The translations under genes were made by a program, and so were the position numbers. From Phragmitibacter flavus (GTDB lineage Bacteria > Verrucomicrobiota > Verrucomicrobiia > Verrucomicrobiales > Verrucomicrobiaceae): DNA of 49,234 nt. The stretch is from contig NZ_VAUV01000027.1 in the NCBI RefSeq assembly GCF_005780165.1, positions 1 through 49,234 of the forward strand. Direction: 5' to 3'. Shown piece by piece: positions 1 through 49,234 of this stretch. The stretch's first letter is position 1. Each line of letters begins with the position of its first letter. A model generated the notes under the pieces. That model was not told where the DNA came from, made no database searches, and was given only the letters and a program-made list of their open reading frames with translations.

Positions 1-50
1 ACGGGCTCCTTGCATTCCGAGCCCGCCGAAGCAATGATGACCCCCTAACC

Positions 51-125
51 ACGGTGTCACACCTAATGAGTCAACGACACCCTCTTTCCTACACCTCCCC
101 GGTGTCATTTACTTTTGAGGCAACA
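51..125. repeat. Dispersed intergenic repeat, left-end copy
   Basis: Two related motifs (about 51-76 and 99-125) each contain GGTGTCA followed by a short AT-rich stretch and then GAGTCAACG or GAGGCAACA. On the minus strand they read as xGTTGxCTCA...TGACACCG. The same pair occurs in the opposite orientation at 49110-49192. GGTGTC (53-58) and GACACC (75-80) can also pair as a hairpin. The repeat lies just 3' of the TPR gene. Its function is unknown. Confidence 0.6.
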
Positions 126-145
126 AGCCCCAAGCGCTCAAAATC

Positions 146-898
146 CTACTTCAACTTTGCCAGCGCATCACGACCACGCACTTTGGTCTCCCCATCATCT
201 TTCTCCTGATTAGGCATCGCCAACCCCTTTTCCAGATTACTGATCGCCTCCGCTTTACGCCCCATTTGCGCATAAGTTCGCCCCAGTTCCACGTAATGAA
301 TCAACCGATTCGGATTCAGCGCAATCGCCTTCTTAAAACATCTTTCCGCCTCTTCCAGAGACGCATCGGGAATTCCACCGTAAACTAGAGTCGCAATCCC
401 CCGCACCATGCCGCCGACATCCGACAGCGCCAAATGCCAGCGCCCCAGCATGTGCCACGCGTAATCATTCGATGGATCCAGTTTTGTTGCCTTCTCCGCT
501 GATTGTTTGATTACCCTCGACGCCTCCACCTTCTCCTTGCTTCCCAACAGCGGGGTCAACTTCCCCCAACAAACCGCCACAGACAAATAACTGTTCGCCA
601 TGTCAGGCGCGAGCTTGACCGCCCTTTCCGAATAACTCAAAGCCACTCGTCCAGACTCCACCTTCTCGGCCTTCGATCCCAATCCATCCATTCGGAACAC
701 ATACTGCCGCGCAATCTTGATCAACAAGGACGCGTCATTGGGGTTCAGCTTTTCGGCAGGGAGATAATACTTCAGCGCTTCGTCCGACTTGAACGTCACG
801 TCATATTCGTCGCCCTTCGCCACCAGATCATCAAACTCCGCGCCGAAAGCGATCCCACCCAACATCAAAGCCATCAACCCACCCATCAATCGTTTCAT
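146..898 (-). CDS. Exported TPR-repeat protein (RMD-like)
   Basis: This 250-residue protein starts with a signal peptide (Lys-Arg, a hydrophobic stretch, then a likely cleavage after GIAFGA). The rest is tetratricopeptide helices. Clear repeat signatures are the ALSYSERAVKLAPDMANSY, AEKATKLDPSNDYAWHMLG and CFKKAIALNPNRLIHYVELG segments. The arrangement resembles the family annotated as regulator of microtubule dynamics, which is widespread in bacteria despite its name. Only 12 bases separate it from the stop of the upstream methyltransferase, so it is probably the last gene of the seven-gene lipid operon. A scaffold role in the periplasm is inferred. No catalytic residues are visible. Confidence 0.85.
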   Translation of the reverse strand: MKRLMGGLMALMLGGIAFGAEFDDLVAKGDEYDVTFKSDEALKYYLPAEKLNPNDASLLIKIARQYVFRMDGLGSKAEKVESGRVALSYSERAVKLAPDMANSYLSVAVCWGKLTPLLGSKEKVEASRVIKQSAEKATKLDPSNDYAWHMLGRWHLALSDVGGMVRGIATLVYGGIPDASLEEAERCFKKAIALNPNRLIHYVELGRTYAQMGRKAEAISNLEKGLAMPNQEKDDGETKVRGRDALAKLK

Positions 899-910
899 AA
901 AATAAGAGAC

Positions 911-1954
911 TTAGCTTAAAGGTTTCACAAACCGGTAGTGCGACACCAGCCACTCCTCACCTTCCCGAAATCCCCACAACTCAGCACAGGCCAGAAAGAA
1001 CAACCGCCACCAGGCCCACCACTTGGTCACTTGATCGGCCCCATAGGTCTCGGCAAACAATCCCCGAATCTCTTCCTTGTGCGAATCCATGTTGGACAGC
1101 CAGGCTTCAGAAGTCCGACTGTAATGCGTGCCATTGACCCGCCAATGCTCCTCAATCTTCAAATCATCCTGAAACTGCAGCAATAAATCATCCGACGGCA
1201 TCTGCCCACCTGTAAAAAAATACTTGGCCATCCAGTCATTCTCATTCTGCGCTTCAAAATGATAGGAACAATCCCTGTGCGTGAAGATATGCACAAACAA
1301 CTTCCCACCCGGCTTCAACCACGTCGACACCCGATGCAGCAACTCCTGGTAGTTCTTCATGTGCTCAAACATCTCCACGCTCACCACCCGGTCAAACACC
1401 CCCGCCCCCTCCCCTTCATAATGCACCATGTTGGCTGTCCGAATGGTCAAATTCTTCAACCCGCGTTTCGCCGCCTCACCATCAATGAACTCCTTTTGAG
1501 TTCTTGAATTCGAAACCGAGGTAATCTTCGAGTTGGGATAATGCTCCGCCATCCACAAAGAAAGCGATCCCCAGCCACATCCCAGCTCCAGGATGTTCAT
1601 CCCGTCGACCAGCTCCGCCCGCTCGCAGGTCATGCCCAGCATGATCGCCTCCGACTCATCAAACGTCGTGTCCGCCTTCGGCCAGTAACCCGAGCTGTAT
1701 TTCAAATGCTTGCCCAGCACCAATTGATAAAACTTCGTCGGCACTTCATAGTGCTGCTCATTTGCCTCATCCGTCGCAATGGCCAGGGGACTCTGCTTTA
1801 AACCTTCCACATGCTGCCTCAATGCTTCCCGCCTCCCCTGCTCGTCAGGCCGACGATGTTTGCGCAAGGTGTTGTCCAGCCTCCGACGAATTCCAAAACG
1901 AAGCAACGGGTCAGGCAAAATATCTTTCGCAAGAAGAGTATTGGTGATGTTCAT
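911..1954 (-). CDS. CFA-synthase-family SAM methyltransferase (coclaurine N-methyltransferase-like)
   Basis: This 347-residue protein is a class I SAM-dependent methyltransferase of the cyclopropane-fatty-acyl-phospholipid synthase superfamily. The SAM-binding motif I is [13 protein letters not shown]. The family entry motif [11 protein letters not shown] precedes it. The C-terminal half ([42 protein letters not shown]) matches my memory of plant coclaurine N-methyltransferases more than canonical Cfa. Bacterial proteins of this branch commonly sit beside DUF1295 and CFA genes. It differs strongly from the Cfa at 3134-4432, so the operon holds two methyltransferases that probably act on different substrates or successive steps. 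The ATG has no clear Shine-Dalgarno sequence. Substrate unknown. Confidence 0.88.
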
Positions 1955-2002
1955 GATAACGATTTGATAAATCTAAACTGGTCTGATCTGATCTGTTTTA
2001 AA

Positions 2003-2812
2003 TTAGTGGGATGCCTTTGACTTTCTCGGCCACGGAATGAATGCGCTGGTCGTGCGTTGATACTCCCGATAGGCCTCCCCCTTGCTTTCCACGGAACATT
2101 TTTCCGTCAATGGAATCCCCGTCACTCGCAGCAGGAAATAGAGAATCAACGCCGGTGCAAAAATCGTCACCCACCCCCAGGGCGATCCGCAGGAAAACAG
2201 CCAGAAACCCACCCACGTCACAAACTCAAAAAAGTAGTTCGGATGCCGCGACCATTTCCACAGTCCTTCCTGACAGACCTTGCCTTTGTTCGCCGGATTC
2301 GACTTGAACCTGCCCATCTGCGCATCCGACATCGCCTCGCCAACAATTCCCGACAACCACACACCAAACCCCACCCACTCAATCCAGTGAATCGACGGAC
2401 TGCCATTCAAACAAGCCAGCAACAACGGCACCGATAACAACACCAACAGCAACGCCTGGGCCTCAAAAAAGATAAAAAACTTGCCCGCCAAATTGCCCTT
2501 CCATTTTTGTCTCAACACCTCATATCTCACGTCCTCATGCGGATGATGTTTGGAAATCCGGATCAACAGATAACTCCCCAGTCTAAGTCCCCACACCCCC
2601 GCCATCACCATGGCCATCCCACGTCTCGACGAATTCCCCGCCCCCAACCAGACATAAATGACCACCACCAACGGCAGGCTGTAAGCCCACATCGCGTCCA
2701 CGAAACTGAAGTTGTTCAACTTCAAGCTCACCAGCCAGGTCAGCGCAAACAACCCAAAGGCCATCAATGCCCCGAGACCGAGCAATTGCCAAAAATGGTA
2801 GTCAGCGGCCAT
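2003..2812 (-). CDS. DUF1295 integral membrane protein (steroid 5-alpha-reductase fold)
   Basis: A 269-residue polytopic membrane protein with several hydrophobic helices. It carries the hallmark C-terminal motif of DUF1295 and the related isoprenylcysteine methyltransferase and steroid-reductase families (GLWKWSRHPNYFFEFVTWVG). The start chosen (MAADYHFWQL, 2812) overlaps the upstream stop by 11 bases. A longer frame to 2854 would add a Cys-rich, non-hydrophobic leader and overlap more, so it is less likely. Family members are predicted NAD(P)H-linked reductases or methyltransferases acting on membrane lipids. Its position between CFA-type genes suggests reduction of a lipid intermediate, but that is inference. 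Confidence 0.88.
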   Translation of the reverse strand: MAADYHFWQLLGLGALMAFGLFALTWLVSLKLNNFSFVDAMWAYSLPLVVVIYVWLGAGNSSRRGMAMVMAGVWGLRLGSYLLIRISKHHPHEDVRYEVLRQKWKGNLAGKFFIFFEAQALLLVLLSVPLLLACLNGSPSIHWIEWVGFGVWLSGIVGEAMSDAQMGRFKSNPANKGKVCQEGLWKWSRHPNYFFEFVTWVGFWLFSCGSPWGWVTIFAPALILYFLLRVTGIPLTEKCSVESKGEAYREYQRTTSAFIPWPRKSKASH

Positions 2813-3137
2813 GACGCAACAACACGGTTTCGAGTTTCGCATCGGCTGGCACACGGAACAATTGGATCAACGCATAAATCGCCATCGCAATGTTGCCCAA
2901 CAACAGCACGCCGATCAACCAGCCAATTCTAGATAGCGCGGATGTCTCTTTGTAGAAGATCCACACATAAAAGGTAAGGAAACCCCAGTAGGCATCGAAC
3001 AAGGTGGCGATGAACCACGGATGCCCGCCCACCGATGCTGGAATTTTCCAAAGCGGCACTTGCGTGCTCGCCCACCCCGTCACTGCGAACATTGACAGCA
3101 ACACGACAATAAAAAAGATTCTTAGAATAATGATCAT
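2802..3137 (-). CDS. DUF2834 small membrane protein
   Basis: A 111-residue protein with about three transmembrane helices and the DUF2834 core (FDAYWGFLTFYVWIFYKE). The start ATG (3137) overlaps the TGA of the upstream cfa gene as ATGA, which implies translational coupling. DUF2834 proteins often accompany DUF1295 and CFA-like genes, and their biochemical role is not established. In this operon the protein may act as a membrane partner of the reductase or methyltransferase. It is unlikely to be an enzyme on its own, since no polar catalytic cluster is evident. Confidence 0.85.
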   Translation of the reverse strand: MIIILRIFFIVVLLSMFAVTGWASTQVPLWKIPASVGGHPWFIATLFDAYWGFLTFYVWIFYKETSALSRIGWLIGVLLLGNIAMAIYALIQLFRVPADAKLETVLLRHGR

Positions 3138-4432
3138 GACCAGGATGAAATCGCATTTCGGCTCAACGCCGCGTTGTTCGGATGTTTGTAAACTGCCTGC
3201 ACCACTGAAATATTTCCCGTCTCGAATGCCGCTTCACAATACTTGAGGTAGTAGTTCCACTTGCGCACAAATCGCTCGTCAAAGCCCAGCGCCCTCACCT
3301 CATCGATCCTCGCATTGAACCGCTCATGCCATAATTGCAGCGTTTTCGCATAAGAGGGTCCGAAATCGTCCAGCGCATGCATAAACAAACCGCTGCTGCG
3401 ATTCACCGCCTCATTGATGCGCGCGATGCTCAACAACAATGAACCCGGGAAGATATGCTTTTGAATCCAATCGACCCCCTTCAACAACTGCTTAAAGTTT
3501 CCATCCGGTGTGGTGATCACCTGAAACCCCAGCAGTCCCTCAGGTTTCAACACCTCCGCACATTTCCGAAAGTATCCGTCCACAAAATCATTGCCCACCG
3601 CCTCGAGCATTTCAATCGAAGCAATCTTGTCAAATTGGCCGGTGATGTGCCGGTAATCCTGAAGTCGTATCTCCACCCGATCCGAAAGCCCCTCCTTCGC
3701 CATGCGCTCGGTGGCAAATTTGTGTTGCTCCTGCGAGATGGTTACGGCGGTCACGCGGCAACCATATCGCGAAGCCGCGTGGGAACTGAATCCCCCCCAA
3801 CCGCAGCCGATCTCCAACACATGGTCGCCGGGCTTTAGTTCCAGTTTCCGGCACAACGCATCATACTTGGCCGATTGCGCTTCTTCCAAACTTTGATCGT
3901 CCGATTCAAATCTGGCGGATGAATAAGTCATCGTCTTATCAAGCCACAACGAATAAAAATCGTTCCCCAGGTCATAGTGTTCCGCGATGTTCCGGCGACT
4001 CATTGATACGCTGTTTGGCCTGAGAAGATGCCGCCATCGATTGACCATCTTCAATAGATTGACCAAAGGAATCTGATTGGAGGATCTTTTCAATCCCGGG
4101 GTCCTGGCAATATTGGTGATGAACCATGAGACCACCGCTGCGATGTCATCCGTCTCCCAGTCCCCTTCCGTGTAACCCTCGCCAAAGCCGATGTTTCCAT
4201 ACAACGCACACCGTTTGAAGAAACTCATCGAACGAATACGCATCTCCGCCTGCACCTCGGCTGAGGGTGACCCCATTTGATGAACCCTGCCATCCGGCAA
4301 CTCCATGCGCAGTCCACCATGCTCAAACTTTCTCAACGTCCGCATCACCATGGTTTCGTAAAAACCCGCCCTCCTCGCCACTGCCACAGGTGGAGACTGA
4401 TCCGTTTTATCAAGTGCTACAGCAGTATTCAT
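3134..4432 (-). CDS. cfa: Cyclopropane-fatty-acyl-phospholipid synthase
   Basis: This 432-residue enzyme has the canonical CFA architecture. An N-terminal lipid-binding domain (about 1-145) is followed by the motif EHYDLGNDFY (151-160), the SAM-binding loop VLEIGCGWGG (205-214) and a C-terminal half with IASIEMLEAVGNDF and GLLGFQVITTPDG. Cfa transfers the methylene of SAM to the cis double bond of unsaturated acyl chains already in phospholipids, at the inner face of the membrane. It lies three bases after the DUF1365 stop and overlaps DUF2834 by ATGA, so it sits mid-operon. A relative that makes a methylated unsaturated product rather than a cyclopropane ring cannot be excluded, since homologues of that kind exist in furan fatty acid pathways. 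Confidence 0.93.
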   Translation of the reverse strand: MNTAVALDKTDQSPPVAVARRAGFYETMVMRTLRKFEHGGLRMELPDGRVHQMGSPSAEVQAEMRIRSMSFFKRCALYGNIGFGEGYTEGDWETDDIAAVVSWFITNIARTPGLKRSSNQIPLVNLLKMVNRWRHLLRPNSVSMSRRNIAEHYDLGNDFYSLWLDKTMTYSSARFESDDQSLEEAQSAKYDALCRKLELKPGDHVLEIGCGWGGFSSHAASRYGCRVTAVTISQEQHKFATERMAKEGLSDRVEIRLQDYRHITGQFDKIASIEMLEAVGNDFVDGYFRKCAEVLKPEGLLGFQVITTPDGNFKQLLKGVDWIQKHIFPGSLLLSIARINEAVNRSSGLFMHALDDFGPSYAKTLQLWHERFNARIDEVRALGFDERFVRKWNYYLKYCEAAFETGNISVVQAVYKHPNNAALSRNAISSWS

Positions 4433-4435
4433 GAT

Positions 4436-5236
4436 TTATGATTTCGATGAAGTAAGAGAATGATGAGGGCGAAGCACGCCCTGCTGGTGTTCTGGGTGAT
4501 CCGCTTTTCGATGCAAGGGAAGCTTCTTCATCCAGAGGCGCAACGCATGCCAGTGAATCAGAAAGATCACCCTCAGCGTCAACAAAGGGTATTTCACCGC
4601 ACATGCCAGCAGTGCACCATCCGTCAGCGGGCGCCGTTTGCCCGTCAAGGTCGTCAACAACACCCGGTCGCCTTGATCACGGTCATCAATATGTATTTCG
4701 AGACCCTCATCTGGAACTTTAAGTTTGAAATCGAAGCAAAGATCCAACGGGGAAAACGGCGAGACATAAAAGTGCTTCGGGGTCATCAACCTGAATCTCC
4801 CCTCCGCATCATGCTCGCGCAAAACAAAAGGTTTCTGTTCGTGGAACGTGTTGGTCACCTCGGCAAGGGCATGCAATGGCTTGCCCGATTTGTCGAAAGT
4901 GTAATAAAAGCACACCGGATTGAAGATATAGCCAAACACCCGGGGGAAAGTCAGCAACCGGATCGACGCCACCTCACTGGTATCCACCTCGTTGTCTTCA
5001 AGATACTTCAAAATGCAGCGCTTGGTATCTCCCGCTCCATTGTCCAGATGATCTTGGTCATAAAAACCAAACAGATTCCACCGATTGCGACTAAGGAATT
5101 TCAACCGGTTGTTCAGCTTCGGGATTTCGTCCAGATCCAGCCACAAATAGAACACCTGATAACTGAAGCGATGCTGCTTCGGTTTCAGTCGGTGATGACT
5201 CACCTTGCATTCATAAATGGCGGACGTTTCCATCAT
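4436..5236 (-). CDS. DUF1365 domain protein
   Basis: This 266-residue protein matches DUF1365, a family found almost always between a flavin amine oxidase-like gene and a CFA synthase gene. Typical segments are YECKVSHHRLKPKQHRFSY at the N-terminus, VRLLTFPRVFGYIFNPVCFYY-like sequence mid-protein, and KHFYVSPFSPLDLCFDF. The ATG at 5236 overlaps the oxidoreductase TGA as ATGA. A second ATG follows at once, and an upstream in-frame ATG (5266) lies inside the neighbour. The conserved His, Phe and Tyr clusters suggest a lipid-binding or catalytic pocket, but no reaction is established for the family to my knowledge. Confidence 0.9.
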   Translation of the reverse strand: MMETSAIYECKVSHHRLKPKQHRFSYQVFYLWLDLDEIPKLNNRLKFLSRNRWNLFGFYDQDHLDNGAGDTKRCILKYLEDNEVDTSEVASIRLLTFPRVFGYIFNPVCFYYTFDKSGKPLHALAEVTNTFHEQKPFVLREHDAEGRFRLMTPKHFYVSPFSPLDLCFDFKLKVPDEGLEIHIDDRDQGDRVLLTTLTGKRRPLTDGALLACAVKYPLLTLRVIFLIHWHALRLWMKKLPLHRKADHPEHQQGVLRPHHSLTSSKS

Positions 5237-6519
5237 TCCCAAGGGTCCCTTCCCAGCAAATCCCAACTCAATTGCACCGCCGAAGAAAATGCATCTTCAT
5301 GAAAACCGTAGCGAAAGTAACTCCCGCAGAAATAAGTCCGCTGGTCACGGGACAAACGGTTGAGCTCCGGTAAATCCTTCTGCGCCGCAATCGCCTTGAG
5401 GTCAAACAGAGGGTGCTCATACTGAATGGTCTTGATCACTTTCTCGGGGGCTTTCGAATGATCGCCGTTGATCGACACAAAATAGTTCACCTTGTCTGAA
5501 ACTCCTTGCAGACAATTCATCCAATAATGCGTGCTGGGGATGACGGAATTTTTGCCGCCCGCCCCCGGTTCCAGGCGGTAGTTCCACGAGGCCCAGCAAC
5601 GCCGACTCTGCGGCATAAAACTCTCGTCAGTGTGCAGCGTCGCCACATTGGGCTGATACTTGAAACAGTCGAGCAGTTCATGCTCCATGTCCGTCGGATC
5701 AGCGAGCAGCTTCAAAGCCTGATCCGCATGACAGGCAAACACCACCTTGTCGAAAACCTCAACCGTTCCATCGCGCGCATGCACCTTCACGCCATCAGCG
5801 GTTCTCTCCACCCGTTGCGCAGGATTGTTCAACCGGATCGCGTCTTTGAACGGCACCATGATCTTCTTCACGTAAGACCTCGAACCATCGCACACGGTCC
5901 GCCAGGGATGCCTCGTTTTCATTCCGAGAAATCCATGATTGTGCCAGAATCTCATCAGCGTCACCGCAGGGAACTCCAGCATCTGCTCAGGCGGCGTCGA
6001 CCACACTGCCGATCCCATCGGGATGATGTAAAGGTTCAGAAAATCCTCTCCATACCCGCGCACCTTGGCGTATTCGCGCAAGGTCATGGTGGCATATTGA
6101 GGATCATCCAGTGCCTCCACCGTTTCCTGATTGAAGCGATTGATCTTCATCAAAAAGCGCCAGAAGCGCGGGTTGAACAAATTTCTCCGCTGCCCAAACA
6201 GGTGATTCAGATCAGCCCCGTTGTATTCAATCCCGGTAGGACAATGAGTTACACTGAAGGACATCGAAGTGGGTTTGGTCTCAACATCCAGCACCTTGAA
6301 CAGACGCGTGAGGTTTGGATACGTTACGTAGTTGAAAACCATGAACCCGGTGTCGACCGGCAACTGTCGACCGTCCTCCTCCACACATACCGTGTTGGTA
6401 TGGCCACCGATGTAATCGTTCTGCTCAAAGAGCGTCAGCTCATAGTCCCGATGCAGAAACCAGGCACTGCCCAGCCCCGCGACGCCGGTGCCGATGATGG
6501 CCAGTTTGGGTTTACTCAT
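5233..6519 (-). CDS. FAD-dependent oxidoreductase (amine oxidase/desaturase-like)
   Basis: A 428-residue flavoprotein opening with a dinucleotide-binding loop (LAIIGTGVAGLGSAWFL) and the FAD-ribose acidic residue in LTLFEQNDYIGGHTNTV, as in amine oxidases, phytoene desaturases and related enzymes. DKVVFACHADQALKLL is the second flavin-contact segment. The MSKPKL start is preferred because it directly precedes the Rossmann strand. The longer frame to 6582 adds an Arg-rich leader unlike the family. It is the first gene of the operon with DUF1365 and cfa. A dehydrogenation or isomerisation of phospholipid acyl chains is a reasonable inference. Confidence 0.9.
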   Translation of the reverse strand: MSKPKLAIIGTGVAGLGSAWFLHRDYELTLFEQNDYIGGHTNTVCVEEDGRQLPVDTGFMVFNYVTYPNLTRLFKVLDVETKPTSMSFSVTHCPTGIEYNGADLNHLFGQRRNLFNPRFWRFLMKINRFNQETVEALDDPQYATMTLREYAKVRGYGEDFLNLYIIPMGSAVWSTPPEQMLEFPAVTLMRFWHNHGFLGMKTRHPWRTVCDGSRSYVKKIMVPFKDAIRLNNPAQRVERTADGVKVHARDGTVEVFDKVVFACHADQALKLLADPTDMEHELLDCFKYQPNVATLHTDESFMPQSRRCWASWNYRLEPGAGGKNSVIPSTHYWMNCLQGVSDKVNYFVSINGDHSKAPEKVIKTIQYEHPLFDLKAIAAQKDLPELNRLSRDQRTYFCGSYFRYGFHEDAFSSAVQLSWDLLGRDPWE

Positions 6520-6848
6520 GCGTGGTGAAGGCTCCATGGGTCTCATCGTTCTTGCCAGATTGCGCCGGCCTCCTAAGCCCACCGCAAACCATGGTCAAAT
6601 CGCACTTTTTAACGTTATTCCTCACGCGGAATATTTCGACAGAGGACCCCAAATGGATTCATATTCACATCATATTAACGCTCATCTTCGCTGGAATGCC
6701 GTGCTTCCGGCGGAGAATGATTTAAGCTAAATTGATCAGCAATCAGCGGGCCATTCGTTCAGCTGTTCACAGCCTGTGCAGCCAAGGCGCTTCAATCCCC
6801 CGTTGTCAACATCATCTCACCTCAAACAACCGACCACCCTCAGCATTC
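6520..6848. other. Divergent intergenic region
   Basis: This 329-base gap separates the divergent lipid operon (minus) and the DUF4282 gene (plus). Both promoters should lie here. The part around 6595-6740 is AT-richer than its surroundings. I found no convincing -35/-10 pair, riboswitch or RNA gene, and the short frames in it look spurious. Confidence 0.5.
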
Positions 6849-7175
6849 ATGGACCCCATCGATCCACCACCTGTCGTTGAAAAAAATCCCGGCCTCACCT
6901 TGTTCGACGCCGTATTCGACCTGAGTTTTGCCACCCCCATCACCCCCAGGGTGGTCAAATGGCTCTACATCATCAGCATCGTCGCTGCCGGCCTCGTCGC
7001 CTTGAGCAAAATCCTCAGCGGCTTCTCCGCCGGCATCATGGCGGGTTTGGTCTCGCTATTCATCGCTCCCATCGTCTTCATTATCTACGTGCTGGTCGCC
7101 AGGGTCACCCTCGAAGTCGCCCTCGCGATTTTCCAGATGGCCGACTCCCTCAAGAAGATCGAACGCAACCGCTGA
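6849..7175 (+). CDS. DUF4282 small membrane protein
   Basis: A 108-residue protein with the DUF4282 pattern: an N-terminal segment LFDAVFDLSFATPITPRVV, then two hydrophobic helices (about 38-60 and 65-95) and a short charged tail ending KKIERNR. The ATG at 6849 gives MDPIDPPPVVEK. The longer frame from 6732 has a non-conserved leader and is not used. Function unknown; it is an inner-membrane protein of a family common in diverse bacteria. It is transcribed away from the lipid operon and is followed by a convergent protease gene. Confidence 0.82.
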   Translation: MDPIDPPPVVEKNPGLTLFDAVFDLSFATPITPRVVKWLYIISIVAAGLVALSKILSGFSAGIMAGLVSLFIAPIVFIIYVLVARVTLEVALAIFQMADSLKKIERNR

Positions 7176-7200
7176 ATTCGCGCTCCCGACCGCTCAACCA

Positions 7201-8133
7201 TCACCGACGCCGGCGTCCCATCACCCATATCCCTAAACTGGTCAGACAAAACAACGCGCTGCCCGGTTCCGGCACCAACATGGCCTGGATGGTCGACCGA
7301 TTGGCGGTGAGATCGGACATCAGCATGTAACCGGTCGGATCAACCGACGGCACCCAGCTCGCCGTATCAAAGTCATACTCATACATTCCACTGGTGTCAT
7401 AGAGCGTTGCATAATATTCGCCTGGAACCAACGGGTCCTCGCGATAGGGCCCCAGCGTCGCCGCATAATTCATTCCAACAAGCTCCCATCGGCCATCGAC
7501 TGCATCATAAACAAAAACTCCGCCGCCCGAATCGCCCGGACTGAAACTCGCCTCGTTTGGACCGCCTGAATCATCAAAAGTGGACAGCAACATGGGCCCC
7601 ACGCCGGTTGGCAACAAGTCCTCAAGCTCATTGGTGCCCCAACGCTGCAAGAAATCGGAGGAACCCAACTCCCACCCCTTCGCGTCGCCCGCCACGATCA
7701 CCTCGTCGCCGCGAAACGCCCCCCGCCCCATCATCACCAATTCGTCCCCAGCACTCAACGCACCGTCATACAATGGCGCGTAATCCGCAAAGGTCCCGTC
7801 GGTCACCTGGAAAATTCGCAAGTCTGTGCCTGAGATGTCCTGATAATTCACAAAATCAACGGTGTAACTTTGACCATCATAAAAGAACCACGAGGAAAGC
7901 GGCAAATGGGCTGCCGTGATGAAGTGGGTGGGCGAAATGGCCGTCCCAAGTCCCTGCGCATAAATTCCCTGATACTGCCAGCCCGAATCTTCATAAATTC
8001 CCGTCGGCGCATCGGCATTGAACTCGGGTGTGTCCCCTCCATACAAAATCAGTGCCGAAGCGACACCCGGAAACATCGCCCCGAGCAAAGTGATCCACAC
8101 GACTGATCGAAAGCGGGTAAAGCACTTGTGCAT
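7201..8133 (-). CDS. Secreted trypsin-like serine protease with PEP-CTERM anchor
   Basis: This 310-residue exported protein begins with a signal peptide (MHKCFTRF, hydrophobic core, GVASA). It has the chymotrypsin-fold triad: His in ITAAHL, Asp in GTDLRIF and Ser in SPGDSGGGVF. The C-terminus is a PEP-CTERM sorting signal: VPEPG, a hydrophobic helix, then GRRRR. Such tails are recognised by exosortase in bacteria that make extracellular matrix. Start 8133 is chosen because AGAAAGG lies 10 bases upstream, the signal peptide begins there, and the longer frame (8196) would run into the neighbouring gene. The substrate is unknown. No exosortase gene is in the window. Confidence 0.9.
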   Translation of the reverse strand: MHKCFTRFRSVVWITLLGAMFPGVASALILYGGDTPEFNADAPTGIYEDSGWQYQGIYAQGLGTAISPTHFITAAHLPLSSWFFYDGQSYTVDFVNYQDISGTDLRIFQVTDGTFADYAPLYDGALSAGDELVMMGRGAFRGDEVIVAGDAKGWELGSSDFLQRWGTNELEDLLPTGVGPMLLSTFDDSGGPNEASFSPGDSGGGVFVYDAVDGRWELVGMNYAATLGPYREDPLVPGEYYATLYDTSGMYEYDFDTASWVPSVDPTGYMLMSDLTANRSTIQAMLVPEPGSALFCLTSLGIWVMGRRRR

Positions 8134-8143
8134 GGGGGGAAAA

Positions 8144-8150
8144 CCTTTCT
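8144..8150 (-). promoter_or_regulatory. Ribosome binding site of PEP-CTERM protease
   Basis: AGAAAGG on the minus strand, 10 bases before the ATG at 8133. It decides the start against a longer in-frame ATG at 8196. Confidence 0.6.
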
Positions 8151-8183
8151 CTATTAAATACTTGGATTCAGCGATTACGTCAA

Positions 8184-9167
8184 TCATCTCCACCAAAATT
8201 CCACCAGCACCGGTCGATGGTCGGAATCAAAATCCTCGCCCACTGACCAGTTCGCCCTCCCCCAGTCATCGCTGTAGAGCACGTGATCAATCATCATCTG
8301 CTGCGGCCACCCCACCCGCCATGTCGCGCTGAAGGGATGCCCTCTGCCCGCTTCCCGCAAACCCGTCGCCCTCACCAAATCGCGATAAAACACAGACCAC
8401 GGCGTGCTGTTGAAATCGCCCATCACGATCACCGCATGCCCCGCCGACCGCTTGTCCTTCACCCATTTCACGATCGCCTCGTGCCACGACTTCAATATCT
8501 CCACCTTCACCGTGTCAGTCGGATGCAAGGCATGCACCGTCAGCACACTCACCACCCTGCCACTCACCTCCAATTCTGCCGCCAGACCCATGGTGATCAA
8601 CACCGGTCCCAACACCACGCGCTCCACCCGTCTCCAAGGCACCCGGCTCACCAGTCCCAATCCATGATACCTCGTCACCGGCATTCCCAAGCTCCGATAC
8701 GGAAACCAATCTTTCCACAGCTCAATTTCCACCGCCCACTCCGCCCCCACCTCCTGCAACGCCACGACATCCGGCTGCCAAGGCTCCAGATCGCGACGAA
8801 GTTTTCCGTAATCCCGATCCGGCGGACCAAGCTGCAACAAGTTGATGGTCGCCACCTTGAACACCTCGTCAGATCTCCCACCCATCTGCCTCACGACCTC
8901 TCCCTTCTCCACCCCATAAGGCAGCACCACGATCGCATTAAGCCCGCAGGCAAGCCCCGCCATTACCGCCCATCGCCATTTCCTCTTCACCAAAAATATC
9001 GTCATCAACATCCCTGCACCGACCAGATACTGCGGCCGGCCATGCGCCAGCAAATCCAGCCACCAAAACCACCTGCCACCAAATGCTGCCAAACTCACTG
9101 CCAGGCACATCAGAGTGCCCAGCATCAATCCCACTCCCACTGATGCCCTTGGAAATTTTTTCCACAT
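8184..9167 (-). CDS. Endonuclease/exonuclease/phosphatase family protein, membrane-anchored
   Basis: About 327 residues. The N-terminus has three hydrophobic helices (about 1-90). A DNase I-like fold follows with the family motifs: metal-binding Glu in VVALQEVGAEW, VMGDFNSTPWS, MIDHVLYS and the catalytic SDHRPVLVEF near the end. Such proteins cleave phosphodiesters of nucleic acids or lipids, and membrane-anchored versions with an external domain are common. The ATG at 9167 follows GGAAGAGG closely; an in-frame ATG at 9182 is an alternative. It precedes the protease gene by about 50 bases on the same strand. The substrate cannot be told from sequence. Confidence 0.85.
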   Translation of the reverse strand: MWKKFPRASVGVGLMLGTLMCLAVSLAAFGGRWFWWLDLLAHGRPQYLVGAGMLMTIFLVKRKWRWAVMAGLACGLNAIVVLPYGVEKGEVVRQMGGRSDEVFKVATINLLQLGPPDRDYGKLRRDLEPWQPDVVALQEVGAEWAVEIELWKDWFPYRSLGMPVTRYHGLGLVSRVPWRRVERVVLGPVLITMGLAAELEVSGRVVSVLTVHALHPTDTVKVEILKSWHEAIVKWVKDKRSAGHAVIVMGDFNSTPWSVFYRDLVRATGLREAGRGHPFSATWRVGWPQQMMIDHVLYSDDWGRANWSVGEDFDSDHRPVLVEFWWR

Positions 9168-9204
9168 CACCCTCTTCCCCATCCATCCGCCGAGACCAAG
9201 CGGA

Positions 9205-9561
9205 TCAATTTAACCCAAAAAACTCCTCACCCTTCACCGGTGGATAAGCATACAAACGCTGTTCGCTCACCTGCCCCAGCAACGTTTTTAAACCCTGCGG
9301 CATGTCGGAAAACAACAGCGTCACCGCAAAGCCCAGCTCTTCGTTGGCTTCATCGGACTCGCACTCACATTCCACCACCCAACCCTGCACCGACCACTCA
9401 CGCAAATACCCCAGCAGACTCGTCTGAATCGTCAGCCCCACCTCCGTTCCCGTGACCAGCGCTTGCGGCGAATGAAATACCAGACCTGTGTCCGAAATGG
9501 AGGACAACTGTGCCACTCCCCCGTCTTGCTTGTGCTTGGTTGAATTCCGTCGTTCGTTCAT
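9205..9561 (-). CDS. Small PilZ-like domain protein
   Basis: This 118-residue protein starts at MNERRNSTKHK, with AGAAAGG on the minus strand (9571-9577) 9 bases before the ATG. The N-terminal RR, the strand-rich core (LSSISDTGLVFHSP, GTEVGLTIQTSLLG, WVVECECESDEANEELGFAV) and the closing helix resemble PilZ domains, which bind c-di-GMP through RxxxR and D/NxSxxG motifs. Here NERRNSTK and SDTG are only a partial match, so c-di-GMP binding is uncertain. It is a solitary gene between the phosphatase-fold gene and the alpha/beta hydrolase. Confidence 0.6.
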   Translation of the reverse strand: MNERRNSTKHKQDGGVAQLSSISDTGLVFHSPQALVTGTEVGLTIQTSLLGYLREWSVQGWVVECECESDEANEELGFAVTLLFSDMPQGLKTLLGQVSEQRLYAYPPVKGEEFFGLN

Positions 9562-9658
9562 GATAGGCAACCTTTCTGCGACGGACGCCACGTTGCCGCC
9601 ATGGCATCCAGATGTCAACGCACGACGCCGGAAAAAGTCTGTTTTTGCGTCTCTTTCC

Positions 9659-10669
9659 TCAACGCACCTGCCGGTTTAACCAATCCGTCGCATCCTTCAT
9701 CACCTGCTCCCGTTCCCGATCATGCAACAGCAGATGATACGATTCGCGATACCAGCGGATCTCCTTGTCCTTCGACCCGATGCTCTCAAAAAACTCCTGC
9801 ACCTGACCTTCATCCGCAATCACATCATGTGGACTCGCCAGCACCAGCACCGGCATCCGCAGCTCGCGTGCCGCTTTTCGGGACGACTTCATCATCTCAT
9901 CCACCTCTCCCAGCAACCTCAGCGAAAACTTCGACACATGATGCGGTGTCACCGCCATCTGCCCTCCATGCGTCGAATCCGCCGTCACTTGAATCTGCTT
10001 CTCATCCAACCCCGCCATCTGCGTCAAACTCACCCGCACCCAGGGAAACATCTGAACCAGCGTGTGAATGATCCGCAAACGAAGTTGCGATGCCTGCATT
10101 CGTAATCCCGCCGCTGGCGCACTCATGATGATCCCAGCCGGAAGTTCACGATCACGCTCGCGATCTTCATCCTCCATCAAATCCGTCACCGTATGCAGCG
10201 CAATCAACGTTCCCAAACTCTCCGCATACCACACCACCGGCTTCCCCGGATGCCGCTTGCGCACCAGTCGATGAAACGCCAGCAAATCCCGCTGCCACAA
10301 TCGCGACGACGCCACATGCCCGCGCTTCTTCACCTCCGGATCATTGCCCTGACCGCGCAACTGCAAACCATACACCGCCACCCCCAGCTTCGGCCACTCC
10401 TCATCCAGCATCCAGAAATCCGAAGCCGCCCCGCTCAACCCGTGAATCGTAATCACCACCGCCTTCATCTTCTCCTCTGAATCCGGCACTCCTGCCGCCA
10501 GCGTCCACGGCATCTGTTTGCCGTCAAAACTGCTCCACGTCTTGTCTTCCATTGACAAACTCGGCGATCCTTTTTTGAAACTGGCACAACTCATCGACAT
10601 CAGCAGTAAAACCAACGAAACCAGCCAACGCGACCCTCTCGCCAGCACTGTGTCATAACACGCAAGCAT
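9659..10669 (-). CDS. Alpha/beta hydrolase (monoacylglycerol lipase/serine aminopeptidase S33 type)
   Basis: A 336-residue hydrolase. An N-terminal hydrophobic segment ends in Cys-Ala-Ser, possibly a lipoprotein signal although the lipobox is weak. The oxyanion region is VVITIHGLSGAASDFWMLD, and GLQLRGQGNDP resembles the lysophospholipase motif. The nucleophile elbow is WYAESLGT, the acid is in VLASPHDVIAD, and the His is in YHLLLHD. The family hydrolyses lipid esters or related small substrates. It overlaps the upstream M14 peptidase by 17 bases, so both are probably co-transcribed with mpl. A role in envelope turnover is inferred from context only. Confidence 0.85.
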   Translation of the reverse strand: MLACYDTVLARGSRWLVSLVLLLMSMSCASFKKGSPSLSMEDKTWSSFDGKQMPWTLAAGVPDSEEKMKAVVITIHGLSGAASDFWMLDEEWPKLGVAVYGLQLRGQGNDPEVKKRGHVASSRLWQRDLLAFHRLVRKRHPGKPVVWYAESLGTLIALHTVTDLMEDEDRERDRELPAGIIMSAPAAGLRMQASQLRLRIIHTLVQMFPWVRVSLTQMAGLDEKQIQVTADSTHGGQMAVTPHHVSKFSLRLLGEVDEMMKSSRKAARELRMPVLVLASPHDVIADEGQVQEFFESIGSKDKEIRWYRESYHLLLHDREREQVMKDATDWLNRQVR

Positions 10670-11435
10670 GTTTCAAGGCCGAGGTAATGAACGTCTTCTG
10701 CGCACGAACCCTGTCCACCAACGAAAACTCCGAAGGTGTCTCAAACGTCAGCGCCACCGGTGCTCCCAGCTCATGCAGCACAATCGCCTCCGGCAAACCC
10801 GGCAACACCGGAATCTTGCGTTTCGCGATCAGCCCTTCATTCGAACGACTCCCATCCATGCTGCGCCGACCATCCACCGCGATCACCTCCGCGCAATCTT
10901 GCAGCACCGCCTTGCCAATGGTCTTCCTGGTTTTGTTCAACTCATAAAGGTAACAACCCTGACCATCATAATCCTCATGCAGGCACAATCCGATCGCCAG
11001 CTTCCGCCCCTCCATCAACTTCCGCCACGCCACCATCAATTCATCTTCCAATTCGTGGAAGGAGCGATTGAGGTCTCGGCCTTGATGATCCATGCGGGTG
11101 TTTAAAATCATTCCAACAGGATTCATCGCCGGGAACAATAAAAAACGCCTCTCCCGCAGCAGCGCCCCATTTTCGCGCGCCCATTCCAGCAATCCCCACG
11201 GCCCCGCCACCTCATCTCCATGCACCCCCGCCGAAATGTAAATCTCCGGCCTGCCGTCGTCCGGCGATTTTGATTCCAACCCATAAACCGGCATTCCGCC
11301 CACCCGCGTCAAAATCCTCATCCGCAACCCCGCCTCCTCCACCAGCTCCCGCCAGCACCGGATCAAAAACCGGTAATCATGACTGCGATGTTGCGCCAGC
11401 GTGAGCGCCGAGGGGACTTTTTCCATGCCATGCAT
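10653..11435 (-). CDS. M14-family zinc carboxypeptidase/amidase (AstE/AspA or MpaA-like)
   Basis: This 260-residue protein has the M14 zinc-binding pattern: HGDE in YISAGVHGDEVAGP and a later His in LCLHEDYDGQGCYLYE. The substrate motif NPVGMILNTRMDHQGRDLNRSF includes the DLNR typical of the family. Automatic annotation would probably call it a succinylglutamate desuccinylase/aspartoacylase. It sits directly downstream of mpl (gap about 20 bases). This suggests it could instead be an MpaA-like amidase that cleaves the gamma-D-Glu-diaminopimelate bond of murein tripeptide; E. coli MpaA and Mpl act on the same tripeptide. Alternative ATG at 11426. The context-based role is inference. Confidence 0.82.
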   Translation of the reverse strand: MHGMEKVPSALTLAQHRSHDYRFLIRCWRELVEEAGLRMRILTRVGGMPVYGLESKSPDDGRPEIYISAGVHGDEVAGPWGLLEWARENGALLRERRFLLFPAMNPVGMILNTRMDHQGRDLNRSFHELEDELMVAWRKLMEGRKLAIGLCLHEDYDGQGCYLYELNKTRKTIGKAVLQDCAEVIAVDGRRSMDGSRSNEGLIAKRKIPVLPGLPEAIVLHELGAPVALTFETPSEFSLVDRVRAQKTFITSALKHACVL

Positions 11436-11456
11436 GCCGTAGGTTGATCGTCTCCA

Positions 11457-12839
11457 TCATAGACGCTCCAGCAGCTTCTTGTGGATGCCATCAAAACCGC
11501 CATTGCTGAACACCACCGCCACATCGCCGCTCTTCGCGCCCTTCTTCAACCGCTCAATGATCGCGTCCACTCCAGTCTCGTGATACGACTCCCGTCCGTT
11601 CGCCTTCACCGCCGCCGCCACCGCATCGACGTCCAGCCTCAACCCTTCCGCCACCTTCTCCGGCGCATGCACCGACGCAATGATGCTCCCGTCCGCCTCG
11701 CTCAGCGCCTCAATCAACTCCGCCTGCAAGGTGTTGCGCTTGCTGGTATTCGATCTCGGCTCAAACAACGCCCACAAACGACGTTTCGGATACATTTGCT
11801 TTAACCCCTTCAACGCCTCGCGAATCGCCGTCGGATGATGCCCAAAGTCATCGATCACCGTGATCCCGTTCACCTCGCCCACCACCGTCTGCCGACGCTG
11901 CACCCCTTTGAACTTCAGCATTGCCGCGCGGATCTCTTCATCGTCCAATCCCGCGAACTGCGCCGCGCAAATCGCCATCGCCGCATTCCGCACATTGAAT
12001 TCCCCCACCATTGGCACCGTAAACGCCACGCCGTTCAAAGTGAAATCCGTATGATCCGGCTTCGCCTTTTTGATCACAATCCGCCGATCACAATCTTTTC
12101 CAAGCCCCACCGTCACCACCGGAGCCGGACAAGCCGCGATCAACGACCGGCACGTTTCCGCATCCCCGTTCAACAACACGCACCCGCTCTTCGGCACCAC
12201 CCGCAGCAACCGGCTAAACGACAACAAAATGTCATCCAGCGAATTGAAGATGTCCGCGTGATCAAATTCAATGTTGTTCACGATCACCACCTCAGGCAGG
12301 TAGCGCAAAAACTTCGAGCGTTTGTCAAAAAACGCCGAGTCATACTCATCGCCTTCGATCACAAAAAACTCCGAATCCGTAAACCGCGCCCCCACCTCGA
12401 AGTTCCCCGGCACCCCGCCGATCATATACCCCGGATTCTTCAAATTCTCCTCCAGCAGCCAGGTCAACATGGAGGTCGTCGTCGTTTTCCCGTGCGTGCC
12501 CGACACCACAAAATTGCGTTTCCCTTGCAACACCTCCCACTGCAACACCTCCGGCAGCGACGTATACGGCAGCTTCTGCTCCAGCACCGCCTCCACCTCT
12601 GGATTGCCGCGCGACACCGCATTGCCAATCACATAAAGGTCCGCATCCGGCGGCAAATTTTCTGGTTTGTAGCCCTTGGCGATCTCCACGCCCAGATTCT
12701 CCAGCAGCGTCGACATCGGTGGATAAACCGCATCGTCCGAACCCGAGATTGCATACCCCCGCTCACGAAACGCCGCCGCCACCGAGCCCATCGCCGTGCC
12801 GCAAATGCCAATGAAATGAAATTTTTTGAACTTGATCAT
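11457..12839 (-). CDS. mpl: UDP-N-acetylmuramate:L-alanyl-gamma-D-glutamyl-meso-diaminopimelate ligase
   Basis: This 460-residue Mur-ligase-family enzyme joins recycled murein tripeptide to UDP-MurNAc, bypassing MurC, MurD and MurE. Seen here: an N-terminal dinucleotide-binding fold starting FHFIGICGTAMGS, then P-loop GTHGKTT (114-120), Mur-ligase motifs EGDEYDSAFFD and NNIEFDHADIF, the C-terminal VIDDFGHHPTAI, and FEPRSNTSKRNT. MurC-like enzymes share many motifs, but the ICGTAMG start, EFDHADIF and the RSNTSKR segment fit Mpl, as does the length. Cytoplasmic. It starts about 310 bases from the divergent trpG/pabA, and two heptamer arrays lie in that promoter region. Confidence 0.94.
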   Translation of the reverse strand: MIKFKKFHFIGICGTAMGSVAAAFRERGYAISGSDDAVYPPMSTLLENLGVEIAKGYKPENLPPDADLYVIGNAVSRGNPEVEAVLEQKLPYTSLPEVLQWEVLQGKRNFVVSGTHGKTTTTSMLTWLLEENLKNPGYMIGGVPGNFEVGARFTDSEFFVIEGDEYDSAFFDKRSKFLRYLPEVVIVNNIEFDHADIFNSLDDILLSFSRLLRVVPKSGCVLLNGDAETCRSLIAACPAPVVTVGLGKDCDRRIVIKKAKPDHTDFTLNGVAFTVPMVGEFNVRNAAMAICAAQFAGLDDEEIRAAMLKFKGVQRRQTVVGEVNGITVIDDFGHHPTAIREALKGLKQMYPKRRLWALFEPRSNTSKRNTLQAELIEALSEADGSIIASVHAPEKVAEGLRLDVDAVAAAVKANGRESYHETGVDAIIERLKKGAKSGDVAVVFSNGGFDGIHKKLLERL

Positions 12840-12933
12840 GAAAACCTTCCTGCCTCTATCGGGTCACCTGTAAGAAAATCAACCCAAGCCCTCCACCCCC
12901 TTCATTGTCAAACCATTTCCCGCGCGCCCACAT

Positions 12934-13010
12934 CCGCATTCCGCATTCCGCATTCCGCATTCCGCATTCCGCATTCCGCATTCCGCATTCCGCATTCCGC
13001 ATTCCGCATT
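12934..13010. repeat. Heptanucleotide tandem array, 11 x CCGCATT
   Basis: Eleven perfect head-to-tail copies of CCGCATT (AATGCGG on the other strand) fill 77 bases with no spacer. The array lies between the divergent mpl and trpG/pabA genes. Frames through it read as a seven-residue peptide repeat (for example ECGMRNA) and are not genes. The layout matches the short tandemly repeated repetitive (STRR) heptamers known from cyanobacteria. Confidence 0.97.
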
Positions 13011-13015
13011 CCACC

Positions 13016-13092
13016 ACTGCCCACTGCCCACTGCCCACTGCCCACTGCCCACTGCCCACTGCCCACTGCCCACTGCCCACTGCCCACTGCCC
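13016..13092. repeat. Heptanucleotide tandem array, 11 x ACTGCCC
   Basis: Eleven perfect copies of ACTGCCC (GGGCAGT on the other strand) fill another 77 bases, five bases after the first array. The array ends about 60 bases before the trpG/pabA start codon, so a change in copy number would move the upstream promoter region relative to the gene. Confidence 0.97.
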
Positions 13093-13151
13093 ACCTCCCC
13101 TTGCGTCACCGTTCGTATGCATTAGAGTGCTCGTTAGCACTCGCGCCCTCC

Positions 13152-13727
13152 ATGCTCCTCATCATCGACAACTACGATTCCTTTACCTACAACCTCGTCC
13201 AATACTTCGGCGAGATGGGTGCCACCATGGAGATCCGTCGCAACGACCAGACTTCGCTGGACGAAATTGAAAAACTCGCCCCCAGCCACCTCTGCATCTC
13301 CCCGGGCCCCTGCACCCCGCTTGAGGCCGGACTGAGCAACGACATCATCAAAACCTTTGGCTCGCGCATTCCCACCCTCGGCGTCTGCCTCGGCCACCAG
13401 TGCATCGGCCACGTTTTCGGCGGCGATGTCGTCCGTGCCGACCGCCTCATGCACGGCAAAGTGTCTTCGATCAAACACACCGGCACCTCCGTTTTCGCCG
13501 GCATGCCCGCCAATTTCGAAGCCACCCGCTACCATTCCCTGCTCGTCAAACGCGACACCCTGCCCGCCGATCTCGAAATCACCGCCGTCGCTGCCGATGA
13601 CGAATCCGAAATCATGGGCATGCGCCACCGCACCCTGCCCATCCACGGCGTCCAGTTTCACCCCGAATCCATTCTCACTCAGGACGGTAAACACTTGCTA
13701 AAGAATTTTCTGGAAATGCACCCCTAG
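13152..13727 (+). CDS. trpG/pabA: Anthranilate/aminodeoxychorismate synthase glutamine amidotransferase subunit
   Basis: This 191-residue class I glutamine amidotransferase begins MLLIIDNYDSFTYNLVQYF, the standard TrpG/PabA start. The catalytic Cys79 is in GVCLGHQCIG, and His170 and Glu172 are in VQFHPES. SPGPCTP is the usual loop at about 50-56. It supplies ammonia to TrpE or PabB for tryptophan or folate synthesis; sequence alone does not separate the two, and many bacteria use one amphibolic subunit. A much longer open frame (from 11835) runs in from upstream, but that part is a shadow of mpl and the heptamer arrays. No partner gene is adjacent. Confidence 0.93.
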   Translation: MLLIIDNYDSFTYNLVQYFGEMGATMEIRRNDQTSLDEIEKLAPSHLCISPGPCTPLEAGLSNDIIKTFGSRIPTLGVCLGHQCIGHVFGGDVVRADRLMHGKVSSIKHTGTSVFAGMPANFEATRYHSLLVKRDTLPADLEITAVAADDESEIMGMRHRTLPIHGVQFHPESILTQDGKHLLKNFLEMHP

Positions 13728-13786
13728 CGGCATTCTAGTTGCTAAAAGTGAACTGTTCGGACAATTTCACCACCAAGACTAACGAC

Positions 13787-15214
13787 ATGTCACGTCTTCA
13801 AACCCTTCGCGAGGCCCTCACCCATGCTCCGGACAACACGGCCCTGCTGCTGTTGTATGGTCACGGGTGCCTGGATGAACTGCACCTGGATGAAGCCCTC
13901 GAGACCTTCGAACGCATCCTCACCCTTGAGTCCGACCACATCGAGGCGCAAATCTGCGCCGCCCGCGTCATGCTCCTCCAGGGTGACACCAGCGGGGCCG
14001 CCGTGCGCGCTGAGCGCATCCTGCAGCGCGATCCCGTCAACACCTCCGCCTATCTTCTCCTCAGTCGCATCCACATGATGGAGAACAACCGCGCCAAAGC
14101 GCTCGAGTTCTACAATCGCGCCATTGAGATCAACTCTTCCGCGACCGATCCCGCCCTTGAAGCCGACCTCGGTCGCACCCAGGGCAAACCTGCTTTGCGC
14201 GACCGCATCATCAGCACGCCCATCGACGTTTTCGAAGACGAAGACACCGGCGAACTCCAGCAGGAATTCTTCGACGATCCGTTTGAAGAGGCCCCGATCA
14301 GCGACTGGCGCCCCGAAACCTTCTTCGCCCCCGGCGACTCCGAGCGATTCCGCGTTACCTTCTCCGATGCCGGTGGCATGGAAGCCCTCAAGGAGGAAAT
14401 CCGTCTCAAAATCATCTATCCCCTCCAGCATCCCGAGCTCTACAAAGCCTACGGACGCAAAACCGGCGGCGGCATTCTCCTCTATGGCCCTCCCGGCTGC
14501 GGCAAAACCCTCCTTCTCCGCGCCACTGCGGGAGAAGTCTCCTGCAACTACTTCGCCGTGGGCATCCACGAAGTCTTCGATCCCTACTACGGCAGCATCG
14601 AACGCAACCTCCATCAAATCTTCGAAACCGCCCGCGCCAACTCCCCCTGCGTTTTGGTGTTCGACGAAATCGATTCCCTCGCCCCTGACCGCCGCACCGT
14701 CCGCGACACCCAGATGCGCAATGTCGTGAACCAGTTCCTCAGCGAACTCAACGGCCTGCGCAGCGACAACCATCGCATCCTCGTCATCGGCGCCACCAAC
14801 GCCCCCTGGCAGCTCGACCCCGCCCTGCGTCGCCCCGGTCGTTTCGATCAGGCCATCTTCGTGCCGCCACCCGACCACGCCGCGCGCATGGAAATCATCC
14901 GTCTGCTCGCCCGCGAAAAACCCCTGGCCAAATTCGACGACAACGCCCTTGCCGCCGCCACCGAAGGATTTTCCGGAGCCGACCTCCATTGGGTCTTCAA
15001 CCGCGCCGCCGAGCTTGCGTTGGCCGACGCCCTGCACGCCAAAAAGACCGTCCCCATCACCATGGAGCTCCTGCAAACCATCGCCAGAGAGCATGTCCCT
15101 TCTTCACAAGCCTGGATGGACGGCATGAAGCAGCACATCCCTGCCACCACGCAAGACGCCCTCTACAACGAGGTCAGAAAATTCATGCAACAAACCGCCT
15201 CCAAAAAGCCCTGA
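13787..15214 (+). CDS. TPR-AAA+ ATPase (Cdc48/SpoVK-like)
   Basis: About 475 residues. The N-terminal 130 are TPR-like helices (CLDELHLDEALETFERIL, AYLLLSRIHMMENNRAKALE). An acidic linker follows, then one AAA+ module: Walker A GPPGCGKT (about 234-241), Walker B VLVFDE (about 289-294), the second region of homology with GATNAPWQLDPALRRPGRFD and its arginine finger, and a C-terminal helical lid with GFSGADLHWVFNRAAE. Such proteins remodel or unfold partner proteins, and the TPR part probably selects the client. The start MSRLQTLREAL is preferred over an upstream in-frame ATG (13739). It lies alone between trpG/pabA and tRNA-Arg, so the client is unknown. Confidence 0.88.
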   Translation: MSRLQTLREALTHAPDNTALLLLYGHGCLDELHLDEALETFERILTLESDHIEAQICAARVMLLQGDTSGAAVRAERILQRDPVNTSAYLLLSRIHMMENNRAKALEFYNRAIEINSSATDPALEADLGRTQGKPALRDRIISTPIDVFEDEDTGELQQEFFDDPFEEAPISDWRPETFFAPGDSERFRVTFSDAGGMEALKEEIRLKIIYPLQHPELYKAYGRKTGGGILLYGPPGCGKTLLLRATAGEVSCNYFAVGIHEVFDPYYGSIERNLHQIFETARANSPCVLVFDEIDSLAPDRRTVRDTQMRNVVNQFLSELNGLRSDNHRILVIGATNAPWQLDPALRRPGRFDQAIFVPPPDHAARMEIIRLLAREKPLAKFDDNALAAATEGFSGADLHWVFNRAAELALADALHAKKTVPITMELLQTIAREHVPSSQAWMDGMKQHIPATTQDALYNEVRKFMQQTASKKP

Positions 15215-15226
15215 TTATAAGGAGCC

Positions 15227-15371
15227 CGGACATTCCTGTCCGCATCATCACCCGTGGAGCACCCCGATGTATCATCGGCCATCACTCATCCCTCCGAAAA
15301 ATTTCGGACCACCGACGTGTCTTCGGTCTGCACTCATCGTCCCAAACCTCGGACCACCGACGTGTCGTCGG
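15227..15371. repeat. Cluster of short hairpins (REP-like)
   Basis: Four hairpins lie between the AAA+ gene and tRNA-Arg: CGGACA/TGTCCG (15227-15242), CCGATG/CATCGG (15264-15278), CCGA/TCGG (15312-15326, imperfect) and CCGAC/GTCGG (15357-15371). The last two belong to a near-identical unit CGGACCACCGACGTGTC repeated about 45 bases apart. The first has a relative at 23731-23753 with the same flanks. None is followed by a T-run, so a simple terminator is unlikely. They look like dispersed REP/MITE-type repeats. Confidence 0.7.
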
Positions 15372-15487
15372 TCTCCACCCCCCATCAACCTCTGCCCCCT
15401 CCCCCAAATCCCCCCCAACTCAATCCACTTGCCATCCCCCCAACCTTGGCGTAACCATTCCCTCCCTGCGACGTCCGACGTCCAAAC

Positions 15488-15562
15488 GCACCCATAGTTC
15501 AATGGATAGAACTGCAGTTTCCGGAACTGCTGGTGTAGGTTCGATTCCTACTGGGTGCACCA
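15488..15562 (+). tRNA. tRNA-Arg (anticodon CCG)
   Basis: A complete cloverleaf of 75 bases. The acceptor stem is GCACCCA/TGGGTGC, and the D arm is GTTC/GAAC with loop AATGGATA. The anticodon stem GCAGT/ACTGC encloses the loop TTCCGGA (anticodon CCG, reading CGG). The T arm is GTAGG/CCTAC with TTCGATT, and the 3' end is an encoded ACCA. The DNA just beyond it changes to AT-richer accessory sequence, as expected for an integration target. Confidence 0.95.
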
Positions 15563-15883
15563 CCTCATAACGAGCTGGATATGAGCGAGTTACGCACCGA
15601 ATGGGTGCCGGAATGACCTGACCGCCAAAGTGGTCCAAGTTGCCAAAAGTGGCCCTGCTTTGCCAAATCTAGCCAAGAATCTGTCTACAATTTGTCTACG
15701 GAAACGGGGTGAGGGGTGGAGAAAAAATACTGGTTGCCGATCCTTATACGCGTTGACTCGGTGGCAGGGAAATATTGCAAAAGCAGAAAATCATCATGTG
15801 CGCCGCTGAACGTTGTTGCATTCCCACAAGTTCAAAGAATTATGGAATCGTAATTTTTCCTACCACTAGTTTAGCGAACAACT
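15563..15883. other. Gene-poor start of tRNA-associated island
   Basis: No convincing gene in 321 bases. Near-repeats are visible: GCCAAAGTGG and GCCAAAAGTGG, and two copies of GTCTAC a few bases apart (about 15680-15700). A GTG-started frame of 45 codons (15716-15853) is too short and unsupported to call. Sequence right after a tRNA 3' end often holds an attachment site, but no second copy of the tRNA end and no integrase gene were found. Confidence 0.4.
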
Positions 15884-16314
15884 ATGCAACTCATCAGCTA
15901 TAAAGACCTAAACGCTAAACAACAGGAAATTTACAATTTTCAAAAGGTTGCCGCTATCCTGGCTGACTACGGCTTCAACTGCATCAAGCTTGCTGATGAT
16001 TGGCAAGGGGTTGATTTCCTTGCCTACCACGTCAACGGCAATGACACTATATAAGAGTGCAACTCAAGGGCCGACTGAGTATTGATCGCAAATATGTAGG
16101 AAAGAATCTACACATGGCTTTCCCCTACTTCGGCACTTGGTATTTGGTAGAACACGATCATTTGGTGACTGTGGTCGCCTTGCACACCAATTGGCTCAAC
16201 ACATTCTCTTGGACTGACCGTGGATTATACAATTCCCTTGCACCGAGTCGTCGGCTTATGACCGCTCTTGAAGAATTCCGGCTGACGTCATCAACGACAA
16301 GCAATCAGTTATAG
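15884..16314 (+). pseudogene. Frameshifted gene for a conserved island protein
   Basis: The first frame (15884-16054) encodes MQLISYKDLNAKQQEIYNF onward and ends at a TAA just after NGNDTI. The continuation RVQLKGRLSIDRKYVGKN lies in another frame and runs to 16314. At the junction the sequence is ACTATATAAGAG. Removing one TA dinucleotide restores ACTATAAGAG and one open frame of 143 codons including the stop. I recall similar intact proteins (YKDLN at the start, DDWQG mid-protein, VQLKGR, then FP and WYL) in many mobile islands, with no known function. The simplest reading is recent inactivation by a 2-base slip in the TA repeat. Confidence 0.7.
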
Positions 16315-16335
16315 GGCAAATGAATGCTGAAGCAT

Positions 16336-16545
16336 TCAATGATTCATTGATCCACAGCGGCTCAAGATTATTATTATTCCTAGGACACCGATAATACCGC
16401 AAGTCCATTGCGCAATGTTCAAAAAAACGTCTGAGGCTGTCTCCCCAACTTCCCGAACTTTTTTTTGCGTAAGAGTTTCCTGATCACGTTTAGAAACTCT
16501 TGCCTCATCATCTCTTTTTTTTTGCGTTAATAGCACGCTCCTCAT
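16336..16545 (-). CDS. Small membrane protein, hypothetical
   Basis: A 69-residue protein. The N-terminal half is strongly charged, with LTQKK occurring twice (VLLTQKKRDD and ETLTQKKVRE). A single transmembrane helix near the C-terminus (WTCGIIGVLGIIIILSRCG) suggests C-terminal membrane insertion. It overlaps the end of the 90-residue ORF upstream by 38 bases, suggesting coupled expression. Not recognised. It may be the last gene of a small minus-strand unit headed by the nuclease-like gene. Confidence 0.45.
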   Translation of the reverse strand: MRSVLLTQKKRDDEARVSKRDQETLTQKKVREVGETASDVFLNIAQWTCGIIGVLGIIIILSRCGSMNH

Positions 16546-16780
16546 GATAGCTCTGATTACGCAGATGAATCAGACCAACATAATCTGGAAGTCGATTTTT
16601 TGAATATTGGATAGCGCCGACGGCAGACAAATATCGAGAGGATGCCTTCCACTCCTTGGTGTGAGAGCGTTTGTTTTTCTTTGCATCAGCCTTTCTCTGA
16701 AAACGTGTCCATCCCTCACTAAACCAAGCGGCCTTGGCGAGTTCATCTAGCTGCATCTGGCGTTTAATCGACACATCCAC
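16508..16780 (-). CDS. Small basic protein, hypothetical
   Basis: A 90-residue Lys/Arg-rich protein with a GTG start at 16780; an internal ATG at 16756 is an alternative. It contains KADAKKNKRSHTKEWKASSR and ends INAKKKR, and no membrane segment is visible. The basic composition would fit nucleic-acid binding, but there is no motif to prove it. It lies between the nuclease-like gene and the small membrane protein on the same strand. Not recognised. Confidence 0.45.
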   Translation of the reverse strand: MDVSIKRQMQLDELAKAAWFSEGWTRFQRKADAKKNKRSHTKEWKASSRYLSAVGAIQYSKNRLPDYVGLIHLRNQSYHEERAINAKKKR

Positions 16781-16890
16781 AGATTCAAATTAGCCCAATG
16801 CGCAGAATCGTCAAGCGCCGCAAACTCGTCCACCACCGAGAACGAAGTGTTTACTATGCCTTTTGAGATGCTCCCAGTCGAAGGAGTTGT

Positions 16891-17529
16891 TCATAATTCT
16901 GAGCCGTTCGCGAAACATTTCGCTATTGCTAATTTCCTTTTCTCTACTCTGACATCATCAATCGCTTCGACGGCAACCCCTAATTTATAGCCAAACCCAT
17001 CGCATGTTGCCTTCGTGAACGTCTTCAATTTCAACTCATCGTATTCCCTGATTTCAGGATTACTCCGCTTTTTTAACTCAATAACTAGGCAATTGTCGGC
17101 GTCATCACCACGTCTGTGGACTACAATATCTGGGGCGACAGAAATCATGCCATATTCTTCAGTGTTTGACTCAATCATTTTACGTTTAGCTTTTTCCACA
17201 ATATCACTCAGCTCATGAGGAATTCGTTGGGTTTTGACATTATCAAGATGCCGATTGTATTCACAATCAACAGCAAGACTTGATCCTCTTCCAACAAGCC
17301 CTTGTCTGATCAGCACTTGTTCAAGGTATATGGCCAATCTATGTGCAATTGCGCGTTCACTCGCTGCCCCCCATGCGCGATGTGTTTTATTAACATCTAC
17401 GCCATTAACCTTTCGCGGGCACAAAAGGGTGTTTTTATCTTTCCTGTTGAACAAGAAAACGGCCTTCTGAACACAAGACCTCCAAAATTTTTGCTCGTCG
17501 GAATAGTTAATAAACAATTGCGGGTTCAT
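16891..17529 (-). CDS. PD-(D/E)XK nuclease-like protein, hypothetical
   Basis: A 212-residue protein with a likely PD-(D/E)XK nuclease core: Glu58 in AASERAIAHRL (first helix), Pro133-Asp134 in SVAPDIVVHRR, then Glu151-Leu-Lys153 in LVIELKKRSNPE about 17 residues later. The spacing and the surrounding strands fit restriction-endonuclease-fold enzymes. A DNA-cleaving role is inferred. It is transcribed divergently from the TIR gene, with 76 bases between the two starts, so shared control is likely. Base composition is AT-richer than the flanking core genes, which fits horizontal acquisition. Confidence 0.65.
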   Translation of the reverse strand: MNPQLFINYSDEQKFWRSCVQKAVFLFNRKDKNTLLCPRKVNGVDVNKTHRAWGAASERAIAHRLAIYLEQVLIRQGLVGRGSSLAVDCEYNRHLDNVKTQRIPHELSDIVEKAKRKMIESNTEEYGMISVAPDIVVHRRGDDADNCLVIELKKRSNPEIREYDELKLKTFTKATCDGFGYKLGVAVEAIDDVRVEKRKLAIAKCFANGSEL

Positions 17530-17605
17530 GGTCGTATTTTACTTTGTTCAAGTGATTCTCAATGCGATTCTGTAGACAGTCTCTTTTTTTCTCTAAGTAA
17601 ATTAT

Positions 17606-18730
17606 ATGAGTTCCGTTTTCATTTCGCACGCCACTGAGGATAAAGATGCAGTTGCCAGACCCCTCGCAAAAGCTCTCAAGGATCGCGGTTATGACGTTTG
17701 GTATGACGAATATAGTTTAAAACTCGGTGACAGCCTAAGACGGAGAATCGATGAGGGCTTGGCTCAGTGCTCTTTCGGAATCGTGGTCCTAAGCAAAGCA
17801 TTTTTCTCAAAGGAGTGGCCGAAGAAAGAATTGGATGCGCTTAATGCACGTGAGACCCACCAAAGTCAGAAGATTATCCTTCCTGTTTGGCATAGTGTGA
17901 CAGCCAACGAAATTGCCGGATTTTCTCCAATGCTAGCGGATCGACTGGGCGTGTCCACCTCAGATGGACTAGGTCCTGTGATCCAGCAAATTGTCGATGT
18001 TATTGGATCGCCCGATCAGCCAGGAATCGAGGCTCAGGACGAAGACAATGCAATTTTCAGTTTTAAAGAACGAAATCTTCGTCAGTGGCAAGAGTTCCTA
18101 GGTGAAATCTTTCCACAAGGTAAGCCAGCATCTGCCGCGTGGCACAACATTGAAGACATTGTTTCAATTCTTCAAAAATTGTCATCACCAAACCTTAATC
18201 ACAGTTTTTTCCCAGAAGGTGGAGGGCAAGACTTATCTGGCTGCAAAAAGTCCCTAGAAGCGGATTGTATTGAACTTTTGTGGGGACACAACTATGCATC
18301 AATCGTAAAACCATCGTCTCTGAGTTTTGAAAGCTTTCTGAATGCGCCGAGTCTTTCCTACTTTCGCCTAGATCTCAAATTCCTGAAGCCATGGTCGGAT
18401 GGAATCGATTTAACAGAGTATCAGTCCGAAGAACTCGCGGAGCTTTTCCCAATGGAATATCACAACAGAAATGTTTTTGATGCAGGGTATTATGACCACG
18501 ACGAGAGCGGAAATGAAATTCGCATTCCAGAAGGATCTAGAGTGATTACTCGGCACTTCAGCGGGAGTTTTGTCATCTTTGCCAAAGGCAGTTATTACAA
18601 TTCCGCGAGTGGGGAACTCGATGCCTATCGCGCTCGGCACAATAAGATGACTGCAATTCAATTCAAGCAATACATCTCAGCCATGATTGAGGCAGCATCA
18701 AGAGCCGGGTTTGACTTAGAAAAAGATTAG
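17606..18730 (+). CDS. TIR-domain protein with uncharacterised C-terminal domain
   Basis: A 374-residue protein. Residues 1-135 form a TIR domain: SSVFISHATEDKD (box 1), GYDVWYDEYSLKLGDSL (BB-loop region), FGIVVLSKAFFSKEWPKKEL with the Glu (E75) that acts as NADase catalytic residue in active TIRs, and KIILPVWHSV. Residues about 150-374 form a second, soluble domain that I do not recognise, with W/F-rich motifs and a conserved-looking HFSGSFVIFAKGSYYN segment. Bacterial TIR proteins often deplete NAD+ or make cyclic ADP-ribose signals in antiphage defence. Here that role is inferred from the intact TIR motifs and the island setting beside a nuclease-like gene. Confidence 0.88.
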   Translation: MSSVFISHATEDKDAVARPLAKALKDRGYDVWYDEYSLKLGDSLRRRIDEGLAQCSFGIVVLSKAFFSKEWPKKELDALNARETHQSQKIILPVWHSVTANEIAGFSPMLADRLGVSTSDGLGPVIQQIVDVIGSPDQPGIEAQDEDNAIFSFKERNLRQWQEFLGEIFPQGKPASAAWHNIEDIVSILQKLSSPNLNHSFFPEGGGQDLSGCKKSLEADCIELLWGHNYASIVKPSSLSFESFLNAPSLSYFRLDLKFLKPWSDGIDLTEYQSEELAELFPMEYHNRNVFDAGYYDHDESGNEIRIPEGSRVITRHFSGSFVIFAKGSYYNSASGELDAYRARHNKMTAIQFKQYISAMIEAASRAGFDLEKD

Positions 18731-18742
18731 CGGAAACTTTCG

Positions 18743-18773
18743 GGCGGTTCACACTCCCTTTTGAAAAACCGCC
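18743..18773 (+). terminator. Inverted repeat after TIR gene, possible terminator
   Basis: GGCGGTT (18743-18749) pairs with AACCGCC (18767-18773) just after the TIR stop codon. There is no downstream T-run, so intrinsic termination is uncertain. Confidence 0.3.
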
Positions 18774-18836
18774 ACAGCCAACCAGCAAACAGGCTGATCA
18801 ACTGTGACGGCATCCGACATCCCCAAAGCCGAGGGG

Positions 18837-18900
18837 TAATTCAATGTGTCTGTCCCTTAATAATATGTCCTTCATTTAATTCAATGTGTCTGTCCCTTAA
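18837..18900. repeat. Pair of 24-bp direct repeats upstream of RAYT gene
   Basis: Positions 18837-18860 and 18877-18900 are identical 24-base sequences containing TCAATGTGTCTGTCCC, spaced 40 bases start to start. They lie 46 bases before the transposase start. REP-associated transposase genes are often bordered by short repeats, so these may be recognition or scar sequences. Sequence identity is directly visible; the role is inferred. Confidence 0.8.
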
Positions 18901-18945
18901 AAAAAATTCGCTTGCATCCGAATTTCGTCTCATTACACTCCTCCT

Positions 18946-19992
18946 ATGCGGCGATCCAGACTCAAGGCTCCTAAGGATTGGGAGGTGGCCTACTACCACT
19001 GCGTTTCGCGTGTGGTTGATCGGCAGTTTGTGCTGGGAGATGAGGAAAAGGCGGAGTTCGTTTCGCTCATGCGGCTATACGAACGGGTTTGTCAGGTGCG
19101 AGTGGTCACTTATTGCCTCATGTCCAATCACTTCCATATGCTCGTTGAGGTGCCGAAGCGACCGGACGCTGGCATGTCTGAAGCAGATCTTCTAAACCTG
19201 ATTGCGGGCTGCCATGGAAAATCACGGGCGCTCCTGGTGGCGGAACATATCCGGCAGTTTCGCGCGGCGGGGGCGCATGAGGCGGCACAGAAGGTGATCG
19301 ATGAGTGGCTGACAAGGATGTGGGACATCAGCCAGTTCATGAAGACACTGAAACAACGCTTCACTCAATGGTATAACAAGCGGCACGGCCGCAGAGGAAC
19401 GCTGTGGGAGGATCGTTATCGCAGCACGCTCGTGGAGGGTGATTTGAATGCGCTGGCGATGGTGGGGGCCTATATTGATTTGAACCCGGTGCGCGCCGCC
19501 TTGGTGAAGGATCCGAAGGACTACCGCTGGTGCGGATATGGGGCCGCCGTGGCAGGAGTGAAGGTGGCGGTGCGCGGGATTGAAACATTGATGAAACGCG
19601 CGGACAAGACGCCGCCGAAAGGGGTGAAGGCGCTGGCGCTGTATCGGATGGCGGTGTATGGAGCGGCGGATACCGGAGATGCGAAATCTCGCATGATTCA
19701 ATCGAGATTGGGCAGGGGCGCGAAAGGCAACCGGCGTGGATTTGTTCGCAAGGAAGTCGAAATGGAACGTGAGCGGAAAGGATGTTTGACCCGGGCTGAG
19801 ATGCTGCGGTGTCGGGTCAGGTATTTTGTTGATGGAGCGGTGATTGGGAGTCGTGGATTTGTAGATCGTGTGTTCGAGGGGCAACGTGACCGCTTTGGAA
19901 CAAAGAGGGTGGATGGGGCGAGGCTGATGCGCGGAGCTGATTTCGGCGGTTTATGCGCCATGCGGGATCTTCGCAAAGCGGTCTTTGGCTGA
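18946..19992 (+). CDS. REP-associated tyrosine transposase (Y1_Tnp, IS200-like)
   Basis: A 348-residue protein of the RAYT/IS200-like Y1 family. It starts with the typical YYHCVSRVVDRQFVLG. The HUH motif is in MSNHFHMLVEVP, the catalytic Tyr is in LKQRFTQWYNKRHGRRG, and TLWEDRYRSTLVEG and GAYIDLNPVRAALVKDP are family signatures. The C-terminal 130 residues are Arg/Lys-rich. RAYTs nick single-stranded REP sequences and are mostly domesticated single-copy genes. It is GC-richer than the neighbouring island genes, so it may have a separate history. Two 24-bp direct repeats precede it, and it ends just before the core esterase gene. Confidence 0.92.
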   Translation: MRRSRLKAPKDWEVAYYHCVSRVVDRQFVLGDEEKAEFVSLMRLYERVCQVRVVTYCLMSNHFHMLVEVPKRPDAGMSEADLLNLIAGCHGKSRALLVAEHIRQFRAAGAHEAAQKVIDEWLTRMWDISQFMKTLKQRFTQWYNKRHGRRGTLWEDRYRSTLVEGDLNALAMVGAYIDLNPVRAALVKDPKDYRWCGYGAAVAGVKVAVRGIETLMKRADKTPPKGVKALALYRMAVYGAADTGDAKSRMIQSRLGRGAKGNRRGFVRKEVEMERERKGCLTRAEMLRCRVRYFVDGAVIGSRGFVDRVFEGQRDRFGTKRVDGARLMRGADFGGLCAMRDLRKAVFG

Positions 19993-20161
19993 GTTGCCGA
20001 ACCTTGCAACGGGCATGTCCCTCCAAGGGTATTGCCCGGTTTCAACTCGCGCGATGCAATATTTTGGCTTTCCCATTGAGTTTGAACAATCTTCCCAAGC
20101 CCCGGTTTTGATACACTGCGGGTGCCTATCGTCAATTTTTTGCTTAAGTTCCCTAGTCCGA

Positions 20162-21166
<1,005 letters not shown>

Positions 21167-21228
21167 CTATCAGCCATGTCTTTCCCGAGATGTCCAAATG
21201 ATGATGAGAAAATTTCGGTCGCCTTCCC

Positions 21229-21270
21229 CCTCCCCATTTCTTCGGACGCGACAAAGCGCATCCCTACCTT
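21229..21270. repeat. Dispersed repeat, copy A
   Basis: Contains CTCCCCATTTCTTCGGACGC, then GACAAAGCGCATCCCTACC. A close relative lies at 22984-23027 in the same orientation, so the two copies flank the ceramidase-like gene. No function is known. Confidence 0.65.
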
Positions 21271-21310
21271 GGTGTTTCGTTAGCTTCACTTGATGTTCAC
21301 CTACTTCCAA

Positions 21311-22753
21311 TCACTCCTCTCCAGCCATCTCCAGCAAGGCCTCCAGCATTTTGACGCTGGCTTGTGCCTCAAGGTGATTCGTGCCGGGCCAGGTTTCATA
21401 ACCGCCCAGTTCAAAATGGCGCGGGGTTGGCAGATAGCCGTGATAACCGTGCGCCAGTTCCACCATGAAGGCGTTCGGCATTGGACTGAGTTTTTTGAAC
21501 TCAAGCCCGGTCTCGGCAAAGGTCTCGGTAGGGAAGGTGCCAATGCCGATGTCGCCGATCTTCAAATGCTGCAAAATGATGGGCACCGTCCTGCTGGTGA
21601 CCTCAGCAAGGGCCAGCACCCGCGTGGCATAGATCTGGGACAGGTCGGTTTTGCCCTTGATGCGGTTCGCGTTGGTATCGGCCTTGGCACGCGTCTCTTT
21701 TGCCCAGGCAATCAGATCCTCACTGATCGGCTTCCTGCCGATTTCGACTTCCCGATAACGTGCGGACAACTTCGCCTGATCTTTCCAAGACAGTTGACCG
21801 ATGGCCTGATGGACCTTCTTCGCGAGATCCTGCCCAACCTGCTGCATCTGTTCATAAGGCTGGCGTTTTTCTCCCGGCTCACGGAAGTTGACATTGTTGA
21901 TGTCACCACTGGTGCCATTGGCCATCATCGCCACAAAAGGAATGCCGGTCACAGGGTCGATTTCAGGCTGGAATTTTTTGAGCGCTTCACAAAACACGGC
22001 GAAGTAATCTGCCGAAATCTCGTGGCTTTTGACTCCGCCAACATAGTGGAGCGAGTAGGCGGCAAAGACCGAAATGAGCGGCCCCTCAGGTTCACGAAGG
22101 GCGATGAACGACACCGTGGGATCGATGGGTCCGGCCGGTTCCACGAGATCCTGGTGGGCGCGTGGAGGATTCATCTTCACCTTGTCGACTTGCCCAAACG
22201 GATTCACCGGAGCGGTGCCCTCTCGCATCAGCCAGCGCCGGTTGAACACATGCTCAGGTGCTTCCACACGCCCAAAGGCCAGCTGCGCGGGCCTCAATAA
22301 ATGATGAGCGCGTCTCACGCCATCGGCAATGCGGCGCGCCACAAACTGCTGATAGTCGTTCAAAGGCTGATCCACCACATAACGGCTGTCACCCAGCGCA
22401 TTGCCCGCTGAATGGGTATGCGTGGCGGAAATCATCACGTTCTCTGGCTCAATTCCCACGGCCTCTTTAATCAGCCGTCGCGCTTCGATGCTGACCTGCC
22501 GGTGCATGCCCAGCAGATCGCAGACGACGAAAGCCAATTTGCTGTTCCCATCATCCAGAACCAGACAGCGGGCATGCAGCTCGTCATGCACATGAATGGC
22601 ATAACTTGCTGCAAAGTTGCCCACGATGTCGATGCCCAACTCAGGCGTAATATTGCTGGTGGCGGCTCCTGCACGAAACCCCTGGCCGTGGACCAAAGAG
22701 GCGGTGTTGAAAACGCCCGACACCAAAACAAGAGTGATCCATAAGCAGCGCAT
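21311..22753 (-). CDS. Neutral/alkaline ceramidase N-terminal domain-like protein
   Basis: A 480-residue exported protein with a signal peptide (about 1-23). It starts with the family motif FRAGAATSNITPELG. HDELHARCLVLDDG, FVVCDLLGMHR and ISATHTHSAGNAL (metal-binding His pair) follow. This is the N-terminal catalytic half of neutral ceramidases without their C-terminal immunoglobulin-like part. Short versions like this are frequent in Planctomycetes and Verrucomicrobia, and their substrates are unknown, so ceramide hydrolysis should not be assumed. It lies on the same strand as the esterase, 198 bases upstream, and is flanked by two copies of a dispersed repeat. Confidence 0.88.
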   Translation of the reverse strand: MRCLWITLVLVSGVFNTASLVHGQGFRAGAATSNITPELGIDIVGNFAASYAIHVHDELHARCLVLDDGNSKLAFVVCDLLGMHRQVSIEARRLIKEAVGIEPENVMISATHTHSAGNALGDSRYVVDQPLNDYQQFVARRIADGVRRAHHLLRPAQLAFGRVEAPEHVFNRRWLMREGTAPVNPFGQVDKVKMNPPRAHQDLVEPAGPIDPTVSFIALREPEGPLISVFAAYSLHYVGGVKSHEISADYFAVFCEALKKFQPEIDPVTGIPFVAMMANGTSGDINNVNFREPGEKRQPYEQMQQVGQDLAKKVHQAIGQLSWKDQAKLSARYREVEIGRKPISEDLIAWAKETRAKADTNANRIKGKTDLSQIYATRVLALAEVTSRTVPIILQHLKIGDIGIGTFPTETFAETGLEFKKLSPMPNAFMVELAHGYHGYLPTPRHFELGGYETWPGTNHLEAQASVKMLEALLEMAGEE

Positions 22754-23160
22754 CCACAGGATACGGGATCATCCCACCGATTTTCTCAAGGAGGCGAACG
22801 AAGTGGGCCCATCAATACAGGATTGCTGAATCGCGCCTCCAGACCGGGGCTGAATTGGGCCTGTCCAAATTCGGAAATGCTGCGTCGTGTCCCATTTATT
22901 CGGGGCGGAGGTGGTGGCCCAAACGTCCGGGAAATGCAAAAAGATTGAAACCGCACACTCGACCCAGTCCCCTTCGAGCTCGCCTCCCCATTTTCTTCGG
23001 ACGCGACGCAGCGCAGCGTCACCTATCGTTGATTTTTCCATGAATTGGACGAAGAGTTTGCTCGACTCCACCTCATATCGATTCTTTGCTTTCATGGACC
23101 AAACGATCACATCGGATCGCATCTCATCACCGTTTAAATCATCCTCATCAACTCCTTTTC
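22754..23160. other. Intergenic region with dispersed repeat
   Basis: A 407-base gap between divergent genes. It contains copy B of the CTTCGGACGCGAC repeat (22984-23027). A 117-codon frame on the minus strand (22769-23122) has no recognisable domain and crosses the repeat, so I do not call it. Promoters for both neighbours should lie here, but none is clear. Confidence 0.45.
22984..23027. repeat. Dispersed repeat, copy B
   Basis: CTCCCCATTTTCTTCGGACG followed by CGACGCAGCGCAGCGTCACC, matching copy A (21229-21270) apart from a few changes. GACGC and GCGTC within it can form a short hairpin. Confidence 0.65.
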
Positions 23161-23721
23161 ATGAACTCACCCTCCCCATCCCTGCCCAGTCTCAAAACGC
23201 TTTACTGGAACGACTTCACCATCCGACGCTCCGCCAACGCAGTTGTTTTTGGATTGCTCCTGGCCGCTGGCATCCAATGGGCCCCCCACCCACACCCCAA
23301 TATGCCCGCCGATATGCCGGTTCCAGAAAATGTGGCGTTCGACATGTCCCTGGTCCCTTACATCACCATGGGTGGATTCGTTCTCTCGGCGCTCGCACTG
23401 CTTTTCCTGGTGCGGCGCTACCTGCTGGTCAAAAAAATCCTCACCCACGGTGAGACCGTCAAAGGGATGGTCGAATCCTTGGATGTTCATCTTCGGGAAA
23501 ATGAAAGCGACACTGACACGCCTTCGACGACCACCTACAGTCGCTCTTATTATGTGCGCCTCAGCTACTCCTGGCGCGGTGCGGACCAAAAAATTAAGCT
23601 CAAAATCCCGAACTCAGGGTTTGTTTTTGGGCTCGTCAAAGGACGCGAAACGGACTTGATGATCCTCGAATCGAAACCAAAAAAACCGCTCATTAAATCG
23701 GTTTACTGTGGGAAGATTTGA
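23161..23721 (+). CDS. Two-helix membrane protein (DUF3592-like)
   Basis: About 186 residues. The ATG at 23161 gives MNSPSPSLPSLKTLYWNDFT. Two transmembrane helices are visible (about residues 22-40 and 58-82), the second running into a charged loop (RRYLLVKK). A soluble strand-rich domain follows, with GETVKGMVESLDVH, SYYVRLSYSWRG and GRETDLMILESKPKKPLIKSVY. This layout resembles DUF3592 proteins: a membrane anchor and a domain with a repeated G-x-V-x-G-x-V type start. No catalytic residues are seen. A longer frame to 23086 adds a poor leader and is not used. Confidence 0.7.
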   Translation: MNSPSPSLPSLKTLYWNDFTIRRSANAVVFGLLLAAGIQWAPHPHPNMPADMPVPENVAFDMSLVPYITMGGFVLSALALLFLVRRYLLVKKILTHGETVKGMVESLDVHLRENESDTDTPSTTTYSRSYYVRLSYSWRGADQKIKLKIPNSGFVFGLVKGRETDLMILESKPKKPLIKSVYCGKI

Positions 23722-23730
23722 TGATGAAAA

Positions 23731-23810
23731 GGAGCGCGGACACTTTTGTCCGCATCTCTCACCAACCAAGCGGACAAGCTGCGCAGCCGTGAAGCGAATG
23801 TCCGTGCTCC
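23731..23810. repeat. Intergenic palindromic element
   Basis: The outer arms GGAGCGCGGACA (23731-23742) and TGTCCGTGCTCC (23799-23810) pair with one mismatch. A perfect inner hairpin GCGGACA/TGTCCGC occupies 23736-23753. Its left half matches 15221-15246 after the AAA+ gene (GGAGC-CGGACA-loop-TGTCCGCATC). It lies between two convergent genes and could end transcription from both sides, but it recurs and looks like a dispersed element. Confidence 0.65.
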
Positions 23811-23813
23811 TAC

Positions 23814-25565
23814 CTACCCCTTCACCTTTTCTTCCTGGAAACTGAGTTTCGCCAACTCGGCATAATAGCCATTCTCCGCCAACAATTGCGTATGGGTGCC
23901 GTGCGCCACCACTTCGCCTTGTTTCATCACATAAATCTGATGGGCGTTGATGATGGTGCTGAGCCGGTGGGCGATCACCAGACAGGTGCGATTGTGGCGA
24001 AGCTGATCAATGGCTTGCTGGATGAGCTTCTCACTCTTGTTGTCGACCGCACTGGTGGCTTCATCGAGCAGCAGAATCGGGGCGTTCTTCAGGAAAGCAC
24101 GTGCGATGGAGATTCGCTGTTTTTCACCGCCGCTAAGCCTCCCACCCCGCTCGCCGACCATGGCATCCAGTCCACCTTCCATGCGTTGCACAAAATCGCT
24201 GGCACATGCCTGACTCAATGCATGCCATAACTCTTCATCCGTGGCGTTCGGATTGCCGAGCTTCAGGTTCTCGCGAATGGTCTGATTAAACAGATAACTC
24301 TCCTGCGTCACATATCCCAGACTGTCGCGCAGGCTGGATTTGCTGAATCGGGTGATCGATTCACCATCCAGAAAAATGTCGCCCGACTCAGGGTCATAAA
24401 ACCGGGTGAGCAGTTGAAACAAGGTGCTTTTCCCGGCGCCGGTCGCGCCGACAATCGCGACGGTTTGTTGCGGCTCAATGAGAATGCTGACGTTGTTCAA
24501 GGTCGGACGATTTTCATCATAACGGAAACTGACTTTCTCAAACCGGATCTCGCCGCGAACGTTTGTTAGCGTCTCGCCCTGCTCCAGTTCCTCCGCCCCC
24601 TCGGTCTGCAACACCTCAAAAATGCGTTTCGCCGATGCGAGCCCGGTTTGCACCGTCTGGTTGATGCCGTGAAGTCTTCCCATCGGTTCATACAACATGC
24701 CGATGAACAGCAAAAACTGGGCGAGCTGACCAATGCTCAATTCTTCCTGAATGCACCAGTAGGACCCGAAGCCCATCAGCAGAATCAGCCCGGTGTCCCC
24801 GAAAAATCCCATACCGGGTCCATAGACCGCCCACGCCTTTTGCAGTTTGGTTTGCTGCGCGCGGAAGTGACTGCTCGATTTGTCAAAATCCTGCTGGGTT
24901 TCGTCCTCCAACGTGTAGCTCTTGATCTGACGGATGCCCGCCACGTTGTCGTGCAGAATCGAATTCAACCCGCTGGCCGCTTCCCGAGCCTGGGTCGCAC
25001 GAGGTGAGACCCACTTGGCATAAATCCAGCCGCCCATGATGATAAAAGGCACCGGCAACAGGGTGATCAGCGCCAGTTTTGGATGCAACCAGAACATCAC
25101 CGATGCCGTCAACACGATCTGTAACACTGCCGGCACGCCTTGATCCACACTGTCGATGATGATGCGTTGGGTCGCCGGCACATCATCCGCCATGCGGGTG
25201 AGGATGTCGCCGGTGCTTTGTCGGTCAAACCACTTCAACGGCAGATGCTGAATCTTGTGATGCAACTCACTGCGCAGGTCATAGGTCATGCGCAATTCAA
25301 ACGCGTTGTTCGCCAGGGTGCGGATCGAATAAAAAACCTGTCGCAATCCAAACGCCGCCAAGCCCAGCAACGAGACGCCCATGATGGCAGAGACCTTGCG
25401 GTTGGGTATGATGTCATCCAGAAACCACTGCGTGAGCCCGGGAAACACATAACCCAGCAAAGTGCCCGCGATGGCCATCGCCAGTCCGGCACCCACCCGC
25501 CAGGGATAACGTTTCATGAACCGCAGCAATGCCCGGGAGGGCGTGGGAACAGGAGAATCAGACAT
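23814..25565 (-). CDS. MsbA-like ABC exporter (fused permease-ATPase)
   Basis: A 583-residue half-transporter. The N-terminal part (about 1-320) has six transmembrane helices. The ATPase part has Walker A VGATGAGKST, Q-loop GYVTQESYLF, signature LSGGEKQRIS, Walker B ILLLDEATSAVD and H-loop VIAHRLST. It works as a homodimer. The type fits lipid flippases (MsbA) or multidrug exporters. The ATG at 25565 (MSDSPVPTPSRALLRF) is preferred over an upstream GTG at 25610. Not essential MsbA by proof: no lpxK or kdtA gene is adjacent. Confidence 0.93.
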   Translation of the reverse strand: MSDSPVPTPSRALLRFMKRYPWRVGAGLAMAIAGTLLGYVFPGLTQWFLDDIIPNRKVSAIMGVSLLGLAAFGLRQVFYSIRTLANNAFELRMTYDLRSELHHKIQHLPLKWFDRQSTGDILTRMADDVPATQRIIIDSVDQGVPAVLQIVLTASVMFWLHPKLALITLLPVPFIIMGGWIYAKWVSPRATQAREAASGLNSILHDNVAGIRQIKSYTLEDETQQDFDKSSSHFRAQQTKLQKAWAVYGPGMGFFGDTGLILLMGFGSYWCIQEELSIGQLAQFLLFIGMLYEPMGRLHGINQTVQTGLASAKRIFEVLQTEGAEELEQGETLTNVRGEIRFEKVSFRYDENRPTLNNVSILIEPQQTVAIVGATGAGKSTLFQLLTRFYDPESGDIFLDGESITRFSKSSLRDSLGYVTQESYLFNQTIRENLKLGNPNATDEELWHALSQACASDFVQRMEGGLDAMVGERGGRLSGGEKQRISIARAFLKNAPILLLDEATSAVDNKSEKLIQQAIDQLRHNRTCLVIAHRLSTIINAHQIYVMKQGEVVAHGTHTQLLAENGYYAELAKLSFQEEKVKG

Positions 25566-25746
25566 CAGTCGCCCAGCATCCTCCGAATCCACCTTTGAAA
25601 CAACCGCCACTTACGCCCATTCCCTACTTTTGGCGAACTTGACAAGGAAATCGTTTGCACAACCCCGGGCCACAAAGGTATTTTTGTCACACTGCGGCTG
25701 TCCCCCACATTAGCAGGTTAGTAAAATCATCCTAGCTTATCGAATC

Positions 25747-26370
25747 ATGAATATCTGTTTGCCAAAGACCATCGCCGCCGTCACCGCACTCACCCTGCTG
25801 TCAGGGTGCGCCAACATTCAGGATGACGGCACCCGCACCCGCACCGAAGGCGCACTCGCCGGTTCCGTTCTCGGCGGGATCGCCGGCGGCATCATCGGAC
25901 ACCAAAGCGGACGCGGCTGGGAAGGTGCCGCCATCGGTGCCGCTGCTGGTGGACTCACCGGACTCGCCATTGGCAACCACGTCGCCAACAAAAAAGCCGC
26001 CTATCGCGACGAAGAAGCCTGGCTCGACGCCTGCATTGCCCGGGCCACCCAGGTCAACCGTGACGCCGTCGCTTACAACAACCGCCTGAGCAACCGCATC
26101 GCCAGCCTCCGCTCGCAGGTCGCCGCCGCCCGCGCCAGCAACAACCGCAGCGAACTTCGTCGCCTTCAAACCACCGTGGTTACCCTTCGCAGGGAGACCC
26201 GCGAACAGGTGGAGCTGGTGGACACCGAGATCGACGCCCAGGGCGAAGTGGTCAGCGAAACCGGCAGCAGCAACCTTCGTTCCCGCGTCAGCAGCCTGAA
26301 GAGCACCCGCTCCTCGCTGCGCAGCAACGAAGAACGCCTCGCCGACCTTGGTAACCAAATCGACGTCTAA
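25747..26370 (+). CDS. Glycine-zipper lipoprotein
   Basis: A 207-residue lipoprotein. The signal peptide ends in the lipobox LLSGC (Cys around 20). A glycine-zipper segment (GALAGSVLGGIAGGIIG and GAAIGAAAGGLTGLAIG) could insert in or lie on a membrane. The C-terminal half is a helical, Arg/Ser-rich coiled-coil-like region (LSNRIASLRSQVAAARASN and later repeats). Similar proteins are often outer-membrane associated and stress-related. An intrinsic terminator follows at 26398. It precedes another small lipoprotein gene and an S41 protease. Confidence 0.85.
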   Translation: MNICLPKTIAAVTALTLLSGCANIQDDGTRTRTEGALAGSVLGGIAGGIIGHQSGRGWEGAAIGAAAGGLTGLAIGNHVANKKAAYRDEEAWLDACIARATQVNRDAVAYNNRLSNRIASLRSQVAAARASNNRSELRRLQTTVVTLRRETREQVELVDTEIDAQGEVVSETGSSNLRSRVSSLKSTRSSLRSNEERLADLGNQIDV

Positions 26371-26397
26371 GTTGATGATCGTCTAATCAAAGATCCC

Positions 26398-26440
26398 AGC
26401 GGGGGCCAGTCCTCTTGGCCATTGGCCTCCGCTTTCTCTT
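26398..26440 (+). terminator. Rho-independent terminator
   Basis: AGCGGGGGCCA (26398-26408) pairs with TGGCCTCCGCT (26423-26433) with one G-T type mismatch, followed by TTCTCTT. It ends the glycine-zipper lipoprotein transcript. Confidence 0.7.
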
Positions 26441-26473
26441 AAATTCCAAATCCCTTTTTCTCCCATTCATCTT

Positions 26474-26719
26474 ATGATCCGCTCCCTGCTACTTTTGGCG
26501 ATCTCCGCCTCGTTGCTCAGCCTCAGTTCCTGCGCCTACACTGGTGACCCCAACGAAGGCGGACTGTTTGGCTGGTCCCAGTCCATGGCCGACGATCGCA
26601 TCGCCGACCGCGAAGATCATCTCGAAGACCTTGAACGCGAAAACGCCTACCAGCGCGGTCGCACCAGCGCCCTGCGCGATGAAGAAGCCTACCAACGGCG
26701 GCAGTTGCGGAAGTATTAA
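26474..26719 (+). CDS. Small lipoprotein, hypothetical
   Basis: An 81-residue protein. The signal peptide is MIRSLLLLAISASLLSL with the lipobox LSSC (Cys about 20). The mature part is short and highly charged with a predicted helix (DREDHLEDLERENAYQRG, then RDEEAYQRRQLRKY). It is probably a lipid-anchored helical protein in the periplasm. No known family was recognised. It lies between the terminator of the glycine-zipper gene and the S41 protease, 30 bases before the latter, so it may share a transcript with the protease. Confidence 0.75.
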   Translation: MIRSLLLLAISASLLSLSSCAYTGDPNEGGLFGWSQSMADDRIADREDHLEDLERENAYQRGRTSALRDEEAYQRRQLRKY

Positions 26720-26749
26720 TTTCCGCCGCGCCGCGCCCCGCTCCCCTGC

Positions 26750-28069
26750 ATGACCAGCACCTCGTCGTTTCCGATTCCATCAGCAGTGCTGAACCTGCTA
26801 CGGCGAAGTGCCTCCCATCTTTTGGCCTGCGGACTTTGGCTGTCGTTTTCATCCTCCGCCAGCCTGGCTCAGCAACCAGAGGCGCAGTCGGACCAGGATT
26901 TGGCCGCAGTGACCAAGCTGGTGCAGGAGGTCGTCGACAAACTGGACGAACACGCCCTCCATCCCCAGCCCAAACCTGTCATTTATCAGAAAGCGTGGCT
27001 TGGCCTGCTGCTGGAAATGGGTCGATCCGAACTCGCCGCAGAACATGACTTCACCGTCATGTCCAGCGCGCAATCCCTCAAAACCTTCATCAGCGCCATC
27101 AACGAACTCGCCAAAGCCCCGGGCCAGCGGCGTTCTCTGCGCGAACTGGCCGAAAGCGCCCTGCAACGCTACTGCCGCCAGCACGACCCCTACACCCGCT
27201 ACACCCGCTCCGAGGAATACCATCAAATCAACCTGCTCAACAAAGGCAAAGGCAGTCAGGTCGGCATGTCCATTCACGAAAAAGATGGATCCTACTTCTG
27301 CTACCCGATGCCCCAAAGCCCCGCTGAGGTTGCCGGGATCAAAGCCGGTGACCGTTTGATCTCGGTCGATGGTCGCGCCATTGATGGTCGACCTCTGCTC
27401 TATATCGCCAGCCTCATCAAAGGCGGTGCTCCCGGCAGCAAAGTCGCCCTGCGTGTCGAACACCGCTTTGGCCGTGCCGAATCCATCACCGTCACCCGCG
27501 AAACCCTCGAAATGCCATCCGTCACGGTGGAAAAAAAGATCACCGGATTCGTTTTACGCGTGCGCCGCTTCGATGACGATTTACTCGAAGTCACCCGTAA
27601 AGCCCTTGCCTCCTTAAAGCCCAGCAGCACCCTGACCATCGACCTTCGCGGTTGCGCAGGCGGCAAGGTGTCCGTCGCCGTGGGTTTTGCCGAGCTGTTC
27701 CTCAACAGCGGCGAAGAAGTGGTCCGTTTGCGCATGCGCGACGCCTCGGATGAAATCTTCAAAGCCACCAAAGCCCCGGAATTTAAGGCGGCCGCGATCA
27801 TCCTGCTTCAGGACGAAGGCACCGCCAGCGCCGCTGAAATGGTCATCGCCGCGCTCATCAATACCAAAGCCCAGCGCGCCACCAGTCAGGGCTCCAAAAC
27901 ATTCGGGAAAGGCGTTGTTCTCACCTCTCTCGAACTGAAAGGCGGCGGCTCTTTGCTCGTCACCAGCTCCGAAATGATCGCACCTCAAGGCCGTGGTTGG
28001 GACGGCATCGGTCTCCTGCCTTCCCTCGAAAACAACGGCAAAATTTTCCCCGAGGCCGGGTTGCCTTAG
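26750..28069 (+). CDS. S41-family C-terminal processing peptidase with PDZ domain
   Basis: A 439-residue exported protease. The signal region is hydrophobic and ends near ASLAQQ. A helical N-terminal domain (about 45-150) precedes a PDZ domain (about 160-240: SPAEVAGIKAGDRLISVDGR). The peptidase domain has the catalytic Ser in DEGTASAAEM and Lys in GSKTFGKGVV, the Ser-Lys dyad of tail-specific proteases. TIDLRGCAGGKVSVAVGFA replaces the usual DLRxNPGG; the loss of the NPGG Asn-Pro is a small oddity. Such enzymes trim periplasmic proteins and control wall hydrolases. The substrate is unknown. Confidence 0.9.
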   Translation: MTSTSSFPIPSAVLNLLRRSASHLLACGLWLSFSSSASLAQQPEAQSDQDLAAVTKLVQEVVDKLDEHALHPQPKPVIYQKAWLGLLLEMGRSELAAEHDFTVMSSAQSLKTFISAINELAKAPGQRRSLRELAESALQRYCRQHDPYTRYTRSEEYHQINLLNKGKGSQVGMSIHEKDGSYFCYPMPQSPAEVAGIKAGDRLISVDGRAIDGRPLLYIASLIKGGAPGSKVALRVEHRFGRAESITVTRETLEMPSVTVEKKITGFVLRVRRFDDDLLEVTRKALASLKPSSTLTIDLRGCAGGKVSVAVGFAELFLNSGEEVVRLRMRDASDEIFKATKAPEFKAAAIILLQDEGTASAAEMVIAALINTKAQRATSQGSKTFGKGVVLTSLELKGGGSLLVTSSEMIAPQGRGWDGIGLLPSLENNGKIFPEAGLP

Positions 28070-28121
28070 ATCTTTGGCAGTTCCGATTCGGGGAAGTTCA
28101 GGGATTTTAAGCCGTCCCGGA

Positions 28122-28358
28122 TCAATTGGTCGCGTCTTTCACCGCGTCCTTGGTATCCTCAGCCGCATCTTTCACGGCATCACCGACGTCTTCAGCCGCA
28201 TCTCTGGCAGGTTCTGCAGGGCGGTTGTCGAGAGCGTCATCGATTTTTTCGCCGACGGTTTCAGGCTTGCGTTCGCAGCTGGTCATCAGCGAGGTGGCGG
28301 CAATCGCGCTGAACACAAGAGTGGTGGAAAGGAGACCAGAGAAGATAGTATTTTTCAT
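28122..28358 (-). CDS. Small Ala/Asp-rich lipoprotein
   Basis: A 78-residue protein: signal peptide MKNTIFSGLLSTTLVFSAIA and a possible lipobox ending SLMTSC. An alanine- and aspartate-rich repeat follows (RDAAEDVGDAVKDAAEDTKD, period about 7-11) that would form an amphipathic helix. It resembles small entericidin- or LEA-like stress proteins, but no firm family match can be made. The start is MKNTIF; a longer frame to 28547 has no signal peptide. It is convergent with the S41 gene, with 52 bases between. Confidence 0.7.
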   Translation of the reverse strand: MKNTIFSGLLSTTLVFSAIAATSLMTSCERKPETVGEKIDDALDNRPAEPARDAAEDVGDAVKDAAEDTKDAVKDATN

Positions 28359-28572
28359 AGGATTGGAAGTGTTTGATGTGTTTAGTCTGGAGGTTGTCAT
28401 CGTATAGGTGCATGATCCTGGCCAGCGCGCCCCAATGTTGCGCAAGCCGTTGATCATCAACAAAATATCACCATCCGATTCCTGGTAATGCTGAACGTTT
28501 TGATGCAAAACGCGTGGGTTTTTGGCCTTGGCCATTGCGCATTGCATGGTGCTGTTCAGGACTCAACTCAAG

Positions 28573-29844
28573 TCAGCGCTTCGGTTCCATGGTCTCCATG
28601 TTCCATTCGTCAGGGTTGAACGCCTTTTGCCGACTTTTCATCTTCGGATAACCCCCCACCTCACTTTCGCGATCAATGATCCGTCCCGTCCGGTCCATTG
28701 CCTCCTTGACGATGCGTTCATCCACCGAATCGCGATCCCACGGACGCGCCCCTGCATTAGCCGATACTGAATCACGCACCTGCCCAACCGGTATCGCCTT
28801 GAATTTCCCCGGCCACAAACCTGGCTCGTCCGCCATCATCGCCCCCTCTTCTTTCAACAGCGGTTTGCGCCGGTTTTCACGATCATAGGCAAGGTTGTCT
28901 TTGAAGAACAGCCGCAGCGGACTGCCAGGACTGTTCTCAAACAACGCCAGATTGGGATCGGTATCGCGACCATGCTCCAACACATTGCCCACCACCACCA
29001 GCTCGCTCGTTTCGAGTTTGTGCCCCCGCCATTCTTTCGGATTCAGCGAATGATGCACTGCGCGACGTTGCGGATTGGAGATCCAGTTGTTCACGATCAC
29101 CGCCTGCACGCCGCCCTTCGCCAGCGGGTTTCGATCCACATTGCTGGCATAAAGATTGCCGACAATGGCGATGTCACTGGTGTTGTCATGGATCAACGTC
29201 CCCTTCGAATGTTCGCCTTTTTTGTGGGTGGAATCCGACAACGCCTCGGCAATGATGCAGTTGGATATGGTCACCTGCCGAGAGGTGTTGCGCCGCCAGT
29301 CACGCAGCGTTTTCCCCTGAAATCGTGGACCCGATGCGGACAGATTTTCATCCGTCGCCCAGCTCACCGAACATTGATCAATGATCACCCGCGCCGCGCC
29401 GTTCATCCCGATGGCATCGATCTCCCAACCACTCCCCTTCTTCCGTCCCAGCGAGCCCGAGCGCACCCGCAGATGCCTCACGATGACATCATTGGCCTCC
29501 ACCGACAAGCCACCGCGAATCAATGTGATGCCAGGCGAAGGGGCGGTCTGACCTGCCACTGTCACCTGCGACTGACTGATCTTGAGCGATCTCCCGCGAA
29601 GATCAATCACCCCTCCAACCTCAAACACCACGATGCGTTTGCCCCTCATCGCCAAAGCCGCCGCCAGCGACCCTTTGCCTGAGGCATTCAAATTGGTGAC
29701 TTTCACCAACACGCCCCCGCGACCACCCTGGGTCACCTCTCCAAAACCAACGGCTCCAGGAAATGCACTCAATTCCAAATGGCCAAACATCAGCCAGACA
29801 ACAGCAACGAAAAACAGTCTTACCACGTAGCAACATCGCCTCAT
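28573..29844 (-). CDS. Pectate lyase-like protein (PL1, right-handed beta-helix)
   Basis: About 423 residues with a signal peptide (MRRCCYVVRLFFVAVVWLMF). Beta-helix signatures include IVVFEVGGVIDLRGRSLKIS, VTVAGQTAPSPGITLIRGG, NDVIVRHLRVRSG, VIIDQCSVSWATDENLS and VTISNCIIAEAL. These are typical of polysaccharide lyase family 1 proteins of Planctomycetes, Verrucomicrobia and Bacteroidetes. PL1 enzymes cleave polygalacturonate by beta-elimination with Ca2+. Catalytic Arg and Ca-binding Asp residues are plausible (RNPLA region), but I cannot confirm them by alignment. ATG at 29844; an upstream GTG at 29862 is possible. Pectin use would fit the nearby esterase. Confidence 0.88.
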   Translation of the reverse strand: MRRCCYVVRLFFVAVVWLMFGHLELSAFPGAVGFGEVTQGGRGGVLVKVTNLNASGKGSLAAALAMRGKRIVVFEVGGVIDLRGRSLKISQSQVTVAGQTAPSPGITLIRGGLSVEANDVIVRHLRVRSGSLGRKKGSGWEIDAIGMNGAARVIIDQCSVSWATDENLSASGPRFQGKTLRDWRRNTSRQVTISNCIIAEALSDSTHKKGEHSKGTLIHDNTSDIAIVGNLYASNVDRNPLAKGGVQAVIVNNWISNPQRRAVHHSLNPKEWRGHKLETSELVVVGNVLEHGRDTDPNLALFENSPGSPLRLFFKDNLAYDRENRRKPLLKEEGAMMADEPGLWPGKFKAIPVGQVRDSVSANAGARPWDRDSVDERIVKEAMDRTGRIIDRESEVGGYPKMKSRQKAFNPDEWNMETMEPKR

Positions 29845-30010
29845 CTCCCGCGCTTGCACCACCTTTTAAATCCGTCCCAACAATACCCGGCCAAAAAACC
29901 GGCCCCCACGATTCGGCATTGAATTGATCCGTCCACTTCGTCACACTCATTCCAAATCCATCCCTTCACTTCACCTCATCCCCCCTGCTCCCATCACCAC
30001 CCAACCTAAA

Positions 30011-31078
30011 ATGAAACTTCAACTAGCCGCTCTGCTGCTCTCCCTCGGTCTGGTCAATCTTGCTTCCGGCCAAAATACCGCCCCTGCCCCTGCTGCGTCT
30101 CAAGAGCCCGTCGAAACCAGCGTGCCGCGTTTCGGCGTGATCTCCTTCTATTTTGAAAACGACCTGTTCGCCGACACCGACCAGCAATACACCAACGGTG
30201 CCCGAATCACCATCACCTCACCCAAGCTCGATTCCTTCGCTGACGATGCCAACGTCGGTCGTTTTGTTGGTGGATTCGATGAGATTCCGTGGATTGGCGA
30301 ACCAGGCTACGAACGCAACGTCGCCATCAGCCTCGGCCAAAACATGTATACCCCAAGCGACACGGTCAGTGAAGATCTCGTAAGAGACGATCGCCCGTAT
30401 GCCGGCTGGCTCTACGGCGGCATCGGCCTCGTGTGGAAGAACGAAAAAGTGCGCAACACGTTTATCATCAACATCGGCGTCGTCGGCCCCTGGTCATTTG
30501 CCGAAGAAACTCAGCGCCTGGTCCACGAAGCCCGCGACATCCCCATGCCGAACGGATGGAACAATCAGCTCGACAACGAACTTGGCGTGGTGCTTGCCTA
30601 TGAACGCATGTGGCGTCTGCGCAAATTTGACCAAGGCGGGATCGACTGGGACGTGCTCCCTTATGCCGGAGCCGAACTCGGCAACGTCGCCATCAACGCC
30701 CGTGTGGGTGCCGAATTCCGCCTCGGCTACAACCTGCCCGATGACTTTGGCACCGCCGCCATCAACGCCGCCGCCGTTGCCTCGACGCCGGTTGAGTCAG
30801 ACCACACCGCCAAACGCTGGCACAGCAACATGGGTTTCCATTTGTTCACCCGCATCGAAGGCCGCGCCGTCGCCCGCGACATCTTCCTTGATGGCAACAC
30901 TTTTGAAGACAGCCACTCCGTCGACAAGGAACACTTCGTCGCCGATGCCGTCTTCGGTGCCTCGCTCAACTGGCGCAACACCAAACTCACCTACGCCTAC
31001 ATCTACCGCACCAAGGAATTCAAACAACAGGAGGACGAACAGGTCTTCGGCTCCATGACGCTGACGGTCAATTTCTGA
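30011..31078 (+). CDS. LpxR-family lipid A 3'-O-deacylase (DUF2219)
   Basis: A 355-residue outer-membrane protein. Signal peptide MKLQLAALLLSLGLVNLASG. The LpxR-type start follows: SFYFENDLFADTDQQYTNG, where Asn and Asp of the ENDLF segment form the conserved metal and active-site region. Alternating strands to the end, with final residues TLTVNF, fit a beta-barrel ending in Phe. LpxR removes the 3'-acyloxyacyl group of lipid A. It lies opposite a minus-strand pectate lyase and ends before a convergent HAD gene with a strong inverted repeat between them. Function is inferred from family motifs. Confidence 0.88.
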   Translation: MKLQLAALLLSLGLVNLASGQNTAPAPAASQEPVETSVPRFGVISFYFENDLFADTDQQYTNGARITITSPKLDSFADDANVGRFVGGFDEIPWIGEPGYERNVAISLGQNMYTPSDTVSEDLVRDDRPYAGWLYGGIGLVWKNEKVRNTFIINIGVVGPWSFAEETQRLVHEARDIPMPNGWNNQLDNELGVVLAYERMWRLRKFDQGGIDWDVLPYAGAELGNVAINARVGAEFRLGYNLPDDFGTAAINAAAVASTPVESDHTAKRWHSNMGFHLFTRIEGRAVARDIFLDGNTFEDSHSVDKEHFVADAVFGASLNWRNTKLTYAYIYRTKEFKQQEDEQVFGSMTLTVNF

Positions 31079-31085
31079 TCCCAGC

Positions 31086-31154
31086 AAAGTAGAAGGTTCG
31101 TCCCGAGCCTTTCATTCCAATTTCAAGCAAGGCTCGAGACGAGCCTTCTACTTT
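31086..31154. repeat. Long inverted repeat between convergent genes
   Basis: Arms 31086-31111 (starting AAAGTAGAAGGTTCGTCCCG) and 31129-31154 (ending GACGAGCCTTCTACTTT) are complementary over 26 bases with two mismatches and a 17-base loop. It sits between the convergent lpxR-like and HAD genes. It could serve as a bidirectional terminator, but the sharp ends suggest a MITE-like dispersed element. Confidence 0.8.
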
Positions 31155-31158
31155 CCCA

Positions 31159-32037
31159 TTAATACCCCGGAGCGCTGATGGTGGCATTCTCCACCTCATC
31201 GCGCTGGCGTCGCAAAATCCCGTCGGCAATCTCCTCGACCATCTCCTCCACCAAAAGGCGAAGATGGCTGCCCGGCCGGTAATCACTGGGAGCAATGTGG
31301 CGCACCCGGTCGGCCTGACCACTCAACTGCCAGCATTTGCGGAAACTGCCACGCGTCTGATCCTCGGGATTGTAAACCGCCACCGCGTTCCCGCCATACC
31401 GGCGCATCAACGTGAAACACGGAACATCCGTCGGACCATCGCCGATATAAATCATGTGCTTGAACGGGATCGGCCTCAACTCCGATGGCATGTGGTCATT
31501 CACATCCTCATGCGGCAGAAGCATGCCCTTGTTGATCCGGAACAAAAATTGCGTCTTCGTGGTGTGACTGATCACCCGTCTTGGAAAGCTGATGCGCCCT
31601 TCACGATCCTCCGCAAACTCGCTGCCGAACACCGCCTTCACATGCGGCCTCAGCGCACTCCCTTCCAGCAACTCCTTCAATCCCGCCGAAATGATGTAGT
31701 GCTCCAGCCGGATCCCCAAGGCCCGATGCTCAGGCCTCAACACCTTTTCCATCTCATCAAACATCCCCGGCAGTCCCGGATAAAATTGCAGCTTCGCCCC
31801 CAGCGTCCGCAGTTCGGCATTCGAAGGTCGATCAGGTGAAAGGTAGTCAAGCAACGCCTTCAGATACGCCAGTTCGTTGTCATAGCCCTGCTCATCCACC
31901 AGCTCCTTCGTCCGTTTCCAGAACTGCGCCCCATTGATCCCAAAATGAGGAAACACCACCTCATCCGTCATGTAGCTCGGACTTAGCGTCTGATCATAAT
32001 CATAAACCAGCCCGATGATTGTTTGTGCGGAAGACAT
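31159..32037 (-). CDS. HAD-family phosphohydrolase
   Basis: A 292-residue haloacid dehalogenase-superfamily protein. Motif I is YDYDQTLSPSYM (nucleophile Asp, second Asp). Motif II lies in HYIISAGLKELLEGS, and motif IV is IYIGDGPTDVPCF. The cap region follows motif I and contains LSPDRPSNAELRT and FYPGLPGMFDEM. The substrate is unknown. The motif YIGDGPTDVP suggests small phosphorylated metabolites as in phosphoserine phosphatase-type HADs. Solitary gene; the start MSSAQTIIGL directly precedes the nucleophile strand. Confidence 0.88.
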   Translation of the reverse strand: MSSAQTIIGLVYDYDQTLSPSYMTDEVVFPHFGINGAQFWKRTKELVDEQGYDNELAYLKALLDYLSPDRPSNAELRTLGAKLQFYPGLPGMFDEMEKVLRPEHRALGIRLEHYIISAGLKELLEGSALRPHVKAVFGSEFAEDREGRISFPRRVISHTTKTQFLFRINKGMLLPHEDVNDHMPSELRPIPFKHMIYIGDGPTDVPCFTLMRRYGGNAVAVYNPEDQTRGSFRKCWQLSGQADRVRHIAPSDYRPGSHLRLLVEEMVEEIADGILRRQRDEVENATISAPGY

Positions 32038-32089
32038 AATTAAGCGGACTCGACGTTAGCGCAACCCGCCCCGCTTTGAAAGGGACAGC

Positions 32090-34405
32090 TCATGGATAAA
32101 GCAAAAACGCCTCGCGCCGTTTCTTGAACGCCTCCAGTTCCAAACTCCAACCCGCATCAATCGCCTTCCAATTTTGCCCTTCCTTGATTGCCTTCAACGT
32201 GGTGGGATGCAGCAGCAACGTCCCCATCGCCTGCAACTTGAACTCTTTCGGATACAATCTCTGCAAGGTGCAAGCCAGCGCCATGCCCACGTCTACCGAC
32301 CTCAAATCCTCCCGCGAAGTGATCACCATTCGGACCCCACCGCAGACCTGGTCTTTGAACACACTTGCCTTTGGCGTGAACCTCTCCGGCACAAACCTCA
32401 CTCCCTTCAATCCCGCCTGATTCAACTCAAACGCCAGTCGCGCATCATCAACATACGGTGCTCCAATGACTTCAAACGGCGTATCCGTCCCGCGTCCCAC
32501 ACTCACCGCGCTCTCCAGCAAACCCACGCCCGGATACAACAACGCGGCATTCAATGACCGCATGTTCGGCGACGGATTCAACCACGGCAGTCCGGTGCGG
32601 TCAAATTCCATGCCGCGTTTCCACCCTTCCACTTTGATCACTTCCAGGTCACAGCCCAACCCACGCTCCGCATTCATCATCATCGCCAGCTCGCCGACCG
32701 TCATGCCATGACGCAATGCCATCGGATGGCACCCCACAAAGGTTTCCTTATCCAACACCGCCGGACCCTCCACCACCTCGCCACCAATCGGGTTCACCCG
32801 ATCCAACACCAGCACCCGTTTCCCCGCCTTGGCCGCCGCTTCCATGCATTTTTGCAACGTTGAAATGTAAGTGTAAAACCGGCAACCAATGTCCTGAATG
32901 TCGAACACCAGCACATCCAGCATCGCCAGCTGCTCTGCCGACGGACCCCGCCTCTCCCCATAAAGGCTGAACACCCGCAGCCCCGTTTTTGCATCCCGAC
33001 CATCCGCGATCTTGTCCCGATCCTCCATCCCGCGAATCCCATGCTCCGGACTGAACAACGCCACCAGATTGACGTGCTTCGCCTCATGCATCCAGTCAAT
33101 CGTCGACCGCCTTCCGTTATCAATGCCACTGTGATTCGTCACCAACCCCACCTTTAATCCCTTCAACTCAGCAAAATCCCTCCGGCGCAATACATCAATC
33201 CCATTCAAAACCGTGGGCACTTCATCCTCGCTTAATCGCGGCGAAAAAGCATCCGCCACCCGCTCGAAATCCACATTCAACAAGCTCTCCGCTGCCAGCG
33301 TCGCCAGTTCCTCCTGCAACGGAATCACATTCCCCTTTCCATCCGGATGCAATCTTGAGGCTAGCACGACCACATAACTTTTGGTCGCCGGATTTACCCA
33401 AAAACTCACCCCGGTAAAACCCGTGTGGCCAAAAGTCCCCAACGGAAAAATTTTCCCTCTCGAACGACTGTAGGCCGAATCCAGATCCCAGCCCAATCCA
33501 CGTCGCGCGAAAATCGTCGGCGGCGATTGCACCGATGTCATTAGCTTCACCGTCTCCTCATTAAAGATCCGCACCCCATCCAGCTCCCCGCCATTCGCCA
33601 GCATTTGTGCAAACCTCGCCAAATCCTCCGCACACGAGAACAAACCTGCGTGCCCGGTCACCCCGCCCATCCTTCGTGAAGTCGGATCATGCACCACCCC
33701 GCGCAACCAATCTCCCGCCTCATCCCTCGCTGTCGGTGCAATCCTTCCCCTCAATGACTCTGCGGGAACAAACCCCGTCGAATTCATCTTCAGCGGTGCG
33801 AAAATTTCTTTCTCCGCAAACCTGTCCAATCGTTCCCCACTCACCCGTTCCACGATCTCCCCCAGCAAAAGGTAGTTCAGATCGCTGTAGCGAAATACCT
33901 CATCCACTCCCCGCAGAGGCCGCGCCGTCAACGCCAGATTCCTTCCCGCCTCTCGTCCCATCCACCCCGGATTCAACGCAATTCCCGCCGCCAGCCCGGA
34001 AGTATGCGTCAACAGATGCCGCAGCTTCACCTCATCCCGTCCCTCCCCGACAAACTCCGGCAACCATGTCTTGATTGGCAACTCCAACTCCAACTTGCCC
34101 GCTTCCAGCAACTTCATCACAACAGACGTCGTCGCCACCACCTTCGTCAGCGAAGCCACATCAAAAATCGTATCCGCGCTCATCAACGCCTTCTGCGGCT
34201 GCTCCGCGCGTTGCCCCATGACCAGCATCTCCCGTTGTTCCCCCAATCCCACCACCACCACCGCCCCAGGAGCTTCCCCCTCATCCATCGCCCGCTGGAC
34301 GGCCTTCTTCATCAACTCGATCACATCATCACGAAAGGCGCCCGCCGCCAATGATTGGCTTTCAAACAGTGCAACCCAAAATAAAATCGCGCAGGCCCTC
34401 AGCAT
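32090..34405 (-). CDS. Fused beta-lactamase-fold amidase (AmiE-like) and exo-N-acetylmuramidase (NamZ/GH171)
   Basis: A 771-residue exported protein with a signal peptide (about 1-21). Domain 1 (about 25-385) is a serine hydrolase of the beta-lactamase fold: SxxK at S85-L-T-K88, YSDLNYLLLG, and a third-motif HTGFTG. Domain 2 (about 410-771) is DUF1343, now known as NamZ: VGLVTNHSGIDNGRRSTIDW, FSPEHGIRG, FDIQDIGCRFYTYISTL, LDRVNPIGG. In Bacillus subtilis the separate proteins AmiE (YbbE) and NamZ (YbbC) strip peptide stems and then remove terminal MurNAc from wall fragments. The fusion suggests both steps on one polypeptide in the periplasm. Confidence 0.9.
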   Translation of the reverse strand: MLRACAILFWVALFESQSLAAGAFRDDVIELMKKAVQRAMDEGEAPGAVVVVGLGEQREMLVMGQRAEQPQKALMSADTIFDVASLTKVVATTSVVMKLLEAGKLELELPIKTWLPEFVGEGRDEVKLRHLLTHTSGLAAGIALNPGWMGREAGRNLALTARPLRGVDEVFRYSDLNYLLLGEIVERVSGERLDRFAEKEIFAPLKMNSTGFVPAESLRGRIAPTARDEAGDWLRGVVHDPTSRRMGGVTGHAGLFSCAEDLARFAQMLANGGELDGVRIFNEETVKLMTSVQSPPTIFARRGLGWDLDSAYSRSRGKIFPLGTFGHTGFTGVSFWVNPATKSYVVVLASRLHPDGKGNVIPLQEELATLAAESLLNVDFERVADAFSPRLSEDEVPTVLNGIDVLRRRDFAELKGLKVGLVTNHSGIDNGRRSTIDWMHEAKHVNLVALFSPEHGIRGMEDRDKIADGRDAKTGLRVFSLYGERRGPSAEQLAMLDVLVFDIQDIGCRFYTYISTLQKCMEAAAKAGKRVLVLDRVNPIGGEVVEGPAVLDKETFVGCHPMALRHGMTVGELAMMMNAERGLGCDLEVIKVEGWKRGMEFDRTGLPWLNPSPNMRSLNAALLYPGVGLLESAVSVGRGTDTPFEVIGAPYVDDARLAFELNQAGLKGVRFVPERFTPKASVFKDQVCGGVRMVITSREDLRSVDVGMALACTLQRLYPKEFKLQAMGTLLLHPTTLKAIKEGQNWKAIDAGWSLELEAFKKRREAFLLYP

Positions 34406-34443
34406 CCCTCATCCAACAGGAAACCCAACGATCCATCAATGCA

Positions 34444-35340
34444 TTAATCCAATGTCGCCAACGCATCGGCCAGCCGCACATGCTTGAACTGATACCCGGT
34501 CTCCAGCGCCAGCTTCGGCTCCATGCGCTGACTCGCCAGCACCACTTCGGACAAATCGCCCATCACCAGCTTCAGCATGAACTTGGGCACCTTCGGCATC
34601 ACGGGACGTTTGATCCGCTTCGCCATCTCCCGAGTCATCTGCTCATTTGTTACCGGATTCGGTGATCCCAAATTCATCGGGCCCTTGCACCCTTCATGCT
34701 CCAGCGCGTGCAAAATCATCCCCACCTCATCGTCGAGATGAATCCACGGCACCCACTGTTTGCCGCTGCCCAATGGCGAACCCAAAAACATCGCAAACAC
34801 CTTTCGTAACATCGGCCACGCCCCGCCATCCTTGCCCAATACCATCCCGGTCCGAATCACCACCACCCGCGTCTTTTCCGAATCTGCTGCCACCGCCAAG
34901 GCCGCGCCCTCCCAGTCACGGCAGACCTCGGCAAGAAATCCCGCCCCAGGTGCCGACGATTGCTCCGTCAAAATTTCATCACCACGATCCCCATAAGCTC
35001 CCGAACCCGATCCGCTCACCCACACCTTCAACGACTCCGCCTTCAACACATCCGCCGCAATGCGCCGCGTCAAATCCACCCGGCTGTCGTAAATCCGTCG
35101 TTTCTTCTCCGTCGTCCACACGCCAAAAACATTCTCTCCCGCCAGATGCACCAGCGCATCCAATCCCGCCAAATCCAAAGCCTTTGCTCCCTCGGTCAAA
35201 ATCGGCCGCACCTCCTTAACTCCAGGGATCGACACGTCCTTGCCCCGTGAAAAAGCCACCACCTCATGACCGCGCGCCAGCGCCCCGGCCACCAGTGCCC
35301 GGCCCACAAATCCTGTCGCTCCAGTAATCCCAATTCGCAT
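34444..35340 (-). CDS. TIGR01777-family epimerase (SDR)
   Basis: A 298-residue extended short-chain dehydrogenase. The Rossmann motif is GITGATGFVGRAL. LDALVHLAGENVFGVWT, GSGSGAYGDRGDEILTE and WVPWIHLDDEVGMILHAL are family signatures, and the C-terminal FMLKLVMGDLSEVVLASQRM is diagnostic for TIGR01777 (YfcH/SulA-like). The reaction is unknown for this family. The ATG at 35340 is used; an extra upstream Met at 35343 is possible. It starts divergently from the GT28 gene, 98 bases apart. Confidence 0.9.
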   Translation of the reverse strand: MRIGITGATGFVGRALVAGALARGHEVVAFSRGKDVSIPGVKEVRPILTEGAKALDLAGLDALVHLAGENVFGVWTTEKKRRIYDSRVDLTRRIAADVLKAESLKVWVSGSGSGAYGDRGDEILTEQSSAPGAGFLAEVCRDWEGAALAVAADSEKTRVVVIRTGMVLGKDGGAWPMLRKVFAMFLGSPLGSGKQWVPWIHLDDEVGMILHALEHEGCKGPMNLGSPNPVTNEQMTREMAKRIKRPVMPKVPKFMLKLVMGDLSEVVLASQRMEPKLALETGYQFKHVRLADALATLD

Positions 35341-35438
35341 CATTCAACCTAAACTTACGCCCCTCGTCCGCAACGCAGCCTTACAGAAAAGTCATTTTCC
35401 GTTCGCGCAGACGTGGATGAAAGCTATGACACTTACTT

Positions 35439-36533
35439 GTGATACTCATACTGACAGCTGGATTTGGCGACGGCCACAACACCGCCGCCCGCAATGTGTC
35501 CGAGGCGCTCAGCCGCCTGCGTCCCGACATGCCCAATGAAGTCGTCGACCTCTTCGACCTCGCCCATCCACTGCTCGCCCCCGCTCTCAAGCAGGGCTAT
35601 CAGATGCTCATCACCCGCGCGCCCTCGATCTGGGCCGGCATCTACAAAAAAGCCGCCACCGCCGACTTCGATTCCGGACCCGACATTCTCATCGCCCTGC
35701 GTCGCGCCCTTGGTGAAGTCCTCAAACGCACCCGGCCCAGCGCCATCATCTGCACCTACCCCATCTATCCGAAGCTCATCCGTGAACTCGCCGACCAAGG
35801 CTTTCCCACGGCACCCGTCTACACCGTCATCACCGACTCCATCAGCATCCATCCCATCTGGATGGTCAGCCCCAGCGACGGTTACTTCGTCGCCGATGCC
35901 GACTCCCGCAAAAGCGCCATCTCCGTCGGTGCCCAGGCCGACCTCATTCACACCAGCGGCTTTCCCGTCAGTCTCGACTTCATGAATCCGGTCGATCCCG
36001 CCGACGCCACCACGCCCCACGGTCAGATCCTTTATCTTCCCTCCACCAATGCTCGTCATTTCGCCCAAACGCTCGAAGCCCTCCGCCCTCTCATCGCCAG
36101 CGGTGTCAAACTCACCCTTCCCGTCGGCAAACACGCCTCCCGTCTCTACCTCTACATCACCCGCTACATCGACTCCCTGCCCGGTGCCAACATCGAGATC
36201 ATCGGCTGGACCAACCGCATCCCGCATCTCCTCCAAACCCACGATTTGGTCATCTGCAAAGCCGGAGGAGCCATTCTCCACGAAGCCCTCGCCGCCACCT
36301 GTCCCGCCATCATCGACTACGTCGTGCCCGGTCAGGAAGAGGGCAACGCCGAACTTCTCACCCATCACGGCTGCGGCATCACCACCAAAACCCCTCAAGA
36401 AACCGGCGAACAAGCCGCCCGCTTCCTTGCCGACGATCGCAAAGTCGCCAAAAACATGAAGCGCAACATGCAGAAGCTCAGCGAACCCGACGCCGCGCTC
36501 AAGATCGCCCAGCACGTCCTCGACACCCTCTGA
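35439..36533 (+). CDS. GT28 glycosyltransferase (MGDG synthase/UgtP-like)
   Basis: A 364-residue glycosyltransferase that opens ILILTAGFGDGHNTAAR, the MGDG synthase N-terminal motif GxGHxxAA. The central acceptor region holds AIICTYPIYPKLI and VITDSISIHPIWM. The C-terminal donor-binding half has EIIGWTNRIPHLLQTHDLVICKAGGAILHEAL and VPGQEEGN, typical of GT28 with UDP-sugar donors. It probably glycosylates diacylglycerol to make membrane glycolipids. The GTG at 35439 is the only usable start after an in-frame TGA at 35427. It is the first of three closely spaced plus-strand genes (with HAD and DedA). Confidence 0.87.
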   Translation: MILILTAGFGDGHNTAARNVSEALSRLRPDMPNEVVDLFDLAHPLLAPALKQGYQMLITRAPSIWAGIYKKAATADFDSGPDILIALRRALGEVLKRTRPSAIICTYPIYPKLIRELADQGFPTAPVYTVITDSISIHPIWMVSPSDGYFVADADSRKSAISVGAQADLIHTSGFPVSLDFMNPVDPADATTPHGQILYLPSTNARHFAQTLEALRPLIASGVKLTLPVGKHASRLYLYITRYIDSLPGANIEIIGWTNRIPHLLQTHDLVICKAGGAILHEALAATCPAIIDYVVPGQEEGNAELLTHHGCGITTKTPQETGEQAARFLADDRKVAKNMKRNMQKLSEPDAALKIAQHVLDTL

Positions 36534-36545
36534 AGGTTCCAATCT

Positions 36546-36574
36546 CAAATTTTCAAATTTCAAATCCCAAGTTT
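36546..36574. repeat. Degenerate heptamer repeat, CAAATTT type
   Basis: CAAATTTT, CAAATTT, CAAATCC and CAAGTTT follow each other with a period of about seven bases and run into the TTG start of the HAD gene. A heptamer CCAATCT precedes them. Confidence 0.55.
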
Positions 36575-37161
36575 TGACCGCTTATCTCTTCGACATTGGC
36601 AACGTCCTCCTGCGCTTCGACTTCACCCCTGCCGCCCGGCAGCTCGCCCTCCTAAGCGAAGCCAGCACCGAAGAAATCCTTACCCTTCTCGCCCCCTTCA
36701 AGGACGATCTCGAATCCGGTCGCATCAGTGACGCCGACTTCATCCAGCAAAGTTCCGATCTCATCCGCTTTCGGGGCACCAGCGCTGAGTTTGCCGCCAT
36801 CTGGAACGACATCTTTACGCCCAACGAACCGATGATCCCCCTCATCGAAGCCCTCGCGCAACAACACCCGCTCTACCTTCTTTCCAACACCAGCGGCCTG
36901 CACAAAGATTATTTCTTCGCCAAATATCCCTTCTTCAGCCACTTCAAAGGCGGCATCTTCTCCCACGAAGCGCGCTGCGCCAAACCCGGTGAGGCCATCT
37001 TCCAGCGCGCCATCGTCACCTTCGACCTCGATCCCGCCAGCACCGTTTTTATCGACGACCTCGCCGACAACATCGCCACTGCCCGACGCCTCGGCTTTGT
37101 CGCCCATCATTACCACCACGAAAATCATCAAGTTCTTCTCGCCCAACTCGGCAACCCCTAA
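36574..37161 (+). CDS. HAD-family phosphatase
   Basis: A 195-residue protein. Motif I is YLFDIGNVLLRFDF, in which the second Asp of the usual DxD is replaced by Gly-Asn, as in the HAD-IA FDxGxV(L/I) subgroup. LYLLSNTSGLHKDYF is motif II, the motif III Lys is in ARCAKPGEAIFQRA, and motif IV is TVFIDDLADNIATAR. The family hydrolyses small phosphorylated metabolites; the specific substrate is unknown. The start is TTG, and no ATG is available in the N-terminal part. The start lies at the end of a heptamer-period repeat. It precedes the DedA gene by 47 bases. Confidence 0.87.
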   Translation: MTAYLFDIGNVLLRFDFTPAARQLALLSEASTEEILTLLAPFKDDLESGRISDADFIQQSSDLIRFRGTSAEFAAIWNDIFTPNEPMIPLIEALAQQHPLYLLSNTSGLHKDYFFAKYPFFSHFKGGIFSHEARCAKPGEAIFQRAIVTFDLDPASTVFIDDLADNIATARRLGFVAHHYHHENHQVLLAQLGNP

Positions 37162-37208
37162 AATTTCAGCTTTCGCCCCCGACCAATCGCCTCTAGCCTC
37201 CCCGCCTC

Positions 37209-37895
37209 ATGATGGACCTTCTCAATCAATTTCTCCATTTCGTGCTCAAGCTTGACGAGAGCCTGCCCGCCTTCATCGAAAACTACGGGGTGTGGATTTA
37301 TGCCTTGCTGTTCATCATCATCTTTTGCGAAACCGGCCTCGTCGTCACTCCCTTCCTCCCCGGCGACTCCCTTCTCTTCGCCGTCGGAGCCATCGCCGCC
37401 AATGAAGCCTTCGGCAACACCCTCCGCCTCGAATACATCATCCCCCTTCTCATCGTCGCCGGCATCATCGGAGACGCCGTCAACTACTCCATCGGCAGAC
37501 GTGTCGGCCCCGCCATCTTCAACCGCGAAGACGGTCGTTTCCTCCGCAAAGACTATCTCCTCAAGGCCCAGGCCTTCTACGAAAAACACGGCGGCAAAGC
37601 CATCGTCCTTGCCCGCTTCGTCCCCATCGTCCGCACCTTCGCCCCTTTTGTCGCCGGAATCGGCAAAATGCGCTACGCCTCATTTGCCTACTACAACATC
37701 AGCGGTGCCATCATCTGGGTCGTCAGCCTCACCCTCCTCGGCTATTTCCTCGGCAACATCCCGATCATCAAAAACAACTTCGAAGCCGTCATCATCCTCA
37801 TCATCATCTTCTCCATCCTGCCGATCGTTTTCGAATGGTGGAAAGCACGCAAAGAAAGCGCCAAGGACCGTGCCGACGCTCAGACCAGTCTCTGA
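37209..37895 (+). CDS. DedA-family membrane protein
   Basis: A 228-residue integral membrane protein of the DedA/SNARE-associated family. Signatures are FCETGLVVTPFLPGDSLLF, GDAVNYSIGRRVG and the conserved VLARFVPIVRTFAPFVAGIGKM with functional Arg residues, and 4-6 hydrophobic segments. DedA proteins are proposed lipid flippases or undecaprenyl-phosphate carriers. Its place after a glycolipid glycosyltransferase and a HAD phosphatase fits an envelope lipid role. No RNA structure is visible after the stop apart from an A-rich run. Confidence 0.92.
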   Translation: MMDLLNQFLHFVLKLDESLPAFIENYGVWIYALLFIIIFCETGLVVTPFLPGDSLLFAVGAIAANEAFGNTLRLEYIIPLLIVAGIIGDAVNYSIGRRVGPAIFNREDGRFLRKDYLLKAQAFYEKHGGKAIVLARFVPIVRTFAPFVAGIGKMRYASFAYYNISGAIIWVVSLTLLGYFLGNIPIIKNNFEAVIILIIIFSILPIVFEWWKARKESAKDRADAQTSL

Positions 37896-38002
37896 AAAAG
37901 CCCGGGGACCAAAACTGAGAAAAAAAGAACCTTTCGCATCTTTACATGCGAACCTTTGACGACGTTTTGCCCCCACGGCAGGCGAAGCATCATCGTTGAA
38001 CC

Positions 38003-38602
38003 ATGCCTTTACCGCTCCTACCCCGCCTCCGCCGAGAAACTGCACAGGCCCATGCCCGGTTGGAGGCCACCGTGCTCATCGAAGACTGCATCAAAGATCT
38101 CGACTGCTACCGCGAACTGCTCAAACAATTCCTCGGCTATTACCAGCCCCTGGAAACCGCCCTGGAAAACGTGTCCGGCTGGGAAGACTGGGACATCGAC
38201 CTCTCCCAACGTCGCAAAGCCCCCTGGATTCAGCACGACCTCTCCGCCCTCGGCCTCTCCCCGGAAGAAATCCGTCACCTCCCCCGCTGCCCGCCCTCTC
38301 TGCTCCCAGAAACCCGCAGCCTTGCCCAGGCGTTCGGTTGCGCTTATGTCCTCGAAGGTTCCACCCTCGGCGGACGCCACATCTCCGTGATGCTCGACGG
38401 CAGCCCGGTTCCTCCTGGGGCCCGGCGATTTTTCCTCAGCCACGGAGCCCAGGTCCTGCCCATGTGGAAAGCCTTCTGTTCCGCCATGGAAAATTTCAAT
38501 TTGAACGCATCCACCTCACAAACCGACGAACTTATCGGAGCCGCCAATCAAACCTTCGCGCACCTCCAGCGCTGGATGGACCGGGATCGAGATCGCGATT
38601 AG
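38003..38602 (+). CDS. bphO: Biliverdin-producing heme oxygenase
   Basis: A 199-residue heme oxygenase. The proximal heme His is in the LRRETAQAHARLEATVL helix (about His17). The distal helix GCAYVLEGSTLGGRHIS carries the Gly residues lining the heme pocket, and WKAFCSAMENFNL is typical of the C-terminal part. It opens heme to biliverdin IX-alpha, the chromophore of bacteriophytochromes, and the next gene encodes one. The last residues (RDRDRD) and stop come from a short hexamer-like repeat that continues as ATTAGG units to about 38618. Operon with 38633-42434. Confidence 0.93.
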   Translation: MPLPLLPRLRRETAQAHARLEATVLIEDCIKDLDCYRELLKQFLGYYQPLETALENVSGWEDWDIDLSQRRKAPWIQHDLSALGLSPEEIRHLPRCPPSLLPETRSLAQAFGCAYVLEGSTLGGRHISVMLDGSPVPPGARRFFLSHGAQVLPMWKAFCSAMENFNLNASTSQTDELIGAANQTFAHLQRWMDRDRDRD

Positions 38603-38632
38603 GATTAGGACTAGGACAGGACCAAACAACGC

Positions 38633-40861
38633 ATGAACCCATCAACGCTGGACTCGGCGGCCCTCAACAGCTGCCACTCAGAACCCATTCACATCCCCGG
38701 CGCCATCCAACCCCATGGTGCCATGCTCGTCCTTCAAGAACCCGACCTCATCTGCCTCCAGGCCAGCAACAACCTCCGTGAGATCACCGGACGCGACCCC
38801 GCCGCCATCCTCAACCAGCCCATCAGCGCCCTTTTCGGCAGCGAATCCGAAACCGAGACCAACAAAATCCTCGCCGCCATCGCCAGCGGCGATCCCGCGA
38901 CCGAATCCCCCCTCTACTTGGAAATCGACGGACGCAGCTTCGACTGCCTCCTTCACCGTCACGACGGCGTCCTCATCGCCGAACTTGAATCTGCCACCCA
39001 CGCCCCCCTCTCCCGACACCACCGGCTGCTCCAAAGCGCCATCGGCGAATTGCGCGGCACCCTGCAGCTCAAGGATCTCTACCAAACCATTGCCACCTTC
39101 GTCTCTACCCTCACCGGTTTTGAACGGGTGATGGTCTACAAATTCGACGCCGACTGGCATGGCGAAGTCGTCGCCGAGAGCCTCCTCTCCCCTGTCGACT
39201 CCTACCTCGGCCACCACTTCCCTGCCAACGACATTCCCGCCCAGGCGCGCGCCCTCTACACACGCAGTTGGCTGCGCATCATCCCCAATTCCACCTACAC
39301 CCCCGTCCAGCTCCTCCCCGCCATCAACCCCCTCACCCAACGCCCCACCGACCTCAGCTACTCCGTCCTGCGCAGCGTCTCCCCCCTCCACCTCGAATAC
39401 CTCCGCAACATGGAAGTGGGAGCTTCCATGTCCATCTCGCTCATCATCGACGGGCAGCTCTGGGGCCTCATCGCCTGCCACCACCGCACGCCGCGTCCCC
39501 TGCCCTATTCCGTCCGTTCCACCTGCGAAATCTTCGGCCAGGTCGCCTCCCTCGAAATCGCCCGCCATCAGGACGCCGTGCGCCTCCGCGAACTCAATCA
39601 CGCCACCCGCATCCAAACCCGCTTCTTCGACGTCATCTCACGCGAGCAAAACTTCGTCGAAGCCCTCATCAAATACACCCCCGAACTCCTTGAGTTCATG
39701 CGCGCCGACGGTGCCGCCATCTACGTCAACGACCAGCTCAACCTCCTTGGCACCACCCCCTCCAAAGCGCAGGTCAACGAAATCATCGACTGGCTCCGCG
39801 ACGAGTCCGTCAACCCCCACCTCGCCCCCGACCACCTCAGCAACCTCCCCCCCGCCGCCGCCGAATTCACCGCCACCGCCAGCGGCCTCCTTGCCCTGCG
39901 ACTCTCCCGCGTCGATCCCCATTTTGTCCTCTGGTTCCGACCTGAAATCATCACCACCGTCACCTGGGCCGGTAACCCCGAAAAAATCATCGCCTCGGAT
40001 TCCACCCTCCACCCGCGCAAATCTTTCAGCGCTTGGAAGCAGGAAGTCACCGGTCACTCCCTCCCCTGGACCTCCCCCGAGCTTCAAGGTGCCACCGAAC
40101 TCCTCACCGCCCTCAACGCCCTCGTCCTGCGTCGCACCGAACGCCTCATCCGTCTCAACGGAGAACTCGAACGCAAAAACACCGACCTCAACTCCTTCGC
40201 CTACATCGCCGCCCACGATCTCAAGGAACCCCTCCGCGGCATCGCCCACTACAGCAAATTCATCCGCGAAGACCACGCCGACACGCTCAAACCCGACGCC
40301 ATCAAGAAACTCGAGACCATCGGCGACCTCGCCATCCACTCCAGCGAACTCCTCGACGCCCTCAACCGCTTCTCCCGACTCGGCCGCATCGACATCCACC
40401 GCAAACCCACTTCGCTCGACGACATCCTCAACAAAGTCCTCGCCCTGCTCGAAGTGACCATCCGCGAAAATCACTTTCAAGTCATCCGCCCGCACCCCCT
40501 CCCGATCATCAACTGCGATCCCATCCTGCTTCGCGAAATTCTCCTCAATCTCGTCGCCAACGCCATTCGTTACAACACCAGCACCAAAAAGTGGGTCGAA
40601 ATCGGTCATGACCTCACAGCCGATCCCGAAAACGCCCCCGGCGGTGCCTTCTACGTTCGCGACAATGGCATCGGCATCCACTCGAAACATTTCCATAACA
40701 TCTTCGACATCTTCCGCCGCCTCCATGCCCATGGCGACTTCGGAACCGGCACCGGCGCCGGACTAGCGATCACCAAATCCATCGTCGAACGACACGGCGG
40801 TCGCATCTGGCTCGAGTCCACCCCCGGCCAGGGCACCACCTTCTACTTCACTCTCCAATAA
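38633..40861 (+). CDS. bphP: Bacteriophytochrome histidine kinase
   Basis: A 742-residue red/far-red photoreceptor kinase. It has a PAS domain with chromophore-binding Cys14 (LNSCHSEPIHIPGAIQPHG), a GAF domain with NDIPAQARALY (PASDIP motif, PAN here) and ACHHRTPRPLPY, and a PHY domain with the tongue motif HPRKSF. The kinase part has DHp His in IAAHDLKEPLRGI, N box LVANAIRYN, G1 VRDNGIGI and G2 GTGAGLAI. Biliverdin binding at Cys14 is supported by the adjacent bphO. No receiver is fused. The next gene starts one base after its stop and can supply receivers. Confidence 0.95.
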   Translation: MNPSTLDSAALNSCHSEPIHIPGAIQPHGAMLVLQEPDLICLQASNNLREITGRDPAAILNQPISALFGSESETETNKILAAIASGDPATESPLYLEIDGRSFDCLLHRHDGVLIAELESATHAPLSRHHRLLQSAIGELRGTLQLKDLYQTIATFVSTLTGFERVMVYKFDADWHGEVVAESLLSPVDSYLGHHFPANDIPAQARALYTRSWLRIIPNSTYTPVQLLPAINPLTQRPTDLSYSVLRSVSPLHLEYLRNMEVGASMSISLIIDGQLWGLIACHHRTPRPLPYSVRSTCEIFGQVASLEIARHQDAVRLRELNHATRIQTRFFDVISREQNFVEALIKYTPELLEFMRADGAAIYVNDQLNLLGTTPSKAQVNEIIDWLRDESVNPHLAPDHLSNLPPAAAEFTATASGLLALRLSRVDPHFVLWFRPEIITTVTWAGNPEKIIASDSTLHPRKSFSAWKQEVTGHSLPWTSPELQGATELLTALNALVLRRTERLIRLNGELERKNTDLNSFAYIAAHDLKEPLRGIAHYSKFIREDHADTLKPDAIKKLETIGDLAIHSSELLDALNRFSRLGRIDIHRKPTSLDDILNKVLALLEVTIRENHFQVIRPHPLPIINCDPILLREILLNLVANAIRYNTSTKKWVEIGHDLTADPENAPGGAFYVRDNGIGIHSKHFHNIFDIFRRLHAHGDFGTGTGAGLAITKSIVERHGGRIWLESTPGQGTTFYFTLQ

Positions 40862-40862
40862 C

Positions 40863-42434
40863 ATGGAACCCATCCCCGGCCCGCGCCACATCCTCATCCT
40901 CGATGACAACGACATCGACCGCGAAACCTGCCAGCGCTACCTCTCCCGAAGCAGCACTCACGAATATCGCTTCGTCGAGCACAACGCCGTCGAAGGCGCA
41001 CTCGATGTGGTCCGCGCCGAAAAACCCGACTGCATTCTCCTCGACTACCATCTCCACGACGGCAACGGCCTTGAATTCCTCAACGAACTCGTCAGCATCG
41101 GTGGCCCCCGCATCTTTCCTGTCGTCATGCTCACGGGCACCGGCAATGAAGCCATCGCCGTCGAAGTGATGAAACTTGGAGCCCAGGACTACCTCATGAA
41201 GGACGGGCTCAACCCCGAAGTCCTCCAGCGCTCCGTCGAAGCCGCCATCTACAAAGCCCAGGCCGAGCGGCTCCTCGACCAGCAGCGTCTCGAAATGGAA
41301 CGCCTCTTCCATCAGGCCCACGAAGCCAACGCCCGCAAAGATCATTTCCTCGCCGCCCTCTCCCACGAACTCCGCACCCCCCTCACCCCCGTCCTCGCCG
41401 CCGTTAGTTCCATCGACCTTGAAACCGCCGACGAAACCGACCTCCGCGAGATGGTCGCCGTCGTCCGTCGCAACATCGAACTCGAAGCACGACTCATCGA
41501 CGACCTCCTCGACCTCACCCGCATCTCCAAAGGCAAACTCGAAGTCGACCTCCATCCCGCCGACCTCCACAGCATCCTCACCCACGCCGTTGAAACCTGT
41601 CGCGAAGACATCCAGCAAAAACAGCTCACCCTCGACTGGCAGCTCAACGCCGCCACCCCCATCGTTCAGGTCGACGCCGCCCGCCTTCAGCAAGTCTTCT
41701 GGAACCTCCTCAAAAACGCCGTCAAATTCACTCCCGTCGGCGGCCATATCACCCTCAACACCCGCGACACCGAGAGCCACCAGATTGAAGTCCGCGTTTC
41801 CGACTCCGGCATCGGCATCGAACCTGCTCATCTCGACAAGATCTTTAATGCCTTTGAACAGGGCAACTCAGAAATCACCCGCCGCTTCGGCGGACTCGGT
41901 CTTGGTCTCGCCATCTCCAAAGCCCTCATTGAAGCTCATCACGGAACTGTCTGCGCCCAAAGCTCCCCCGAAACTCCTGGAGCCACCTTCATCGTCACCC
42001 TCAAAAAAGGCCCGACTGTTTCCCTGCCCACCCATAACCCCGCTTCCGCCATCACCCCTAAAACTCAATTTTCATCCACCATCCTTCTTGTCGAAGACCA
42101 TGCCGACAGCGCCTTTTTCCTCGCCAAGATCATGGAGAAAAGCGGCTGCCGCGTCCTCATTGCCCCCAACGTCGCCGAAGCCCTAGCCATCTTTGAAAAA
42201 GAATCCATCGACTGCGTTGTCAGCGACATCGGCCTCCCGGATGGCAGCGGCACCGACCTCATGAAAAAGCTCGCCCAGATTCGTCCCGTCCCCGCCATCG
42301 CCCTCAGTGGCTACGGCATGGAGGAAGACATCCAGCGCTCCCGCAGCGCCGGCTTCAAACACCACCTCACCAAACCCGTCCAGTGGGACAAACTTAAAAA
42401 AATTCTCGCCGAAGTCCTCGCCGAAACCAAATGA
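40863..42434 (+). CDS. Hybrid receiver-histidine kinase-receiver protein
   Basis: A 523-residue signalling protein. N-terminal receiver (about 5-125): acidic DDND, phospho-Asp in CILLDYHLHDGNG, Lys in YLMKDG. A coiled-coil linker follows, then a HisKA domain with His in ALSHELRTPLTPV and an ATPase domain (N box LLKNAVKFT, VSDSGIGIEP, GGLGLGLAISK). The C-terminal receiver (about 395-520) has VEDHADS, DCVVSDIGLPDGSG and LTKPVQWD. The ATG follows the bphP stop by a single base. It probably receives phosphate from BphP through its first receiver. No DNA-binding output is present, so the final effector is elsewhere. Confidence 0.93.
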   Translation: MEPIPGPRHILILDDNDIDRETCQRYLSRSSTHEYRFVEHNAVEGALDVVRAEKPDCILLDYHLHDGNGLEFLNELVSIGGPRIFPVVMLTGTGNEAIAVEVMKLGAQDYLMKDGLNPEVLQRSVEAAIYKAQAERLLDQQRLEMERLFHQAHEANARKDHFLAALSHELRTPLTPVLAAVSSIDLETADETDLREMVAVVRRNIELEARLIDDLLDLTRISKGKLEVDLHPADLHSILTHAVETCREDIQQKQLTLDWQLNAATPIVQVDAARLQQVFWNLLKNAVKFTPVGGHITLNTRDTESHQIEVRVSDSGIGIEPAHLDKIFNAFEQGNSEITRRFGGLGLGLAISKALIEAHHGTVCAQSSPETPGATFIVTLKKGPTVSLPTHNPASAITPKTQFSSTILLVEDHADSAFFLAKIMEKSGCRVLIAPNVAEALAIFEKESIDCVVSDIGLPDGSGTDLMKKLAQIRPVPAIALSGYGMEEDIQRSRSAGFKHHLTKPVQWDKLKKILAEVLAETK

Positions 42435-42444
42435 AGCTCTTTAG

Positions 42445-42493
42445 CCCTTAGCCTTTATCCTTTCGCCTTCATCCTTCATCCTTCATCCTTCAT
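42445..42493. repeat. Heptanucleotide repeat, CCTTCAT type
   Basis: Seven consecutive units with a period of seven bases: CCCTTAG, CCTTTAT, CCTTTCG, then four exact CCTTCAT copies (42466-42493). The MFS gene stop codon and its last five codons (Met-Lys-Asp-Glu-Gly) lie inside the exact copies. Confidence 0.85.
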
Positions 42494-43894
42494 TCTTTCA
42501 ACGTGCCCGCTGACTTCAGCCGCCGCGTTCCTTGCCAGCCTCAAACAGTCCAGCGCCGACAATAGCGCCACCGCCCCAACGCCAAAAAACGCCAGCTTAA
42601 AAGCCCCCAGCACAGCCGCCTGCGATCCTTCCCCGTAAAACCACGATCCCAATCGCAGCCACATCGACCCCATCGCCACCCCCATTCCAAACGTCAGTTG
42701 CAGCACCGTGCTGTAAAGCGCGTTTGCTCCGCTCATCTTCTCCTTCGGCACATCCGCAAACGCCAAGGTGTTCAAACTGGTGAATTGCATCGAGCGGAAC
42801 AGCCCGCCCGCAAACAGCACTGTCAGCAAACCCCAGCGCGGCATCTCCGGCGTCAAAAACCCACACGCCACCATGCTGACCGCCGCCAGGATGCCATTCC
42901 CCACCATTGCCCCGCGAAACCCAAAGCGCCGCAACACCCACGTCGTTGCCGGCTTCATCGCCAGATTCCCCACAAACACCGCCAGCAACAGCTTGCCCGA
43001 TTCAAACGCATCCAGTCCAAACCCCACCTGAAACATCAACGGCAGCAGCAAAGGTGTCGCCCCAATCGCCATCCGAAACAGCGACCCGCCCCAGAACGAA
43101 ATCGCAAACGTCTTCACCCGCAGCGCCCACAAATCCAGCAGCGGCTCCGCCGTTCGGCGCGCATGCCGCACCGCCAGCACCCCGGCCACCATTCCCACCA
43201 GCCAGATCGCGATCAACACCCTCCCGTCCGAGCCCTCGCTCAACATCTCAATCCCCATCACCAACCCGCCACAAGCCAGCGCACTCCACACAAAACCCCA
43301 CCAGTCAAAGCGCTGCTCCACCCGCTCAAACTCCCTCGGCAACAACCACCACGACATCCCCAATGCCAGCACGCCCAATGGACCATTCATCAAAAAAATC
43401 CAATGCCACGACCACGTCGTTGCAATGAACCCACCCAACGGCGGACCCAAAATCGGCGCCACCAACCCTGGCCATGTCAGCAACGCAATCACCTTTACCA
43501 AGTCCTTCTTTTCCGTGTTGCGCAACACCGCCAGCCGCCCCACCGGCACCATCATCGCCCCACCCAATCCCTGTAAAATCCGCGCCCCGGTGAACTGCGC
43601 CAGACTTTCACTCAACCCGCACAACATCGAAGCCAGCGTGAAAATCGCGATCGCCGAACAGAAAATCGTCCGCACGCCATACCGATCCGACAACCACCCG
43701 CTCACCGGAATGAACACCGCCAGCGTCAACATGTAGACACTCATCCCGATGCTCATCGAAACCGCCTCCACCCCAAACGATTTCGCCATCAACGGCAACG
43801 CCGTCGCGATGATCGTGCCATCCAGGATTTGCATGAAAAACGTGCCCGCAACCAGCAAGGTCATTCCCAGAGCACGTTGAGGAGGCACAGACAT
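42476..43894 (-). CDS. MFS exporter (DHA2/EmrB-like)
   Basis: A 472-residue transporter of the major facilitator superfamily with about 14 helices. Signatures: FMQILDGTIIATALPLMAKS, the loop motif GWLSDRYGVRTIFC (motif A), ARILQGLGGAMMVPVGRLAV, and the antiporter motif PGLVAPILGPPLGGFI (motif C). The DHA2 group exports drugs and toxic compounds by proton antiport. AAGGA lies 9 bases before the ATG at 43894, so MSVPPQRALG is the preferred start over MGFMSV (43903). The C-terminus VERMKDEG is encoded by heptamer repeat units, and a second heptamer array lies upstream (43931-43979). No regulator is adjacent. Confidence 0.92.
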   Translation of the reverse strand: MSVPPQRALGMTLLVAGTFFMQILDGTIIATALPLMAKSFGVEAVSMSIGMSVYMLTLAVFIPVSGWLSDRYGVRTIFCSAIAIFTLASMLCGLSESLAQFTGARILQGLGGAMMVPVGRLAVLRNTEKKDLVKVIALLTWPGLVAPILGPPLGGFIATTWSWHWIFLMNGPLGVLALGMSWWLLPREFERVEQRFDWWGFVWSALACGGLVMGIEMLSEGSDGRVLIAIWLVGMVAGVLAVRHARRTAEPLLDLWALRVKTFAISFWGGSLFRMAIGATPLLLPLMFQVGFGLDAFESGKLLLAVFVGNLAMKPATTWVLRRFGFRGAMVGNGILAAVSMVACGFLTPEMPRWGLLTVLFAGGLFRSMQFTSLNTLAFADVPKEKMSGANALYSTVLQLTFGMGVAMGSMWLRLGSWFYGEGSQAAVLGAFKLAFFGVGAVALLSALDCLRLARNAAAEVSGHVERMKDEG

Positions 43895-43903
43895 GAACCC
43901 CAT

Positions 43904-43908
43904 TCCTT
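43904..43908 (-). promoter_or_regulatory. Ribosome binding site of MFS exporter
   Basis: AAGGA on the minus strand, 9 bases before the ATG at 43894. It touches the alternative ATG at 43903, which therefore is the poorer start. Confidence 0.5.
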
Positions 43909-43930
43909 AAAGCAAACCCTCTCCCAATCA

Positions 43931-43979
43931 ACCAAGAACCAAGAACCAAGAACCAAGAACCAAGAACCAGGAACCAGGA
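43931..43979. repeat. Heptanucleotide repeat, ACCAAGA type
   Basis: Five exact ACCAAGA units followed by two ACCAGGA variants, 49 bases in all. It lies between the MFS start and the lipoprotein stop. Reading frames through it give a GSWFLVL-type heptapeptide repeat and are not genes. Confidence 0.92.
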
Positions 43980-43984
43980 GCCTT

Positions 43985-44629
43985 TCACCATCCCTCCACC
44001 GGCAGCACCTTCACCACAACGTTCCTGATCCGCCCCTCCGTCCCATAAGTCGCAAATCCAAATGGCGCACACACCTCCATCCCCGCCCGCAGGCCCAAAA
44101 TCCGGTCCCTCGTCATCAAATGCACCACTGGTGCCCTGTCCACCCACACCTGCAAAAGCCCGGCGCGCACCACGATCTTCACCGGATACCAAACCCCATT
44201 TTCAAACACCCGACTGCTCCCCGTCTCATTCCCCGCCGCATCCTGACCATCCACCGAAGAAATCCCCATCTGCCCGCCACCCCAGCCTCCCAACACAAAA
44301 CTCACGCATTGCTCCGCACTCCCCACGGGAAACGTCACCGTTCCAAAAAAATCCGTTCCGCCCACCCGCATCGCCTCATACTCAATCGAGTAATCCACCA
44401 CCGGCAGTCCCTTCTCCAACCACGCCTTCAACACCATCCCCGTCATCGGCCTGCCTTCCTTCAAGACAAACCCATCCTCCATCGCCTCCATCCCACCATT
44501 CCCCTCGAACGCCGCATCCACCCAAATACCCCGCCACTCTTCATCAAACAAACGCCACTCCGTCACCCGAGCCTCCCTGCAACCGGAAATCAGCAGCAGG
44601 ATCAGCATCGAAAAGCAAAAGTGCCTCAT
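43985..44629 (-). CDS. DUF1080-like lipoprotein (3-keto-disaccharide hydrolase domain)
   Basis: A 214-residue lipoprotein. The lipobox is LLLISGC (Cys about 17). The mature part is a beta-sandwich of the concanavalin type as in DUF1080: FDEEWRGIWVDAAFEGNGG, YSIEYEAMRVGGTDFFGTV, VSFVLGGWGGGQMGISSVDG, VWYPVKIVVRAGLLQVWVD, and a closing strand with RNVVVKVLPVEG. DUF1080 proteins are abundant in Verrucomicrobia and Planctomycetes and include 3-keto-disaccharide hydrolases; binding or hydrolysis of sugars is likely but unproved here. The ATG overlaps the EVE gene stop as ATGA, so it is co-translated with that gene. Confidence 0.82.
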   Translation of the reverse strand: MRHFCFSMLILLLISGCREARVTEWRLFDEEWRGIWVDAAFEGNGGMEAMEDGFVLKEGRPMTGMVLKAWLEKGLPVVDYSIEYEAMRVGGTDFFGTVTFPVGSAEQCVSFVLGGWGGGQMGISSVDGQDAAGNETGSSRVFENGVWYPVKIVVRAGLLQVWVDRAPVVHLMTRDRILGLRAGMEVCAPFGFATYGTEGRIRNVVVKVLPVEGW

Positions 44630-45093
44630 GCCTTGCCACCCATCTTGCAGATGATATCAAACTCCTTTTTCGTCACCGCCGTGATGCTCAACCGATTGCC
44701 CTTCCGCAAAATCAGCATCTCCGCCAGCCTCGGCTCCCCACGCAACGCCTCCAGCGTCACGAACTCATTAAAATCCTTCTCCCAAGCCACATCCACCAGC
44801 AACCATCGCGGTTCCTCCTTCTTGCTGCCCTTGTCATAATACTCCGACTTTGCATCAAACTGCGTCGGATCCGCCTTCGCCTCACTCGCGATCTTTAACA
44901 CTCCCGCCACCCCCGGTTGCGGACAACTGGAATGGTAAAACAAACCCAGATCCCCCTCCTTCATCTCATCGCGCATCATGTTCCTCACTTGGTAATTGCG
45001 AACTCCACTCCACGGCTCGGTCTTCTTCCCGAGCTTGCGCAAATCATCAAACGAAAACACATCCGGCTCCGACTTCAGTAACCAATATTTCAT
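44626..45093 (-). CDS. EVE-domain protein (THYN1-like)
   Basis: A 155-residue protein made of one EVE domain of the PUA-like fold: MKYWLLKSEPDVFSFDDL at the start, WSGVRNYQVRNMMRDEMKEGDLGLFYHSS, GVAGVLKIASEAKADPTQFD, PRWLLVDVAWEKDF and ISAVTKKEFDII-like ending. EVE domains bind modified bases in nucleic acids. GGGAG (45101-45105) lies 7 bases before the ATG at 45093, which fixes the start. It follows glmM on the same strand by about 29 bases and overlaps the lipoprotein gene. Its role beside glmM is not obvious. Confidence 0.92.
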   Translation of the reverse strand: MKYWLLKSEPDVFSFDDLRKLGKKTEPWSGVRNYQVRNMMRDEMKEGDLGLFYHSSCPQPGVAGVLKIASEAKADPTQFDAKSEYYDKGSKKEEPRWLLVDVAWEKDFNEFVTLEALRGEPRLAEMLILRKGNRLSITAVTKKEFDIICKMGGKA

Positions 45094-45122
45094 CACACGT
45101 CTCCCTTGCAAAAATTCAAACT

Positions 45123-46493
45123 TTACTCCCCAATCTGCTCGCGAATCGCCTCCACAATCCGATCCGCCTGACGCTCAATATACTCTGGATCTCGCCCCTC
45201 CACCAACAACCGGATCAACGGTTCCGTCCCTGAGTATCGTAACAAAACCCTCCCCAGGCCGCCTAACTTCTGCTCCGTCTCCACCACCAGCGCCTGCGCT
45301 TTCACCAGCTCCTCTTCCGGCGGTTTGGCCTTCACCCGTAGATTGCGCTTCACCTGCGGAAACGGCGTCAATACCTTGCGCAGTTCACTCAACGGCTCGC
45401 CCGTCTCCATCATGATCCGCAGCACCTGTAACGCCGCAATCAACCCGTCCCCCGTCGTCACGTGATCGCGAAAAACGATGTGCCCACTCTCCTCCGCTCC
45501 AAAATTCAGATCCTGTGCACGCATCGCAGCGATCACATACCGATCCCCCACGCCCGTGCGGATCACCCGCCCACCCAATCCATTGATCAACTCATCCAAC
45601 CCGTAGTTGCTCATCACCGTCGCCACCACCGTATTCTGGTTCAGCGTCCCCTTCCGCAACATGCTTGCCGCCGCCACCGCAATCAACTCATCCCCACTCA
45701 AGCGCGAGCCCGTCTCATCGCATAGCAATACCCGGTCCGCATCCCCATCATGCGACACCCCCACCTGCACTCCCGTCGACTTCACAATCCCCTCAATGAT
45801 CTCCCCATGCGTGCAACCACAATTCTCATTGATGTTCACCCCGTCCGGCGACGAATGAAACACCTGCACCTCCGCTCCCAAACGACGCAACGCCTCCGTG
45901 CTCGTCACACTGGCCGCCCCGTTGGCATTGTCCAAAGCAATGCGTAAACCGTCCAGTCTCCGACCCTGCATGCTGCCAATCGCCAGTTGAATATACCGCT
46001 CCTGCGCATCCGCCAGCACACTCACTCCGCCCACCTCCCCATTCCGCACCCGGTCCGTCAGTTCCACTTCCATCGCCGCCTCAATCGCCAGCTCCTGCTC
46101 ATCCGTCAGTTTGTAGCCATCACCACCAACAAACTTCACGCCGTTGTCATAAAACGGATTGTGTGAAGCCGAAATCACCGCGCCGAAGTCCGCCTTCTCC
46201 TGCGTCACCAAATACGCCACGCCCGGCGTCGGCAACACCCCGCACAACACCACATCGACTCCGGCCGAATTCAATCCTGCCGTCAAAGCCGCCTCCAGCA
46301 TCCCCCCCGAACAACGCGTGTCCTTGCCGATCACACACCGTGGCCGCGATCTTCCCTCACCTCTCGTTTTGGTCACCAAAACCTGCGCCGCCGCCTGTCC
46401 CAATCGAAGCACAAATTCCGGCGTCATCGGCACTTGATTCGCCACGCCACGCACCCCGTCCGTTCCAAAGTATTTTCTCTTTTTTGCAGCCAT
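45123..46493 (-). CDS. glmM: Phosphoglucosamine mutase
   Basis: A 456-residue enzyme that converts glucosamine-6-phosphate to glucosamine-1-phosphate for UDP-GlcNAc and hence peptidoglycan and LPS. It starts MAAKKRKYFGTDGVRGVANQ. The active-site phosphoserine is in VISASHNPFYDNG, the metal-binding loop is DGDADRVLLCDE, the sugar-binding loop is EESGHIVFRD, and the phosphate-binding loop is LRYSGTEPLIRLLVEG. MAAKK (46493) is preferred over the in-frame 46544 start. It lies downstream of cdaA and the mini-CdaR gene, the same order as cdaA-cdaR-glmM in Firmicutes. Confidence 0.96.
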   Translation of the reverse strand: MAAKKRKYFGTDGVRGVANQVPMTPEFVLRLGQAAAQVLVTKTRGEGRSRPRCVIGKDTRCSGGMLEAALTAGLNSAGVDVVLCGVLPTPGVAYLVTQEKADFGAVISASHNPFYDNGVKFVGGDGYKLTDEQELAIEAAMEVELTDRVRNGEVGGVSVLADAQERYIQLAIGSMQGRRLDGLRIALDNANGAASVTSTEALRRLGAEVQVFHSSPDGVNINENCGCTHGEIIEGIVKSTGVQVGVSHDGDADRVLLCDETGSRLSGDELIAVAAASMLRKGTLNQNTVVATVMSNYGLDELINGLGGRVIRTGVGDRYVIAAMRAQDLNFGAEESGHIVFRDHVTTGDGLIAALQVLRIMMETGEPLSELRKVLTPFPQVKRNLRVKAKPPEEELVKAQALVVETEQKLGGLGRVLLRYSGTEPLIRLLVEGRDPEYIERQADRIVEAIREQIGE

Positions 46494-46536
46494 GAAGCTG
46501 CGCCCATAACGCGGATGCGCCACCGATTCAACTGCA

Positions 46537-46564
46537 ACCATCAACCATCAATCATCAATCATCC
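46537..46564. repeat. Short heptamer repeat, ACCATCA type
   Basis: Four consecutive seven-base units: ACCATCA, ACCATCA, ATCATCA, ATCATCC. They fill part of the gap between the mini-CdaR stop and the glmM start. Confidence 0.65.
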
Positions 46565-46792
46565 TCACTGTCCGATGCGCGGCAGCAATGGCGTCGGCGT
46601 CGGCGGACTATCCGGAACCGGCAATGTCTGCATCGGCCATCCCGCAGGCATCTCCGGCTTCCTCGTCGGACCCTTGCCGCGATTGATCTCCTCCGACACC
46701 ACCCACCACAGCAACATCGCCAGCACCAGGCAGATCAGTTTCGCCTCCCAGTCATGGGTGATCAGCCGCTTCCATTTCGATTCCGTCGACAT
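46565..46792 (-). CDS. Miniature CdaR-like membrane protein
   Basis: A 75-residue protein (MSTESKWKRLITHDWEAKL onward). A single transmembrane helix (WEAKLICLVLAMLLWWVV) has the LLxAxLLW pattern of CdaR/YbbR N-termini. It then has a short linker and a Pro-rich tail (PDSPPTPTPLL), with none of the extracellular YbbR repeats of full CdaR. The ATG shares its A with the TGA of cdaA (TGATG), so the two are translationally coupled. It lies where cdaR does in Firmicutes. A role in binding or restraining CdaA in the membrane is inferred. Confidence 0.75.
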   Translation of the reverse strand: MSTESKWKRLITHDWEAKLICLVLAMLLWWVVSEEINRGKGPTRKPEMPAGWPMQTLPVPDSPPTPTPLLPRIGQ

Positions 46793-47577
46793 CACTTCGC
46801 CCCCTCCTCGCTATCCGCGTCTTCATCATCCCCAAACATCAGGATCTGCTGCAACCGCGACTTCAGTTTGTTCAACTCAAGATCGTGCTCCAGCTTCCCG
46901 CGATAACACATCGACAACGCACCTGTCTCCTCGCTTACAATCAGCGCCACCGCATCCGACTCCTCGGAAACCCCCAGGCCAGCTCGGTGCCGCAAGCCAA
47001 TGCTCCGATCCGACATCTCCTTCTGGCTCACCGGAAACACACATCCCGCCGCCACGATCCGCCCCTGCTCCACGATCATCCCCCCATCATGCAACGCCGT
47101 CTTGGGGAAAAACACCGTCCGGATCAGCTCCGACGACAACTTCGCATCCATCATCACGCCGCTCTCCGCAAACTGCTTCAAATCGATCCCCCGCTGCAAC
47201 GCAAACAAAGCCCCATGCCGCTTGTGCGAAAGCTCCACCATCGTCTCCAACAGCAAATCCACATTCGCCGCCTCCGCCGAGTTCAGCGAAAAAAATCGGT
47301 GCGACCCCAGCTCCGCCAATACCCTTCGCAACTCCGGCTGGAAAATCACCACCAAGCCCACCGCCAGAAACACCGAGAAATGGCTCAACAACCAGTTCAT
47401 CACATCCAGCTCCAATAGCTGCGAAATCAACGTCAGCCCCAGCATCAAAGTCAGCAACCCCGTCAGAATGCGCGCGCCACGAGTCGCTTTCAGAAACCGG
47501 TAGCCCTGATACAATAGCACCGCCAGAATCAGGATCTCAATCCCGTCCTTCCAATGCAATGTAATGAACTCCCACAT
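46792..47577 (-). CDS. cdaA: Diadenylate cyclase CdaA
   Basis: A 261-residue membrane-bound c-di-AMP synthase. Three N-terminal hydrophobic helices (about 10-85) precede a DAC domain with the ATP-binding motifs ALHDGGMIVEQGRIVAAGC (DGA-type) and GLRHRAGLGVSEESDAV (RHR). It condenses two ATP into c-di-AMP. MWEFITLHWKDG (47577) is preferred over a TTG start at 47589, because GGGGA lies just upstream of the ATG. The operon is cdaA - mini-CdaR - glmM, so c-di-AMP and amino-sugar precursor supply are linked as in Firmicutes. Confidence 0.95.
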   Translation of the reverse strand: MWEFITLHWKDGIEILILAVLLYQGYRFLKATRGARILTGLLTLMLGLTLISQLLELDVMNWLLSHFSVFLAVGLVVIFQPELRRVLAELGSHRFFSLNSAEAANVDLLLETMVELSHKRHGALFALQRGIDLKQFAESGVMMDAKLSSELIRTVFFPKTALHDGGMIVEQGRIVAAGCVFPVSQKEMSDRSIGLRHRAGLGVSEESDAVALIVSEETGALSMCYRGKLEHDLELNKLKSRLQQILMFGDDEDADSEEGAK

Positions 47578-47664
47578 GGTTTTCCCCAACCTAGCCAGTC
47601 ACTGGGAATACGCAACCATGCGGAATCAAAATGGCAGCGCCTTATCCGTCGCTCGATCCTCACG

Positions 47665-48408
47665 ATGAACGCGATCGCCCCGCTCGCTGCCCTCTGCCTG
47701 ATCCTCACCGGGCACCCCTGGCTCGCCCTCGCCACGCTCGTCACCGCCCACTCCCTCTTTCTCATCCCCACCCTCATTCCCCAAAATGCCTGGTGCGGCC
47801 CCGTCCTCACCCAACTCCCCGCCTCCACCTCCGGCTTTGTCTGGATCACCATCGACGACGGACCCGATCCCATCGACACCCCCATCCTGCTCGACCTCCT
47901 CGATACTCATCACGCCAAAGCCACCTTCTTCTTTATCGGTGCCAAAGCCCGACAATACCCCCACCTCGTTGAAGAAGTCATTCGTCGTGGCCACACCCTC
48001 GGCAACCACACCATGACCCATCCCCAATACTGGTTCTGGTGTTATCCACCTCATCTCCTCCGCCGCGAAATCATCGACTGCCAAAAAACGCTCACCGCCC
48101 TCGCCCCCGATCATCCCCCATCTTTCTTCCGCGCCCCCGCCGGATTCAAAAACCCCTTCATCCACGCCATCCTCAAACAACAAAACCTCACCCTCGCCTG
48201 CTGGAACGCCCGCGGTCTCGACGGCACCGAACGCGACCCCGACAAAATCCTCACCCGACTCAAATCCCAAATTCGTCCCAGCTCCATCATCCTCCTTCAC
48301 GAATCCCGCCTCGACCTTGATGGCAATCGCCTCGCCCCCAACGTTCTCGCACAACTTTTGAAGCATCTAAAAGACCAAAAACTCCTGTCGCAATTGCCCG
48401 CTTCATAA
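47665..48408 (+). CDS. Polysaccharide deacetylase (NodB homology domain)
   Basis: A 247-residue carbohydrate esterase family 4 enzyme. N-terminal hydrophobic helices (about 1-38) anchor it in the membrane. The catalytic Asp pair is in WITIDDGPDPIDTP (motif 1), the zinc-binding His pair is in LGNHTMTHPQYW (motif 2), and motif 3 is FFRAPAGFKNPF. The C-terminal SSIILLHESRLD holds the final catalytic His. It removes N-acetyl groups from peptidoglycan, chitin-like or biofilm sugars. The ATG at 47665 is used; the longer frame lacks any family sequence. It is divergent from cdaA by 87 bases. Confidence 0.92.
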   Translation: MNAIAPLAALCLILTGHPWLALATLVTAHSLFLIPTLIPQNAWCGPVLTQLPASTSGFVWITIDDGPDPIDTPILLDLLDTHHAKATFFFIGAKARQYPHLVEEVIRRGHTLGNHTMTHPQYWFWCYPPHLLRREIIDCQKTLTALAPDHPPSFFRAPAGFKNPFIHAILKQQNLTLACWNARGLDGTERDPDKILTRLKSQIRPSSIILLHESRLDLDGNRLAPNVLAQLLKHLKDQKLLSQLPAS

Positions 48409-48478
48409 GCATCCAAAAAGAATCCCAACCATCCAACGGGAAGATTCCTTAAAGTGAAATTCATCTCACATTTTCCAG

Positions 48479-48581
48479 CCCAGGGTTCTTGAACCCTGGG
48501 TCATCATTCTCACCATCATCCGCAATCCATCGGGGATATGTTCATCGGCCACTGAATCCCAGGGTTGTATCGAACCCTGGG
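48479..48581. repeat. Pair of CCCAGGGTT hairpins
   Basis: CCCAGGGTTC-TT-GAACCCTGGG forms a perfect 10-bp stem (48479-48500). CCCAGGGTT-GTATCG-AACCCTGGG forms a second stem (48558-48581). They lie between convergent genes. The sequence between them shows no gene. They could serve as terminators or be two copies of a dispersed palindrome. Confidence 0.85.
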
Positions 48582-48638
48582 CTCAATTACACAACCCCTT
48601 CGGACTTCATCTCGAACCTTAGACTTGGCGACTTGACT

Positions 48639-49028
48639 TCATTTGGACGCTTTATAGGCCGCCGTCACCGCAATGCCGGGCCAGCCGGGGATTTGCCTGA
48701 CGCCATCCTCACCCCGCCGAACAATTCGCGTCCGGCGAAACATCGTGTCGTTCTTCGCGATGATCTGCTCGAACTCTTGATCCGTTTGGGTAAAACCCTT
48801 GGAACGCAAATAGACGAACGACCTCGGACTGATTTGAAGTTCAGTCACCAACCGACCGAGCAGGGCTTTTTGTTGCCCCACCCCCTCCGTGCCGTCAGAC
48901 TTCTGCTCCGCTTGAATCGGCGAAGTAGAGGCAACTGACACCAATAACATCAGCATCAGTGAACTGAGCCCCACCACAATAGGGCGTTGAATGCTTGAAT
49001 GTTTTGCCCTCGAAAATGTTTTATTCAT
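48639..49028 (-). CDS. Small exported protein, hypothetical
   Basis: A 129-residue protein starting MNKTFSRAKHSSIQRP with a long signal-peptide-like hydrophobic stretch (VVGLSSLMLMLLVSVAST) and a cleavage site near IQAEQ. The mature part is about 90 residues, with LVTELQISPRSFVYLRSKG, TDQEFEQIIAKNDTMFR, IVRRGEDGVRQIPGWPGIA. It ends TAAYKASK. No family is recognised. A longer frame to 49106 lacks a signal at its start. A dispersed repeat lies upstream (49110 onward). Confidence 0.7.
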   Translation of the reverse strand: MNKTFSRAKHSSIQRPIVVGLSSLMLMLLVSVASTSPIQAEQKSDGTEGVGQQKALLGRLVTELQISPRSFVYLRSKGFTQTDQEFEQIIAKNDTMFRRTRIVRRGEDGVRQIPGWPGIAVTAAYKASK

Positions 49029-49109
49029 AGGTCTGCTAATCTTGGTTTCAGCATTTTCCCACAAATGCTCATCTCCGTCTACAAAACGTTCGAACGATGC
49101 CACCATGCC

Positions 49110-49234
49110 TGTTGCCTCAAAAGTTTTGACACCGGGGGCGGGGTGGATGGGCGGAGGAAAAAAGGTCGTTGACTCAAAAAGGATGACACCGGCAACCCAT
49201 ACCCATGCCGATGAGTCAAAAAGTCCGAGAAGAA
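49110..49234. repeat. Dispersed intergenic repeat, right-end copy
   Basis: Two 26-base motifs (49110-49135, 49167-49192) of the form xGTTGxCTCAAAA..TGACACCGG are followed by a partial third (49209 onward, ATGAGTCAAAAAG). The same pair occurs inverted at 51-125. The third unit suggests the array continues beyond the window. Confidence 0.65.

Follow-up and report, generated by a model that had tools for sequence, protein, structure and literature searches.

A putative seven-gene operon for furan fatty acids in Phragmitibacter flavus, with a DUF1295 gene as a possible pathway partner

The gene cluster and its flanking DNA

The window analysed is a stretch of 49,234 nucleotides from Phragmitibacter flavus (contig NZ_VAUV01000027.1; Verrucomicrobiota). 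A host in this phylum also agrees with 22 stretches that match the Verru_Chthon_A model, to which none of 14 control genomes gave a match. Seven open reading frames, all present, open and on the minus strand, run from position 6519 to position 146. Gene 1 (5233–6519, 428 aa, ATG at 6519) encodes a predicted UfaD-like flavin-dependent acyl desaturase, gene 2 (4436–5236, 266 aa) a predicted UfaO-like DUF1365 oxygenase and gene 3 (3134–4432, 432 aa) a predicted UfaM-like SAM-dependent acyl methyltransferase. These are followed by gene 4 (2802–3137, 111 aa) for a small DUF1475-like protein, gene 5 (2003–2812, 269 aa) for a DUF1295 membrane protein predicted to be a reductase-like pathway partner, gene 6 (911–1954, 347 aa) for a predicted FufM-like methyltransferase and gene 7 (146–898, 250 aa) for a TPR protein with an N-terminal signal-like segment. 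The tight packing described in the first-pass annotation is borne out by the coordinates. Genes 1 and 2 share an ATGA overlap at 5236–5233, as do genes 3 and 4 at 3137–3134; genes 4 and 5 overlap by 11 nt, and gaps of 3, 48 and 12 nt separate genes 2/3, 5/6 and 6/7 respectively. Its family labels held in Pfam for the flavin oxidoreductase, DUF1365, both CMAS proteins, DUF1295 and the TPR protein; gene 4, labelled DUF2834, instead resembles DUF1475 (PF07343).

The region from gene 1 to a divergent DUF4282 gene (6520–6848, the start of the latter taken as ATG 6849) reads as a probable promoter region. Alignment of the DNA upstream of gene 1 from the window and four family members, and from six other loci, revealed no convincing conserved promoter or motif, and a promoter consensus scan was near chance (7 found, 5.0 expected). 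In some loci these upstream alignments show the end of a desaturase gene. Terminator-like sites numbered 13 against 7.4 expected (sd 2.8); of these, six share the strand of the operon, and all six are within genes 1, 3 and 5.

Conservation of the cluster

The locus was compared with 52 fetched relatives, giving a sample of 53 loci. In 14 of the 53, the window included, genes 1 to 6 share a strand and keep their order, which indicates more than a chance arrangement, and 10 of those 14 (again with the window) also have gene 7. Gene 4 is found in 16/53 loci and gene 7 in 10/53, the window being counted in both; gene 7 lies downstream of gene 6 in all ten. Among the 14 relatives having both genes 4 and 5, an extra DUF2062-like gene stands between them in 11 (Pfam was run on three of the 11); it is absent from this position in the window and in loci L037, L053 and L066. 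Counterparts of UfaO and UfaM lie within one open frame in nine of the 53 loci. In 12/53 the cluster begins with a desaturase gene, directly upstream on the same strand and within 300 bp. Thus, the seven-gene set is real, tightly packed and conserved, and forms a putative operon, of which genes 4, 5 and 7 are conserved partners.

Gene 4 has DUF1475 as its sole Pfam match (31.0 bits), and two of its relatives match PF07343 at 40.8 and 33.3 bits. Gene 7 matches TPR families and RMD1-3 (40.8 bits).

Counterparts of the furan fatty acid enzymes

Some bacteria make furan fatty acids, which serve as antioxidants in the membrane and may also act as signals; the enzymes responsible have been established in only a few bacteria. 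In Rhodopseudomonas palustris the published gene order is RPA2571-2570-2569, that is, ufaD-ufaO-ufaM; these three genes suffice for the monomethyl furan in a Rhodobacter sphaeroides triple mutant, and the dimethyl furan is made by FufM (PMC7380195). An RPA0923 deletion strain of R. palustris also figures in the strain and plasmid list of that study. Identities to the proteins at the published gene positions were taken in five Rhodopseudomonas and Bradyrhizobium genomes, congeners of R. palustris CGA009, rather than against the CGA009 proteins themselves. A flavin enzyme, a DUF1365 protein and a CMAS protein stand in the D-O-M order in the window and in all five alphaproteobacterial genomes, and DUF1295 adjoins the fufM counterpart in 5/5.

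Gene 1 matches Amino_oxidase (70.3 bits) and NAD_binding_8 in Pfam, has GxGxxG close to its N terminus, and is 38–40% identical to the UfaD-position proteins of all five genomes; its closest solved structure is LkcE (126 bits). Gene 2 is a strong DUF1365 match (260.6 bits), although it is only 32–36% identical to the UfaO-position proteins, which weighs against a furan product. No credible PDB relative of gene 2 was found by sequence, and its single-sequence AlphaFold model was too weak to use (mean pLDDT 39.7). In the phylum sample DUF1365 is present in all 42 genomes with FufM.

Gene 3 is 43–44% identical to the UfaM-position proteins, against 31–35% to three Cfa-type paralogues from the alphaproteobacterial genomes. 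Gene 6 (CMAS, 144.6 bits) is 48–49% identical to the FufM-position proteins. In a quick tree, gene 3 falls in a UfaM clade of 46 rows (SH-aLRT 99), with Escherichia coli Cfa and the three alphaproteobacterial Cfa-type proteins outside, and gene 6 and the five alphaproteobacterial FufM rows fall inside a FufM clade of 36 rows (SH-aLRT 100). The two CFA-family enzymes thus appear to group with UfaM and FufM respectively rather than with the cyclopropane synthases, in a tree whose checks flag long branches (the FufM group, E. coli Cfa and L222, an alphaproteobacterial Cfa-type row), so that some joins may be false. At the positions E239, H240, H266, I268 and Y317 (E. coli numbering), all 31 gene-6 rows of the phylum and the five alphaproteobacterial FufM rows read EHHFY. 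The coclaurine-methyltransferase-like label first given to gene 6 agrees with its best solved relatives, the plant coclaurine and pavine N-methyltransferases 6gkv and 5kn4 (263 and 239 bits; E. coli Cfa, 97 bits). Unlike those enzymes, which act on alkaloids, gene 6 lies in a putative lipid operon and is close to the FufM position.

Of the methylated, cyclopropane and furan lipids that the first-pass annotation had left open, a furan lipid agrees best with the gene set, which holds the nearest counterparts of UfaD, UfaO, UfaM and FufM together with the published D-O-M order and the DUF1295-FufM pair. The putative operon probably turns the acyl chains of phospholipids into methyl-furan fatty acids, a reading based on the presence, homology, order and conservation of the genes, on clade membership and on active-site residues. 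We infer each reaction from the published pathway (PMC7380195). The substrate would be a cis-monounsaturated chain, probably from the one fatty acid desaturase detected in the host, which is encoded away from the cluster but adjoins it in relatives. UfaM (gene 3) would methylate the cis-monoene to a methyl-branched trans-alkene, the flavoprotein UfaD (gene 1) would desaturate this to a conjugated methyl-diene, UfaO (gene 2, DUF1365) would insert O2-derived oxygen and close the furan ring, and FufM (gene 6) would add the second ring methyl. The product is likely a mono- and dimethyl-furan phospholipid fatty acid. Published passages on the fatty acids of one Luteolibacter species, an organism other than the host, mention no furan acid (PMC11427321).

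DUF1295 as a possible pathway partner

What the analysis newly suggests is a partner in the pathway, DUF1295, which may be a reductase. In the phylum sample, strong DUF1295 matches occur with DUF1365 in 47 of 48 genomes, and in 43 of the 48 the DUF1295 gene has FufM (28) or UfaM (15) on its own strand and no more than 1.5 kb away. No relative turned up when viral contigs were scanned with the DUF1295 alignment. Gene 5 matches DUF1295 at 233 bits, followed by Steroid_dh (34.3), ICMT (22.7) and PEMT (22.2). A profile search of the PDB gave weak scores throughout, for isoprenylcysteine methyltransferase (27.2 bits), 5-alpha-reductase 2 (SRD5A2, 19.7) and delta-14 sterol reductase (14.9), and the single-sequence AlphaFold model was too weak to use (mean pLDDT 50.6).

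Tentatively, gene 5 may be an NADPH-dependent membrane reductase acting on an unsaturated or oxidised pathway product, such as the enedione left after the furan traps reactive oxygen. A third methyltransferase, ICMT- or PEMT-like, is a rather unlikely alternative. Isoprenylcysteine methyltransferase does top the PDB search, but in Pfam Steroid_dh outscores ICMT and PEMT, all of them weakly, and the DUF1295 invariants D163 and N192 align, in a weak match, to a D and an N of 5-alpha-reductase. At somewhat less than even confidence, DUF1295 could be a fifth enzyme devoted to the furan pathway, conserved across Verrucomicrobiota, Alphaproteobacteria and green algae, that reduces an intermediate or the oxidised furan (enedione).

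Alternative products

Gene 3 might instead be a cyclopropane synthase, the flavin protein merely supporting it as in two-domain plant enzymes, and the product would then be cyclopropane or cyclopropene acids. Gene 3 matches CMAS at 301.8 bits, its closest solved structure is E. coli Cfa, and the same oxidase-plus-methyltransferase pairing is found in plant CPS (PMC3132707). At the five positions given above, EAQIY is read in all 41 gene-3 rows of the phylum (window included) and all five alphaproteobacterial UfaM rows (46/46), and EHHIY in the three alphaproteobacterial Cfa-type rows and E. coli Cfa. The bicarbonate site of Cfa (C139, E239, H266, I268, Y317) reads S, E, Q, I, Y in gene 3, which keeps E239, I268 and Y317 and has S in place of C139, A in place of H240 and Q in place of H266. 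However, C139S and H266Q also occur together in cotton CPS1, an enzyme that nevertheless forms cyclopropane acids in yeast (PMC3132707), so this signature is compatible with cyclopropanation. Halomonas ufaM expressed in E. coli gave 11-methyl-octadec-12-enoate; cyclic acids were also present in these cells, E. coli having its own cfa (PMC12089945). Against a cyclopropane product, an Agrobacterium oxidase/CPS pair yielded no cyclopropane acid in yeast (PMC3132707). Both identity and the quick tree place gene 3 nearer UfaM than the Cfa-type paralogues. Neither DUF1365 nor FufM has a role that we know of in cyclopropane formation. The cyclopropane option keeps only a small probability. A typical Cfa was not found elsewhere in the genome, CMAS matches above 30 bits being confined to genes 3 and 6.

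Smaller still is the chance that the pathway stops before the furan, at a methyl-branched unsaturated or saturated acid (the UfaM product, perhaps reduced by DUF1295) that modifies membrane fluidity: the 15 genomes with DUF1295 near UfaM but not FufM, genome G143 with desaturase, DUF1295 and UfaM together and no DUF1365 match, and the weak similarity of DUF1295 to steroid 5-alpha-reductases speak for it, whereas the near-constant company of DUF1365 with DUF1295 and the intact UfaD and UfaO counterparts in the window speak against it.

Relation to known systems and significance

The putative furan operon resembles the R. palustris and R. sphaeroides pathway in having all four enzyme counterparts, the D-O-M order and DUF1295 beside FufM. 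It differs in that the genes lie at separate loci there and in one putative operon here, in another phylum, with additional DUF1475-like and TPR genes. In contrast to R. sphaeroides, and as a point against the furan reading, no ChrR-like regulator was found: a genome search for the ChrR anti-sigma gene of the ECF11 sigma/ChrR singlet-oxygen regulon gave as its only Cupin_7 match a lone 121-aa protein. By gene type, the Arabidopsis enzymes AtUFAMD1, AtUFAO1 and AtFUFM1/LIME1 correspond to UfaM plus UfaD, DUF1365 and the FufM-like methyltransferase, although that system is eukaryotic, with UfaM and UfaD in one protein, at lipid droplets (PMC10940516). Similarly, Table 5 of the Chlamydomonas SAK1-dependent singlet-oxygen list, also eukaryotic, holds a DUF1295 gene with CFA1, CFA2 and DUF1365 (PMC4067076).

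Counterparts of four known enzymes in a single putative operon offer a compact system for reconstruction, and extend the predicted pathway to another phylum, the Verrucomicrobiota. The search for missing partners is narrowed to DUF1295, DUF1475, DUF2062 and the TPR protein. If DUF1295 does reduce an intermediate or the enedione, the membrane antioxidant would be detoxified or recycled. The same gene types recur in the Chlamydomonas singlet-oxygen list, so what is learned in bacteria may also hold for algae and plants.

Operon layout

The seven genes on the minus strand of the window, from 6519 to 146, are best read as a complete gene set whose predicted products are mono- and dimethyl-furan fatty acids. 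The close packing described in the first-pass annotation was upheld. The seven ORFs lie on one strand, and of the six junctions between them two are ATGA overlaps, one is an overlap of 11 nt and the others are spacers of 3, 48 and 12 nt. Pfam assigns genes 1 to 7 to flavin amine oxidoreductase, DUF1365, CMAS, DUF1475, DUF1295, CMAS and TPR families respectively. The earlier label of DUF2834 for gene 4 (2802-3137) was replaced by DUF1475, the C-terminal half of which is covered by the match. The only two strong CMAS genes of the whole assembly are both inside the operon, and three other CMAS matches score at most 29.9 bits.

Elsewhere in the window, the product of 7201-8196 is trypsin-like and ends in a segment resembling PEP-CTERM (16.6 bits, under the cut-off). 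Within 15001-19992, the GC content falls to 0.47 at 15001-18000; the genes that follow at 17606-18730 and 18946-19992 presumably encode a protein whose start resembles a TIR domain and a REP-type transposase respectively. The Verru_Chthon_A model, taken from its name to be a Verrucomicrobiota marker, matched 22 stretches over many contigs of this assembly and none of 14 control genomes, which places the host very probably in Verrucomicrobiota.

Comparison with the known furan pathway

In the alphaproteobacterial pathway, phospholipid chains are methylated by UfaM and desaturated by UfaD, after which UfaO (DUF1365) contributes an O2-derived oxygen and FufM a second methyl group; in Rhodopseudomonas palustris, RPA2571-2570-2569 correspond to ufaD-ufaO-ufaM and RPA0924 to fufM (PMC7380195). 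The comparison set comprised four Rhodopseudomonas genomes, reached via a light-harvesting protein, and Bradyrhizobium BTAi1, the proteins compared being those of congeners of R. palustris CGA009. In all five genomes, DUF1365 has a strong CMAS gene on one side and a flavin gene on the other, and another CMAS gene, which is FufM-like, adjoins DUF1295. The kinship with Ufa/Fuf gene sets proposed at first pass is thus supported by counterparts at matching positions in 5/5 genomes. Identity to these counterparts is 38-40% for gene 1, 32-36% for gene 2, 43-44% for gene 3, 34-36% for gene 5 and 48-49% for gene 6. Cfa-type paralogues were compared from three of the five genomes; gene 3 shares 35% identity with those from two of them and 31% with the third.

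In R. sphaeroides, the singlet-oxygen regulon of sigma-E/ChrR includes the furan genes (PMC6852236). A ChrR with an anti-sigma part was not found in the window's genome, where Cupin_7 is matched only by a solitary 121-aa protein that lacks this part; control of the operon therefore likely differs.

The two methyltransferases

In a quick IQ-TREE phylogeny of 86 CMAS proteins, gene 3 was placed inside a 46-row UfaM clade (SH-aLRT 99), with E. coli Cfa and three alphaproteobacterial Cfa-type proteins outside, and gene 6 inside a 36-row FufM clade (SH-aLRT 100), subject to a long-branch warning for E. coli Cfa, one alphaproteobacterial Cfa-type row (L222) and the FufM group. The signature was read at E. 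coli Cfa positions E239, H240 (added in the present analysis), H266, I268 and Y317. Among UfaM-type proteins, EAQIY was found in 41/41 from the phylum, the window's included, and 5/5 from Alphaproteobacteria; the Cfa-type EHHIY in 3/3 alphaproteobacterial Cfa-type proteins and E. coli Cfa; and EHHFY in 31/31 phylum and 5/5 alphaproteobacterial FufM-type proteins.

The roles of C139, E239, H266, I268 and Y317 in Cfa have been described (PMC3132707). Cotton CPS1 carries S in place of C139 and Q in place of H266, yet yields cyclopropane acids in yeast (PMC3132707), which is the main caution against reading the product from the signature. The same paper reports no cyclopropane acids from an Agrobacterium oxidase/CPS pair separated by 802 bp (PMC3132707). 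On our reading, this interval would hold a DUF1365 gene. Halomonas ufaM expressed in E. coli gave 11-methyl-octadec-12-enoate, with cyclic acids present too (PMC12089945). Arabidopsis LIME1, 37.87% identical to FufM, was named AtFUFM1 (PMC10940516). The nearest solved structure to gene 6 is a plant coclaurine N-methyltransferase (263 bits). DUF1475 is a plant family, and gene 4 might be another component shared with plants.

Conservation across the phylum

DUF1365 was present in 53 of 240 sampled Verrucomicrobiota genomes, including the window's own. The surroundings of the other 52 were fetched and searched with the seven window proteins, giving 53 loci with the window. The order 1-6 on a single strand was found at 14 loci, and gene 7 is present at ten of these as well; other arrangements were 1-2-3 (12 loci), 6-1-2 (8), 5-6-1-2-3 (5) and rarer ones, all counts being minima because contig ends clip some fetched regions. 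A DUF2062-like gene (Pfam on three) lies between genes 4 and 5 in 11 of 14 relatives having both, and is missing there from L037, L053, L066 and the window. A single open frame spans the UfaO and UfaM counterparts at 9/53 loci. At 12/53 loci gene 1 is immediately preceded on its own strand, at a distance within 300 bp, by a gene for a fatty acid desaturase (Pfam-confirmed in L037); the sole desaturase match in the window's genome is encoded away from the operon.

In L053 (genome G018), the UfaD counterpart appears split over two ORFs, which may reflect a frameshift, decay or an error of assembly, and the 18-kb region yielded no counterpart of UfaM. In L252 (genome G143), desaturase, DUF1295 and UfaM counterparts stand side by side in a genome lacking a DUF1365 match, and the product may be a methylated alkene only.

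DUF1295 as a proposed pathway partner

Strong DUF1295 matches (at least 140 bits; another 11 genomes, in which all matches were weaker, were left out) occurred in 48 and FufM in 42 of the 240 genomes. DUF1365 accompanied them in 47/48 and 42/42 respectively, while 6 of the 53 DUF1365 genomes lacked strong DUF1295 and 11 lacked FufM. Fisher values for co-occurrence are inflated by shared ancestry and hence were given no weight. In 28 genomes DUF1295 and FufM share a strand and are no more than 1.5 kb apart, and in 15 more the same holds for DUF1295 and UfaM (five first-set loci, L042, L043, L079, L081 and L085, plus 10 of 20 additional regions), or 43 of 48 overall. Among the other five, G116, G124 and G220 had neither methyltransferase in the fetched 12 kb, FufM of G155 lies on the opposite strand at a distance of about 1.5 kb, and G121 was outside the fetched regions. 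Among 240 Alphaproteobacteria, DUF1365 occurred in 117 and FufM in eight (centre genome G242 counted), of which seven have DUF1365 and seven have DUF1295 in the fetched region, directly adjacent in five.

Gene 5 matched Pfam Steroid_dh (34 bits), ICMT (23) and PEMT (22), and a 29-sequence DUF1295 profile matched ICMT (27 bits), SRD5A2 (20) and delta-14 sterol reductase (15) in the PDB. Reduction of an enone or enedione would be a role in keeping with the fold family as well as with oxidised-furan chemistry. FufM made cell-free methylated the furan in vitro (PMC7380195), so DUF1295 is apparently not needed for the second methylation, with the caveat that the reaction contained wheat germ extract. 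In Chlamydomonas, CFA1, CFA2, DUF1365 and DUF1295 appear among many others in a table of singlet-oxygen genes that depend on SAK1, and a later table gives the CFA2 gene as coclaurine N-methyltransferase (PMC4067076); going by their names in the tables, these are the same gene types as in the operon. No paper mentioning both furan fatty acid and DUF1295 was found in a search mostly of literature open without subscription. The furan gene set itself is already known elsewhere, and the less expected lead is its conserved partner genes, above all DUF1295.
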